From Phanerodontia chrysosporium (lineage: Eukaryota > Basidiomycota > Agaricomycetes > Polyporales > Phanerochaetaceae), in NCBI GenBank assembly GCA_001910725.1, contig MJGA01000010.1, positions 558,001 through 622,000 on the forward strand: a stretch of DNA of 64,000 nt. The letters run 5' to 3'. Of the stretch, positions 1-64,000 are shown piece after piece. Numbering within the stretch: position 1 is the first letter of the stretch; every line of letters begins with the position of its first letter. The notes beneath the pieces were generated by a model that was given only the letters and a program-made list of their open reading frames with translations, was not told the DNA's origin and made no database searches. A program made the translations under genes and the position numbers.

Positions 1-2389
1 TATTCTCCCTATGCCGCTGTAGGAAAAGCAGAATGAGACCAGAACCTCAGCCAGAGCCCTCGAGGAGCCCGGAGGCTGAGGGAGTGAAACATGGCGCACC
101 TTGCGGAAGTAGTTCAACAACGCTTGTCCGGCACGCATGGCCTGAGCTGGCTTTGTTACCCATGCATACATTGCAAGCTGGGGGCTAGGCACAAGAAACG
201 CTGCCAGATGACGTGGCTCCGTTTCCCAAGGTTCAGCGTCGAGGTATTTCGGCCACAGGGTGAGCAAAGGATGCTTGACCTCTCTGCGACCGGTAGGAAG
301 AGGCCCAACCGGCGGAAACGAGGCCAGCATAGCACTGAGAGGATTGGCATTTGCCATGACAGCCAGAGATATAAAGGCAGGTGGCATTCGGTATTGCTTA
401 GGGCAGTGTCGCGTGTCCAGGAGGAATTGTCGGAAGGAGGTGTCAATGGGTATAATCTCGGCATTGGCGTCGACCGTCAAGACACACCGCAGACCATCAA
501 CCACCCGTACGGCGTAGTGTGCGGAGATGAAGGCATGGTCAGGTGGAGAATGACTGTGAATAATTCCCTTTTGTCCTGTCGCTATCAGAGACAGAAGGGT
601 GGGGAGGCTAATGAGTTGATCGTGCGAAGGATGAGATGCAGTTCGCAGGATCAAAGTGTAGAGCGCAGTTAGAGGAGATGAGGCTTTAGATGTACCCGAG
701 AGGAGAAGTTGCATCTGCGCCTTCGGGTTGTCATGGACCAGGTCCAAAAAGTTTGCCGCAACACGAGCAAAGACAGAGTCGCCTTTGGTACGTCGAAGGA
801 GTCTCCGGAGCATGTTGGGATGCTCCCGAAGCAGTTGGCTGTACGACGGGATCTGCAGGACGCGAGCCTCCAGGTATTCCCGCGCGTTGTCAACACCGCT
901 GTGTAGGGACTGGTGGTGCACAATGTCAGCAACGTCGGGGTGTGCAAGGACTGACATCACGTTAGCGTGAGGCCTTGATGCGATGAGAAGACGGATCCAA
1001 GGGAGCTCTCGGACGACCTCCAATAAGAATCGAAGAAGGACGGGAACTTCATCCCTATCTTTGCACTCGTCTATGCCATCGATGGCTAGCACAACTGCGG
1101 CGGGTGCTGGTGGTCCATCAACAAGGACCTTCCTTAGAAGTCGTTGTTGCATCCCCTCCTGATCGCCGTGATGGAGACACTCCCGCATGGTACCCAAGAT
1201 GTCGGTCCCAGAGCGAAGTGTCGATTGCAGCTGGTACGCGAGAGCAGGCAGGAGGTAGCGGGCAGATTCCAGGTGTTCGCGTCCTCGACTGAAGAAGAAA
1301 GATGCGCCGAGGAAAAGCGAAGGCGAGGCTGTCGTTTCAAGGTGAACACAGAATTGGTGAGCGACCGGAGACTTTCCGACCCCCATGTCTCCTGTGAGCA
1401 CGAAGACAGGTTTGTCTTCAGGCGGCCAGATTGGTTCTTCGCAGCGAGGAATCTCGGAGTGCACGATGCGGGCCTGCGCTTGTGCTCGTCCACCGAACGA
1501 TAGCCGCGGGATGCCTCGACAACTTGCTCGATGAATTGAGCAGATTCCTCTGTCACAGCAACCTCGATGTTAGAAGCCAGCTGTGCGCAACACGGAAATA
1601 CACACCTGCGATCTTCCATTCATCTTCTCTTTGCTACGAAACACTAGCGTCACCGTGCTTCTCGGAACCACAATCTGGTCAAAGACATAACCAACCTGGA
1701 GGTCGTTGATCTCGCGGATGATCTCCAATACAGAGGTTAAAGCTCGCTAGCAGAGTATGAGATCATTTGAAGGGAATGAAATGCAAGAATGAAGATTTAC
1801 ACACCTCGATCGAAGGCCAAGATTCATCAAGACAGTCCTTCATCTCCAGAAGGACGACCTCATTGTCGGTTGCACGACGGAGATAGTCATGAGTGCATTC
1901 ACTATGATGCCTCCAATGCCTTTCGTCCTCAACGATCTCGAGCAATCCCGGAGCTGGTCCAGAAAACTGTTGCTTTCAGACATAAACTCTGGCAGTCAAG
2001 CGGATCTCACACCTAAGCAAGTCGCGCGTGGTTTGCTGAAGCTTTTCACATGCCCATTCTGGCTTTTTGTCTCCATTCCTCAGCGCAGCTTTCGCTTCTC
2101 CTTCCATTTGCAAGACGAGACGCTGCAGCTCTTGGACGTCCATAGCAACCGTCTCGCTGCACTCTGTCACGCACGGAAGATTCTGAAAATGAGATAAGCC
2201 CAACTGCTTCATGATAGAGCTTGATCGAGAGTCAACGCACTTCAAGTGTTGTAAGAACTTCTTCAATTGCTTCCTCAATGTCTCGATATGGGTAAACTGT
2301 AGAACGGTCTTCGTGCTAGCCATTTGGGATTCGTCCATGTCGTTGTTATTGGCCGTGTCATTACTTCGAACGGAATCGAGCATGTACAA
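1..2389 (-). CDS. NACHT-domain P-loop NTPase (NLR-like), partial, C-terminus beyond the left edge
   Basis: On the minus strand one frame is open from about 1495 to base 1 with no stop, so the gene leaves the window. It carries Walker A (GDMGVGKS, 1392-1369), Walker B (VVLAIDGIDE, about 1098-1066) and a downstream WIRLLIASRP strand, the order seen in NACHT/STAND NTPases. These act as cytosolic signalling switches, in fungi often in self/non-self responses. Upstream, an exon boundary is visible at GATCGCAG|GTGTGT...GTGACAG|AGGAATCT (about 1546-1605), and the same boundary occurs in the paralogue near 49 kb. A methionine-started helical segment lies at 1976-2389; I take it as the N-terminus, but the exon joins between 1620 and 2389 are not resolved. 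Between about 1495 and 1460 the frame switches by one base with no plausible intron, so the gene has a frameshift or a sequencing error. The NACHT identity is firm; the gene limits are not. Confidence 0.72.
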
Positions 2390-2405
2390 CGAAGCGAGTT
2401 ACTGA

Positions 2406-3440
2406 CGGTGGAGGTAGAACGACGCAGACGTGCCGCCGACATGCTGCAAAAGACACCTGGCGAACACGCGCGAAACTGACGAGCGTCTGATATTTCTTAT
2501 CCATACGTTTTCTTGCGACAATGCAAAGGCACGTAGCGGCGACTTGGGCGTCGCAAGTGTGGAGCTCTCTGGAAGGCATCCGTGACAGTATGCAGGTCTG
2601 AAGGTGTGAATAACAGCGCGACTCGCGACAAGAGACACAGCGTCGGTGGCATCACCGAACCTCTGGCACCCCGGACCCGGAAGACTCCTCTCCGTCCTGT
2701 CCTGTGCTCTGAATCAGCACCCGCCAGTTCACAACGTCAGGCGTAGCCACGTAGGGTGCCACTCACTTGTTCGCGAACATGTCAGATAATTTCTTTCATT
2801 CTACCAAACATGTACGCATTCCAGCTCCTGGACACGGTCCGCCTAATCCAACTCCGAGTCAATTCCCGCAGTGCTGACCAGCAAATATCTATGAGTTCGA
2901 TGAAAGGGCAGACGAGAGAGGAACCTGCAGAGATACCGACCTACCTAGGAAGTTATGAGCATTTGTATGATGGCCTCTTGGCCAAGCAACATGTGGCAAA
3001 CACCGGCCGTTGGGACGATCTCCGTGCCGACCGCCTGAGGTTAGCCCACCCTTCGACTATTCGCTGTGACATGACGTTCGGAGACTCGGTTCATCGGAGG
3101 GGCAGAGAAGCAGTGATCACGATACTTTGCAGCATTATTAGCTCACGCTGTGAACCGGGTGCATAGTCGTGCGGAAATGTCAGGGTATCCCAGCCGCTCC
3201 CCAACCGCGGCTACGACTGACATGCGCCACGCGCGGCTGAAACCACCGTGTAGCAAGGACTTGTCATCGTGATTCATGACATGCATACAATTGTTGCAAG
3301 AAGACAGTCCATACACGGGCGAAAGTGCTGTTGGGAACACCGTATGTTCGAGGAGGCACGAGTTGCGGCTCGGGAGTGTATGGCTTTGGAGGGGATAGGT
3401 CTAGCTCGTTACCAAAGCTCGAAAGATCGTGCAATTGCCG
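2406..3440. other. Intergenic, nothing recognised
   Basis: Only short overlapping frames occur here, including a 136-codon one at 2756-3166 (+). None shows a recognisable motif, signal peptide or paired splice sites. The stretch separates the divergent 5' side of the NACHT gene from the 3' end of the SDR gene. Confidence 0.5.
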
Positions 3441-4422
3441 TTAATCCTTTTTCGAACGTGCCACTTCCAACTCCCGATCCATTGCCTTGAATAGTTCTGG
3501 CAACATGACGCTCTGTGGGAGCAGAGAGACCATGCCCGCCATAAGTGCCTGAGGCCAGTACGGGAAGACGCGTTCGCGGCCGCAGCCTATACAATGTACC
3601 AAGCGCTTCGCGAAGAGGTCGGCGGAGGGCGACGTGAACGAAGGCGCGACTTTGTGGCTCGCGGTCGCGACGCTGCCGATGTCCATGTACACGGTCGAGA
3701 CGTTCGGCAGGCGCGCGGCGTGGAAGAGCTCGTCCGACTGCAGTGCTGGGCTGAGCTGGCGCAGGAACGCCTTCGTCGCGCCGTACGGGATGATGCGGGG
3801 AATAGGGAGCATCCACGAGTTCGAGCCGCAGAAGACGAGCTCGGCGGGCCCGGACGCGCGGCGCAGCTTGGGCAGCAGGGCGCGTATCAGGAAGAGCGGG
3901 AACAGGGCGTTGCGGTAGATGTCTGCCATGATGGCGGACGTGGGGATGCCGTCGATGCTGGGTGAACGATGAGCCTGCGAATGAGGACAGCTAGAGAAGA
4001 CTCACGGCGAGGTCCGCACAGGAGCACTACCAACATTGTGTACGACCAACGTAATCTCCAGCCCTCCCACTGCGCCACTGCAGCCTCAAAGTCAATGTCG
4101 GGACTGTTGGCATCCGCAACCCATATCTTCACGTCCTTCTTAGGCAGAGGCAGGTTGTTGATCTCTTGCCGGATGCTTTCCAGCTTCTCGCCATTGCGGC
4201 CGTGTATGACGAGGTTAAAGCCCAAGCTGTAGAGCTCCTTCGAGACGGCCTTTCCGATGCCGTCACTGGCACCTGTGACGAGGCATAGGGCGCGGGACCG
4301 TACAGATAGCGATGAACCTTTGACGGTAGCGTGTAGAGTGCGACAAAGCGCAGCAAGTTGTAGGCAGCCTGGAGTGCGACGACGGCGCCGACAATGCTGA
4401 GAACTTGTGTCGTTGACGGCAT
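3441..4422 (-). pseudogene. Short-chain dehydrogenase/reductase resembling 3-ketoacyl-CoA reductase / 17-beta-HSD12, with two apparent frameshifts
   Basis: The minus-strand ATG at 4422 starts a hydrophobic N-terminal segment (about residues 6-30), then the Rossmann motif TGASDGIG, the strand VVHNVGS, a serine-rich strand FCGSNSW and the catalytic YGATK, ending at 3441. The order and the N-terminal membrane segment fit microsomal very-long-chain 3-ketoacyl-CoA reductases, which carry out the second step of fatty-acid elongation at the ER. An intron is likely at about 3965-4015 (GTGAGT...CACCCAG). To keep these motifs in one frame, one base must be restored near 4278-4284 (before LVTGASDG) and another near 4053 (WEG/LEIT). 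Either the gene is dead or the assembly dropped a base twice. The exact substrate cannot be told from sequence. Confidence 0.7.
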
Positions 4423-4444
4423 GGGAGGGTGCGAGGATCGTCAC

Positions 4445-7130
4445 GGAGTGGACATGGGGTCAGCTAAGACATGGCGTGGGTGTACATGACAAGATACGTC
4501 CGTGATGCGCCATCATTTGATGCGCCTCTCCAACTCCCGCTGACGGTCTGTTTTTCGTCGCCGTTTCTCTCCTCCATGATCTACCGCAGATAATCTCCCG
4601 AAATTTGGGGAAATTCAGCGATATTGCAAGACAGAACAGCATCACACTCATCCAGAATGACCGAGTTAGGCTCTCTTCTTTTCCTTCTCCTCAATCACAA
4701 GTTCTTTCATTTATCAAGGCTCGTGCAAAAGAGCGAGAGCGCGGTACTCTCACTTCTGCGCAACTACAACTGCAGGCCTGGCCTTATACGGGCACTCCTG
4801 TAAGTGAACCTTGCCTGTCCGTAGTCCAGCCCGCCTCTAGCTATCTCCCGCATCCTCTGCACGTCAATAATGTCCATATCCTACCCGTATAGCACATTCT
4901 TGGATAACCAAGACATGTCGAGCCCCGCCTGCTTCCACTACGACCCCGCTTGAAGTAGACTTTTAGGGAAGCACAGGAAGGCTCGCCACCCTGCACAGGT
5001 CGCGCTGCTTACAGCTCGGGTGAGCCGTCAACTACGCAACTCTGTCCCTTATGCTGACATTCGTCAAGTGTCTGTAAGGTGATTGTATGTAAACGCACCC
5101 ACTCATCCTTCGCTATATCCAGGGTCTGCTCGCTCAGGGTCACCAGGAACCCGCGCCTTTCAGCGAGTGGTGCCAACCTTGACCGACATTAGGCACAGGT
5201 CGACCGTCACAACACCTCTGGCTGTGCCCGCACACCTCGCTATATCATGCTTCGACGGTCAGCATTCGCTGCGACTGGCCCGTCAGCTACTCCCGGAGTG
5301 ACTCCGTTGCAGCACCTACTGCTTGCGTTCCCGCCCCCGTTGTCCTTGCCGTCGGGCGTCCCAGTTGCAACATCTTCACGGCCTGGCACGAGCACCTACT
5401 GCAGGCAGAGTACGACCAGAGCTCGAGGAGCAACTGGTCACTTTCGTGCGGGGTATCGACCTCGCCGCCTATGACTGGGTCTCGGAGCGAGACCAGGTTG
5501 TGCGCGCTGGAGAGACCTCCTCTCTTACCGCGAGGTGAGCACACTCCTCAATAGCAAGCTAGCGCCGCCCTCAACCTGCTTGTGTGCGCAATCCAGGGAT
5601 CGGAAAAGAAGTTAATGATAGGCTCAGAGTACTTAAACTGGCCTTCTACGCGCAGGTGCGGAGGTCTCACATGGCAGGCTCGCCGGTGAAGCCGCGTCCA
5701 GAAATCAGCCCTTCAACCTCTGCGAAGCGATACACGACGGTTTGGGCGCGACCGGGCTGTCCACGCGACCTGGATCTCTACGCCTCGCCCACGATATCGC
5801 GCGCTACCGGCAACCATGTTGAACCTTGCAGGCAGGTCAGCCTGTGGGACGCGCGGGAGCAGGATACGTGGCATTCGGAGCGAGTCGCCGCTGCCATGGA
5901 CCCCCACTTTCGATCTCAAAGCCGACCCGTCTCCGTCCTTCATAGCGCACACGAGGGCGCTTGGTCGTGCACGAAGCAAGATCATCGTACGATTATCTGA
6001 CCATCACGAGTCCTGCCAGTCAGCCTATCAGTCGGTGCAGGAACTCTGCAGCGAGGGACTGGCTGGATTGCTGTGGAAGCCATAGGGAGTGATTGAGGCT
6101 TATGTGCTCTCTCAATCTCGAACACTGGTGTTTGTGATCGTACTGCGCATTTGCTCTTGAGCCTGACCCTTGGACTGGTCCTTTTTTTCCAGATGCAAAC
6201 CTATTGTTGCCATATCCATATATCCTCCCCCTGACAGTGGCGATCCTTTCTTGTGCATCCGGGCCCTTGCAAGGCTCTTGTCCAATAAACACTGTATTTC
6301 GTGTGATTTACTGCTGTTCTCTCGGCATTCGAACCCTACAGAAGCCATTTACTTCTACCATGTTTTATGCATCCACACGAGCCCTCACATCAGGAAGTAG
6401 TCATTGCACGCTCTGTGAATCTTCTCCGTACACTGGTCACTGAACAGAAAAACCGCCATGCGGACATCCGGAGCGTCCTGCGTTCTCCGTCGGACCCTCG
6501 CTCGCTCCGTGCTGGCGTGATAGGCTGTTCGACGGACGTGCATGCTGCCTTGGCCCACCGCCTTGATTGCCAGCGCGGATTGCCTCACGTCGAGACAATT
6601 GGCCTGACGGGCCTGTCCACATGACCCGTGGAGGAAGCACGCGACCGCGGCGTCGAGCGACGCGCGGCCACGTCGCCACACGGCGCCTCGCGCTCGACCG
6701 TCCTCTCCACCATTTTGCAGCACATGCGGCCTCGCCCGTCCCTGTATCATCGACCGCGTGATGTCCTGTGCTTCCAGACTTGCGCCTGATCTGCTCGGTC
6801 GTTTCAATTGCCTGGCATAGCAACATCTGCAGAAGGCTGCACATCCATGCGAGTCGCGCCTTCGCTTCATGCTAAGCCGAAGTAAGAAGACAGTCCTCAC
6901 AGTAGTTTCCTCGTTGTCTAGGTACTCTTTTCCTGAGATGTCCATCTGAGTTACAATGACCAAGGACGTGGAACGAGGAGGAACTGATAACGCAGTCTGG
7001 GATGCGGAGAATCGGAGGCCGTTACATCGTACGGTGGGTCTAGGATCCAGCATTGATCACCTTTCGTCGAGCTTACTTTTTGATATGCGTGAGGCTAGCC
7101 GATTGTAGTAGGCGATTTGGTTCATGCGAG
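4445..7130. other. Long non-coding stretch, nothing recognised
   Basis: No frame longer than about 220 codons occurs, and none shows recognisable motifs or convincing splice pairs. A short frame at about 5410-5538 (+) has a protein-like composition (ELEEQLVTFVRGIDL), but I cannot attach it to any family. A gene of low complexity or a long promoter region cannot be excluded. Confidence 0.4.
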
Positions 7131-7816
7131 CTATCGAAGCTAGTCCGCCTGGAGCCATGTGCTGCCAGCGCACACGTCATGTCCGCCCCCATCGTATCCC
7201 GTCATGTTCTCGACAGTTCTCCCTAGCAAAGAGCTTGCCTCGACCAGACGACAGACCAACCCCAGCCCCATGCGTATGTCCCAATATCTCCATAATCTGT
7301 ATTGCAATGCACCGCTCACGTCGTCCACCAGCCAAAAGCAGAGGTCGTTGACATTGCGACCACATGGGAACTGCTGTCAATCCCTGCCCGTGATTGCGCA
7401 GTACGCGGTTCCCCGGACCCATTGCCTATTGATGCACGCGTCAGCGAGCTCGATATCTCGTCTTCTCTCGGAACTCTACGACGAAGGCCACACCTTTACT
7501 CCGCATGTGGCTTTAAGAATGACCGGTCCTTCGTGATGGAATGCCCAGACCATATGGTTCTCGCCCGGAGGCCAGTATCTGCAAGTGTGGTGATCCAACG
7601 GCCGTGCATGATCGCGTCCGACGCGCTTACCGTGTCCACCTGGAAATGTCAACAAGCGGTCCTAGACACACCGCGTACCAGGCTTCTCTGCGCCATGGTG
7701 TCCTAGACACGCATATGGGCCAGGGCCCAGGGGGTGCATAAAAGCAGGTCCAACCCTGCTGCAAGGCATCAGGTTCTCCTGCTCTCGCTCTCCCCTACCG
7801 CGCCGGTCTCTTCGTC
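7131..7816 (+). promoter_or_regulatory. Promoter and upstream region of the aspartic protease gene, duplicated at 20430-21010
   Basis: A TATA-like CATAAAAG lies at about 7738, roughly 80 bases before the ATG. The segment has a recognisable second copy before the truncated protease at 21011. Matching landmarks include GGTGCATAAAAGCA / GGATGCATAAAAGCA, GCAAGGCATCAGGT, and further upstream TGCCCAGA(C/G)CA(T/C)ATGG. The duplication therefore took the promoter together with the gene. Confidence 0.6.
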
Positions 7817-9303
7817 ATGTTCTGCAAGGCAACCCTCGTTTCCGTGGCCCTCGCCCTCCTCGCCACCGCGAGCCCCGTCGTTCAGACCCCGGGCATCAGC
7901 ATTGAGCTGGGTGAGCGCAGCACGCTCACCCGTGCGGACGGTACCTTTGACCACGAGAAGGCCATCCTGCACAACATCAAGACCCACAAGTACGTCTGCG
8001 GCATTCTGATGTATCCGCGTGCGCACTGACCACTTTCTCGTTCACGCTTTGCAGCAAGTACCAGAAGAACCTGCGCAACCTCGCCGCGAACAAGGGCAGC
8101 CTGCCCGAGGGCTGGGAGATCAAGGAGTTCCGCACCATCCCTGCGGCCCTGCAGAAGCGCGCCACCGGCTCGGAACCGCTGACCGACGAGGACGATGACG
8201 AGGAGTGGGCCGGCAACATCTCCATCGGCACGCCCGGCCAGACCTTCCTCATCGACTTTGACACCGGCTCGTCCGACCTCTGGGTCCCGAGCTCGTCCTG
8301 CACGAGCTCTACCTGCAAGAGCAAGCACAAGTACACCGCGTCCTCCTCGTCGACCTCTTCCAAGAAGAGCGGCACCTTCTCGATCGAGTATGGTGATGGC
8401 TCGACTGTCTCCGGCCCCATCTACACCGACACTGGTAAATCTCCTGTTATTCTTATTGCGCACTCCGCTAACATAACCGCGTAGTCACTGTTGCTGGCCT
8501 CACCGCCACTGGCCAGACCTTCTCGCCGGTGACCACGCTCTCGAGCTCGTTCTCCAGCGACCCTATCGATGGCATCCTGGGCCTTGCCTACCCTGCTATC
8601 TCCAACCTTGGCGCGGTAAGAACCACCTTATTCTTGTTTCTTTCCCCGTAGATACTCACACTCTCGATGGCAGAACCCCTTCTTCAACACCCTGATCAAC
8701 GAGGGCAAGGTGAGCGCGGGTGTCTTCGCGTTCAAGCTTGCGTCCTCGGGCTCGACGCTCTTCCTCGGCGGCACGGACACCTCGAAGTACACGGGCTCGA
8801 TCGAGTACCACGCGATCGACACGTCGACGGGCTTCTGGCAGGCCAAGGGCGCGAAGAGCGTCGCGGGCTCTAAGACGCCGAACACGGGCTTCGAGACGAT
8901 CATCGACTCGGGCACGACGATCATGTACGGCCCGCCGAGCGCGGTCAAGAGCTTCTACGCCGCGATCCCCGGCAGCGCCGTCTACGACTCGAGCGAGGGC
9001 TACTACTCGTACCCGTGCAGCTCGCTCCCCACGGTCGGCTTCAGCTGGGGCGGCAAGACCTGGGCCATCACCTCTGCCAAGTGCGTCGACCTTCTCCTTG
9101 TTCGCCGTGCGCGTGTGTACTGACCGCGGCTGCGCAGCTTCAACCTCGGATCCGTCGGCAACGGCCAGTGCGTCGGCGCGCTCGCGGGCCAGGACCTCGG
9201 CCTCGGCAGCAACGTCTGGCTCCTCGGCGACAGCTTCATGAAGAACGTCTACACCGCGTTCTCCTTCGACCAGAACGCGGTCGGCTTCGCCACCCTCGCC
9301 TAA
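7817..9303 (+). CDS. Secreted pepsin-like aspartic protease (A1 family, polyporopepsin type)
   Basis: Five exons join in phase: 7817-7989, 8055-8434, 8485-8615, 8674-9080 and 9138-9303, giving 418 residues. All four introns (50-65 nt) are GT-AG (donors GTACGT, GTAAAT, GTAAGA, GTGCGT). The protein begins with a signal peptide (hydrophobic core ATLVSVALALLATASP), then a propeptide of about 85 residues. The mature enzyme has both catalytic aspartates, FDTGSSDLW in the N-lobe and IIDSGTTIMYG in the C-lobe, plus IEYGDGS, which matches the flap-strand pattern. It should be an acid endopeptidase acting outside the cell. Length and motifs are normal for the family and no defect is visible. A related truncated copy lies 13 kb downstream. 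Confidence 0.93.
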
Positions 9304-9656
9304 GCGCGGAATCAAAACACTGGAGCAGTCGTGGCCGCCCTTCAAAAGCGACGCTTAGTTGTTGTAATACCATCATAGCCTAGCGCAGATACCTCTTTGT
9401 TTATTCGTTGTATTTTCTCTTGTGTGTGTAGGACTGTTCAAACTTGCTGTAATTTTCTGTTTATAACGTTGGAGACTCAGTCAGCAAATCCTAGTACCGT
9501 CCTCTAGTAGGATGCGCACACAAAGTGCCAGTCTGTCATGAATCCATAGAAGGATGTGAATACAGATGCATATTGACGTGTGTGATGTGATGAACATGTA
9601 AAATACGAGGACCAAGCTGTGCTACGGAGTCATATTGCAAGAAGCATTCGCAAGGT
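9304..9656. other. 3' flank between the protease and helicase genes
   Basis: The genes converge here. The stretch is AT-rich after the protease stop and has several TTGT/TGTA-rich runs that could serve polyadenylation. No coding frame is supported. Confidence 0.4.
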
Positions 9657-12600
9657 TCAGCGGATCCAAGTCTTCCTCCCAGTGTACAGAACCGCCTTGT
9701 ATACCAGGTCCCACTCCGCATTAAGATCCTGACGAACAGCCATCTCGGCTTTCGCTTCCTTCACTGACTCCCCAACGCGTTCGATATGCGAGCGGAAGGC
9801 GATAACCCACCCGGTCTGTAGGTAGAGCTCGGACTGCGGCTGAAGGTGTCGTTGGAGCTCGAGAACAGCCGAGAGCAGCGCGCTAGGCGAACGAGAGCCA
9901 TTCAGTATGGATGGTCCGGGTAGATGAACATGTAAGCAAGACGTACTGTGCCTTCTTGACATCTGCGCCGGCATCGTCCAGGTCGATATGCGCGGCTTTC
10001 TGCAGCCTCTTACCGAGACGGTCTTTCTCTGCCTCGAAATGCATGCGAAGGCCGTCGAGGCACGCCAGGGCGTGCGGAAGGGGCCCCAGGAGCAGGTGTC
10101 GCTCAGTAGGCGACATGCGGAGCTCTCGAGCCCGTTTGAGACAGTCTGAATAGTGTCGATTCACCGCAAAGGCCATGCTGTCCAGGCCGCCGTTCCCCTT
10201 CCTACGGACCAGATACGATCGAACGATCGTTTTGACAACGTGAATTGCCCGAAGCTCCTCGCCGGTAGGCATCTTGCTCCTCATTGCCTCAGCCAGGCGC
10301 CCGCAGAGGATCCTTTGCTCGGGTGGGTCGGAGAAGAGACCTGCTTCGTCGATAGCGCGAAGAATAGCGAATTCAAGATCCCCTGCGGCAGGAAAGGCGG
10401 AGTCTGAGACGAGAGGCTCTGCATCCTTTTTCTTCTTCGCAGGAGGTCCCGACACGCCGAGTTTTCCTGCGACGTGAGCGGCGGAATCGACGAAAGATTC
10501 TACGTTCTTCTTCCGTGAAGGGGGTCCCGGTACAGGTTCCCCTACGATGGCAGTGACAGGGTCGACGACAGGTTTTACGTCCTTTTTCTTCCCTGCAGGG
10601 GGTCCCGACAGGTGGCCGAAGCTGAGCGTGTGATGCAGCTCACCGTCATCCGAGAGGTTTGAGCGGAGACGGGCAGTCGGCACGCCAAATGATACTGCGG
10701 ATGCGACTTGGCTCCATTTATTCACAGTGGCGAACCTGGGCCATACAATTATTACCACTCCTTTTAACGTGATGCGCTGCTTACCTCAGAAGCGGCGGAT
10801 AGTCTATCCTGGCATTGCTAGAATGAAGCGACGCCATGACAGCTACAATGTCTTCGCGCAGTCCATAGTTATCGACGGCGGAGCCGACTGTGCAATGAGA
10901 AGTGAGCCGAAAGTGTATATATGAGGTTGAGAACGTACGAATGCCCATGCTTTGGCAGCTAGGGAGTGAGTTAGCATGTGCTCGTTTCAATGATCACTGT
11001 GTACCAGACTCACATTCTCATCACAATCTTAAACTGTTGTTCTCTGCTCATAGGCCCATTCTCAATCCGAATTGTGCCTGAAGTTGAGTCGTCCGGTAAG
11101 ACGCAGCGTACGCATGATATCAACAGGATTTACGTACCGTTACTGTTGCGTCCCTGGCCCTGCACTAAAACACGCCGCATGATCTCTCCGAGTACGCCAA
11201 GGAAAATTCGTATATAGCTTGTCTCCTGATCTTGCAGAGTGATGACATGCTGCAGTAAGAGCAGTGCGCTACTTCTGGGCACGATTGCGTCGTTTCCAGC
11301 TTGACAAAAGGCAATGATGAATCCGCCGATCAGGTAGTCGATGTAGTCACATAGTGTGCACGCATCGAGTATGAACTGAGCCCGCACTACATGTCTAATC
11401 ACTGGAGTGAGTAATCCGCGTAATAAGAGAGTTTGATATAAACTCACCTCAAGAAGTTGACGCCACTATCCAGAGACCATCTTCGTACACCCTCCGTTGC
11501 ATCAAGGAGATCATTGATAATGAACTGGGCCGATCGGTCGAGGAACGGGGCAGGTTGTGTGTACACCTGGAGCCAGACGCTGGGCGAGTTTGAGCCTACT
11601 AGGCGTGCCCGAATCATATGCGTCTCGATGTGCTCCAGGTCCAAGAAGACGCACAGGAAAGACACCTGAATGAGAACCGTCGGTCGCCTGTCTGATTCTA
11701 TGTCGGGGATGTGCTTGAGTATATCTCGGATCCAACTGGTGAGGATCTGAGTGCAAACGCCGCCTTCGGGGATGCCACCTATGACATCACGTAGTGTTGC
11801 GACTAAGGCTAGAGTGTTTCGAGTGAAGGTTTCATAGAATAGCTCGAGCCATGACCTGTCGCTAGTCAAATGACGAATGAGAGGTTGCGCGACAATTTCT
11901 CACCTCTTCCGCTCCATATGCCGCATGGCTGGCTCGAACCCTCTGAGGGCATCATCAATCAGAACCAGCTGTAGCAGGCAACGCAATCTAGTCGACCCTT
12001 CAGTGACACCTTCACCGCCGATCCCGGTTGACAATAACGTGGCGTTGCACGCCTCCGCTACCTCAGCAGCGAGGTCCAGAAGCAGGGCCCGGAAATGATC
12101 TGCGATTAAGGGAAAGAGGGCCGCCTTTTGCACAATCTGGGGACCTTCCCGCGTGAGCAACTCGCGCTTCGCTTGTGATACGAGACTGATTGCCAAGCCG
12201 TCAGGGAGAAGGCGGACATCCCTGGTCGATACAGGCCGGAAGCCAGCCAGGCGTTGAAAGTCGCGCTGCTCGAATGACCCGGAGTCCAGCAAGACGGATC
12301 GGATGGTGAAAGCGTGCCGCTGGGCTATGTGGAGCCACACGCTGATGGCAGCTGGACTCGAGTTCTCGGCTGGGGCCGATTGTAGCTTGCGCAAGTGCCT
12401 GAAGCAGAGCAGAGCAGCAGCGCGATGAGAGCTTGGTCGCGTTGCAAAAGCCTCGGCATGTTGTTCAAGCGCCAAAGTGTCGCTGGACGATATATCCCGG
12501 AACATCGACAGCTAAAGGGGGCTTTAAACATGAACAAAATAAGGATATGTACGACACACCTGTTCCTCTATGTGGGACGGTATAACCTTGTTATTTGCCT

Positions 12601-15600
12601 CCCTCCATAGCTCTACAACACTCCAGAGGGCAGAAACCCTCTCGATGGTCTGTGTGGTTGCTTTCCTGGCCATGATGGAGACGGTGGGTTCGCGCCAGAA
12701 GCTCCCCAACAACACATCGGTATCGAGCCGCAGAGTCAAGCCAGTTCCTTTTGCCTTCGCGTTGCGAAGATGTCGAAGGCATTCCGCAGGTCGGTTTGCA
12801 CGAAGCTGAAATTCCGCTGCCTGAGTGTCGAGTGCGAGATGAGCGACGAGCCTCCCTTTCACTTGACGAAGGCCGTGCTCGTCGACAAAAGCTAGCGCGT
12901 CCTCTTCCGATGAACACATCTTGAGCGCATTCCTACGCCACGGTCAATGGTGTGAACGAGTGGAGGATGTTAGATATTCGCTTACTCCGAGCGTGCTTGC
13001 TGGAAGTAGTAAAGCTTTGCGATATACATTACTTGCGCTTTTAGGGTTGGGTCCACGCTGTGCGATCGAATGACGTCTATGGCCTCGTCGAACATCGCCT
13101 CAGAGCGGAAGAGACGAACGCCGCGATTGTAATCCTGCCCCATGACGTACGTCAAGGCAGCTCTAGGTATGTCGGGAATACGGGCTAAGCATCCTGCGCC
13201 TTCCACGTAATACTGATTCTGGCGGGCTGGCAAGGGTTCCTCGGCAGCTACGAGTAGGAACGCATCAGCGGCCTCTGCTAGAGCCTTAGGGCGAAGCGCA
13301 CTAGACATCAGGTCGACCTGGTCACGAAGGTAGAATGCGTTCGCCATCGCTGCCTCATGGTGGAGTCCCGCCATGCGCCACGCCTGCGCCGCAAGCTTGT
13401 ATCGCGCTTCTCTGAAGAAATCATGGCCCTTCTTTGCCCATTCTTCCTGGCTTGAAGCGGCGGCAAACTTTGAAAGGTCAAAGCCGTCTGACCCAGATCC
13501 AGTCTCAACCTCACCCTGGGCTGCCCATATATCCTATGCTTTACGTCAGGAATCCACACAGTGTAGACATAAAAACGTGCCCACCTGGATTATCTTCGCT
13601 TGAGCTGACTCATCCAGAATCAGAAGCCGGTTTTTCGCTCTCGTCGTTGCAACGTAAAGAAACTTGAGCTGGTCGGGTGTCACATTTGTGAGAGGTCAAA
13701 CAGCGATCGCTTCTCTACAGCACAGCGCTCACCTCTATCGCTAGACCCTTTGGCGGACCTTTCAAGCTGCGGCCCTGGATCCCGCCGTGTGCGATGGTTG
13801 TCCAGGCAGACCGATCGTAGCCAGAGTCTGCGAAGAAGTTCCATAGAAGGACCTGAACCATACTCATAATCAGACACGTTTCACCATGGAAAAGAAGTAG
13901 CAGAGTACATCATTGAACTCGAGGCCCTTGCTTTCATAAAGCGTTCTACAATGAGCCGATGAGGTGTTTGCAATGAGGAGTACAGCGGCACAATGTCACA
14001 ACTCACAGCAATAAAGTGGAATCCCCTAGATGGGGTCGAAGAGAGTCGCGAACTTCTTCATTCCGCACAAGAATGCCTATTTCTCCCGCGGTCACGCGAA
14101 TGTCATCGCTGAAGACCGAACGGCTTACACTGTTCAGCTCCGAATTCGAGCCTCTTACTGCGCGGCAAATATCAGCAGTGATTCAGAAAGAGTAAGAGAA
14201 ACACTCACTTAGACTCCGATAGCAACTGATTAAGCATTGTGTGACCGTCCTTGTCATCGATGTAGAAGTATGGGCGGGTACCGCACGTGAGATTAATCTC
14301 CTTCGGGATTTGGTCAATTGTGGACGGCCAGAAACAGGCTATGATCTCGAGAATGGTCTGCCCACAGGCAACAATTCCACCTCGTGATCGGAAGTTCTTG
14401 GTCAATTTGAAGAACTCGGGCTTGTGCCTAGCTCGGTAAGCGGCCAGATCGCTCTCCTATCGCAGTGAAGGTGTATAAGCTCAAGCCCAGCTACTCCGAG
14501 AAGCGTGGCTCACATCCTGCCGAAACAAGAACGCCCGGAGCGTGCTAAATGTGAACGAGTTTCCGGCAAATATAGTTTGTGCCGTATCACCCGCCCACAG
14601 CAGGCCATCCGAATTCTTACAGAGCATCTTGACGACTATATGGCATCGGTTGTATTGAACCAATGCCGGTGAAAGCCCAAGGGTTCGAATCAACTCACTC
14701 ATAGCATCAATAAGCAAGTTATCCTGCGCTTCGTCTATATATCTACAAGACGATCAGCAAGGCGACTGGGGAAGGGCACTCGCAACATACACGAAATCGA
14801 GACTCCGTAGAAACGGAGGCTTCTCCTCGCTGAAGGCATTGAGTATCTCGTGCGTCCTATGGGATTTGTAAGTCACCGCTTGCAGCCGACGAGATACAAT
14901 TTACCTATCCGCTATATCGACGTGCCGTAGCTGGCCTTGCCGCTTTCTATACCAAAGGAAGAGAAGATACACTTCCTCCCGGTGATCCTCAAAGGTGCCG
15001 TACCAGGATCCTAACTGCAGGTACTCTTCTCTATTCAAGAAGCACCGTCCGGATGCGAATGTCTCTTCCGACCCTTTGATGACGCCTGAAAGCCTTGAGT
15101 GCGCATGATGTGGGGCCAGTCGACGAGAACGCACCGATGATTTCACCATAAACCAAAAATGGATCTGGAAAAGTAGATGAGTGTTGTTGCACACCGCAAT
15201 CATGTTTTGTACTGACCGAAGTCCCTTTTCAGATATACGGGGCACATATCCCAATACTGCTTAAGAAAAATGTCATACGTTAGGAGGGTCTTGTCTGACC
15301 ACCGTGAATCTTGGCATGAGTTGCCTCCGTAAGTCTGAAGCCCAAGCGCAATCTCGAGCATTGTCGAGAGCTGTGCAATCCAAAAATATTAGTATGATCC
15401 GCAACATCAAGCGCCGTTGCTGACCTTGTCGTACGAAATGAAAAGCGGGAAATGTTTCGCTTCCAGGTCATTGAAGCTGTCCGGGATATCTGCACACCAC
15501 GATCCAGCAAGTCGACGATCTTCGCCTGGATCTTCCCCAAACGCTTCGCTCGACCGTGGACCGATCACATGAGTCTCGTGAAGTCGCGTGAACGATTCCT

Positions 15601-17660
15601 TGACCCGGTCCGCAAGGTTTTGCGACCGGGTCAAGAATAGTTGACGAGGCTTCAAGCCCACGTCCCCGCCGTATTGGTACCATGCCGACTCAATGTTAAT
15701 CATCCTGAATAACATTATCGTGGTTTTCCTATGACAATTAGCGAGGACCGTCATGAAGCAGCAGGAACCTACCCGGTGCCGCTGCGTCCGAGGACATAGC
15801 ATGAACCGTCATGTTCGACAACCTCTTCTTCTTGAGAACTACTCAGGTATCAGTAGGCATGTTCTAGGCTGGCTGGCAAGGACATACGAGAGCTGAAACA
15901 TAGCCTGCACGTCCTTGTCATCCTGAATTCCTTTATGTCCATCAGATGAGCAGATCGGTTAGTCTCTTCAATCCGTCGTAAGGTAAACACACGTTTTATG
16001 AGATTCTATAGGTGAGCGAATCAGCTTATGGCCGCGTCAAGTAAGTCAGGACTTGAATGCATGCCTTCGACAGTTCGACAAAACGATCCAGGCTATTGAA
16101 CGTCAATGAGATCCATGGTGTCTCGCACAGAAGAATCCAAGGCACAATGCGCCGACATACACGACGAGAAACCGGACCTAGGCCATATCAGGTTTTGGCA
16201 TCGCAACAACAAACCGCGTAGAACTTTACCTGATCGGCGAGCTCCGGGTCAATTATCTGATCATTTGGCAATCGCGAACTGTCGGCCTCGCTGCTGTCCA
16301 CTGAACTTGAATATCGTCACGCTAGGGAGCCCGGCATTAAGCTTACCCGTGTCCTAGGATTGCGAGTTCCCTGGCGGCCGCATACCAGAAGTTGCCGTTT
16401 TCCAGAGCATCCGCCGCATATACTCCAAAAATCTGTACCTCTGGCGATATATGCATCAGTATACACGTCGTTCAGACACGTGGAGTACAAGCATACCGTC
16501 TGCGCCCGAACGGTGATACTGAAAGCATGAGTCAGAAGCCAGTCGTCGCCGAAGTAGAGAGCGTATACTCACAACCAAAGAACAATGCTTGTTGAGAAAG
16601 GCACTATAGATAGCGTGTCCTTCGTCGGACTTTGCGAGCACCATGCCGTTCTGGCCTTCCATCTGGCCTTGCGCGAGCTCGCTGGACGTCATACATCAGC
16701 GGAGGCATCCGCAGCAACAGCACAAGGATAGACTCACGTCACGGTGGCCTGGATCTTCGCGAACAGGCGCGGCCGCTTACGGCTCGTCCGCATGTTATCG
16801 ACAAAGCGCGTGGAGACGGTGACTTTGACGTGACCCAGCCTGTCGATGGTGTCGAGCGTCACGGCTGCCTTCTTCCTCGGCACAGAGGGCTCGTACAGGG
16901 TGAGGTCGTCCTGCACCTCGTCTTGGACGGTCTCTTCATCAGGTCCGCCAGGATAGCATGCGGCGTAGTACTTCGTGATAGCCTCTGACAGCCTGCCGTC
17001 GCGCAGAATGTTCAGGTAGCTCTGTACGCTCGGGAAATCAGAGTAGAATGTGGTCGTGCAATGCGAGGACCAACCTTGAGCGCCAGCATGAGTTCGCGTA
17101 TGAGCTTGCCCGCGAGTTTCTTGGCTTCGCGACCTGTTGTTGGAACAGGATGTCCGCATTCGACAAATGTCTTGGACGAGAGTGAAGATATGGGATCCAA
17201 TGGTCCTAGTTCGGTGTATGGCTCGAGGGCCCTGAGAGCGTCAATCTTTTGGGCGACTGAGACCGAGTGGGATTGAACCGTGTTGCGCAGATCCTCGAAC
17301 GGAACGGGTACGTGGTGGGGGAGAACAGAGTGGAATCGAAGGAGAAGTTTGCAGGATACAGAGTTCAGAAACTCAGGAGCAGAGTCTTCGGGACATTGGT
17401 CCCTGAGATAAGACCAAAACGAAGGGAAGGTGTACACGGGTATTTCTAGCAAAACGGTTGTAACTAAGTCTTGAGCTGTTGCATTGAGGATTGGGGGGCT
17501 CACTAGACACCAGCCGCTCTACGAGGGCATCTCTTTGTAGCAACGCCTCGAAGGTCCTGCTCAGCCTGGGGCTTCGTTTGGAGAGCTGGTCGTCGAGGAA
17601 CCGCAAAGCGATGTCGAAGCCGTCCCGGGTACGCAGCGCGCGGGGCAGTAAACACTCCAT
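9657..17660 (-). CDS. Large SF1 (UvrD/Rep-like) helicase of the TRANK1-like type with TPR-like C-terminal part
   Basis: A chain of minus-strand exons runs from the ATG at 17660 to the stop at 9657. Helicase motifs appear in order: Walker A GRSGTG|KTTIMLF split by an intron at about 15735-15771; motif II YIDEAQDN (about 14735); motif III LLWAGDTAQTI (about 14580); motif IV NFRS (about 14395); and ESKGLEFNDV followed by LLWNFF (about 13930-13840). About 1,500 further codons are helical with repeat-like spacing (for example 12982-13374). The last long exon (9883-10758) holds three diverged copies of a GPP-x-KKK motif. Such giant proteins are common in Agaricomycetes, and their role is unknown; RNA or DNA unwinding is inferred only from the motifs. 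Individual introns (50-70 nt) were seen at several joins but not all were traced. Confidence 0.78.
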
Positions 17661-18086
17661 GGCTCAATGTACTCGCTGGAGAGGTGATGGTCGATTTTGG
17701 GTGCGGGCAATGAGCACAGTGGTCAAAAGGGTTTGAACCTAAATATTTCGAACTGGCCAATCTTCGGACCTCGTGGCAGCTCGTGGTTGCTCGGCAACGC
17801 TCAGCATTGAGTGTGTAAGCATCGGGAACTCGAGTGGGCTTTCAAAGTAAGCGTGGGACAGGGAGCGCTTCAGAACGGGAAGAGACCTGCCTACCCACAG
17901 GGAACACCGCAAACCCAGAGGATGTATATATTGCACGCAGTTCCAAACGGACTGACGCGCTCGCCGCCCCCGTTCTCGTCAGAGATAGAGGACGGCGGGC
18001 ACAGCAGAACATACAGACCGCAGCTAGTAATGTAGTAGACCAGACAAGCAAGGTTCAGTCCAAGCGTCGGAACGCTTCACACACAA
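17661..18086. other. Intergenic between the helicase and hydratase genes
   Basis: Both neighbours are on the minus strand, so this is the helicase promoter side and the hydratase 3' side. The short plus-strand frames here show no motif. Confidence 0.4.
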
Positions 18087-19244
18087 TCACAGTCGAGCCT
18101 TGGCTTCGGCGTCGTCCTGAGCAACAGTCTTGACCGCGAATTCGCTGCTTCGCCGAAACGCCTTCACGGCATCGTCATAGATGTCGCTCTGCGCACCAAC
18201 TGATCAGCATTTCCGCGTACCTCGGTGATCCCTGCGCAGCGCTCACCCGGATGAGGCCCCACGCGCCCGCCTGGGCATGCACACCCACAGTCAGGCCAAC
18301 TTCCTGCGCCTTCGCCAGCACGGCCTCCGTGTCGCCGCGCACGAGATGGTCGACGAAGCCGCGCTCTAAGGCCTCCTGCGGCGTGAATCGGTGGCCCTCG
18401 AGCGTGATCTGGCGGACCGTCTGTGCGTCTGTGACCTTCGCCTTCACGAGGCAGCCGAACTGATATGACAGCGCTGCGCCAAAGTGCACCTGTAGATCGC
18501 GCGGCGTCAGCGAGTCGCGCTTCACCTTGAGGAACGCATGGAATTGCTAACTTCGTTCATGCAGATCCACGCGTTGCGCGCGCTGCCGTCGGTCATGACC
18601 CGATAGTCGCAGGACAGCGCTAGCGCGGCGGCCCCGGCAAAGGCGTGCCCGTTGAGCGCGGCGATCGTCGAGACTGGTGCAGGGTGTGGGGTCAGAACGA
18701 GCTCCGACGCGCAACGCTGGAGATGTAAAACCCACTGGGGAAGGTCAGTAGACGATGAATCAACGGGTCGAAAAGCTCTAAAGCTCGCGTCAGCCGGTGG
18801 TACGCCCGTCTGGCCGGCTGCACGTACTGCTGAAGAACAGAGGGTCCTTGATCGCACTCTCAAAGTCCAACCCTGAAAACGGTTTCAGTCATGCCACGGC
18901 CTGAGAAAGCATGAAGCTACCATTGCTGAAGAACTTGTTCTGCTTCCTGTTGCCTACGATGACTAGGGCGCCGCGTCCGCCTTCGCTGTGCTTCGTGTGT
19001 CGCGCTTCACGCCACTGTTCCCTCCAGCTTCGCTCAACCGCGTCCAGGGCCGGCAGCAACGCCTTTCCAATCACATCATGCGTCAGCCTGCTGTCGTCGC
19101 CGTTGTGCAGCTCTATGACCCAGAGCGGCTTTGCAGCTGTAGCATTGCGTCAGCTTGCGGGGCGAAAATGTGAAGACGTGGGCACGCACGTTGGGTCACC
19201 GTCACCAGGGGCGTTTCACGAGGCAATCCAAGAGGAAACACCAT
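18087..19244 (-). CDS. Peroxisomal enoyl-CoA hydratase/isomerase (crotonase fold)
   Basis: Seven exons join in perfect phase on the minus strand: 19190-19244, 18921-19136, 18828-18872, 18736-18777, 18552-18673, 18247-18489 and 18087-18188. Together they make 825 bases, or 274 residues. The protein has PLWVIELHNGDDSRLT, the CoA-site strand ALVIVGNRKQNKFFSNGLD, and the oxyanion-hole segment ALNGHAFAGAAALALSCDYR, all typical of crotonase-fold enzymes. It ends in ARL, a type 1 peroxisomal targeting signal variant, so peroxisomal beta-oxidation is the likely setting. It could be a hydratase or a delta3-delta2-enoyl isomerase; the glutamate pattern was not decisive. All six introns are 48-62 nt GT-AG. 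The ATG was chosen because it is the only one giving an in-frame join to PLWVIELHNG. Confidence 0.88.
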
Positions 19245-20429
19245 TTTCTACGCCAATCTCGAGCGGGCAAGGACAGACTGCCGAGTCTCCGATGCAGCCT
19301 CCATCCTTTTGTACCGCGGCCGAGGGCGTTCAGGACCCTGTATTCGCCAGCACGGCCGGCTCAGCCGAGGGATCTGCTGACCATGCTTCAGCGACGAGAA
19401 ATGAGACACCCGGCGACCGGGCCTCAAACGCTTTCTATACCGTCGTGGGCGGCACGGAGAACGGAGGGAGGTGACAGGACATCCTCGTGACAGAGCACAG
19501 TCACTCAGTGACTGGTGGGTGACCCGCGCGTGCCTCGCGTCACAGCCGCTGCCCGGCTTTCTTGCGCACGCGTCGACGACGCGGCACGCGACGTTCTCCT
19601 CGCCCCTTAACGCATCCATCGGATCATATCTCGCGCTGCCACATGTGACGCGAGCGGTGAGTCGGCCGCGCCGCTCGTAACGCGCACCGAATCGCGAGGC
19701 TGCGTGCGGCGTACTACGAGTGGTTCTAGTCGTTGGGGAATGTAGGTACGGGACGGTGCCGTAGATGGGGCGGCGGGAAAGGATGCTTGGGAGCGAGGGT
19801 GTCTGGCACGCGGCGGCAGTCTTGCAAACATAACTCTGCCACTCTTGTTGCGCATTCTGCGACATTTGAGATCCGAGAAGTACGAGTGAGTCCCTGTTGC
19901 TGAGCCGGAATATAGACCGATAAAGAGAACAATCCTGTCGTCTAGGTATTACCATGGTCAAGTCCAGGCTCATCTCTATGTCCTCCTCATGCTCGGGAAG
20001 GGGATATGTATTGTGTGTACGTGAAGCGGTCAATATAGCTGTTGATTTTCGGGTGCGACGCGCGACATGCGCCCGCGCTGAGTCAGCGCGCGAGCGGTCG
20101 AACGGTGCTGCCGTCGACGAACCGTCCCCGTTATGTCATTGCTGACTAACGGCGGAATATCTTTCGCTTTTATTCGAATTTTCTAGTAGTACATACATGT
20201 ATATAAGGAGGGCCGGAGGGCCCGCAGCGTTGAGAATATAATCGTGTCGAGCCAGTTACCTGCGCCCGAACTCTAAATTCTAACAATAGCTCAGACGATG
20301 TGGAGGACAAGAGCTTATTCAATCACACAGTGGGGACAGGGTCCAGCATTATCAGTCTGCTGTCAAAGCATTTGATCAGGGCAAAGCTAGGCCATACCAG
20401 CACATCCATCGATACAATCCATTGAGGCT
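19245..20429. other. Intergenic, nothing recognised
   Basis: The hydratase promoter side. Several overlapping antisense frames occur (one of 261 codons, 19248-20033, minus), but they are low-complexity and carry no motif. A TATA-like TATATAAGG sits near 20200 with no supported gene after it. Confidence 0.4.
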
Positions 20430-21010
20430 AGTACGCCTGAATCCATGCAGTGTCGCAGACATCATGTCTCCCCCACTGTAAGCCGCCACATTCTTTACCG
20501 TCCTCAACCCACTTCGACGACCGAGTAGAAGCAAAACGTATCTCACCTTGTCATCGCACAGTGGCAACGGTATGCTACTGGCCCCAATCGTTATCTTTGC
20601 ACTCGAGCTCTCCATTCGAGTCGCATGACGAGGCACGCGTCTGTGCAGTCTACATCGTGACTTCTCCCGAAGCACCGTAGCGGAGGGTAGTCCTTTACTT
20701 CACAAGTCACGCTTACAATGTCCGCTTCGCCATGACGGGGTGCCCAGAGCACATGGCTCTCGCCGTGCGCCAGTGTCTGTGGGCCAACAGTCAGGCATAA
20801 TCGCGCCTGACAAATGCTACGTTTGCGCTTACTATGTTCATGGCGCAACCCGAACTGCCACGCGTACCGACTGCTCCACCCCAGTGTCCAGGGCAGCTCA
20901 CATGGGTCGATGCACGGAGGATGCATAAAAGCACAGTCACCGGCAGCTTGCAAGGCATCAGGTCTTTCCTGCTCTTTCTCGTCCTTCGACAGTCCACTGC
21001 CCTCTTCACC
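20430..21010 (+). repeat. Second copy of the aspartic protease upstream region
   Basis: This segment matches 7131-7816 in order: GCCTGAATCCATG, TGCCCAGAGCACATGG, GATGCATAAAAGCA and GCAAGGCATCAGGT, up to the ATG at 21011. It shows that the protease gene and its promoter were duplicated together. Confidence 0.6.
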
Positions 21011-21461
21011 ATGCTCTGCAAGGTCGCCGTGATTTTCGCGGCCCTCGCCCTCTTCGCCACTGCGAGCCCCATCGCCCAAACCCCGGGTTTCTGCATCGAG
21101 CTCGGTGAGCGCAACACACTCACTCGTGCAAACGGGACCTTCGACGACGAGAAGGCTATTCTGCACAACATCAAGATCCACAAGTACGCTCCCAGTTGAC
21201 TGGCACTGATGATTATGTGCTGACTGTGTCGATCTTACACTTTGTAGCAAATACCAGAGGAACCTCCGCAATTTGCTCGCGAACAAGGGCAGCCTGCCCG
21301 AGGGCTGGGAGATCGAGGAGTTCCGCACCGTCCCCACCGCTTCACAGAAGCGCGCCACCAGCTCGGAACCGCTGACCGACATCAACGATGGCCAGGAGTG
21401 GGCTGGCGATATCTCCATCGGCACGCCCGGCCAGACTTTCGACATGTATATATACCGGCTC
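21011..21461 (+). pseudogene. Truncated second aspartic protease gene, cut by an LTR element
   Basis: Exon 1 (21011-21183) encodes a signal peptide and propeptide close to those of the intact gene. Intron 1 (21184-21247) is at the same position. Exon 2 follows until about residue 125, ISIGTPGQTF, where the next expected motif would be the first catalytic DTGS. The sequence degrades in TATATATACCGGCTC and ends where an LTR starts at 21462. Neither catalytic aspartate is present and I found no remainder of the gene elsewhere in the window. The upstream part is still open, so loss seems to follow the insertion. Confidence 0.85.
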
Positions 21462-21950
21462 TGTAGCACCAGAATAAACCAGTTCAGAGTACATTCTTCA
21501 CATACGGAGTGTATTGAGTGTGGAGCGCAGGAAACAACACTGCCAAAACCCCGGCGCCGCGGGCTGTGCAGCGAGGCTGTGCAAGGGCTATGTCATGGGG
21601 CTGTGTCAGCTGCCAATGTCCGAGGCTACGTCGGGCCGAGGCTGTGCCATCAGGCTGATCAGCTCAGCGTGTCTCGGCGAGGGGAGTCATCAGGGATGAC
21701 AGTGCCTCCTCGGCGATCTGGGAAACTGGTTGCAGGGCAGACCGGTGATTCGGGCAGTGTCTGAGCATGCAACGGGATGCGCTGGCGTCTAGGGGTGATG
21801 CGCCATCAGAGCGCTGGTGCTGAATGGCCAGGTGCTGAATGTGGGCAGCTAGGACTCCAGACGGCGCAAGGGCTGCTCACCCATTGGATTAATCGAGGAA
21901 AATAGTCAAAAATCGGCGAAAAATAGGGCTACGCCGTCACATCTGTGACA
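21462..21950 (-). repeat. 3' LTR of E0, short or divergent subfamily
   Basis: In element sense it begins TGTCACAGATGTGACGG at 21950 and ends GGTGCTACA at 21462. The U3 half matches family-A LTRs. The end differs: the R/U5 part with the 17-nt repeats is missing and replaced by about 95 unrelated bases. The length is 489 versus 692-696 in E1-E3. Confidence 0.65.
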
Positions 21951-22010
21951 TTACCCCCCTCCTAAAACCGAGCGTCCTCGCGAGGTTGTTTAGACGTGGC
22001 GCCCCTCCTC

Positions 22011-24368
22011 TCAGTTGAGATCGGCCTTAGCGCGATCTGAGGCTGAAAGGTGAGAAACGTTGACTTCAGTGACGAACGGGCGAAAAGAGGCGACGAGGGC
22101 TTCGAAGGCAGTGGCAGCGAGCTTGCGGGGCGCTTCCGGATTTTCGCGATGGAATTTGTTGACCAGGGCCTTGGCGTGCTTGAGGTTGTCTGCCTTTTCC
22201 CACGTGTCGCCAGCTTGGCCGTAGCCTTTCCAGCGGACCTTGTATTGCAGTTGGCGGCAGTATATGTGGCTGTCGAGGACCTTCTCGACAACGTATTCCT
22301 CTTCGCCGGCAACTTTGACAGGTTTGGGAGGCAGGGGCTTCTCGACGCCCTGATCGTGCCACGGGCTGAGGCAGTTGACATGAAAGACCAGGTGGATATT
22401 CAGCCAACTCGGGAGCTCGAGCCGATAGTCCAGATCACCGATCTTCTCCAGAACCTTAAACGGACCCAGCTGGCAGGGGCCGAGCTTGGGCGAAGGCTGA
22501 TCGATGCTGAGGTCCTTCGTGCTGAGCCAAACCTGATCGCCGACTTTGAAGGAATGGGCGCGTTTCTTCGTGGCCTCGTATTCCTCTTTCATTCAGGCTT
22601 TGGTTAGGCGCAGGGCAGCTTCGGCCTCTTTGCGAACATGAGCCATGCGGTCTAGGCGCTCATTGAGGGCGGGAACCTTGGTGTGTTTGCCGGCCGGGAT
22701 CGTGAAGTCCGGTGTGTAGCCGTAAACAATCTCGAAGGGCGTGCGCTCGGTAGCGCTGGACACGTGCGAATTCAGGGTGAACTCAGCCATCGGGAGCCAA
22801 TCGACCCAGTCATCTTGGCGCTGGGAGACGAAGAGACGCAGGAATTTCTCGACTTCCTGGTTCTTGCGCTCGACCTTGCCGTTGCCTTCTGGGTGATACG
22901 CCGTGGTGAGGCCGGTAGCGATGCCGAGGCACTTGTACAGCGCTCGCATGTACTGGGCTGCAAACTGGGGTCCACGATCAGAGAAGATCTTGCGTGGGAG
23001 GCCGTGGAGGCAAAAGATGTCCGTGTAGTGGACGTCGCCCATGCCGGCGGCAGTAATCATCGAGTCAACCGGCACGAGGTGGCACTGATCTGAATAGTGG
23101 TCTACATAGACCGCAATCGAGTTCTTCTTGGTCTTGGCGTCGCGTGGGAGCTGTGTGATGAGATCCACACTGACGTGTTCCCAGGGTCCTGAAGGAACAT
23201 CGTGGGGCTGTAGAGTGGCTTTTGGGTGCGGGGCAGACTTGTACCGTTGACATTGATCACAGCCGAGCATGTAGCAGCTAACGTTGGCAGAGATGCGTGG
23301 CCACCAATAGTACCGAGAGACCAGTTCGAGGGTGGTGTGCTTCCCAGGGTGTCCGGCAGTCAGCGCGTCGTGGCAAGACTTGATGACATCATTGCACAGC
23401 ATGGCACTGTTCAGGACATAAACTTTCCCATAGTAGTACAGAAGGCCGTTGTCTTCTTTCCATTCGAGAACGGCATTGCGCAACTTGTGGGGCCTCTTGG
23501 TCCAGAGAATCTGCAGAGCGTCTGCGACTTCCTTTTCCTTTTTGGAGCAGTCACGAATGCACTTCTCAAGAGGGGAGGAGTTCGCGAAAGCTGCCGTGGT
23601 GGCTATCTTAAACAGTTCCGGCTTCAGCACTATCTGCGAGCGGTTGTCCTCTTCGTCGGAGACATGCAGCGAGGAAGGCCGAGAGAGCGGATCAGCGAGG
23701 AGGTGCATTTTGCCGGGGCGGTGGATGATGCGGAAGTCATACTCAGCGAGGTAGGAGGCCCAGCGGGCTTGTCGCCGCGTGAGATTCTGCGCAGTCTTCC
23801 AGTACTGGAGATTCTGATGATCGGTCCAGATCTCAAAAGGCTCTGGGAGACCTTCGAGGAACTGGCGCCAGTCCTTGAGAGCTTCGATGATTGCAAGCAT
23901 CTCGCAGTCCCAGATCTTGTAATTCCGCTCGGCAGGACTCATGGTCTGAGAGCGATACGCAATTGGATGCCAGAGGACCATCTTCAGGGTTGCATTGAAC
24001 TATCACTCCACCGGTGGCGTAGCCAGAAGCATTAGTTTCGACGCGAGTTGCCCGATCAATACTTCACATGGCGAGCACCGGTTGAGTCATGAAAGCGCGC
24101 TTGAGCATCTCGAAGGCTTCTGCCTGTGCGAGACCCCAATTAGACGGAGTATCTTTCTTCGTCAGATCGTGCAGCGGGCAGCAGATCTTTGAGAAGTCCT
24201 TAATGAAATGGCAGTAGAAGTTGGCAAATCTGACGAAGCCTCGTACGTCTTTGAGGTTCTTCAGGGTCGGCCACTTGGCTATAGCCTTAACCTTGCCAAG
24301 GTCCATGCCGACTTGTCCTTCACTGATGAGGAGTCCAAGGTATTCGATCTCTGAGCACTTGAACTCAC
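22011..24368 (-). pseudogene. E0 pol remnant: end of RT, RNase H, integrase, chromodomain
   Basis: Reading on the minus strand, it aligns to E1 pol from the ISEGQVGMDLGKVK region to the chromodomain. It retains the RNase H region, the H2C2 finger, FSDRGPQFAAQ and the chromodomain. It is broken by a frameshift near 23980 (after a GGTCCTCTGG indel) and by a stop at 22593 where E1 has arginine (CGA to TGA, a CpG change). It cannot be active. Confidence 0.85.
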
Positions 24369-25064
24369 TGTCACGGATGTGACGGCGCAGCCCTATTTTT
24401 CGCCGATTTTCAGCTATTTTCCTCGATTAATCCAACGGGCGAGCAGCCCTCGCGCTGTCTGGAGTCCTAGCCGCCCACGCTCAGCGCCTGGCCATTCAGC
24501 GCCAGCGCTCTGATGGCGCATCACCCTTAGACGCCAGCGCATCCCGCTGCGCGCTCAGACACTGCCCGGATCACCGGTCTGCCTTGCAACCGGTCCCCCG
24601 GATCGCCGAGGAGGCACTGTCATCCTTGATGACTCCCCTCGCCGAGACACGCCGAGCTGATCAGCCTGATGACACAGCCTCGGCCCGACGCAGCCTCGGA
24701 CACTGCCAGCTGACACAGCCTCGTGACATAGCCCCCGCACAGCCTCGCCGCGCAGCCCGCGTCGCAGCCTCGCCGGCTATGCCCAGCACTGCCCATCAGC
24801 TTAGGTAATCGTACAGCCTGCCCTAGAGTACTGTAGTATATAAGGGTAGCTCCCCTCGCTCCTGTCCGTCATCTCGACCTCTTGGTCAATACGGACAGGT
24901 AAGCCCGTTGTGTTTGTATTGTAGTTACAGTGCTAATATTACCTTGGTCAATACGGACAGCTGCGCAAGTTAGTTCGTCGCCGCGTGATTCGCTCCGCCG
25001 CGCCCAGTCGTCGTCGTCCCCATCCGTCCTCCCTCGTGTAGCGTTGAGCCCCAGCTCCGCGACA
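24369..25064 (+). repeat. 5' LTR of E2, with TATA box, RNA start, mini-intron
   Basis: TGTCACGG...GCGACA. A TATATAAG lies about 30 bases before ATCTCGACCT (24871-24880), the inferred start of the RNA. Two copies of TTGGTCAATACGGACAG (24882-24898 and 24944-24960) flank and end a predicted intron 24899-24960. The primer-binding site AGGTCGAGAT follows at 25067-25076. Confidence 0.85.
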
Positions 25065-25157
25065 TTAGGTCGAGATCTTTTGGGTGCCCTAGGCAATTTT
25101 CCCCTACCGCTCCCCCATACCACCGTTTAAAAAAGTTTATCCCCTCCGATTAAAGCG

Positions 25158-25942
25158 AGTACGTCGTAGTCGAGCAGCCCGCTCACTCCGTACATGTTGC
25201 TAAGGCTTGCTTTTGCAGTGCCGAAAGACGTTCGTCGAAGCGCGGCCTCTCCGCCCCCGAACGCACCTCTCCTCAAGGACCACATCCCCAGCGCATTTTC
25301 GACCGCCTCCAACGTCGTCGCGAGGCCGGTAATCCCGTCGAGTGAACTGACCGCAAAGTCAAAGCGGTCATCAAGTACGTGTCCACGCTCCCCCAGCCTC
25401 CGCCCTCTGTCCCCTCCATCAACTGGACCGCCGTCCGCGAAGCTCGTGAGGCTGAACAGCGCGTAGGCAACCGCATCCGCGAGCAGCGCCAACGCGAGGC
25501 GCAAGAAGCCCAGGCCGCCGTAGCCGCCTCCTCCTCGAAGCTCAGTTTGGCAGAGCGCCTCAGCGCCGCCCCGACGTACGAGCCCATCGCCCGCAAGCCC
25601 ATCGGCATCGACATCCCCAAGTACTCCCCCACCGACCTCGTCGGCATCTTCACGCCTAAGCTCGACGCAACCATCAAGCGTCTCAAGGCCGTCGAGGAAG
25701 TCGACCTGTTCCACCTCGTCAACAGCGACCACGCACGCGGCGTCTGTCAGCTGATCGAGCGCCTCCAACAGATCCGCGCCGAGCTCGTCCGCCTCGCCCC
25801 CACCACCACGTTTAAGGAGTGGCACCAGTACGAGCTCGGACTCGCTCAGATCGGTGACATTTCGTTTATCGGTTTAAGGTGCAACTTCCGCCGTATTGTG
25901 GGAGAACTAGATATTGTGTACCGGGCCGGTTATTTTGATTAA
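25158..25942 (+). pseudogene. E2 ORF0, broken copy of the AUG-less leader ORF
   Basis: Predicted intron 25159-25218 (GTACGT...TTTTGCAG) would join A(25158) to TG(25219) and make the start codon as in E1 and E3. Downstream the frame is disrupted by an extra segment of about 39 bases after the fifth codon, a lost C in the CATCCCCCAG run, and a TGA where E1 has TGG. From about 25379 the frame is intact and matches E1/E3 to the stop at 25942. The only ATG in the leader, 25194, is inside the predicted intron. Confidence 0.7.
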
Positions 25943-26359
25943 TACATACACTTTCTGTCGCTCTGGATACCGGCTGCTCGAATCGACCGCATTTCTTTGC
26001 GCGGAATCTCGAGAACCGTACAGTTCGCGACGGTCACCTCATCGATCGAGGAGAAGACTGGGAGTTCGCTATCTGTGACGAACAGCCCTGTCCACATCGA
26101 GAAAGTACTCCGCCAGCCCCGCAACTCCCGCCGAGCACTCGAGAAATCCAAATCGAGCGCCCTCGTTTCGCGCAACGGCTAGAATTCGCCCGCGCCTCCG
26201 CCACTACCCCAAATACCCCGACCGCAGCCCTCCGGACAGCAGCCACCACTCGTCTCCCGAGACATCACTCGGCTCTGTTCTCTCCGATCACGAACCAGTC
26301 CCTTCGCCCCTCGATCTCTCTCGCGCTCACTCAGGAGCCAATACTCCCCGTCCCCCAAT

Positions 26360-27610
26360 ATGTCGAGCACTCCCGGTGGAGCGCCTCCCGGCCCGGCTCC
26401 CCCCGACCCCATCTCCGCTGCCCTCCTGCAAATGGCCCAGGCAATGACGCAGCTCACAAACACGGTTAACACTCTGGCCCAGACTATCGGCATCAATCGG
26501 ACAACGGTCAATGCGACGGTCAACGCGAACAAGGAGCTCCCCTTCGTCGAGAAGCCCACCCCGTTCAAAGGGAAAGGTTCCGATACGGCCCGTCTCTTCC
26601 GCGCCGCCTACCACATCTACGCCGACGGACAGCCGGAGAAATTTGGCAAGCGTGACGTCAACGGCAATCTCGAGCGCGACCCCAACACCGGACAGATCAT
26701 GGTAGACGGCCAGAAATGGATCGTCAGCGCTCTCTCCTTCATGCAGGACGAAGCCGCCGAATGGGCACGGCAGTACATCGAGCAGGCAGCAGACGGCACC
26801 CAGTTATTCGGAGGTTCTCGTGCCCAATTCTGGGAGGCTTTCAAGAACCGGTTCGAGCCCGTCGACGAGAAGGCTGAGGCCCTCAGCAAGTTGCAGGCGT
26901 GCACGCAAGGCAACCGTCGGTTCGCAGAATTCTTCGCGGAGTTCCAATCCCTCGCTGGTCGCACGAAGCTCACCTCGGAAGACTTGGCAGCCTGGCTACG
27001 GACGAAGTTTAATAAGGACTACCTCGAGCGGATCTCGTACATGGTCAACTCCGCTACTGGCAAAGGCCCCGAGACGTACGACGAGCTCAAGAACGCGGGT
27101 TTCGCCGTCGACCGGTCGAAGGACAAGCTTTCGCAAGATCTCCTGGCGCAACAGGGAAAGGCGTCCTCAACTCCGGCTAGCTCGTCGACGCGCGCCTTCC
27201 GCGACCCGAGCGCGATGGACATCGATGCCTCGAACATCGACGAGCTGTTTAAGGGTCTCACCGGCACGGATCTCAAGCGCCAGTTCGACGCTGTCATGAA
27301 GGATCGCTGCAAGGTCTGCGGCTCGAAGTCCCATAAGTCCACGGACCCCGTTCACCGTGACTCGGTCTGCAACCACTGTGGCAAGAAGGGTCACTGGTCC
27401 CGCGTCTGTCGCGCTCGCCTCGAGGGCAAGCCGAGAACCGCCCCCGCTACCGCCGCCGTCCGCGCCTCGTCTTCGGATACCTCGTCACAGGACTCCTCGT
27501 CTCCGGCCTCCTCGTCTTCTGGCAGCTCGTCTGACGACCAGAGCGCCGCGATCGCCGCCCTCCGTGATCAGCTGGCTCTGATACAGAAGCAGCTCGGGGG
27601 TTTTGCTTAA
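26360..27610 (+). CDS. gag: E2 Gag
   Basis: 416 residues from the first ATG after the AUG-free leader. It has an N-terminal Pro-rich and TNTVNTLAQ helical segment, the Ty3-type capsid region (DTARLFRAAY, FWEAFKNRF, NRRFAEFFAEFQ), then a zinc knuckle CNHCGKKGHWSRVC preceded by a second Cys pair CKVC, and a serine-rich tail. It forms the particle and binds element RNA. One conserved arginine is tryptophan here (AAWLRTKF). The upstream in-frame extension seen in E1 and E3 is frameshifted in E2. Confidence 0.9.
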   Translation: MSSTPGGAPPGPAPPDPISAALLQMAQAMTQLTNTVNTLAQTIGINRTTVNATVNANKELPFVEKPTPFKGKGSDTARLFRAAYHIYADGQPEKFGKRDVNGNLERDPNTGQIMVDGQKWIVSALSFMQDEAAEWARQYIEQAADGTQLFGGSRAQFWEAFKNRFEPVDEKAEALSKLQACTQGNRRFAEFFAEFQSLAGRTKLTSEDLAAWLRTKFNKDYLERISYMVNSATGKGPETYDELKNAGFAVDRSKDKLSQDLLAQQGKASSTPASSSTRAFRDPSAMDIDASNIDELFKGLTGTDLKRQFDAVMKDRCKVCGSKSHKSTDPVHRDSVCNHCGKKGHWSRVCRARLEGKPRTAPATAAVRASSSDTSSQDSSSPASSSSGSSSDDQSAAIAALRDQLALIQKQLGGFA

Positions 27611-29336
27611 GGGGCCGGAGTGACGCCGCATCGTCGGTCCCCGTTTCGTCAGGCCCGGATTCAACTCCGGCGCCTTCGCTAGAACCACAGGACATTTCTG
27701 ACGTCATCCGCTCATGTACAATATCAGTGTTAGATCCCTTCTCGAACCACTACCGTGTACCTGTAAAGCTCACCGGACTCAATAAAACTATTCGCACACC
27801 TGCAATGATTGACTCCAGCGCGACTTCGTTATTCATCCACGAGGATTTCTGTAAGCAGCACAAGATCCTCACGGTACCACTCAAGAAGGAGATCACACTG
27901 TACAACATCGACGGAACAAAGAATGAAGCAGGGTCTATCACGCATCGCGCCAGACTCCAGCTTACCGTTGGTTCTTACACGTTTAAGGAGGAGTTTCTTG
28001 TCACGAACATCGGTCCGGAGGACGTCATCCTCGGACTTCCGTGGCTCAAGAAATGGAATCCGAACATCGACTGGGAAACGGGAGATGTCCAATTTCAGCT
28101 CCGCGGCGGAGCTGAAGACACCCCGGTTTTCGGCATACACCAGATTGACGCCAACCGCTCTGAACGCCGTGAATGGCTTCGGGCAGGCATTGTTGAGGAC
28201 GCCAAGGACGAAGTCTGGATCCTCGCCGGCTACACTTACTCACAAGCCATCGCTGTCGGAGCCAATCGCGAGAAGTACGCCAAGACGTTCGAAGAGCTGG
28301 TTCCCAAAGAGTACCACCGACACAAGAAGGTGTTCTCGGAAGAAGAATCACATCGGCTCCCGAAGCATCAGCCCTGGGACCACGCGATAGATCTCGTTCC
28401 GGATGCCCCGGCCTCGATCAAATCGAAGGTCTATCCCATGTCCCCGATCGAGAATGAAGAACTACAGCGGTTCATCGACGACGCGCTCGCCAAAGGCTAT
28501 ATCGTCCCCAGCAAGTCTCCGATCGCCTCCCCTGTCTTCTTCATCAAGAAAAAGGACGGCAAGCTCCGGTTTATCCAAGACTATCGCAAGCTCAACGACA
28601 TCACTGTGAAGAATCGGTACCCCCTCCCGCTCGCCTCCGACATCATCGGGAAGCTCCAGGGCGCTAAGATCTTCACCAAGTTCGACGTCCGTTGGGGCTA
28701 CAACAACGTCCGGATTAAGGAAGGTGATGAGTGGAAAGCCGCCTTCGTCACCAACCGCGGCCTCTTCGAGCCCAGAGTCATGTACTTCAGTCTGTGCAAC
28801 AGCCCCGCGACGTTCCAGGCCCTCATGAACCACATCTTCGCCGATCTCATCGCCGAGAGCAAGGTCGCAGTTTACCTCGACGACATCCTCATCTGGTCGA
28901 ACGATCTCGCTTCACATCGGAAGATTGTTCACGAGGTCCTGGCACGCCTCGCCAAGTACGATCTGTACCTTCGGCCTGAGAAGTGCGAGTTCGAGCGCTC
29001 AGAGATCGAGTATCTTGGGCTCCTCATCAGCGAAGGACAAGTTGGCATGGATCCCGGCAAGGTTAAGGCTGTAGCCGAGTGGCCGACCCCGAAGAACCTC
29101 AAAGACGTACGAGGCTTCGTTGGGTTCGCCAACTTCTATCGCCGCTTCATCAAAGACTTCTCAAAGATCTGCCGCCCGCTGCACGATCTGACGAAGAAGG
29201 ATACTCCGTTTAATTGGGGTCCCGCACAGGCAGAAGCCTTCGAGACGCTCAAGCGCGCTTTCACGACTCAGCCCGTGCTCGCCATGTGGAGCATTGATCG
29301 GCCAACTCGCGTCGAGACCGATGCTTCTGGCTACGC

Positions 29337-30028
29337 TGTCGCGGAGCGAAGGCTCAACGCTGCACGAGGGAGCACAGATGGGGAGGTCGACGAGATGGCG
29401 CAGCGGAGCGGGTCACGCGGCGACGAACGGTTTGTGCAACTGTCCGTATTGACCAAGGTGTATTAGTGAGCTATTCTACTTTACAAACGAGGGCTTACCT
29501 GTCCGTATTGACCAAGAGGTCGAGATGACGGACAGGAGCGAGAGGTGCTACCTATATATACTACCAGAGTTCAGGGCAGGCTGTATGGTTACATAAGCTG
29601 ATGGGCAGTGCTCAGCACAGCTGGCGAGGCTGCGACGCGGGCTGCGCGGCGAGGCTGTACCGGGGCTGTGTCATGAGGCTGCGTCAGCTGGCAGTGTTCC
29701 GAGGCTGCGTCGGGCCGAGGCTGTGTCAACAGGATGACAGCTCGGGGTGTCTCGGCGAGGGGAGTCATCAGGGATGACAGTGCCTCCTCGGCGATCTGGG
29801 GGACCGGTTGCAAGGCAGACCGGTGATCCAGGCAGTGTCTGAGCGCGCAGCGGGATACGCTGGCGTCTAAGGGTGATGCGCCATCAGGGCGCTGGCGCTG
29901 AGTGGCCAGGCGCTGAGTGTGGGCGGCTAGGGCTCCAGACAGCGCGAGGGCTGCTCGCCCGTTGGATTAATCGAGGAAAATAGCTGAAAATCGGCGAAAA
30001 ATAGGGCTGCGCCGTCACATCCGTGACA
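29337..30028 (-). repeat. 3' LTR of E1
   Basis: On the plus strand TGTCGCGG...CCGTGACA, 692 bases. In element sense the polypurine tract (AGGAGGGGG) lies just before it, at about 30030-30040. Confidence 0.9.
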
Positions 30029-30066
30029 TTACCCCCTCCTAAAACCGAGCGTCCTCGCGAGGTCGT

Positions 30067-33000
30067 TTAGATGTGGCGCCCCTCCTCCCAATCGAGATCG
30101 GCCTTAGCGCGATCGGAGGCGGAGAGGAGAGAGACATCGACTTCGGTGACGAACGGGCGAAAGGAGGCAGCGAGGGCTTCGAAGGCGGTGGCAGCGAGCT
30201 TGCGGGGCGCTTCCGGATTTTCGCGATGGAACTTGTTGACCAGGGCCTTGGCGTGCTTGAGGTTGTCTGCCTTTTCCCACGTGTCGCCGGCTTGACCGTA
30301 GCCTTTCCAGCGGACTTTGTACTGCAGTTGGCGGCGGTATATGCGGCTGTCGAGGACTTTCTCGACGACGTATTCTTCTTCGCCGGCAACCTTGACAGGT
30401 TTGGGAGGTAGAGGCTTCTCGACGCCCTGATCGTGCCACGGGCTGAGGCGGTTGACATGGAAAACCGGGTGGATTTTCAGCCAGCTCGGGAGCTCGAGCC
30501 GATAGTCCAGATCGCCGATCTTTTCCAGAACCTTAAACGGACCCAGCTGGCGGGGGCCGAGCTTGGGCGAAGGCTGATCGATGCTGAGGTCCTTCGTGCT
30601 GAGCCAAACCTGGTCGCCAACCTTGAAGGAGTGGGCGCGTTTCTTCGCGGCCTCGTACTCTTCTTTCATGCGAGCCTTGGTAAGGCGCAGAGCAGCTTCG
30701 GCCTCTTTGCGAACGTGAGCCATGCGGTCTAGGCGCTCATCGAGGGCGGGAACCTTGGTGTGTTTGCCGGCCGGGATCGTGAAGTCCGGTGTATAGCCGT
30801 AGACAATCTCGAAAGGTGTGCGCTCGGTAGCACTAGACACGTGCGAATTCAGGGTGAACTCAGCCATCGGGAGCCAATCGACCCAGTCGTCTTGGCGCTG
30901 GGAGACGAAGAGACGCAGGAATTTCTCGACTTCCTGGTTCTTGCGCTCGACCTTGCCGTTGCCTTCTGGGTGATACGCCGTGGTGAGACCAGTAGCGATG
31001 CCGAGGCGCTTGTATAACGCTCGCATGTACTGAGCGGCAAACTGGGGTCCGCGATCGGAGAAGATCTTGCGTGGAAGGCCGTGGAGGCGGAAGATGTCCG
31101 TATAGTGGACGTCGCCCATGCCGGCCGCGGTGATCGTCGAGTCGACCGGGACAAGGTGGCACTGATCCGAATAGTGGTCCACGTAGACCGCGATCGAGTC
31201 CTTCTTGGTCTTGGCGTCGCGTGGGAGCTGTGTGATGAGGTCCACGCCAACGTGTTCCCAGGGCCCTGAAGGGACATCATGGGGCTGTAGAGTGGCCTTC
31301 GGGTGCGGGGCGGACTTGTACCGTTGACACTGATCGCAGCCGAGCACGTAGCGGCTGACGTCGGCAGAGATGCGCGGCCACCAATAGTACTGAGAGACCA
31401 ACTCGAGGGTGGTGTGCTTCCCAGGATGTCCGGCAGTCGGCGCGTCATGGCAAGACTTGATGACGTCATTGCGCAGCGCGGCACTGTTCGGGACATAGAC
31501 TTTCCCATGGTAGTACAGGAGGCCGTTATCTTCTTCCCATTCGAGGACGCCGTTGCGCAGCTTGCGGGGCCCCTTGGTCCGGAGAACCTGCAGAGCGTCT
31601 GCGACTTCCTTTTCCTTTTCGGAGCAGTCGCGAATGCGCTTCTCGAGGGGGGAGGGGTTTGCGAAAGCTACCGTGGCGGCTATCTTAAACAGCTCCGGCT
31701 TCAATACTATCTGCGAGCGGTTGTCCTCTTCGTCAGAGACATGCAGCGAGGAAGGCCGGGAGAGCGGGTCGGCGAGGAGATGTGTCTTGCCGGGGCGGTG
31801 GATGATGCGGAAGTCGTACTCGGCGAGGTAGGAAGCCCACCGGGCTTGTCGCCGCGTGAGATTCTGCGCAGTCTTCCAGTACTGGAGATTCTGATGATCG
31901 GTCCAGATCTCGAAAGGCTCCGGGAGACCTTCGAGGAATTGGCGCCAGTCCTTGAGAGCTTCGATGATTGCAAGCATCTCACGGTCCCAGATCTCGTAGT
32001 TCCGCTCGGCGGGGCTCATGGTTTGCGAGCGATACGCGATTGGATGCCAGAGACCATCTTCAGGGTTGCGTTGGGCTATGACTCCTCCGGTGGCGTAGCC
32101 AGAAGCATCGGTCTCGACGCGAGTTGGCCGATCAATGCTCCACATGGCGAGCACGGGCTGAGTCATGAAAGCGCGCTTGAGCGTCTCGAAGGCTTCTGCC
32201 TGTGCGGGACCCCAATTAAACGGAGTATCCTTCTTCGTCAGATCGTGCAACGGACGGCAGATCTTTGAGAAGTCTTTGATGAAGCGGCGATAGAAGTTGG
32301 CGAACCCGACAAAGCCTCGTACGTCTTTGAGGTTCTTCGGGGTCGGCCACTCGGCTACTGCCTTAACCTTGCCGGGGTCCATGCCGACTTGTCCTTCGCT
32401 GATGAGGAGCCCAAGATACTCGATCTCTGAGCGCTCGAACTCGCACTTCTCGGGCCGAAGGTACAGATCGTACTTGGCGAGGCGTGCCAGGACCTCGTGA
32501 ACAATCTTCCGATGCGAAGCGAGATCGTTCGACCAGATGAGGATGTCATCGAGGTAGACTGCGACCTTGCTCTCGGCGATGAGATCGGCGAAGATGTGAT
32601 TCATGAGGGCCTGGAACGTCGCGGGGCTGTTGCACAGACTGAAGTACATGACTCTGGGCTCGAAGAGGCCGCGGTTGGTGACGAAGGCGGCTTTCCACTC
32701 GTCACCTTCCTTAATCCGGACGTTGTTGTAGCCCCAACGGACGTCGAACTTGGTGAAGATCTTAGCGCCCTGGAGCTTCCCGATGATGTCGGAGGCAAGC
32801 GGGAGGGGGTACCGATTCTTCACGGTGATGTCGTTGAGCTTGCGATAGTCCTGGATAAACCGGAGCTTGCCGTCCTTTTTCTTGATGAAGAAGACGGGGG
32901 AGGCGATCGGAGACTTGCTGGGGACGATATAGCCCTTGGCGAGTGCGTCGTCGATGAACCGTTGCAGCTCTTCATTCTCGATCGGGGACATGGGATAAAC

Positions 33001-33831
33001 CTTCGATTTGATCGAGGCCGGGGCATCCGGAACGAGATCTATCGCGTGATCCCAGGGCTGATGCTTCGGGAGCCGATGCGATTCTTCTTCAGAGAACACC
33101 TTCTTGTGTCGGTGGTACTCCTTGGGAACCAGCTCTTCAAACGTCTTGGCGTACTTCTCGCGATTCGCTTCAACAGCGATTGCTTGCGAGTAAGTGTAGC
33201 CGGCGAGGATCCAGACTTTGTCCTTGGCGTCCTCAACAATGCCTGCTCGAAGCCATTCACGGCGCTCGGAGCGGTTGGCGTCAATCTGGTGGATACCGAA
33301 AACCGGGGTGTCCTCAGCTCTGCCGCGGAGCTGAAATTGGACGTCTCCCGTTTCCCAGTCGATGTTCGGATTCCATTTCTTGAGCCACGGAAGTCCGAGG
33401 ATGACGTCCTCCGGACCGATGTTCGTGACAAGAAACTCTTCCTTAAACGTGTAAGAGCCCACAGTGAGCTGGAGTCTGGCACGACGTGTGATAGACCCTG
33501 CTTCATTCTTGGTTCCGTCGATGTTGTATAGTGTTATTTCCCTTTTGAGTGGTACCGTGAGAATCTTATGCTGCTTGCAGAAGTCTTCGTGGATGAACAG
33601 CGAAGTCGCACCGGAGTCAATCATTGCTGGCGTGCGAATAGTTTTATTGATCCCGGTGAGCTTTACTGGTACACGGTAGTGATTCGAGAAAGGGTCTAAC
33701 ACTGATATTGTACATGAGCGGATGACGTCAGAAATGTCCTGTGGTTCTAGCGAAGGCGCCGGAGTTGAATCCGGGCTTGACGAAACGGGGACCGACGATG
33801 CGGCGTCACTCCGGCCCCTTAAGCAAAACCC
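30067..33831 (-). CDS. pol: E1 Pol: protease, reverse transcriptase, RNase H, integrase, chromodomain
   Basis: A 1,211-codon open frame (33702-30067) with no usable ATG at its head. The frame is open back to the slippery site at 33831, so it is made as Gag-Pol. Order of domains: protease (MIDSGATSLF), RT (WGYNNVRIKEGDEW, YLDDILIW), RNase H (TDASGYATGG), H2C2 finger (GHPGKHTT...CDQCQRYK), integrase core (DLITQLP, FSDRGPQF, GNGKVERKNQEVEKF), GPY-type C-terminal module and a chromodomain (EYVVEKVLDSR, YKVRWKGYG, DTWEKADNL). The RT has YFSLCN where E3 has the usual YFGLCN. The chromodomain suggests targeting to methylated-histone chromatin. Confidence 0.94.
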   Translation of the reverse strand, partial: GFCLRGRSDAASSVPVSSSPDSTPAPSLEPQDISDVIRSCTISVLDPFSNHYRVPVKLTGINKTIRTPAMIDSGATSLFIHEDFCKQHKILTVPLKREITLYNIDGTKNEAGSITRRARLQLTVGSYTFKEEFLVTNIGPEDVILGLPWLKKWNPNIDWETGDVQFQLRGRAEDTPVFGIHQIDANRSERREWLRAGIVEDAKDKVWILAGYTYSQAIAVEANREKYAKTFEELVPKEYHRHKKVFSEEESHRLPKHQPWDHAIDLVPDAPASIKSKVYPMSPIENEELQRFIDDALAKGYIVPSKSPIASPVFFIKKKDGKLRFIQDYRKLNDITVKNRYPLPLASDIIGKLQGAKIFTKFDVRWGYNNVRIKEGDEWKAAFVTNRGLFEPRVMYFSLCNSPATFQALMNHIFADLIAESKVAVYLDDILIWSNDLASHRKIVHEVLARLAKYDLYLRPEKCEFERSEIEYLGLLISEGQVGMDPGKVKAVAEWPTPKNLKDVRGFVGFANFYRRFIKDFSKICRPLHDLTKKDTPFNWGPAQAEAFETLKRAFMTQPVLAMWSIDRPTRVETDASGYATGGVIAQRNPEDGLWHPIAYRSQTMSPAERNYEIWDREMLAIIEALKDWRQFLEGLPEPFEIWTDHQNLQYWKTAQNLTRRQARWASYLAEYDFRIIHRPGKTHLLADPLSRPSSLHVSDEEDNRSQIVLKPELFKIAATVAFANPSPLEKRIRDCSEKEKEVADALQVLRTKGPRKLRNGVLEWEEDNGLLYYHGKVYVPNSAALRNDVIKSCHDAPTAGHPGKHTTLELVSQYYWWPRISADVSRYVLGCDQCQRYKSAPHPKATLQPHDVPSGPWEHVGVDLITQLPRDAKTKKDSIAVYVDHYSDQCHLVPVDSTITAAGMGDVHYTDIFRLHGLPRKIFSDRGPQFAAQYMRALYKRLGIATGLTTAYHPEGNGKVERKNQEVEKFLRLFVSQRQDDWVDWLPMAEFTLNSHVSSATERTPFEIVYGYTPDFTIPAGKHTKVPALDERLDRMAHVRKEAEAALRLTKARMKEEYEAAKKRAHSFKVGDQVWLSTKDLSIDQPSPKLGPRQLGPFKVLEKIGDLDYRLELPSWLKIHPVFHVNRLSPWHDQGVEKPLPPKPVKVAGEEEYVVEKVLDSRIYRRQLQYKVRWKGYGQAGDTWEKADNLKHAKALVNKFHRENPEAPRKLAATAFEALAASFRPFVTEVDVSLLSASDRAKADLDWEEGRHI

Positions 33832-35468
33832 CCGAGCTGCTTTTGTATCAGAGCCAGCTGATCACGGAGGGCGGCGATAGCGGCGCTCTGGTCGTCAGAC
33901 GAGCTGCCAGAAGACGAGGAGGCTGGAGACGAAGAGTCCTGCGACGAGGTATCCGAAGACGAGGCGCGGACGGCGGCGGTAGCGGGGGCGGTTCTCGGCT
34001 TGCCCTCGAGGCGAGCGCGACAGACGCGGGACCAGTGACCCTTCTTGCCACAGTGGTTGCAGACCGAGTCACGGTGAACGGGGTCCGTGGACTTATGGGA
34101 CTTCGAGCCGCAGACCTTGCAGCGATCCTTCATGACAGCGTCGAACTGGCGCTTGAGATCCGTGCCGGTGAGACCCTTGAACAGCTCGTCGATGTTCGCG
34201 GCGTCAATGTCCATCGCGTTGGAATCACGGAAGGCGCGCGTCGACGAGCTAGCCAGAGTTGAGGACGCCTTGCCCTGCTGTGCCAAGAGATCTTGCGAGA
34301 GCTTGTCCTTCGACCGATCGACAGCGAAACCAGCGTTCTTGAGCTCGTCGTACGTCTCGGGGCCTTTGCCGGTGCTGGGGTTGACCATGTATGAGATCCG
34401 CTCGAGGTAATCCTTGTTAAACTTCGTCCGCAACCGGGCTGCCAGATCTTCGGAGGTGAGCTTCGTGCGACCGGCGAGGGATTGGAACTCCGCAAAGAAC
34501 TCCGCGAACCGACGATTGCCTTGCGTGCACGCCTGTAGCTTGCTGAGGGCCTCGGCCTTCTCGTCGACGGGCTCGAACCGGTTCTTGAAAGCCTCCCAGA
34601 ATTGGGCGCGAGAACCTCTGAACAACTGAGTGCCGTCTGCCGCTTGCTCGATGTACTGCCGTGCCCATTCAGCGGCTTCGTCCTGCATGAAGGAGAGGGC
34701 GCCAACGATCCATTTCTGGCCGTCTACCAAGATCTTGCCGGTGTTTGCGTCTCGCTCGAGGTTGCCGTTGACGTCGCGCTTGCCGAACTTCTCCGGTTGC
34801 CCGTCGGCGTAGATGCGATAGGCGGCGCGGAAGAGACGGGCCGTGTCAGAACCTTTCCCCTTAAATGGGACGGGCTTCTCGACGAAGGGCAGCTCCTTGT
34901 TGGTGTTGACCGTAGCGTTGACCGTTGTCCGATTAGTACCGATAGCCTGTGCCAGAGTGTTGACCGTGTTGGTGAGCTGCGTCATAGCCTGGGCCATCTG
35001 CAGGAGGGCGGCAGAAACGGGGTCAGGAGGCGCCGGACCGGGCGGCGCTCCACCGGGAGTGCTTGACATATTGGGGGGACGGGGAGTATTGGCTCCTGAA
35101 TGAGCGCGCGAGAGATCGAGGGGCGAAGGGACTGGTTCGTGATCGGAGAGGACAGAGCCGAGCGATGTCTCAGGAGACGAGTGGTGGCTGCTGTCCGGGG
35201 GACTTCGATCGGGAGTATTTGGGGTAGTGGCGGAAGCGCGGGCGAATTCTAGCCGTTGCGCGAGACGAGGGCGCTCGATTTGGATTTCTCGAGTGCTCGG
35301 CGGGAGTTGTGGGGCTGGCGGAGTACTCTCTCGATGTGGGCAGGGCTGTTCGTCACAGATAACGAACTCCCAGTTTTCTCCTCGATCGATGAGGTGACCG
35401 TCGCGGACTGTATGATTCTCGAGATTCCGCGCAAAGAAATGCGGTTGATTCGAGCAGCCGGTATCCAG
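33819..35468 (-). CDS. gag: E1 Gag, with an AUG-less N-terminal extension from a CUG
   Basis: The AUG-started Gag is 35069-33819, 416 residues, with capsid helices and the zinc knuckle CNHCGKKGHWSRVC. Its frame is open for another 133 codons upstream to a CTG at 35468-35466 in strong context (G at -3, G at +4). The encoded extension is conserved with E3: a Cys-containing start (LD-x-GCSN), a QPCP(H/Y)RE motif, then a Pro/Ser-rich stretch (SSHHSSPETSLGSVLSDHEP). It contains no methionine. A CUG-initiated longer Gag, as in gammaretroviral glyco-Gag, is inferred. Confidence 0.85.
   Translation of the reverse strand: MDTGCSNQPHFFARNLENHTVRDGHLIDRGENWEFVICDEQPCPHRESTPPAPQLPPSTREIQIERPRLAQRLEFARASATTPNTPDRSPPDSSHHSSPETSLGSVLSDHEPVPSPLDLSRAHSGANTPRPPNMSSTPGGAPPGPAPPDPVSAALLQMAQAMTQLTNTVNTLAQAIGTNRTTVNATVNTNKELPFVEKPVPFKGKGSDTARLFRAAYRIYADGQPEKFGKRDVNGNLERDANTGKILVDGQKWIVGALSFMQDEAAEWARQYIEQAADGTQLFRGSRAQFWEAFKNRFEPVDEKAEALSKLQACTQGNRRFAEFFAEFQSLAGRTKLTSEDLAARLRTKFNKDYLERISYMVNPSTGKGPETYDELKNAGFAVDRSKDKLSQDLLAQQGKASSTLASSSTRAFRDSNAMDIDAANIDELFKGLTGTDLKRQFDAVMKDRCKVCGSKSHKSTDPVHRDSVCNHCGKKGHWSRVCRARLEGKPRTAPATAAVRASSSDTSSQDSSSPASSSSGSSSDDQSAAIAALRDQLALIQKQLGGFA
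33825..33831 (-). promoter_or_regulatory. -1 ribosomal frameshift site, GGGTTTT (E1)
   Basis: In Gag frame the codons are GGG GGT TTT GCT TAA, giving the X XXY YYZ heptamer G GGT TTT. A GC-rich stem (GGGGCCG pairing with CGGTCCCC) starts six bases downstream. Pol is open in the -1 frame across the site. The same site occurs at 27598-27604 (E2) and 42575-42581 (E3). Confidence 0.8.
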
Positions 35469-35493
35469 AGCGACACGAGATATATTTTATAAG

Positions 35494-36244
35494 CTACTCG
35501 AAATATCCAGCCCGGTACACGATGTCCAATTCTCCCACGATGCGGCGGAAGTTGCGCCTTAAACCGATGAACGAAATGTCACCAATTTGAGCTAGTCCAA
35601 GCTCGTACTGATGCCACTCCTTAAACGTGGTGGTGGAAGCAAGGCGGCTGAGCTCGTCGCGGATCCGTCGAAGGCGTTCGAGCAGCTGGCAGACGCTGCG
35701 CGCACGGTCGCTGCTGACGAGGTGAAAGAGGTCGACTTCCTCGACGGCCTTGAGACGCTTGATGGTTGCGTCGAGCTTAGGCGTGAAGATGCCGACGAGG
35801 TCGGTGGGGGAGTACTTCGGGATGTCGATGCCGACGGACTTGCGGGTGATGGGCTCGTACGTCGGGGCGGCGCTGAGGCGCTCTGCCAAACTGAGCTTCG
35901 AGGAGGAGGCGGCTACGGCGGCCTGGGCTTCTTGCGCCTCGCGCTGGCGCTGCTCGCGGATGCGGTTGCCTACGCGTTGTTCGGCCTCACGAGCTTCGCG
36001 GACGGCGGTCCAGTTGATGGAGGGGACAGAGGGCGGAGGCTGGGGGAGCGTGGACACGTACTTGACGACCGCTTTGACTTTGCGGTCCGTCCACTTGACA
36101 GGGTTACCGGCCTCGCGACGACGTTGGAGGCGGTCGAAGATGCGCTGAGGGATGTGGTCCTTGAGCCGAACGTCTTTCGGCACTGTAAAACCAGGACCTT
36201 AGCAACGTGCACGGAGTGAGCAGGCTGCTCGACTACGACGTACT
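35494..36244 (-). CDS. E1 ORF0, leader protein whose AUG is created by splicing
   Basis: The open frame of 229 codons ends at 35494 and contains no ATG in any frame. Predicted intron 36243-36183 (GTACGT...GGTTTTACAG, 61 nt) joins A(36244) to TG(36182-36181), making ATGCCGAAAGAC with G at -3. The predicted protein begins MPKDVRLKDHIPQRIFDRL. It has a basic N-terminus, a Pro-rich spacer (LPQPPPSVPS), a charged helix (REAREAEQRVGNRIREQRQR) and a C-terminal helical domain rich in Leu and Arg. I recognise no family. E3 carries the same 229-residue protein and E2 a broken one, so it is under selection. A chaperone-like or RNA-binding accessory role is only a guess. Confidence 0.8.
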
Positions 36245-36324
36245 CGCTTTAAACGGAGGGAATAAACTTTTTTAAACGGGGTTTGGGGGGAGCGGTAGGG
36301 AAGAATGCCTAGGGCACCCAAAAG

Positions 36325-36334
36325 ATCTCGACCT
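36325..36334 (-). promoter_or_regulatory. Self-priming primer-binding site of E1
   Basis: Two bases after the 5' LTR the element strand reads AGGTCGAGAT. This is the exact complement of ATCTCGACCT at the inferred start of the RNA (36526-36517). It matches the Tf1-type self-priming arrangement, in which the RNA 5' end folds back as primer. Confidence 0.8.
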
Positions 36335-36336
36335 AA

Positions 36337-37028
36337 TGTCGCGGAGCGAAGGCTCAACGCTGCACGAGGGAGCACAGATGGGGAGGTCGACGAGATGGCG
36401 CAGCGGAGCGGGTCACGCGGCGACGAACGGTTTGTGCAACTGTCCGTATTGACCAAGGTGTATTAGTGAGCTATTCTACTTTACAAACGAGGGCTTACCT
36501 GTCCGTATTGACCAAGAGGTCGAGATGACGGACAGGAGCGAGAGGTGCTACCTATATATACTACCAGAGTTCAGGGCAGGCTGTATGGTTACATAAGCTG
36601 ATGGGCAGTGCTCAGCACAGCTGGCGAGGCTGCGACGCGGGCTGCGCGGCGAGGCTGTACCGGGGCTGTGTCATGAGGCTGCGTCAGCTGGCAGTGTTCC
36701 GAGGCTGCGTCGGGCCGAGGCTGTGTCAACAGGATGACAGCTCGGGGTGTCTCGGCGAGGGGAGTCATCAGGGATGACAGTGCCTCCTCGGCGATCTGGG
36801 GGACCGGTTGCAAGGCAGACCGGTGATCCAGGCAGTGTCTGAGCGCGCAGCGGGATACGCTGGCGTCTAAGGGTGATGCGCCATCAGGGCGCTGGCGCTG
36901 AGTGGCCAGGCGCTGAGTGTGGGCGGCTAGGGCTCCAGACGGCGCGAGGGCTGCTCGCCCGTTGGATTAATCGAGGAAAATAGCCAAAAATCGGCGAAAA
37001 ATAGGGCTGCGCCGTCACATCCGTGACA
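36337..37028 (-). repeat. 5' LTR of E1
   Basis: Element sense TGTCACGG...GCGACA, 692 bases. It has a TATATA box, the RNA start, and two TTGGTCAATACGGACAG repeats flanking the mini-intron 36498-36440 (GTAAGCC...CTCACTAATAC...GACAG). Confidence 0.92.
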
Positions 37029-39098
37029 TACGCCACCGGAGGAGTCATAGCCCAACGCAACCCTGACGATGGTCTCTGGCATCCAATCGCGTATCGCTCG
37101 CAGACCATGAGCCCCGCCGAGCGGAATTACGAGATCTGGGACCGTGAGATGCTTGCAATCATCGAAGCTCTCAAAGACTGGCGCCAGTTCCTCGAAGGTC
37201 TCCCGGAGCCTTTTGAGATCTGGACCGATCATCAGAATCTCCAGTACTGGAAGACTGCGCAGAATCTCACGCGGCGACAAGCCCGGTGGGCCTCTTACCT
37301 CGCCGAGTACGACTTTCGCATCATCCACCGCCCCGGCAAGACGCATCTCCTCGCCGACCCGCTCTCCCGACCCTCCTCGCTGCATGTCTCTGATAAAGAG
37401 GACAATCGCTCGCAGGTAGTGTTGAAGCCAGAGCTGTTTAAGATAGCCGCCACGGCAGCTTTCGCGAACCCCTCCCCTCTCGAGAAGCGCATTCGCGACT
37501 GCTCCGAAAAGGAAAAGGAAGTCGCAGACGCTCTGCAGACTCTCCGGACCAAGGGGCCCCGCAAGCTGCGCAACGGCGTCCTCGAATGGGAAGAGGATAA
37601 CGGCCTTCTGTACTACCATGGGAAAGTCTACGTCCCGAACAATGCCGCGCTGCGCAACGACGTCATCAAGTCTTGTCACGACGCGCCGACTGCCGGACAC
37701 CCCGGGAAACACATCACCCTCGAATTGGTCTCCCGGTACTATTGGTGGCCGCGCATCTCCGCCGACGTTAGCCGCTACGTGCTCGGCTGCGATCAATGCC
37801 AACGGTACAAGTCCGCCCCGCATCCGAAAGCCACTCTACAGCCCCACGATGTCCCTTCAGGGCCCTGGGAACACGTTGGCGTGGACCTCATCACACAGCT
37901 CCCACGCGACGCCAAGACCAAGAAGGACTCGATCGCGGTCTACGTGGACCACTATTCGGATCAGTGCCACCTTGTCCCAGTCGACTCGACGATCACCGCA
38001 GCCGGCATGGGCGACGTCCACTACACGGACATCTTCTGCCTCCACGGCCTCCCACGCAAGATCTTCTCCGATCGCGGACCCCAGTTTGCCGCTCAGTACA
38101 TGCGAGCGCTATACAAGTGCCTCAGCATCGCTACTGGTCTTACCACGGCGTATCACCCAGAAGGCAACGGCAAGGTCGAGCGCAAGAACCAGGAAGTCGA
38201 GAAATTCCTGCGTCTCTTCGTCTCCCAGCGCCAAGACGACTGGGTCGATTGGCTCCCGATGGCTGAGTTCACCCTGAATTCACACGTGTCTAGCGCTACC
38301 GAGTGCACGCCCTTCGAGATCGTTTACGGCTACACACCGGACTTCACGATCCCGGCCGGCAAACACACCAAGGTTCCCGCCCTCGATGAGCGCCTAGACC
38401 GCATGGCTCACGTTCGCAAAGAAGCCGAAGCTGCCCTGCGCCTTACCAAGGCTCGCATGAAAGAAGAATACGAGGCCGCGAAGAAACGCGCCCACTCCTT
38501 CAAAGTCGGCGACCAGGTTTGGCTCAGCACAAAGGACCTCAGCATCGATCAGCCCTCGCCCAAGCTCGGCCCCCGCCAGCTGGGTCCGTTTAAGGTTCTG
38601 GAAAAGATCGGTGATCTGGACTATCGGCTCGAGCTCCCGAGCTGGCTGAAAATCCACCCGGTTTTCCATGTCAACCGCCTCAGCCCGTGGCACGATCAGG
38701 GCGTCGAGAAGCCCCTGCCTCCCAAACCTGTCAAGGTTGCCGGCGAAGAAGAATACGTCGTCGAGAAGGTCCTCGACAGCCGCATATACCGCCGCCAACT
38801 ACAGTACAAGGTCCGCTGGAAAGGCTACGGCCAAGCCGGCGACACGTGGGAGAAGGCAGACAACCTCAAGCACGCCAAGGCCCTGGTCAACAAGTTCCAT
38901 CGCGAAAATCCGGAAGCGCCCCGCAAGCTCGCTGCCACTGCCTTCGAAGCCCTCGTCGCCTCTTTTCGCCCGTTCGTCACTGAAGTCAACGTTTCTCACC
39001 TTTCAGCCTCAGATCGCGCTAAGGCCGATCTCAACTGAGAGGAGGGGCGCCACGTCTAAACAACCTCGCGAGGACGCTCGGTTTTAGGAGGGGGGTAA

Positions 39099-39372
39099 TG
39101 TCACGGATGTGACAGCGCAGCCCTATTTTTCGCCGATTTTTGGCTATTTTCCTCGATTAATCCAGCAGGCGAGCAGCCCTCGCGCCGTCTGGAGTCCTAG
39201 CCGCCCACGCTCAGCGCCTGGCCATCCAGCGCCAGCGCCCTGATGGCGCATCACCCCTAGACGCCAGCGCATCCCGCTGCGCGCTCAGACACTGCCCGGA
39301 TCACCGGTCTGCCTTACAACCGGTCCCCCGGATCGCCGAGGAGGCACTGTCATCTCTGATGACTCCCCTCGC
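39099..39372 (+). repeat. 3' LTR of E2, left part
   Basis: Starts TGTCACGG right after the polypurine tract GGAGGGGGG and is cut after CTCGC by E3. It continues at 47076. Confidence 0.88.
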
Positions 39373-40066
39373 TGTCACGGATGTGACGGTGCAGCCCTAT
39401 TTTTCGCCGATTTTTGGCTATTTTCCTCGATTAATCCAACGGGCGAGCAGCCCTCGCGCCGTCTGGAGTCCTAGCCGCCCACGCTCAGCGCCTGGCCACT
39501 CAGCGCCAGCGCCCTGATGGCGCATCACCCCTAGACGCCAGCGCATCCCGCTGCGCGCTCAGACACTGCCCGGATCACCGGTCTGCCTTGCAACCGGTTC
39601 CCCGGATCGCCGAGGAGGCACTGTCATCCCTGATGACTCCCCTCGCCGAGACACGCCGAGCTGATCAGCCTGATGACACAGCCTCGGCCCGACGCAGCCT
39701 CGAGACACTGCCAGCTGACACAGCCTCGTGACATAGCCCCCGCACAGCCTCGCCGCGCAGCCCGCGTCGCAGCCTCGCTGGCTATGCCAAGCACTGCCCA
39801 TCAGCTTAGGTAATCGTACAGCCTGCCCTAGAGTACTGTAGTATATAAGGGTAGCTCCCCTCGCTCCTGTCCGTCATCTCGACCTCTTGGTCAATACGGA
39901 CAGGTAAGCCTCAGTTTGTATAGTAGCATAGCATACTAATGTATCTTGGTCAATACGGACAGCTGAACAAGTGTGTTCGTCGCTGCGTGACTCGCTCCGC
40001 CGCGCCTCGACGTCGACCTCCCCATCTGTCCTCCCTTGTGAAGCGTTGAGCCTTCGCTCCGCGACA
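39373..40066 (+). repeat. 5' LTR of E3
   Basis: 694 bases, TGTCACGG...GCGACA. TATATAAG at 39842-39849 precedes the inferred RNA start ATCTCGACCT (39876-39885). Confidence 0.92.
39904..39962 (+). promoter_or_regulatory. Predicted mini-intron in the E3 LTR leader
   Basis: Donor GTAAGCC, a consensus branch point TACTAAT (39934-39940) and an acceptor GGACAG, 59 nt. The exon before it and the intron end carry the same 17-mer TTGGTCAATACGGACAG. It contains an ATG (39939-39941), the only one between the RNA start and the Gag ATG in this copy, which fits removal before translation. E1 and E2 have the same intron. Confidence 0.65.
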
Positions 40067-40068
40067 TT

Positions 40069-40078
40069 AGGTCGAGAT
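40069..40078 (+). promoter_or_regulatory. Self-priming primer-binding site of E3
   Basis: AGGTCGAGAT two bases after the LTR, complementary over ten bases to the RNA start at 39876-39885. Confidence 0.8.
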
Positions 40079-40160
40079 CTTTTGGGTGCCCTAGGCATTT
40101 TTCTCCCTACCGCTCCCCCCAAACCCCGTTTAAAAAAGTTTATTCCCTCCGTTTAAAGCG

Positions 40161-40911
40161 AGTACGTCGTAGTCGAGCAGCCTGCTCACTCCGTGCACGT
40201 TGCTGAGGTCCTTGCTTTGCAGTGCCGAAAGACGTCCGGCTCAAGGACCACATCCCCCAGCGCATCTTCGACCGCCTCCAACGTCGTCGCGAGGCCGGTA
40301 ACCCTGTCAAGTGGACGGACCGCAAAGTCAAGGCGGTCATCAAGCACGTCTCCACGCTCCCGACACCTCCGCCCTCTGTCCCCTCCATCAACTGGACTGC
40401 CGTCCGCGAGGCTCGCGAAGCCGAACAGCGCGTAGGCAACCGCATCCGCGAGCAGCGCCAACGCGAGGCGCAAGAAGCCCAGGCCGCCGCAGCCGCCTCC
40501 TCCTCCAAGCTCAGTTTGGCAGAGCGCCTCAGCGCCGCCCCGACGTACGAGCCCATCGCCCGCAAGCCCGTCGGCATCGACATTCCCAAGTACTCCCCCA
40601 CCGACCTCGTCGGCATCTTCACGCCCAAGCTCGACGCGACCATCAAGCGTCTCAAGGCCGTCGAAGAAGTCGACCTGTTCCACCTCGTCAGCAGCGACCG
40701 CGCACAAGGCGTCCGCCAGCTGCTCGAACGCCTTCGACAGATCCGCGCTGAGCTCAGTCGTCTCGCCCCCACCACCACGTTTAAGGAGTGGCACCAATAC
40801 GAGCTCGGACTCGCTCAAATCGGTGACATTCCGTTTGTCGGTTTAAGGCGTAATTTCCGCCGCATCGTGGGAGAGCTAGATATCGTGTACCGGGCCGGCT
40901 ACTTTGATTAA
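40161..40911 (+). CDS. E3 ORF0, leader protein with a splice-created AUG
   Basis: Exon 1 ends ...TTTAAAGCGA at 40161. Intron 40162-40222 is GTACGTCGTAG...TTTGCAG (61 nt). Exon 2 starts TGCCGAAAG at 40223. Joining gives GCGATGCCGAAAG and a 229-residue protein ending at 40911. Without splicing no ATG exists in any frame from 39963 to 41336. The protein is nearly the same as in E1, including the KWTDRKVKAV basic stretch and the C-terminal FKEWHQYELGLAQIGD region. Most differences between copies are silent or conservative by eye, which argues that the protein is made. Confidence 0.8.
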
Positions 40912-40931
40912 TAAATACACTCTTTGTCGCA

Positions 40932-42587
40932 CTGGATTTCGACTGTTCGAATTGTCCGCACTTCTTCGGGCGAACCACAGAGAACGGCGTCACCCTTCCC
41001 GCTGATCTCCACGTCGAGGAAAACAACGGGTCTCGAGAAGCCAGGGAGTGCAGTCAGCAGCCCTGCCCTTATCGAGAGACTGCCCCTCCACTACTCCCGG
41101 TTCCGTCTAGCGACCGAGAAACACAGTTCGAACGCCCTCATTTCGCGCAACGGCTAGAATTCGCCCGCGCCTCTGCCACCACTCCGAATACTCCCGATCA
41201 CAGTCCCCCGGACAGTAGCCACCACTCGTCTCCCGAGACATCGCTCGGCTCCGTCCTCTCCGACCACGAACCCGCTCCCTCGCCGTTTAACCTCTCCCGC
41301 GCTCAATCAGGAGCCAACACTCCCCGTCCCCCCAACATGTCGAGCACTCCCGGTGGAGCGCCGCCCGGTCCGGCGCTTCCCGACCCCGTTTCTGCTGCAC
41401 TCCTGCAAATGGCCCAGGCAATGACGCAGCTCACCAACACGGTCAACACTCTGGCCCAGGCTATCGGTAACAATCACACAACGGTCAACGCTACGGTTAA
41501 CGCGAACAAGGAGCTGCCCTTCGTCGAGAAGCCCGTCCCGTTCAAAGGGAAAGGTTCGGACACGGCCCGTCTCTTCCGCGCCGCCTATCGCATCTACGCC
41601 GACGGGCAGCCGGAGAAATTCGGCAAGCGCGACGTCAACGGTAACCTCCAGCGAGACCCCGACTCCGGCAAGATCCTGGTAGATGGTCAGAAGTGGATCG
41701 TCGGCGCCCTCTCCTTCATGCAAGATGAAGCGGCTGAATGGGCGCGGCAATACATCGAGCAGGCGGCAGACGGTGTTCAGATATTCGACGGCTCTCGCGC
41801 CACGTTTTGGGAAGCGTTCAAGAACCGGTTCGAGCCCGTCGACGAGAAGGCCGAGGCCCTCAGCAAGCTGCAGGCGTGCACACAAGGCAATCGTCGGTTC
41901 GCGGAGTTCTTTGCGGAGTTCCAAGCCCTCGCCGGTCGCACGAAGCTCACCCCGGAAGACCTGGCGGCCCGGCTACGGACGAAGTTCAACAAGGACTACC
42001 TCGAACGGATCTCGTACATGGTCAACCCCAGCACCGGCAAAGGCCCCGAGACGTACGACGAGCTCAAGAACGCGGGATTCGCCGTCGACCGGTCGAAGGA
42101 CAAGCTCTCGCAAGACCTCTTGGCGCAGCAAGGCAAGACGTCCTCGACTCCGGCTAGCTCGTCGACGCGCGCCTTCCGCGATCCGAACGCGATGGACATC
42201 GACGCCGCGAACATCGACGAGCTGTTTAAGGGGCTCACCGGCACGGATCTCAAGCGCCAGTTCGACGCCGTCATGAAGGATCGCTGCAAGGTCTGCGGCT
42301 CGAAGTCCCACAAGTCCACGGACCCCGTTCACCGCGACTCGGTTTGCAACCACTGCGGCAAGAAGGGTCACTGGTCCCGCGTCTGTCGCGCTCGCCTCGA
42401 GGGCAAGCCGAGAACCGCCCCCGCTACCGCCGCTGTCCGCGCCTCGTCTTCGGATACCTCGTCACAGGACTCCTCGTCTCCGGCCTCCTCGTCTTCTGGC
42501 AGCTCGTCTGACGACCAAGCTGCCGCGATCGCCGCCCTCCGTGATCAGCTGGCTCTGATACAAAAGCAGCTCGGGGGTTTTGCTTAA
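40932..42587 (+). CDS. gag: E3 Gag with CUG-started extension
   Basis: Gag from the ATG at 41337 has 416 residues, the same capsid helices and zinc knuckle as E1. The frame is open 135 codons upstream to CTG at 40932-40934 (context GTCGCACTGG, G at -3 and +4). The extension shares LD-x-x-CSN-x-PHFF, QPCPYRE and SSHHSSPETSLGSVLSDHEP with E1. ORF0 stops 21 bases before the CTG. The extension frame relative to ORF0 differs between E3 and E1, so read-through from ORF0 is unlikely and independent initiation is the simpler idea. Confidence 0.85.
   Translation: MDFDCSNCPHFFGRTTENGVTLPADLHVEENNGSREARECSQQPCPYRETAPPLLPVPSSDRETQFERPHFAQRLEFARASATTPNTPDHSPPDSSHHSSPETSLGSVLSDHEPAPSPFNLSRAQSGANTPRPPNMSSTPGGAPPGPALPDPVSAALLQMAQAMTQLTNTVNTLAQAIGNNHTTVNATVNANKELPFVEKPVPFKGKGSDTARLFRAAYRIYADGQPEKFGKRDVNGNLQRDPDSGKILVDGQKWIVGALSFMQDEAAEWARQYIEQAADGVQIFDGSRATFWEAFKNRFEPVDEKAEALSKLQACTQGNRRFAEFFAEFQALAGRTKLTPEDLAARLRTKFNKDYLERISYMVNPSTGKGPETYDELKNAGFAVDRSKDKLSQDLLAQQGKTSSTPASSSTRAFRDPNAMDIDAANIDELFKGLTGTDLKRQFDAVMKDRCKVCGSKSHKSTDPVHRDSVCNHCGKKGHWSRVCRARLEGKPRTAPATAAVRASSSDTSSQDSSSPASSSSGSSSDDQAAAIAALRDQLALIQKQLGGFA
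42575..42581 (+). promoter_or_regulatory. -1 ribosomal frameshift site, GGGTTTT (E3)
   Basis: Codons GGG GGT TTT GCT TAA; the TAA at 42585 ends Gag. A stem begins after a six-base spacer, as in E1. Confidence 0.8.
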
Positions 42588-45500
42588 GGGGCCGGAGTGA
42601 CGCCGCATCGTCGGTCCCCGTTTCGTCAAGCCCGGATTCAACTCCGGCACCGTCGTTAGAACCACAGGACCTTTCAGATACCATCCGCTCGTGTACAATA
42701 TCAGTGTTAGATCCTTTTTCCAATCACTATCGTGTACCTGTAAAGCTCACCGGACTCAATAAAACTATTCGCACGCCTGCAATGATTGACTCCGGTGCGA
42801 CTTCGCTATTCATCCACGAGGATTTCTGTAAACAACACAAGATCCTCACGGTACCACTCAAGAAGGAGATCACACTGTACAACATCGACGGAACAAAGAA
42901 TGAAGCAGGGTCTATCACGCATCGCGCCAGACTCCAGCTTACCGTTGGTTCTTACACGTTTAAGGAGGAGTTTCTTGTCACGAACATCGGTCCGGAGGAC
43001 GTCATCCTCGGACTTCCGTGGCTCAAGAAATGGAATCCGAACATTGACTGGGAAACGGGAGATGTCCAGTTTCAGCTCCGCGGCGGAGCTGAGGACACCC
43101 CGGTTTTCGGTATCCATCAGATTGACGCCAACCGCTCCGAACGCCGCGAATGGCTTCGAGCAGGCATTGTTGAGGACGCCAAGGACGAAGTCTGGATCCT
43201 CGCCGGCTACACTTACTCGCAAGCGATCGCTGTCGAAGCCAATCGCGAGAAGTACGCCAAGACGTTTGAAGAGCTGGTTCCCAAGGAGTACCACCGACAC
43301 AAGAAAGTGTTCTCTGAAGAGGAATCGCACCGCCTTCCGAAGCATCAGCCCTGGGATCACGCGATAGATCTCGTCCCGGACGCCCCGGCCTCGATCAAAT
43401 CGAAGGTTTATCCCATGTCCCCGATCGAGAATGAAGAACTACAGCGGTTCATCGACGACGCACTTGCCAAAGGCTATATCGTCCCCAGCAAGTCTCCGAT
43501 CGCTTCCCCTGTCTTCTTCATCAAGAAAAAGGATGGCAAGCTCCGGTTCATCCAGGATTACCGCAAGCTCAACGACATCACCGTGAAGAATCGTTACCCC
43601 CTTCCGCTCGCCTCCGACATCATCGGGAAGCTCCAGGGCGCTAAGATCTTTACCAAGTTCGATGTCCGTTGGGGCTACAACAACGTCCGGATTAAGGAAG
43701 GTGACGAGTGGAAAGCCGCCTTCGTCACCAACCGCGGCCTCTTCGAGCCCAGAGTCATGTACTTCGGTCTGTGCAACAGCCCCGCCACGTTCCAGGCCCT
43801 CATGAACCACATCTTCGCCGACCTCATCGCCGAGAGCAAGGTCGCAGTTTACCTCGACGACATTCTCATCTGGTCGAACGACCTCGCTTCGCATCGGAAG
43901 ATTGTTCACGAGGTCCTGGCACGTCTCGCCAAGTACGATCTATACCTTCGGCCCGAGAAGTGCGAGTTCGAGCGCTCAGAGATCGAGTACCTTGGACTCC
44001 TGATCAGCGAAGGACAAGTCGGCATGGATCCCGGCAAGGTTAAGGCTGTAGCCGAGTGGCCGACCCCGAAGAACCTCAAAGATGTACGAGGCTTTGTCGG
44101 GTTTGCCAACTTCTACCGCCGTTTCATCAAAGACTTCTCAAAGATCTGCCGTCCGTTGCACGATCTGACGAAGAAGGACACTCCGTTTAATTGGGGTCCC
44201 GCACAGGCAGAAGCCTTCGAGACGCTCAAGCGCGCTTTCACGACTCAGCCCGTGCTCGCCATGTGGAGCATTGATCGGCCAACTCGCGTCGAGACCGATG
44301 CTTCTGGCTACGCCACCGGAGGAGTCATAGCCCAACGCAACCCTGAAGATGGTCTCTGGCATCCAATCGCGTATCGCTCGCAGACCATGAGCCCCGCCGA
44401 GCGGAACTACGAGATCTGGGACCGCGAGATGCTTGCAATCATCGAAGCTCTCAAGGACTGGCGCCAATTCCTCGAAGGTCTCCCGGAGCCTTTCGAGATC
44501 TGGACCGATCATCAGAATCTCCAGTACTGGAAGACTGCGCAGAATCTCACGCGGCGACAAGCCCGGTGGGCTTCCTACCTCGCCGAGTACGACTTCCGCA
44601 TCATCCACCGCCCCGGCAAGACGCATCTCCTCGCCGACCCGCTCTCCCGGCCCTCCTCGCTGCATGTTTCCGACGAGGAAGACAATCGCTCGCAGATAGT
44701 ATTGAAGCCGGAACTGTTTAAGATAGCCGCCACGGTAGCTTTCGCAAACCCCTCCCCCTCGAGAAGCGCATTCGCGACTGCTCCGAAAAAGAAAAGGAAG
44801 TCGCAGACGCTCTGCAGACTCTCCGGACTAAGGGGCCCCGCAAGCTGCGCAACGGCGTTCTCGAATGGGAAGAAGACAACGGCCTTCTGTACTACCATGG
44901 GAAAGTCTACGTGCCGAACAGTGCCGCGCTGCGCAACGACGTCATCAAGTCTTGTCACGACGCGCCGACTGCCGGACACCCTGGGAAGCACACCACCCTC
45001 GAGTTAGTCTCTCGGCACTATTGGTGGCCGCGCATCTCCGCCGACGTTAGCCGCTACGTGCTCGGCTGCGATCAATGCCAACGGTACAAGTCCGCTCCGC
45101 ATCCGAAAGCCACCCTACAGCCCCACGATGTCCCTTCAGGGCCCTGGGAACACGTCGGCGTGGATCTCATCACACAGCTCCCACGCGATGCCAAGACCAA
45201 GAAGGACTCGATCGCGGTCTACGTGGACCACTACTCGGATCAGTGCCACCTTGTGCCGGTCGACTCGACGATCACCGCTGCCGGCATGGGCGACGTTCAC
45301 TACACGGACATCTTCCGCCTTCACGGCCTCCCACGCAAGATCTTCTCCGATCGTGGGCCCCAGTTTGCAGCTCAGTACATGCGAGCGCTGTATAAGCGCC
45401 TCGGCATCGCTACTGGTCTCACCACGGCATATCACCCCGAGGGCAACGGCAAGGTCGAGCGCAAGAACCAGGAAGTCGAGAAATTCCTGCGTCTCTTCGT

Positions 45501-46338
45501 CTCCCAGCGCCAAGACGACTGGGTCGATTGGCTCCCGATGGCCGAGTTCACCCTGAACTCACACGTGTCTAGTGCTACCGAGCGCACCCCCTTCGAGATA
45601 GTTTACGGCTACACACCGGACTTCACGATCCCGGCCGGCAAACACACCAACGTTCCTGCCCTCGACGAGCGCCTAGACCGCATGGCTCACGTCCGCAAAG
45701 AGGCCGAAGCTGCCCTGCGCCTAACCAAAGCCCGCATGAAAGAAGAGTACGAGGCCGCGAAGAAACGCGCCCACTCCTTCAAGGTCGGCGATCAGGTTTG
45801 GCTCAGCACGAAGGACCTCAGCATCGATCAGCCCTCGCCCAAGCTCGGCCCCCGCCAGTTGGGTCCGTTTAAGGTTCTGGAAAAGATCGGCGATCTGGAC
45901 TATCGGCTCGAGCTCCCGAGCTGGCTGAAAATCCACCCAGTTTTCCATGTCAACCGCCTCAGCCCGTGGCACGATCAGGGCGTTGAGAAGCCCCTGCCTC
46001 CCAAACCTGTCAAGGTTGCCGGCGAAGAAGAATACGTCGTCGAGAAAGTCCTCGACAGCCGCATATACCGCCGACAACTGCAGTACAAGGTCCGCTGGAA
46101 AGGCTACGGTCAAGCCGGCGACACGTGGGAAAAGGCAGACAACCTCAAACACGCCAAAGCTCTGGTCAACAAATTCCACCGCGAAAATCCGGAAGCGCCC
46201 CGCAAGCTCGCTGCCACCGCCTTCGAAGCCCTCGCCGCCTCTTTTCGCCCGTTCGTCACCGAAGTCGACGTCTCTCTCCTTTCTGCCGCTGATCGCGCTA
46301 AGGCCGATCTCGAATGGGAAGAGGGGCGCCACCTCTAA
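42582..46338 (+). pseudogene. pol: E3 Pol with a one-base frameshift after RNase H
   Basis: Protease (DSGATSLF), RT (YFGLCN, YLDDILIW) and RNase H are intact up to about 44750. There E3 reads CCTCCCCCTCGAG where E1 has CCTCCCCTCTCGAG, one base shorter, and the frame is lost; the old frame runs on to a stop at 45007. The correct frame resumes and is open from before 44911 to 46338 with H2C2 finger, integrase and chromodomain. As the LTRs look identical, the lesion is very young, or a sequencing error, or the copy moved with help in trans. Confidence 0.88.
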
Positions 46339-46376
46339 CGACCTCGCGAGGACGCTCGGTTTTAGGAGGGGGGTAA

Positions 46377-47070
46377 TGTCACGGATGTGACGGTGCAGCC
46401 CTATTTTTCGCCGATTTTTGGCTATTTTCCTCGATTAATCCAACGGGCGAGCAGCCCTCGCGCCGTCTGGAGTCCTAGCCGCCCACGCTCAGCGCCTGGC
46501 CACTCAGCGCCAGCGCCCTGATGGCGCATCACCCCTAGACGCCAGCGCATCCCGCTGCGCGCTCAGACACTGCCCGGATCACCGGTCTGCCTTGCAACCG
46601 GTTCCCCGGATCGCCGAGGAGGCACTGTCATCCCTGATGACTCCCCTCGCCGAGACACGCCGAGCTGATCAGCCTGATGACACAGCCTCGGCCCGACGCA
46701 GCCTCGAGACACTGCCAGCTGACACAGCCTCGTGACATAGCCCCCGCACAGCCTCGCCGCGCAGCCCGCGTCGCAGCCTCGCTGGCTATGCCAAGCACTG
46801 CCCATCAGCTTAGGTAATCGTACAGCCTGCCCTAGAGTACTGTAGTATATAAGGGTAGCTCCCCTCGCTCCTGTCCGTCATCTCGACCTCTTGGTCAATA
46901 CGGACAGGTAAGCCTCAGTTTGTATAGTAGCATAGCATACTAATGTATCTTGGTCAATACGGACAGCTGAACAAGTGTGTTCGTCGCTGCGTGACTCGCT
47001 CCGCCGCGCCTCGACGTCGACCTCCCCATCTGTCCTCCCTTGTGAAGCGTTGAGCCTTCGCTCCGCGACA
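46377..47070 (+). repeat. 3' LTR of E3
   Basis: 694 bases, no difference found from 39373-40066 in the stretches compared. It is preceded by the polypurine tract AGGAGGGGGG and followed by TSD CTCGC. Confidence 0.92.
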
Positions 47071-47075
47071 CTCGC

Positions 47076-47498
47076 CGGGACACGCCAAGCTGATCAGCCT
47101 GATGACACAGCCTCGGCCCGACGCAGCCTCGAGACACTGCCAGCTGACACAGCCTCGTGACATAGCCCCAACACAGCCTCGCCGCGCAGTTCGCGTCGCA
47201 GCCTCGATGGCTATGCAGAGCACTGCCCACCAGCTTATGTAATCGTATAGCCTGCCCTAAAGGACCTGTAGTATATAAGGGTAGCTCCCCTCGCTCCTGT
47301 CCGTCATCTCGACCTCTTGGTCAATACGGACAGGTAAGCCCGTGGTTTGTATCGTAGTTACAATACTAATATCATCTTGGTCAATACGGACAGCTGCGTA
47401 AGTTTGTTCGTCGCCGCGTGACCCGCTCCGCAGCGCCTCGTCGTCGACCTCCCCATTCGCCCTCCCTCGTGCTGCGTTGAAGCCCTTGCTCCGCGACA
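47076..47498 (+). repeat. 3' LTR of E2, right part
   Basis: Continues the LTR interrupted at 39372 (CGGGACACGCC...). It has its own TATA box, 17-mer repeats and mini-intron, and ends GCGACA at 47498. It differs at many sites from the E2 5' LTR. Confidence 0.85.
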
Positions 47499-47767
47499 GC
47501 TGTGGGGACTTGGTCTTCTGCCACAATCTTCTTGATGTTGAAGTGATGGCGGCAATGTCGCTCGAAGGTGGTGATGATCACGGGCGTGATGGACCCTTCA
47601 GTGAGGACAGGTGGATGTTTGGGCCTAGAGGACTTGACAGCAGTCAGACCCTTGCTCATGGTGGATGTATGCGGTTGAATGACAACAAATGAGTCATCGG
47701 ATGATGTTGAAGATGAACTCAAAGGGGAAGTGTGATGAGAGAATCGTGGAGATGTATGCACGTGCAT
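47499..47767 (-). pseudogene. N-terminal scrap of another retroelement Gag-like protein
   Basis: A minus-strand frame from an ATG at 47767 reads through SRPKHPPVLTEGSI, FERHCRHHF and NIKKIVAEDQV, and is cut at 47498 by the E2 LTR. The pattern (PVLTEG...FE..C..HF) resembles the Gag N-terminus of other basidiomycete elements, not the family-A or family-B Gag in this window. It is the right flank of E2 and does not match its left flank. Confidence 0.5.
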
Positions 47768-48427
47768 CCCGAATGCATTTTGACCAACTTCTTGTTCTAC
47801 TCATTCAATCTCCACAGGCGAGGGTGTTCTGGTGAGGTTCGACAAGGGCGAATCTGTCTCGAGAGCCTTGACAAGCTCAGAGTCTTCTAGGGTGACAAAT
47901 GAGAAAGGGCCCTGGTGACAGGTTATACTGCACGTCTGTCGAGTAGACAGCTTGGGACACGATACCAGTACTGGTTATGACCTTCTGATGCTCTTGAATG
48001 TCCTGCTTAGTTGTTGTCTCCTAGGTACATTCTGCCAGGAACTCCTGAAAGATATTCTTGTTTGTTGTCCAAAAGAAAGTGGAACCCGGCCGTGACGTGC
48101 GATCATGAACACTAGTTTGGACATGAATAAAAATGGGAGCAGGTTATATTCCTTGTTCCAAGATAGTAGACATCAGAAACCAATAGTAATATACATGAAA
48201 CGCATATGTGTACCTTCATTCTGAGATGGTAGACGTGAGAAACAAAGGAGGAGTTGCGCGGCCTTTAGGTCAGGTGCGCATAACACACTGGGCACATCCG
48301 AGACGAGTGTCCAGAAGTGAAAGAGTGCCCACCTGGTGGCACGCTCGTACGAATAAGGAAGGTAAGGAGGAAAGAGAGAATATGTCCATAAAAAAGGAGA
48401 AAAATCTCTGTGTGCGTAACTGCAGGG
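47768..48427. other. Nothing recognised
   Basis: AT-richer than the surroundings, with short frames only. It could be the rest of the decayed element or the lost 3' part of the NLR pseudogene. Confidence 0.4.
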
Positions 48428-49831
48428 TTACACTGTGATCAGTAGTCGCAACCAGGAAAATTCTTGTATTATGGTCTGCAGGGATCGAAGTGGGTTGTGA
48501 GCATTGTCTTGTTTGTGCCCCCACATGTCATACATTCCATCAATAACCAGTACAACTGGTTTCAGGGGAGTAGGACTGTTCCTTAAAACTTGGCGCAGGA
48601 GTACACATTCTGAGTGCTCCAAATTGCCATGTTGAAATATGTTCTTCAAGAGTGCCACAGTGTCAGCCTTGGAATTGAGCGTTGATTGTAGTTGGTATGC
48701 AAGAGAAGGCAGGAGATAGGCAGATGACTCTTGGTCTGCATGGTAATATGCTCCAAGAATTACGGAAGGTTCTTCAGCACTGTCCAAGTGGTTGCAGAAT
48801 CGGTGTGCCACAGCAGTATTCTTCACTACCAGGTTGCCTCTGAGAACGACAACCTGCTTTTTTGTGGCCAATTGATTTTGGAATTCTTCACAGAGGCTTA
48901 GAGGGATACTGGGCATAACTTGAGGGTTGCTTTCCTCTACTGAGCGATAGCCTGATGATAAACGCATGACCTCCTGGATGAATTCAGCTGACTGCTCTGC
49001 AATACAATACCAATGTCAGAACCAGGTGCAGCTAAATTGATACTTTGCATAAATACCAGCTATATGCCATTCAGCCTCACGTTGCTATTCGACATAAGCT
49101 TTTCATCCATGTGACCTTTCAGCATGGTACATACCTTGATATCTCTGAGTTGGCAAATGAGTTGGGGAATGACAACAACCTCTTTCTAAGAAAATTATTC
49201 AGGTTCATCAGAATGTATACTGGGCTTGAATCACTAATGTGGTTATACCTTGATTAAGACTAAGGCCATCCGTAGATGCTTGTTGATGTCTGCGACTGCA
49301 AGGCTTGCTTCCATGAAGTGTCTTGCTGTGGTTACAGCATGGATGAAGACATTTGCTGAATCTTTGTTGCTTGTCTTCAATATTGCACAGTGTTTGGCTT
49401 CGACTACCATGCTGAGTCACTCTTTTGTCAATACATCTTGGACTCTGAGTTAATTTTGTCTCACTTGAGAAGGGGCGCCGTTCGCTGAGATAGATCTCCA
49501 CAGTTCCAAGCCCAGTCCCTCAGTTGAGTCTTACTGAGATATCTTGTAATATAGGAATCTAATGTGGATTGTGCCTTCAACTCCATGTCACTGATTGCTG
49601 AAATGAGATTCTTGATAGTCTTGGCAACAGGAGCACTTCGGCGCGTGAGTTCTGGCCGATTCTAAGCAGTAACAGAGTCAGCAGCAGTGCTTCATTGATG
49701 ATGCAAGCTCGACGTACTCTGAGTAACACGACAATGTCATGTAATGTGTCCACAGTCGCTGGTATATTCGGCAGTATGGACGTCTCGTGCAAGTCTATCA
49801 GAGGACGTGTCAACTGGTAAAGTTTCTTCAT
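48428..49831 (-). pseudogene. Decayed paralogue of the NACHT (NLR-like) gene at the left edge
   Basis: The frame 48967-48428 aligns to the left-edge gene: GYRSVEE, VVVLRGNLVVKNTAVAHRF at the P-loop position, LLPSLAYQLQSTL, VVLVIDGMYDM and FSWLRLLIT. The Walker A is ruined: GNLVVKNT aligns with GDMGVGKS, so the invariant lysine and glycines are gone. The exon junction ATAGCTG|GTATTT...TTGCAG|AGCAGTC (about 48990-49060) matches the paralogue. Earlier exons are visible as broken frames to about 49831. The NACHT is cut after LLIT. Composition is AT-richer than the intact gene. Confidence 0.68.
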
Positions 49832-51190
49832 CGTTGCACGTCGTCAGCGAGGTTGGGAGTGGGAGGCAAGAAGCAAAGGCGGTGCACACGCACCATGCGA
49901 AAACGGCCAGGACACACCCACGTGACTCGCCTCGACCGCCCGCAGTGCGGGTGGGAACTTTGGATAACCGCGTCGCCTGCCGAAATGCTGCGTCGGCCTC
50001 CTTCTGCGCCCTTACGCTGTTCTAAGCCGCAGTGCTGGCTCTATGAATATGTGGTGAATGCGGTGTTCGACTTGGACGCGATTGCCATGGGAGCCTGTCG
50101 GACGTGAAGCACGGACGGCGGGATGAACTAGTGTAGACAGAATTTCCTAGCGTGAGTGTCAGGAGAGCTGAGGCGTCGAGAGCATAGGAAGTACGCTGAC
50201 GAGATGGACACGTACACTCAGGTCGACTCTGCGCGCATCTTGACGCAGCGCGGCGCCGCAGGGCTCCGTGCCTTTGCTAGCGTGGGGCGTGCGTTACGCG
50301 ATGCCTAAGACACGATGTACATCTACGTCCAGGCTCTCGCGGGATACAATGGTCGCACTAGAACAATAAGGTGTCATCGCTGTTGTGCGATCACCGCGGT
50401 CGAAGCTATTGAACGGATGAACATGCAGTAGAACGACATAGGAAATGTATACGCACTGATATCGCTCAGAAACACGGCTGACTATGGCGAGCACAGTCCT
50501 TGTGGTCTACTTCCCCTTACATCGAGCGACCATGGCTTAGGAATGACGAACGGGTCGGCTGGTTGCGTTCGGAACGAGTCAGATGGGAAGCGTGGCTCTC
50601 AGTGATATATAGCCCTATATATACAACGAAGATACGAGGAGCACACTGCACGCGGAAAGTGTGAGCACATTTACGCGTAGGACAACCGGCAGGACTTACA
50701 CTTAGAGCCGTCGCGTTCGCGATGGCAGTACCGCAGGTGTTCGAGTCTCCAGACGCGTCTTTGCGAGGAGTTCGCGCGTTCACGGGCCATGCAGTGCTCA
50801 GGAGGCTTCCATCTCGCCCAAGTCGCAGTCTATGGGAGAAAGGCAGCTAGCGTGTGCGAAGAGGCTCGCAGCTTTGCGGTGGTGGATGAGAGACGGAGGC
50901 GGCACCGGCTTCCGACACTGATGCGCCATCAAGTGACGCGCTTGTTGCAGGTTCGGGTTCGATGCTCCGTGCTCGCAACCTCGCCACCAGGCCCGTTGCT
51001 CAGTCGTTCCCCGTCGCCTTGTCTTGACTTTGTCAGCCACCGTTCCATGCATCCCTCCCCCCAGCACGCCAGTGTCTAGCTCTGGCGCGTCTTGAGCATA
51101 ATGCTAAGCAGCGCACACCTGGACCTGAGATCGCGAACCACTTGCAAATGGGGCTTCGACGAGACTAAGGGTATCGTTCTGCTCTCGCCA
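49832..51190. other. Intergenic, target region of the LINE
   Basis: Short overlapping frames only (up to about 106 codons), none with motifs. The LINE inserted at its right end; the other side of the same site is at 63486. Confidence 0.4.
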
Positions 51191-51202
51191 AGCACATCTC
51201 CA

Positions 51203-52230
51203 CAGCGCTCCTTGATCTCGAACCACCACCTGGTGGGGATTTTCCCACGGTTCATCCGTTGGGGAACGGGCTCGAAATTTTCGCACAGGACGACACCCTG
51301 GGTACTCCCTTGGCGAAGGAGCTCAGACTGGGCATGCTGGTCGCCCAGGGAGTCTCCGCACTCGATTGTACGCCCCCAGGAGCTGCGCTCGAGCTGTGCG
51401 GCGTCGAGTTGGCTTGCCGGCGCTCCCTTGGCAAAGGAGCTTAAACGCTGGGCATGCTGGCACCGGTGAGTTCAGCTCTTCGTCGTCTGCTCTGCTGGCT
51501 AGTGGATGCCGGCTGGTCTAAATGGTTTCGGGTCTCCCCTTGGTAAAGGGAGTTCGCAGCTGGAGTACTGGCGCCCGATGCAAGTCATTCCTGCTTATGG
51601 CAGGTGTGCACTCCCCAACGGGGCACCTCGGTGTCTCTCCCGAAAGGGTCCGAGAGGATAGGGGTCGGTAAGAGGGGGTATGTGGTGATAACAAGCCGAC
51701 CGAAAGGACAGGCCACCCCCCTCCTGTGCCTCAATGAGGTGCAGGACGTTAGTTGGGATAACCCTAACTCCGGGGCAGCAATTTGCTGTGAGATCCACCC
51801 CGGTAGCGGCCCCAGCGAGGCGAGCGAGCCTGGACAGTTGCACGGGGATCCGCGCCTTTGGGCATAGCGAACCGGCTGCCAGGTAACGGGAAGGTGGGCC
51901 GGGAGTTGCGCCCTGGGTACACCCACTGGGCCGTAGCCAGCCAGGGAGAGAATTCTTGGCTGGGCTCGAGAGGTCAAAATCCGTCGCCGGTGGGTCTCTG
52001 CGAAATGCAGAGTTTACCTGCTCGAGTTGTTACCACGTCAGTGTGGTGGTTGGTGCTCGTTGTGCGAGGCAGCAGGGTGCGATCCCCTCCTGTACCCTTT
52101 AGGGAGGCTTTGCCAACTCTACTATTGAGGTGTACCTAGTTGGAAGGTCTATTGACCGTTGGCTACCCAGCCGCACCAATTGGGGAGACTTTCGAGTCGA
52201 CCTGCCTCAGGTAGTGCACCTATAGGGGAG
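51203..52230 (+). other. LINE 5' leader, hairpin-rich, non-coding
   Basis: No apurinic-type endonuclease is encoded in any frame here. The leader is full of short inverted repeats: CCACCTGGTGGGG near 51228, GTGCACTCCCCAACGGGGCAC at 51606, GTGCCTCAATGAGGTGC at 51725, and others. Three tandem copies of a hairpin unit occur at its start (next entry). Confidence 0.55.
51305..51552 (+). repeat. Three tandem hairpin units in the LINE leader
   Basis: CTCCCTTGGCGAAGGAG (51305), CTCCCTTGGCAAAGGAG (51423) and CTCCCCTTGGTAAAGGGAG (51534), spaced 118 and 111 bases apart and each followed by a GGGCATGCTGG-like or GGAGTACTGG block. The stem changes in a compensated way (extra C paired with an extra G in the third unit), suggesting selection on structure. 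Confidence 0.6.
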
Positions 52231-55089
52231 ATGCCTATGCATCGCCGAGGGCCTGCGCACACGCCAAGCATGTGCCAACTCACTGCACTCAGGGTAGTCC
52301 GCAAGGGGCCCTTTAGACGGGTCAGCAATCCCTGCGCGCGGTCCAAGTCCTGGTGGACGGCGGAGTGCACGGTGCACCACGAAGCTTTCAGGGCCTGCCA
52401 GAGGCGTATGAGAGCGCTCAAGCGCGAGCGTGACGCGGTGTACCGCGCCGAGCGGGAAGGCGTCCCCTTGGACGATGGGGCCGCTGTCGTGCAGCGGACC
52501 ACCGCAGGCATCCTCGCTCTGCAGGCCGAGTGCGAGCTCATCCAGGGCCGCAAGCGCGGCGCGATGCGCCGCGCCAAACGCGCCTTCTTCGACGGCCAGA
52601 TTGCGCGAATGGACTCGCGGCGGATCTGGGACGCGGTGCCCTGGACGCAGCCGCGGCGGCAGGCTGCCAACATGGCCCTCCGAGCTGCTGACGGGGAGCC
52701 GGTTGTTGACCCTGACGGCCTCGCTGCGCTCCTTCAGGAGCAGTTCACGCCGTCCGAGGCGCACGGTGTGGACTCCACCTTCCTTGATGACATGGGGACC
52801 CGCGCACCCCTGGGCCGTGCCGGGTTCAGTGGCACGCAGGTTGCGGAGGCGCTCCGGGCGTCCAGCAACTCCTCTGCCCCCGGCCCCGACGGCGTCGGAT
52901 GGTTTTGGCTGAAACGCATCATCCGCGATGACAACGCCCGATTCAACGATGACGGCACCCTGGCATGCGCAGCTGTCCCTCTCCTCTCGCGCGTCGCTGC
53001 GTTGTTCGAGGCTTGTATACGGTGGCGCACCTTCCCCGCTCTCTTTAAGAGCTCCCACACCGTCGTCATCCCCAAACCTGGCAAGCCTGACTACTCTGTC
53101 CCCAAGGCCTACCGGCCCATTGTGCTGCTCAACTGCATTGGAAAGTTGATGGAGAAAGTGCTCGCTCGCCAGATGCAGGCCCTGGCGCAGGCCGCTGGCG
53201 TCATGCACCCGGCTCAATTTGGTGGCACGATGCAGCACAGCACGACGGACGCCGGCGTGAGCCTCGTCCACCTTGTCACGGAAGCTTGGAACCAGGGGAT
53301 GGAAAGCGCGGCGGTCCTCGTCGACGTCGCGCAGTTCTACCCGTCCATTAACCACACCATGATGTGCGGCATCCTGCGGCGGCAGGGCTTTAGCTCTTTC
53401 CTGGTGGACTTCTTCGAAGACTACCTTCGCGGCCGCGATACCACGTTTCTCTTCAACGGCGTGCGCACCTCCCCGGCCGCATTGCGAACCGGGGTGGGGC
53501 AGGGATCTGCACTGTCCCCCGTGCTGGCCAACCTCTACCTGGCCCCGGTTATCCGCGTCGTCGAGAAGGAGCTCAACGACCAGTTCCCCGGAGTCACGCT
53601 CCAGTTCTACGTCGATGACGGCCTCATTCATGTCTTCTCCCGAAAGAGTGAGGTGCCCGCCCACCGCACCGTGGCAGAAGTGAATGCTGAGAAGCTCGAG
53701 TACGCCGTGGCGGCCCTCACCCGCACACTTGCTCGGGTGGGCCTATCCATTGAGGCTTCCAAGACGGAACTCATCTACTTCCGGCGGGGCCGCAAGGCGT
53801 GGAGGACTCGCCCCGGTGATAACCCCCTTGGGCCACCGGTCACAGTTCACACCCCTGGATGCGAAGCCGTTGTCTGGCCGAAGTCACTCGTCCGATATCT
53901 GGGATTTTTCCTTGACTCGAAGCTCACATTCCGCGTGCACATCAAGCATTACTGCGTTAAGGCGTGCAGCACCGTGACGAGCTTGCGTATGCTCGGCAAC
54001 TCTGTGCGAGGCATGACTCCGCAGGACAAGCGGCGGCTCTACATCGCGAACGTCTTGCCTGTCATGTGTTATGGAGCCCAGCTGTGGTGGGACCCCAAGT
54101 GGTCCCGCAAGAAGTATGCAGCGTCCGAGATGCAAAAAGCCCAGTCGCGCGCGGCACGCTGGATATGCGGAGCCTTCCGCACCACGCCGATCGGCGCGCT
54201 GGACATGTTCGCGGGGTTACTGCCCATCCGCGAGCAGGTCAACAAGCTTATGCACCGTGCGTGCCTACGCGTGCATACCCTGCACCTCGGCCACCCTCTC
54301 CGCGCGTACCTCCCTGAGATCTGGACGCCGAATGTCCACAACCTGGACCCGCAGATATACCTGCGTAACCGGCACCGCACGCGGTTCGACCGCGGCCTCA
54401 TGCAGGGGCCAGTCGACCTCCAGCCGCACCGCCCGCCCCCAAGGGCACACCACCGTCCGTCCCCGCTGACGTGGATACATCACACGCTCCCGACCTGCGA
54501 CGAGCGGTTCAACGCCATCAGTGCCATAGCGCTGCCGGGCTCCCGCCCATTTGACCGCTTTGGGGACAATGGACAGCTCACCCTGCACTTCATCCGTCCC
54601 GAAGACCGCGCGGCCATCCCGTCCAAGAGTACGTCGGATCCTGCATTTGTGGCATGGTTTAATGACGTCTATGCCCCAGCGGCCACTGCGGCCATGCAGG
54701 ACCCTTTGTCCCTCACGCTGGTCACCGACGGATTGGCACGCGACGCCCCCCGCACTGCAGCGGCGGCCCCCGGTGCACCCGTTACTACTCCGCGCGCGAC
54801 GGGCGCCGCGTGGGCCGTGTGGCGGCCGCCGGCCCCCTCCACTCCTCTCGTCGAAGGAAGTCGCGCGTGCGGGCGGGTCACTGTCTTCGACGCCGAAATG
54901 ATTGCGTTAAACCGCGGCACGAGCGCCCTCTTCAAGGAGTGGCTTGCCTGGGACAGCAGCCCCGAGGCCGCAACACAGCGCGCGCGGGACGACTTCTCGT
55001 TCACGTGGAACCTATTCGTTGACAACCTCGGCGCCGCGTCCTCCATCTTCGCATGCCGCAATGGGCCGTCTGCGATGCAGTCCGTTTTG
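52231..55089 (+). CDS. LINE ORF, part 1: reverse transcriptase and start of RNase H
   Basis: The first ATG of the frame is 52231 (the frame opens at 52156 with no earlier ATG). It starts in the linker that normally follows the endonuclease (RSKSWWTAEC), so no endonuclease domain precedes the RT. RT motifs follow in order: VVIPKPGKPDY, YRPIVLLNCIGKLMEK, AQFGG, VDVAQFYPSINH, GVGQGSALSPVLANLYL, the catalytic YVDDG, and EASKTELIYF. RNase H begins with VTDG and DAEMIAL and reaches FVDN before EB cuts it at 55089. Part 1 gives 953 codons. Confidence 0.9.
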
Positions 55090-55689
55090 TATCACAAAAA
55101 TGCGCTGCCCTAGCGCCTATACACCAAACCAACCAGCAATACTCACTGGCAAAGGTTTACTTGGACTACAAAGGGTGTAGCCAGGCTTGAAGACGAGGTA
55201 TAGAGGCTAGAGAGGTGAGATGCGATGAGATTGAAGCTGGGGAGGCACCCCCAGCCCTCAGGGTTTATATACATGTGCACCAGGTCCCCAGGGACCGGTG
55301 TTCAGGGTCCTAGCTATCTAATACCTACTACGCTATTGGCTAGTGCCCTACAGGCATTCCTACATTCTCCTACACGTTCCTAAATGTTCCTACGATGTCC
55401 CAGAAACCTCCAGAACGTTCCAGCACTGTCCGGACCTGTCCAGAGACCCCCAGGACTTTTTAGTCCATTCCGGAGTGTCTCGGCGCTTCCAGACCCTTGC
55501 CTGCTTCTAGACCTTCGACCATGTGACCCTGGGATACCGCACGTGTGCGCATCACGTGACCGCCGTATCACGTGACCGGCCCCGAGCCTAGGGCTGTCAC
55601 TCCAGCGCTTCTGCATGTCACAGTTCGGAGTAATCGCTTCTGTCACCTGCTGCCCCTAACCCTAAGGGTTGAGACGAAAAACTGTGACA
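55090..55689 (-). repeat. 3' LTR of EB
   Basis: Element sense TGTCACAG...TGTGATA, 600 bases, preceded by the polypurine run TTGGGGG (about 55693-55699). Confidence 0.92.
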
Positions 55690-55724
55690 TTACCCCCAAT
55701 TCTAGCTGAACCTCCTGGTGAAGC

Positions 55725-57641
55725 CTAAATACCAGTGGAGCCAAAACCATCGCTGCTGCGAATGGTTGAGTCGAGGCGAGAAACCGGAGTTGGTTCGGCG
55801 TAGGAGATTCTTTCGAGCACGAGTTGAGCGACACGATCACCCTTGTGGAATGTAAAGGTGTCGGGCGAGTTGTTGATGAGTAGAATTTTGAGCTCTCCTC
55901 GATAATCTCGGTCAATAACGCCTGCTCCTATGTCGATGCCTCCGAGGCTAAGGCCACTCCGTGGTGCGACTCGAGCGTAGGTACCTGGTGGGGTACACAT
56001 TCGAAGGCCAGTTGGCGCTAGCTTGCGATCATGGGGCTTGAGCGTAAGGTCTTCCGTGATGAAAAGATCCAACCCTGCGCTTTCTGGCGAGCCACGTGAG
56101 GGAAGTTTTGCATCCTTGTTCATGAGCTCGACCTCGAACTGGTCGTCTGCTCCCCAAGATTGGAGTAGCGCGAGTTCGCGCACGAAAAACTCATCCTCCT
56201 CGTCGTGGTGGCGTTGCAGAAGGGAAATTGCCTTTGGCGCATCTGGGTATTTCTTGTGGAATTGTTTGACCTTCGCCATAGCGTGCTTGAGATTGGGCAA
56301 GTATTCCCATGTGTCGCTATGCTCATCGTAGCCTCTCCACCGTACTCGGTACATAACACGGCCTTTAGAGTCTGGCTGTGCATCTACGATCTGCTCGACC
56401 TCGTACTCCTCGTCATCACCCACACGAATGGGTGGTAGGGGTTTGCGCGTGCGATTGGCAACCTCATCCTCGACGTGCTTCGTGAGCTTGCTTGCGTGGG
56501 AGACCGGGTGAATCTTCACATGGGCTGGTAACTTCAGCTTGAAGGTGACCGGTCCCAGCTGCTCTACGATCTCGTAAGGGCCTACTCGCTTTGGTGCCAG
56601 TTTCTTGGAGGGAACCCGAAGGTTCAGATCCTTTGCGTCAAGCCAAACACGGTCTCCGACCTTGAACAAGGGTTCTGATTTACCCTGGTCGTAGTACCAC
56701 TTCATTCGCTCTGCAGCCAGCACGAGCGCGGCTTTCGCCTGATCTTGGGCCTCCTGTCTAAGCTTCGTCCAGTCGTCCAGTTCTGACAACCTTGTAACAC
56801 GGTCCTGCTCTGGGAACATGCGTGGATGACGGCCATATTCGACGAAGAATGGCGAGTTCTTGGTGCTTTCATGCGCCTGGTTATTGTACGCAAACTCGGC
56901 AGAGGGCAAAAGGTACGCCCAGTCGTCCTGCCTGAAGCTTGTGTAGCAGCGCAGATACTGCTCCAATGACTGATTAACTCGCTCCGTCTGACCGTCCGCC
57001 TGAGGGTGAAACGCTGTAGTCATTGCTGACTTGATTCCCAAGAGTCTGCACCATTCCTGGAAGAGTTTTGCGGCGAACTGCGTTCCTCTATCCGAAATGA
57101 TCTGTCTGGGTAGGCCGTGCAAAGGCCAAATACGCTCATAGAGCAAATTTCCCAGATCCTTGGCTGAAAACTCCTTGGTGATGGGGAGGAAATGTGCTCG
57201 CTTGGTTAAGCGGCAAACGACTACGAAGATAGCGTTGTAACCGTCCGACTCAGGCAAGTCCGTGATCATATCGCATGAGATTATCTCCCAGGGTTCCGAC
57301 GGAATCTCGTTCGGTTGTAGCAGGCCAGCAGGCTTCTGGTTGACGTTTTTATGTGACTGGCAGACTTCGCAACCTGCGACGTACTTCTTGACGTAAACTG
57401 ACATTCCTGGCCACCAGTAGTTGCGCGACAGCAACTCCAACGTCTTCCATCGTCCAGGGTGTCCAGCCCCAGGGAAGTCGTGGTGTAACTTGAGTAGATC
57501 CGCCCTAATCTTGTCGTCCTTGGGCACATACACCTTGCCTCGGTGCAGTAGTAGCCCGTCCTCGAGGTGCCATTCCGCTAAGTCCTTCCCGAACTCTCTT
57601 GATCCTTTCTCGTGGTCCATAACACTTGATGACTCTGTCAT
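55725..57641 (-). CDS. EB integrase with chromodomain and C-terminal dUTPase
   Basis: 638 residues from an ATG at 57641. Order: H2C2 finger (FPGAGHPGRW...CEVCQSH), integrase core (ISCDMITDLP, IISDRGTQFAAK, DGQTERVNQSLEQY), a GPY-type module (KRVGPYEIVEQLG), a chromodomain (EEYEVEQIVDAQ, YRVRWRGYD, DTWEYLPNL), a charged linker, then a complete trimeric-type dUTPase: SPESAGLDL, APRSGLSLGG, GVIDRDYRGEL, GDRVAQLVLERI and SSDGFGSTG (motifs 1-5). dUTPase hydrolyses dUTP, lowering uracil incorporation during cDNA synthesis. All motif residues look intact. The fusion at the far C-terminus, after a chromodomain, differs from the retroviral positions of dUTPase. Confidence 0.93.
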   Translation of the reverse strand: MTESSSVMDHEKGSREFGKDLAEWHLEDGLLLHRGKVYVPKDDKIRADLLKLHHDFPGAGHPGRWKTLELLSRNYWWPGMSVYVKKYVAGCEVCQSHKNVNQKPAGLLQPNEIPSEPWEIISCDMITDLPESDGYNAIFVVVCRLTKRAHFLPITKEFSAKDLGNLLYERIWPLHGLPRQIISDRGTQFAAKLFQEWCRLLGIKSAMTTAFHPQADGQTERVNQSLEQYLRCYTSFRQDDWAYLLPSAEFAYNNQAHESTKNSPFFVEYGRHPRMFPEQDRVTRLSELDDWTKLRQEAQDQAKAALVLAAERMKWYYDQGKSEPLFKVGDRVWLDAKDLNLRVPSKKLAPKRVGPYEIVEQLGPVTFKLKLPAHVKIHPVSHASKLTKHVEDEVANRTRKPLPPIRVGDDEEYEVEQIVDAQPDSKGRVMYRVRWRGYDEHSDTWEYLPNLKHAMAKVKQFHKKYPDAPKAISLLQRHHDEEDEFFVRELALLQSWGADDQFEVELMNKDAKLPSRGSPESAGLDLFITEDLTLKPHDRKLAPTGLRMCTPPGTYARVAPRSGLSLGGIDIGAGVIDRDYRGELKILLINNSPDTFTFHKGDRVAQLVLERISYAEPTPVSRLDSTIRSSDGFGSTGI

Positions 57642-58415
57642 CCAACTGGGCTTGTATTGATCCTCTTGCTAGCCTCTTGCTAGTGTCCCTTATCACTGAA
57701 TGGCCAGATTGCCTTGGGCTCGTATCGTGGAAGATTCTGGCTTCTCAATGTGGTTTCCACGATTATGGCAATCTACCCCCAATTCAGGATATGGCCTCCT
57801 GGACATAGGATCAGCCCCTTCTCAGGCTAGTGCGTTCAGCTCCAATGTGTGTAGGCTGACTCCAAGAGTCTATGCATAGCCAATATAGGTAAAAAGCCCT
57901 TTTGACCCAACTGCTGCAGTCGCTCTCAACACCCTGAAGTATCTGGGATTATGCCCTGAATGCTAACTTCAACTAGGTGTTGCAAACATCTTCAGGCTGA
58001 GAGACACTGCCCTGTCACTTGCTCGGCAAGCAACCGAAAACTTCTGCTTCAGTACTTCGAAGCTAAGTTGTGGAGCCCTCCCCAAAGGTACCAGTACCTC
58101 GGTGCCTAGGGACCTGCACTATCTGACTAACTCGTCCAATAAATGGCACAACACTGGGCCTTCTGAGTAGTAATACTCGCCCTACTTTGGTTCTCAACAG
58201 TTGAGAGGTTCCAAAGTTCTGTCAGATAGCCGAAACTGAGGGGCACAACACTGGAATCCTTGATTCCTCCCTTCTGGCAGTTCAACTGCCGAAAACTGTG
58301 GCCAATCTGGGGTGGTGTAAGCGACAGTTAGAGTCTAAGCTCTGCTCTTTCCTCCTCGAAGTCCTAGTTCATCAGTTCTTCGGGTTCTGCTTATGCTGCC
58401 CATGCTCATTCCAGT
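57642..58415 (-). other. EB internal stretch replacing RT and RNase H
   Basis: About 770 bases between protease and integrase with no frame above about 60 codons and no RT motif. It contains small repeats (GGCACAACACTGG twice, near 58146 and 58232). A chromoviral RT-RNase H needs about 1.5 kb, so the segment was deleted or replaced. Confidence 0.7.
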
Positions 58416-58770
58416 CTATTTTTTGACTAGACCTCTTTGAGCAGCTAAGGCCGAGGAAATGTCCTTTCCACCCAGATCTGTAATGAGGTATGCTTGTCTG
58501 GAGACATGGTCCCCTACGGCTACGTCGAGCCAAGCATACTCCTCAATACTGCCACACTTGTTCCTGGAGCCATCTGCGTTGTAAACGCGTATCTCCCTGG
58601 CCAGCTGGTTCGTCTTTAGCTTATGCTTCTTGACGAAGCGATGGCTAATGAACACAGCATAGGCCCCTGAATCAACCAGCGCGGTAGTCTGCACTCTGAT
58701 TTCCTTACTCTGACTCAGTGTTACTGGAATGATAAAGCTCAAATGAAGGCCTTCCTCAATTCCAAAACAT
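58416..58770 (-). pseudogene. EB aspartic protease, frameshifted at its end
   Basis: The frame 58742-58416 has the active site ALVDSGAYAVFISHRF and continues to LITDLGGKDI, after which the usual ILGLSWL is found only in another frame (LGLSCSKRSSQKIDWNEH). One base is therefore missing near 58458, and the reading ends. It has no ATG. Confidence 0.75.
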
Positions 58771-58826
58771 GTTCAATTGAGTCAAGTGGGTAAAGGAAAT
58801 CGAAAACGGACCAGAGGTCATAACCT

Positions 58827-60407
58827 CTACATCAGTCCCTGCAGAAAATCCTCATCGTCTGAGAACACCACGCGGTTAATCTTCTGCGCCTTCTCCTTCG
58901 AAGACGACTTCTTCTTTTGCTTGGTCTTGGGGGTATCTTCTTCTTCTGAGCTATCCGAGCTCGACTCCTCGTCAGAGGCTACCTCCTGGAATCTCTCCGA
59001 GTCGCTGGCGTACACCTCGCGCACACTGTTCTTTGTGTGGCGAGAGCCCTTATCCTTCTCCTTTCCCTTTGAAGGCGAAGCCTTTGACGAACTGGCCACC
59101 GGTGCATTGGTGGTTTTACTCGACGATGTCGAAGAACCTGAGTTGTTCTTCTTCGATGGACACTCCTTGGCGATGTGGCCTTTGCCTCCACACTGAGCGC
59201 AGCAGCCTTTCTTCTTCGCCTCCTCGAACGACATGGCAACCTTCTGAACTTTGGCTGTCTTGCCTTTGCCCTGGGCTGAGCCCTTCTTCAAGGCGTCGAC
59301 ATCCATAGCGTCAGGGTCTTTCGACGACTGAGGCTGTCCAGAGAGTACGGTGCCCGTCAAGAGACGTTGATCCTGCAGAATCTCCTGAACATCCTTCAAC
59401 CAACCATCCCAGGTCGTAGCCCACTGAGCACGACCACGGGCTGCCAGTACATCGGCGGCGGCACGAGGGGTATGGGCATAGGCTTTGACCAACAGTTCCT
59501 CGTTGGAGAAGCCAGTTTGGCGAGCCAGCGAACGGAAACGAGCAGCAAACTCATTGAAAGTCTTCTCGTTCGTTCCTTTCTTGCTGACAAGCTGCTCAAA
59601 CTCTGCCCTTGCCCTGTCCTTCTTGTCGGTCTGTTGGAATCCTTTCTGGAGTTCGTTCACAAAGTTGGTCCAAGTACCAAGGGGCTTTGAGTCTGCCACC
59701 TTGTCGAAGTACTCTTGCATGACCTTCTTTGCTGAACCTCGCAGGTAAGTCATCGCCGTCTCTATCTTCTTTTCGTCGTCCATTACGCCACGGTGGCGCA
59801 ACCAGAGTGCCATCGACTCGAGCCAGTCATCCAGCTTACTAGCCTTATCACCATTAAAGGTGTCAGGCTCCTTCATGGTAGGGAACAAAGACTGAGACAA
59901 CCCAACGTTGCCTCCACTAGTGCCTTGCTGAACCAACACTTTCAAGCTCTCGTTCTCCTGCTTCAGCACCTGCATAGCGTTCTGCAAAACGCGATTTTGG
60001 TTCTGAGCCTCTGCTATCTGCGCAGACAAGTGCTGTCTAGTCTGCTCAAGAGTGTCTATCTGCTCCTGAAGTGTCTTGGCCTCAGTTTTGCGTTTGCGAA
60101 GGGCTTCCTTCAAGCGAAGGACTTCTGAACCCATTTCCGACCTTACTTGAGCTATTTCAGCCTTTACCCAGTTACCCAGGCTGTCAACGAGGGCCTTAAA
60201 GTCACCAGGAGTCAGTCCTTCCTGAGCGGCTTGTACCCATGACTGGCTGTACTCTTCGTAAGAGGTCGAAAGCGGCGCAGCGGCCAAAACTGGGGTAGGG
60301 CCTCCCTCAGCCATAGAGCCAAGTTCTAACGCTCCCCAAGGGTCCATGCCACTTGAACTCGAAGCAGAACGCAAACCAAAGTCAACAGGATTTGAATTGA
60401 GCGACAT
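58827..60407 (-). CDS. gag: EB Gag
   Basis: 526 residues. The ATG at 60407 is the first ATG of the inferred transcript. It has a long coiled coil (about residues 95-160, LKEALRKRKTEAKTLQEQI), a Ty3-type capsid (FNGDKASKLDDWLESM, WTNFVNELQKGFQ, NEKTFNEFAARFRSLA), a zinc knuckle CAQCGGKGHIAKEC and an acidic/serine C-terminal tail. Intact, and clearly different from family-A Gag. Confidence 0.92.
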   Translation of the reverse strand: MSLNSNPVDFGLRSASSSSGMDPWGALELGSMAEGGPTPVLAAAPLSTSYEEYSQSWVQAAQEGLTPGDFKALVDSLGNWVKAEIAQVRSEMGSEVLRLKEALRKRKTEAKTLQEQIDTLEQTRQHLSAQIAEAQNQNRVLQNAMQVLKQENESLKVLVQQGTSGGNVGLSQSLFPTMKEPDTFNGDKASKLDDWLESMALWLRHRGVMDDEKKIETAMTYLRGSAKKVMQEYFDKVADSKPLGTWTNFVNELQKGFQQTDKKDRARAEFEQLVSKKGTNEKTFNEFAARFRSLARQTGFSNEELLVKAYAHTPRAAADVLAARGRAQWATTWDGWLKDVQEILQDQRLLTGTVLSGQPQSSKDPDAMDVDALKKGSAQGKGKTAKVQKVAMSFEEAKKKGCCAQCGGKGHIAKECPSKKNNSGSSTSSSKTTNAPVASSSKASPSKGKEKDKGSRHTKNSVREVYASDSERFQEVASDEESSSDSSEEEDTPKTKQKKKSSSKEKAQKINRVVFSDDEDFLQGLM

Positions 60408-60436
60408 CTTGATTCAAAAACGCGCAGATACAAAAA

Positions 60437-61167
60437 CTAATCGAGGTTCTTCTCCAAAAACAACCAATCTTCACCCAACTCCTGAATCAGCTCCCTGCAA
60501 TGCTCAGCGAAGCGTGGCTTAAGCTCAGCGAAGCTATGTGCGCCTGCCTTCTTCAAATCCCTCGAAATCTTCTTCCACTCCCTCGTGGTGTACTCCTTCG
60601 TCTCGACGATGGTCTGAAGGTGTTTGCGAATGTTGTCGAACCTCTCCTTGAACAAGCCCAAGGTGTAGAGCTCGTGTTCAGTCAACCCAACTCGAAAACG
60701 CTGCTCGTCTAGCTTCTGAAAGAACGGACCCAAGTGGTTAAGGGCGCCGTTGAACTTTCGTCCGTAGTCGCGCAGCTGATGGACCTGAGTGTTGGTGTGA
60801 AAGCGAAGGTCTTTGGGAATGGGTTTGACTTCGATAGGGGGAGTAGGGGGAGGTTCAATACGTTCGATGAGGGGTAGAGGGGGAGGGGCGTTCGCGATGC
60901 GATCGAGTAGGCGGCGCTTGCGCTGTTCGTTGCGATAGTCTTCGAGCTGAAGCTGGTGCTTGAAGTCGTTCAAGTCTGCTTCACGAGCAAGCCTTTCACG
61001 ACGACCAGGGACAGGGGTGTAGGGTGTAGTGCGAGGTTTGTACGCAGGGCGCGGCTTCCCAACGTCTTTGAAGCGGTGGAGGTTCGAGATCTTGATGCGC
61101 TCAAGCAAGGGTTTGCCAGAGCTCTCGTCCTTAGCAAGGACAAAACGGTTCCTAGCAGCTTTAGGCA
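60437..61167 (-). CDS. EB ORF0, leader protein without its own AUG
   Basis: The frame is open from a TGA near 61256 down to 60437, without an ATG. A strong acceptor (branch GGCTGAC, then GTTTACTAG) precedes TGCCTAAAG at 61167. If joined to an exon ending in A, this gives ATGCCTAAAG and a protein of about 243 residues (MPKAARNRFVLAK...). Candidate donors with A before GT are CGA|GTAACC (61356/61355) and ACA|GTAATA (61277/61276). The protein has a basic N-terminus, a charged helix (NEQRKRRLLDRI), a Pro-rich spacer (APPPLPLIERIEPPPTPP) and a helical C-terminal domain. The layout parallels family-A ORF0, though sequence similarity beyond the start is weak. Unknown function. Confidence 0.65.
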
Positions 61168-61545
61168 CTAGTAAACACGGGTCAGCCTGTGTACACAAGC
61201 CAGAAAACTTCTCCACACAGGCAAAGCGCAAGGCTTTCCTGCCAGCCAACCCTCAACGAAGAGAAAGGGGTATTACTGTGGGTTTCCACGCCACACAGCT
61301 AAAACTGGTTGGACAGGGTATTACACCCTTAGTCCAGCACTACAACAGGGGTTACTCGTCCGCAGGCAAAGCCCTCTGAGGTGGGTTACACCACGTTCCC
61401 CTGTCTGTACCTAAAAAGGTACTATAGTGCCCACTTACGCCTGTGGATCGGCAGAAAACTGAACAAAGCGCAAAAGCACTTGTTCAAACAAGCCCCCAGA
61501 ACCCAAAGCAATAACCTAGGCCACCAAAGGTGGAGTAGGTTGGCT

Positions 61546-61556
61546 AGCTTCAATCT
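61546..61556 (-). promoter_or_regulatory. Self-priming primer-binding site of EB
   Basis: Two bases inside the 5' LTR the element strand reads AGATTGAAGCT, the exact complement of AGCTTCAATCT at 61707-61697, which lies about 30 bases downstream of a TATATAAA box. This marks both the RNA start and a Tf1-like self-priming mechanism. Confidence 0.82.
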
Positions 61557-61558
61557 TC

Positions 61559-62157
61559 TATCACAAAAATGCGCTGCCCTAGCGCCTATACACCAAACCA
61601 ACCAGCAATACTCACTGGCAAAGGTTTACTTGGACTACAAAGGGTGTAGCCAGGCTTGAAGACGAGGTATAGAGGCTAGAGAGGTGAGATGCGATGAGAT
61701 TGAAGCTGGGGAGGCACCCCCAGCCCTCAGGGTTTATATACATGTGCACCAGGTCCCCAGGGACCGGTGTTCAGGGTCCTAGCTATCTAATACCTACTAC
61801 GCTATTGGCTAGTGCCCTACAGGCATTCCTACATTCTCCTACACGTTCCTAAATGTTCCTACGATGTCCCAGAAACCTCCAGAACGTTCCAGCACTGTCC
61901 GGACCTGTCCAGAGACCCCAGGACTTTTTAGTCCATTCCGGAGTGTCTCGGCGCTTCCAGACCCTTGCCTGCTTCTAGACCTTCGACCATGTGACCCTGG
62001 GATACCGCACGTGTGCGCATCACGTGACCGCCGTATCACGTGACCGGCCCCGAGCCTAGGGCTGTCACTCCAGCGCTTCTGCATGTCACAGTTCGGAGTA
62101 ATCGCTTCTGTCACCTGCTGCCCCTAACCCTAAGGGTTGAGACGAAAAACTGTGACA
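61559..62157 (-). repeat. 5' LTR of EB
   Basis: 599 bases, TGTCACAG...TGTGATA in element sense. TATA box at about 61733-61740 (TGTATATAAACC on the element strand). Confidence 0.92.
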
Positions 62158-62162
62158 TTTTG

Positions 62163-63275
62163 GCGTCTCGGCGCGTCCAAACTTTCCTGGCCCGCGATGC
62201 GCGGCACCGGGTGGCTGTGTACTGGGTCCCTTCTCATGTGGATGGTGACACATGCCGCACGCACGCCACGAGATACAACGCCCGGGTTGACAAGCTGGCC
62301 GGCGACGCCGCCCAGCGTGCGGCACAGCCCGACTACGTGTCCTGGTCGGCTGCACGAGCGGTCGGCCTGCAGCGCGCGGACCGCGCATGGCGACGACACA
62401 TGTCCCGGGTGGACTACCGAGGGCACTCCAACCTGCTCCTCCGTGCCGAACACCGGCTCATCCAGCCCTCCCGTAGGAACCACTTCCTTGCGAAGTTCGG
62501 TACCAATCACCGCAAGTACGCTCGGCTCACGCGGTTTCTCTCAGGACACTACCCCTGCGGGGAGTTCCGCGCAAAGTTCAACCGCGAGGGATCGCGGGAG
62601 TGCCTGTGCACAGGCGTGGCGGAAACACGCGACCACACCCTGTACGAGTGCGAATATTGGGTCCGCCCGAGGGGGCTTCGGGCTCCAGTCGCCCTCCCGC
62701 GGCACCGCCGCCTGGAACTCGTCGCGGCGGGCAAGCAGCTGGAACTTCAGGCCAAGGAGCAGCAGGTCACACTCAGCCATGTCGAGGAATTCCTCGCCCT
62801 CAACCCCTTGGTGGGCACGTTCGAGTGGCAGGACCTCATGAGCCACATCCGCGACACTGTCCTCCCCGCTCGCCAGGCAGGCGATGCTGAGTGGCAGACG
62901 CCGACCTGGTTGTTCTTCCTCCAGATGACGGAGGCGCGACGGCGTTGGTACCGCGCATGGCGGCGGGCCCGGTCGGACACCCCGTTTGGCGACTGGGTCA
63001 CTGCTTACCGCCATCCCCTGCGCCACGTTGCACGGGAGTATGCCGCCATCCATGGCACCGCCGTGGAGATGCCCGCTTTCCCCGACTGGATGCTGCCCGT
63101 CCTGCGAGCTGCGGGGGTGACTGCCCCCGAGCCCGCAGACATCAGCGCCCCTGCCCCTGCAGCGGCCCGCCCCCCGGCGCGCAGGCCCCGATGCCACGCC
63201 CTGGACCTCGATACCGACACTGAGCCCGAATCCGATGCCGAGTGCGCGCCGCCCGGCGAGCCCGACGACTCCTGA
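62163..63275 (+). CDS. LINE ORF, part 2: end of RNase H and C-terminal knuckle
   Basis: After removal of EB, VL at 55089 continues with ASRRVQTFLARD in the same frame. The rest of RNase H follows (VYWVPSHVDGDT, then the last catalytic aspartate in NARVDKLAGDAA), a CLC...H...C knuckle (about 62600-62650) and a C-terminal extension rich in Pro and acidic residues. The ORF ends at 63275; with part 1 it would make 1,323 residues. By sequence the protein was intact until EB arrived. Confidence 0.9.
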   Translation, partial: ASRRVQTFLARDARHRVAVYWVPSHVDGDTCRTHATRYNARVDKLAGDAAQRAAQPDYVSWSAARAVGLQRADRAWRRHMSRVDYRGHSNLLLRAEHRLIQPSRRNHFLAKFGTNHRKYARLTRFLSGHYPCGEFRAKFNREGSRECLCTGVAETRDHTLYECEYWVRPRGLRAPVALPRHRRLELVAAGKQLELQAKEQQVTLSHVEEFLALNPLVGTFEWQDLMSHIRDTVLPARQAGDAEWQTPTWLFFLQMTEARRRWYRAWRRARSDTPFGDWVTAYRHPLRHVAREYAAIHGTAVEMPAFPDWMLPVLRAAGVTAPEPADISAPAPAAARPPARRPRCHALDLDTDTEPESDAECAPPGEPDDS

Positions 63276-63452
63276 CCGTCCCTCCACAGGCTTTGGCTCA
63301 CGCCGGGCCGTCGCGCGAGCCCGCCGCGCTACATGTTCGCCCCTCCCTCACGGGCCCGCGAACCCACCCCTCGTCTGCCGTTATTTCCTGTTTCCCTTAC
63401 CATTTACAGTGTACATTACCCCACGTTGGTAGCACTATAAACTCCTAGACAC

Positions 63453-63474
63453 AAAAAAAAAAAAAAAAAAAAAA
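63453..63474 (+). other. Poly-A tail of the LINE
   Basis: 22 consecutive A, directly followed by the TSD copy GCACATCTCCA. It marks target-primed integration. Confidence 0.95.
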
Positions 63475-63485
63475 GCACATCTCCA

Positions 63486-64000
63486 AGCAAAAGTGCGCTG
63501 CAATGGGCCCGTCTCAACTGTTCTGCTCGAGTTGCAATGGCATGGGATGCAGCTGAGGGTCGCTACGGTGCGTAACCTTCGTCTGAGGACACGCCCCTTG
63601 TCCAACTCGCACAACAGATCCTCAGAAATGGACGCAGGGGCACAATATATTTGGCTGGTGAGTTGCAGCTCCGTGTAAATCAGGACCGGACTAAGTCGAT
63701 GCAGAGGTTTCGTGTTCCGTCACCTGCTGTAGGCGACAGTGGTTCTCATGTTGCCTCGGAAGACAACGAGTTCATGTGTCAGGTAATAGCGGCTGTACTG
63801 AACGCCAACGAGGATTTCGTCCCGGCCTGCCACCAACGTGTGCCGGAAAGCGTCTCATGTCTCGACGAGTGCCAATCATCACCCCTATGCACGACGCCAC
63901 GGGTGATCAGCCAGCTCGCGGGACCACTTACGTCGCTTTCTGGACTCATTATGCGCATGCCCGTATGCTAACCAGCCGGTAGACCCCTTGATACCCGCGA
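63486..64000. other. Right flank, nothing recognised
   Basis: Continuation of the locus interrupted at 51202. Only short frames, no motif. Confidence 0.4.

Follow-up and report, generated by a model that had tools for sequence, protein, structure and literature searches.

The same RNA of a retroelement has to serve both translation and reverse transcription, and several proteins must be expressed from it. In the accessory genes of retroviruses, splicing moves a start codon that is already present or fuses open reading frames (ORFs). Tf1-like elements prime their own reverse transcription by a mechanism in which the 5' end of the RNA base-pairs with the sequence adjoining the long terminal repeat (LTR). 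For BARE, separate RNA pools for translation and for replication have been reported (PMC3735527). In rice tungro bacilliform virus, two ORFs extend over about 895 nt that contain no other AUG, such that ribosomes leak to the third ORF (PMC3542737). In murine leukaemia virus, glyco-Gag is described as an in-frame extension that starts from a well-placed CUG 5' of the Gag AUG (PMC3542737, PMC5778647). For fungal chromoviruses, a published section records a further ORF, whose function is not known, along with a dUTPase, and does not detail their starts; an ORF0 without AUG, a split AUG, an ATG-free leader and a CUG-initiated Gag are not described in that section (PMC2864245).

The element studied here, E3, occupies positions 39373-47070, LTR to LTR, on the forward strand of the window, by which we mean the whole stretch of 64,000 nt of Phanerodontia chrysosporium DNA that was analysed (contig MJGA01000010.1, positions 558,001 to 622,000). 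Its 5' LTR (39373-40066; TGTCACGG...CGCGACA) and its 3' LTR (46377-47070) are each 694 nt long and identical. Partial LTR copies flank the element at both ends (39099-39372 and 47071-47495). Gag, read from its first AUG (41337-42587), has a Retrotrans_gag domain and a zinc knuckle that scores below Pfam's cut-off. Pol encodes protease, reverse transcriptase (RT) and RNase H at 42545-45007 and integrase, SH3_Tf2-1 and a chromodomain at 44722-46338, and on the basis of these domains E3 is a Ty3/Gypsy chromovirus: it has LTRs, and RT, RNase H and integrase are followed by the chromodomain. The order from protease to chromodomain is that of the fungal Ty3/Gypsy chromoviruses. A TATA box (TATATAAG, 39842-39849), read from the sequence, lies upstream of ATCTCGACCT (39876-39885), where we infer that the RNA starts. 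This presumed RNA 5' end and self-primer is complementary to the primer binding site AGGTCGAGAT at 40069-40078, 2 nt past the LTR. In this respect E3 resembles the Tf1-like Metaviridae, and its sequence fits self-priming of the Tf1 type, given the presumed 5' end. Positions 39868-39903 contain CTGTCCGT ... ACGGACAG, which could form a hairpin round the presumed self-primer; the second half of this possible hairpin is repeated at the end of candidate intron 1, described below.

E3 differs from the fungal chromoviruses of that account in what precedes and begins gag: a conserved ORF0 without an AUG, a candidate split AUG, a leader of more than 1 kb that is free of ATG, and a probable CUG start of Gag. 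ORF0 sits between the 5' LTR and Gag. The A at 40161 is the last exon base 5' of a donor, GCGA/GTACGT (40161/40162; slashes mark exon boundaries), which opens candidate intron 2 (40162-40222, 61 nt). The candidate intron has a branch-like GCTRAG or GCTGAA and ends in the acceptor TTTGCAG/TGCCGAAAG (40222/40223), after which the second exon of ORF0 (TG CCG AAA GAC ... TAA) runs from 40223 to 40911. Joining of the exons yields GCGATGCCGAAAG (GCG ATG CCG AAA), an ATG with G at -3 from which the 229 residues of ORF0 (M plus 228) can be read; it is the sole in-frame ATG for ORF0 of E3. An earlier sequence-only reading of this DNA had proposed just such an ATG, in such a context and frame, together with an intron of 60-61 nt just 5' of ORF0 in E1, E2 and E3. 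Both observations hold in the sequence: besides that of E3, candidate intron 2 is found in E1 at 36183-36243 (minus strand, 61 nt) and in E2 at 25159-25218 (plus strand, 60 nt), the latter with one ATG inside. ORF0 of E2 is broken.

Conservation was assessed in 72 copies (71 distinct rows) aligned over their 5' 2 kb, namely the loci L009-L038 (n=30; L009 is E3) and L044-L083 (n=40) plus E1 and E2 of the window. The 70 loci are the best-scoring 70 of 152 match rows, some of which are fragments of one copy, and the set is biased to E3-like copies; excluded were L001-L008, which matched the same part of the query, and, as decayed relatives, the four loci L084-L087. The conservation check on donor and acceptor that had been suggested with the sequence-only reading gave a uniform result, in that GTACGT, CAG, the A 5' of the donor and the TG 3' of the acceptor are invariant in 72 of 72 copies. 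The branch-like site reads GCTAAG in 40 copies, GCTGAG in 26 and GCTGAA in six. Intron 2 measures 60 nt in 41 copies, 61 nt in 27 and 59 nt in four, and 59-61 nt is a usual size for introns in fungi. Its length relative to E3 is out of frame in 45 of 72 copies, compared with one of 72 for ORF0. Length, letters and frame changes thus fit an intron. Among the decayed relatives, a string search found both the donor and the acceptor letters in L085-L087, and in L084 it found the acceptor letters and not those of the donor. L085, L086 and L087 are short contigs whose ORF0 copies have decayed, with stops and split matches.

Conservation by itself is insufficient to carry the case for intron 2. The bare motif, A/GT about 60 nt 5' of an in-frame AG/TG, is not rare by chance, donor and acceptor both sit in well-conserved surroundings, and the donor is conserved just modestly above its neighbourhood, where 72% of the leader sites show no variation above 2%. 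AG is absent from the 3' tails of intron 2 (21 kinds), and the same is true, in every copy, of 51% of the 13-nt windows of the leader. What gives the case its weight is the depletion of ATG, the recurrence of the acceptor in a distantly related family, and the N-termini of homologues.

ORF0 is intact in 69 of the 72 copies, among which good copies are over-represented. Its diversity at codon positions 1, 2 and 3 is 0.033, 0.023 and 0.179, and its median dN/dS is 0.084 (2454 of 2556 pairs, those with dS above 0.15); as a wrong-reading control, the leader treated as coding gave 0.447. Judged by these substitution patterns, ORF0 is a gene under purifying selection. Database searches yielded thirteen relatives (P0001-P0011, P0014 and P0015), and identity to related proteins in other records is 28-82%. 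It could be argued that E3 is a decaying element in which ORF0 and the splice motif have no function, since the bare motif is short and transposons mutate freely. The low dN/dS, the intact reading frames (even allowing for the bias of the set), the relatives in other records and the depletion of ATG in two families make such a coincidence very improbable.

The N-terminus MPKD is found in P0001-P0009 and P0011, though the residues after it differ. P0015 begins with MPPH. In P0010, a Phanerochaete carnosa protein with a longer gene model, the motif is internal and reads LPKD, with L, neither V nor M, before PKD; P0010 is also the only relative with an internal Met, which is absent in the other 12 of 13. 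P0014, a JGI record that differs by about one residue from the protein of E4 (see below), has its first residue written as V. An M at position 1 of a database relative proves nothing about splicing, because gene callers accept GTG as a start. The predicted structure of the ORF0 protein (mean pLDDT 75) consists of helices throughout, its C-terminal part being modelled with confidence, and no fold match stood out in a structure comparison. Stretches rich in Arg and Lys in the N-terminal half might bind RNA or Gag, which is a guess from the sequence.

A genome search with the most distant relative, P0011, revealed a second family (family B), represented in the window by E4 on the minus strand (55087-62159). 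ORF0 of E4 (60437-61167, minus strand), which reads from TG CCT AAA GCT to TAG, contains neither a Met codon in frame nor any ATG; in a profile comparison it shares 24% identity over 147 columns with the other ORF0s (probability 92). Its junction is TACTAG/TGCCTAAAG, so that AG/TGCC[T]AAAG is common to E3-type elements and E4, and a CTGAC has its A 14 nt 5' of the intron end. The acceptor pattern of E4 is matched exactly in 82 of 106 matches. Two donors tie for the highest consensus score. One of them, GTGAGT after CCA (61615), lies in the LTR and delimits a candidate intron of 448 nt (61168-61615, minus strand; CCA/GTGAGT to TACTAG/TGCC) whose removal would give GCCATGCCT with an AUG; the other, GTAAGT after GGC (61438), would give a CTG instead. 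The choice of donor is ambiguous because the copies are too alike. The many near-identical copies of the E4 family suggest a recent burst. Near the presumed RNA start of E4, AGCTTCAATCT matches the element's own primer site; complementarity between RNA 5' end and primer site, as in Tf1-like elements, is therefore found with ATCTCGACCT in E3 and with AGCTTCAATCT in E4, the RNA 5' ends being presumed in both. Pol of E4 (55725-57668, minus strand) carries at its end an integrase, a chromodomain and a fused dUTPase domain; a dUTPase is already known in basidiomycete elements (PMC2864245).

Without splicing, the codon that spans the junction reads GTG in all 72 copies, with a purine at -3 (GCAGTGC in 66, ACAGTGC in six), and it coincides with the possible splice acceptor. 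ORF0 might therefore start at GUG 40222-40224 on unspliced RNA, with AUGs purged to allow leakage to Gag and with the GT...AG incidental or unused. The invariance and the context of the codon agree with this proposal, as does the precedent of rice tungro bacilliform virus, with its leakage over about 895 nt (PMC3542737), and the L before PKD in P0010 would suit a UUG or CUG start. In E4, however, C at both -3 and +4 gives the GUG a poor context, and in both families the G of GTG doubles as the last base of the possible acceptor. Initiation at GUG also leaves unexplained why GTACGT is present in 72 of 72 copies, why the spacing is held at 59-61 nt, and why there is a branch-like motif. We consider GUG initiation, the main competitor of a splice-made AUG, unlikely.

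According to the sequence-only reading, the ORF0 protein has no ATG anywhere unless the RNA is spliced. This holds for E3, in which ATG does not occur in any of the three frames from 39940 up to the Gag ATG, and for ORF0 in 67 of 72 copies; it does not hold for the other five, which have one. The leader (39963-40161) is free of ATG in 72 of 72 copies and positions 40912-41336 in 69 of 72, and intron 2 contains an ATG in three of 72, E2 among them. In E4, ATG is absent from the TATA box through to the Gag AUG. Against expectations calculated from base composition, the 72 copies have per copy 0 versus 1.9 ATG in the leader (39963-40161), 0.04 versus 0.7 in intron 2, 0.07 versus 6.3 in ORF0, and 0.04 versus 3.6 in the spacer (40912-41336). 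In U3 the numbers are 5.7 versus 4.0, in candidate intron 1 0.54 versus 1.1, and in Gag 3' of its AUG they are normal (7.5 versus 6.9; 71 copies). Triplets composed of the same letters are plentiful in ORF0 (AGT 8.2, GTA 8.2 per copy), as is the reverse complement CAT (13.1 per copy). Of the sites that are one step from ATG, one of 70 carries ATG in at least two copies, whereas the corresponding figure for control sites is 51 of 186 (p=3.4e-7); the same test in the body of Gag gave 10 of 35 versus 18 of 66 (p=1). Dinucleotide shuffles gave a weaker signal: out of 2000 shuffled sequences per element, one (E4) and two (E3) were free of ATG.

The window contains 1743 ATG-free runs on both strands. 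The four longest, of 1524 nt (E1, 35070-36593, minus strand), 1397 nt (E3), 1335 nt (E4, 60408-61742, minus strand) and 1165 nt (E2, 25195-26359, plus strand), each lie in the leader of an element and terminate at its Gag ATG, which in E4 is at 60407; the fifth is 508 nt long. The run of E2 starts within intron 2, past the single ATG. An upstream ORF without AUG in any frame, the arrangement typical of rice tungro bacilliform virus, is found in 67 of 72 copies and in E4. Selection against ATG in all frames, even inside a gene, would be expected if ribosomes scan through the region, and the depletion is the best evidence that an RNA with the leader and ORF0 region intact would make Gag.

Where Gag probably begins is indicated by a CTG at 40932-40934 (CGC[T/A/C]CTGGAT), invariant in 72 of 72 copies, with G at -3 and +4. 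The stretch from 40932 to 41336 behaves as an ATG-free N-terminal part of Gag. In the Gag frame, diversity at the third position is 0.22, versus 0.09 and 0.10 at the other two, dN/dS is 0.15 (2094 pairs), and the frame is open in 62 of 72 copies. Just 10 of 78 fourfold third positions are invariant. Out-of-frame length changes occur in 46 of 72 copies just 5' of the CTG, versus nine of 72 after it. The simplest reading of these data is a CUG start, so that Gag of the E3 type probably starts at CUG 40932 and not solely at AUG 41337; the freedom from ATG up to 41337 suggests leakage to this AUG as a second start. A conserved non-AUG codon in a strong context with coding sequence 3' of it recalls the glyco-Gag of murine leukaemia virus, to which the proposed CUG-started N-terminal extension would be comparable. 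Unlike the glyco-Gag signal peptide, the extension looks hydrophilic when its sequence is read directly, and it differs further in comprising 135 codons in E3 and in following an accessory ORF.

A second candidate intron, intron 1 (39904-39962), lies in the LTR (CAG/GTAAGC ... TACTAAT ... CAG), with an 18-nt direct repeat either side. The donor CAG/GTAAGC is present in 69 of 72 copies, reads GTAAGA in one and is absent in two, and the length is 57-62 nt. Apart from the first half of the spacer, which comes close (0.199 and 0.192 for the two), no region in the comparison varies as much as intron 1. An ATG occurs inside it in 36 of 72 copies, E3 included; in those copies synthesis of Gag by scanning would therefore require removal of intron 1 or leakage. 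Two of the 72 copies, L016 and L069, lack intron 1 exactly, and 11 places in the genome lack it when up to one mismatch is allowed. For L069, two of the 11 places (one of the two inspected) are about 6.9 kb apart, a spacing as of its two LTRs, which fits copying from an RNA spliced at intron 1; recombination across the 18-nt direct repeat would yield the identical product. For intron 2, none of the genome sites that match the joined junction with at most one mismatch belongs to a copy of ORF0, so no trace of a copied spliced RNA was found.

Candidate intron 1, with its fixed ends and variable interior, looks like an intron, which lends some plausibility to a model in which all mRNA has both introns spliced, the unspliced RNA serves as genome only, and the spliced RNA that yields ORF0 also yields Gag downstream, through reinitiation or leaky scanning. 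Reinitiation would also be aided by the ATG-free spacer. It is, however, rare after an ORF of 229 codons, and the model explains neither the lack of ATG within ORF0 itself nor the CUG in strong context. We regard this model as quite improbable.

We favour, and consider likely, a reading in which splicing creates the ORF0 AUG and ribosomes on unspliced RNA scan all the way to Gag. RNA that retains intron 2 would be AUG-free across the leader and ORF0 up to Gag, and ribosomes would scan more than 1 kb before beginning Gag. Elements of the E3 type would start it at CUG 40932, with leakage to AUG 41337 as well, and those of the E4 type at the AUG directly 3' of ORF0. Removal of intron 2 by the spliceosome would join A to TG and form an AUG in an acceptable context (G at -3), and the spliced RNA would direct synthesis of ORF0, presumably a helical accessory protein. 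Since the intron is kept in each of the 72 copies examined, the RNA that retains intron 2 would be the sole RNA copied. The fuller proposition of a two-state switch in self-primed fungal chromoviruses, with an AUG-free 5' kilobase, one splice that writes the ORF0 AUG and Gag made from a CUG, we see as evenly poised between right and wrong. The toggle between Gag and ORF0 put forward in the sequence-only reading gains strong indirect support from the ATG depletion in two distant families. It needs amendment on two points: Gag apparently starts at CUG 40932 too, or instead, and the LTR contains a second conserved candidate intron (39904-39962).

The proposed use of unspliced RNA as genome and of another RNA for a product is shared with the spliced accessory genes of retroviruses and with BARE and Copia; in E3, unlike these, splicing would create the AUG itself. 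With rice tungro bacilliform virus, a member of the Caulimoviridae, E3 has in common successive AUG-less sequence that would let ribosomes reach a later ORF, whereas ORF I of the virus starts at AUU on unspliced RNA and the AUG of E3 can be made by splicing. The sequence-only reading knew of no described LTR element with a split AUG; likewise, no LTR element with an AUG produced by splicing was found in the literature searched, coverage of which is incomplete and includes few subscription journals.

If the favoured reading is correct, the choice between the uses of an RNA may rest on whether an AUG exists at all. A gene finder that requires a single-exon ATG would overlook ORF0 or put its beginning in the wrong place, and relatives of these elements may for this reason be common and unnoticed.
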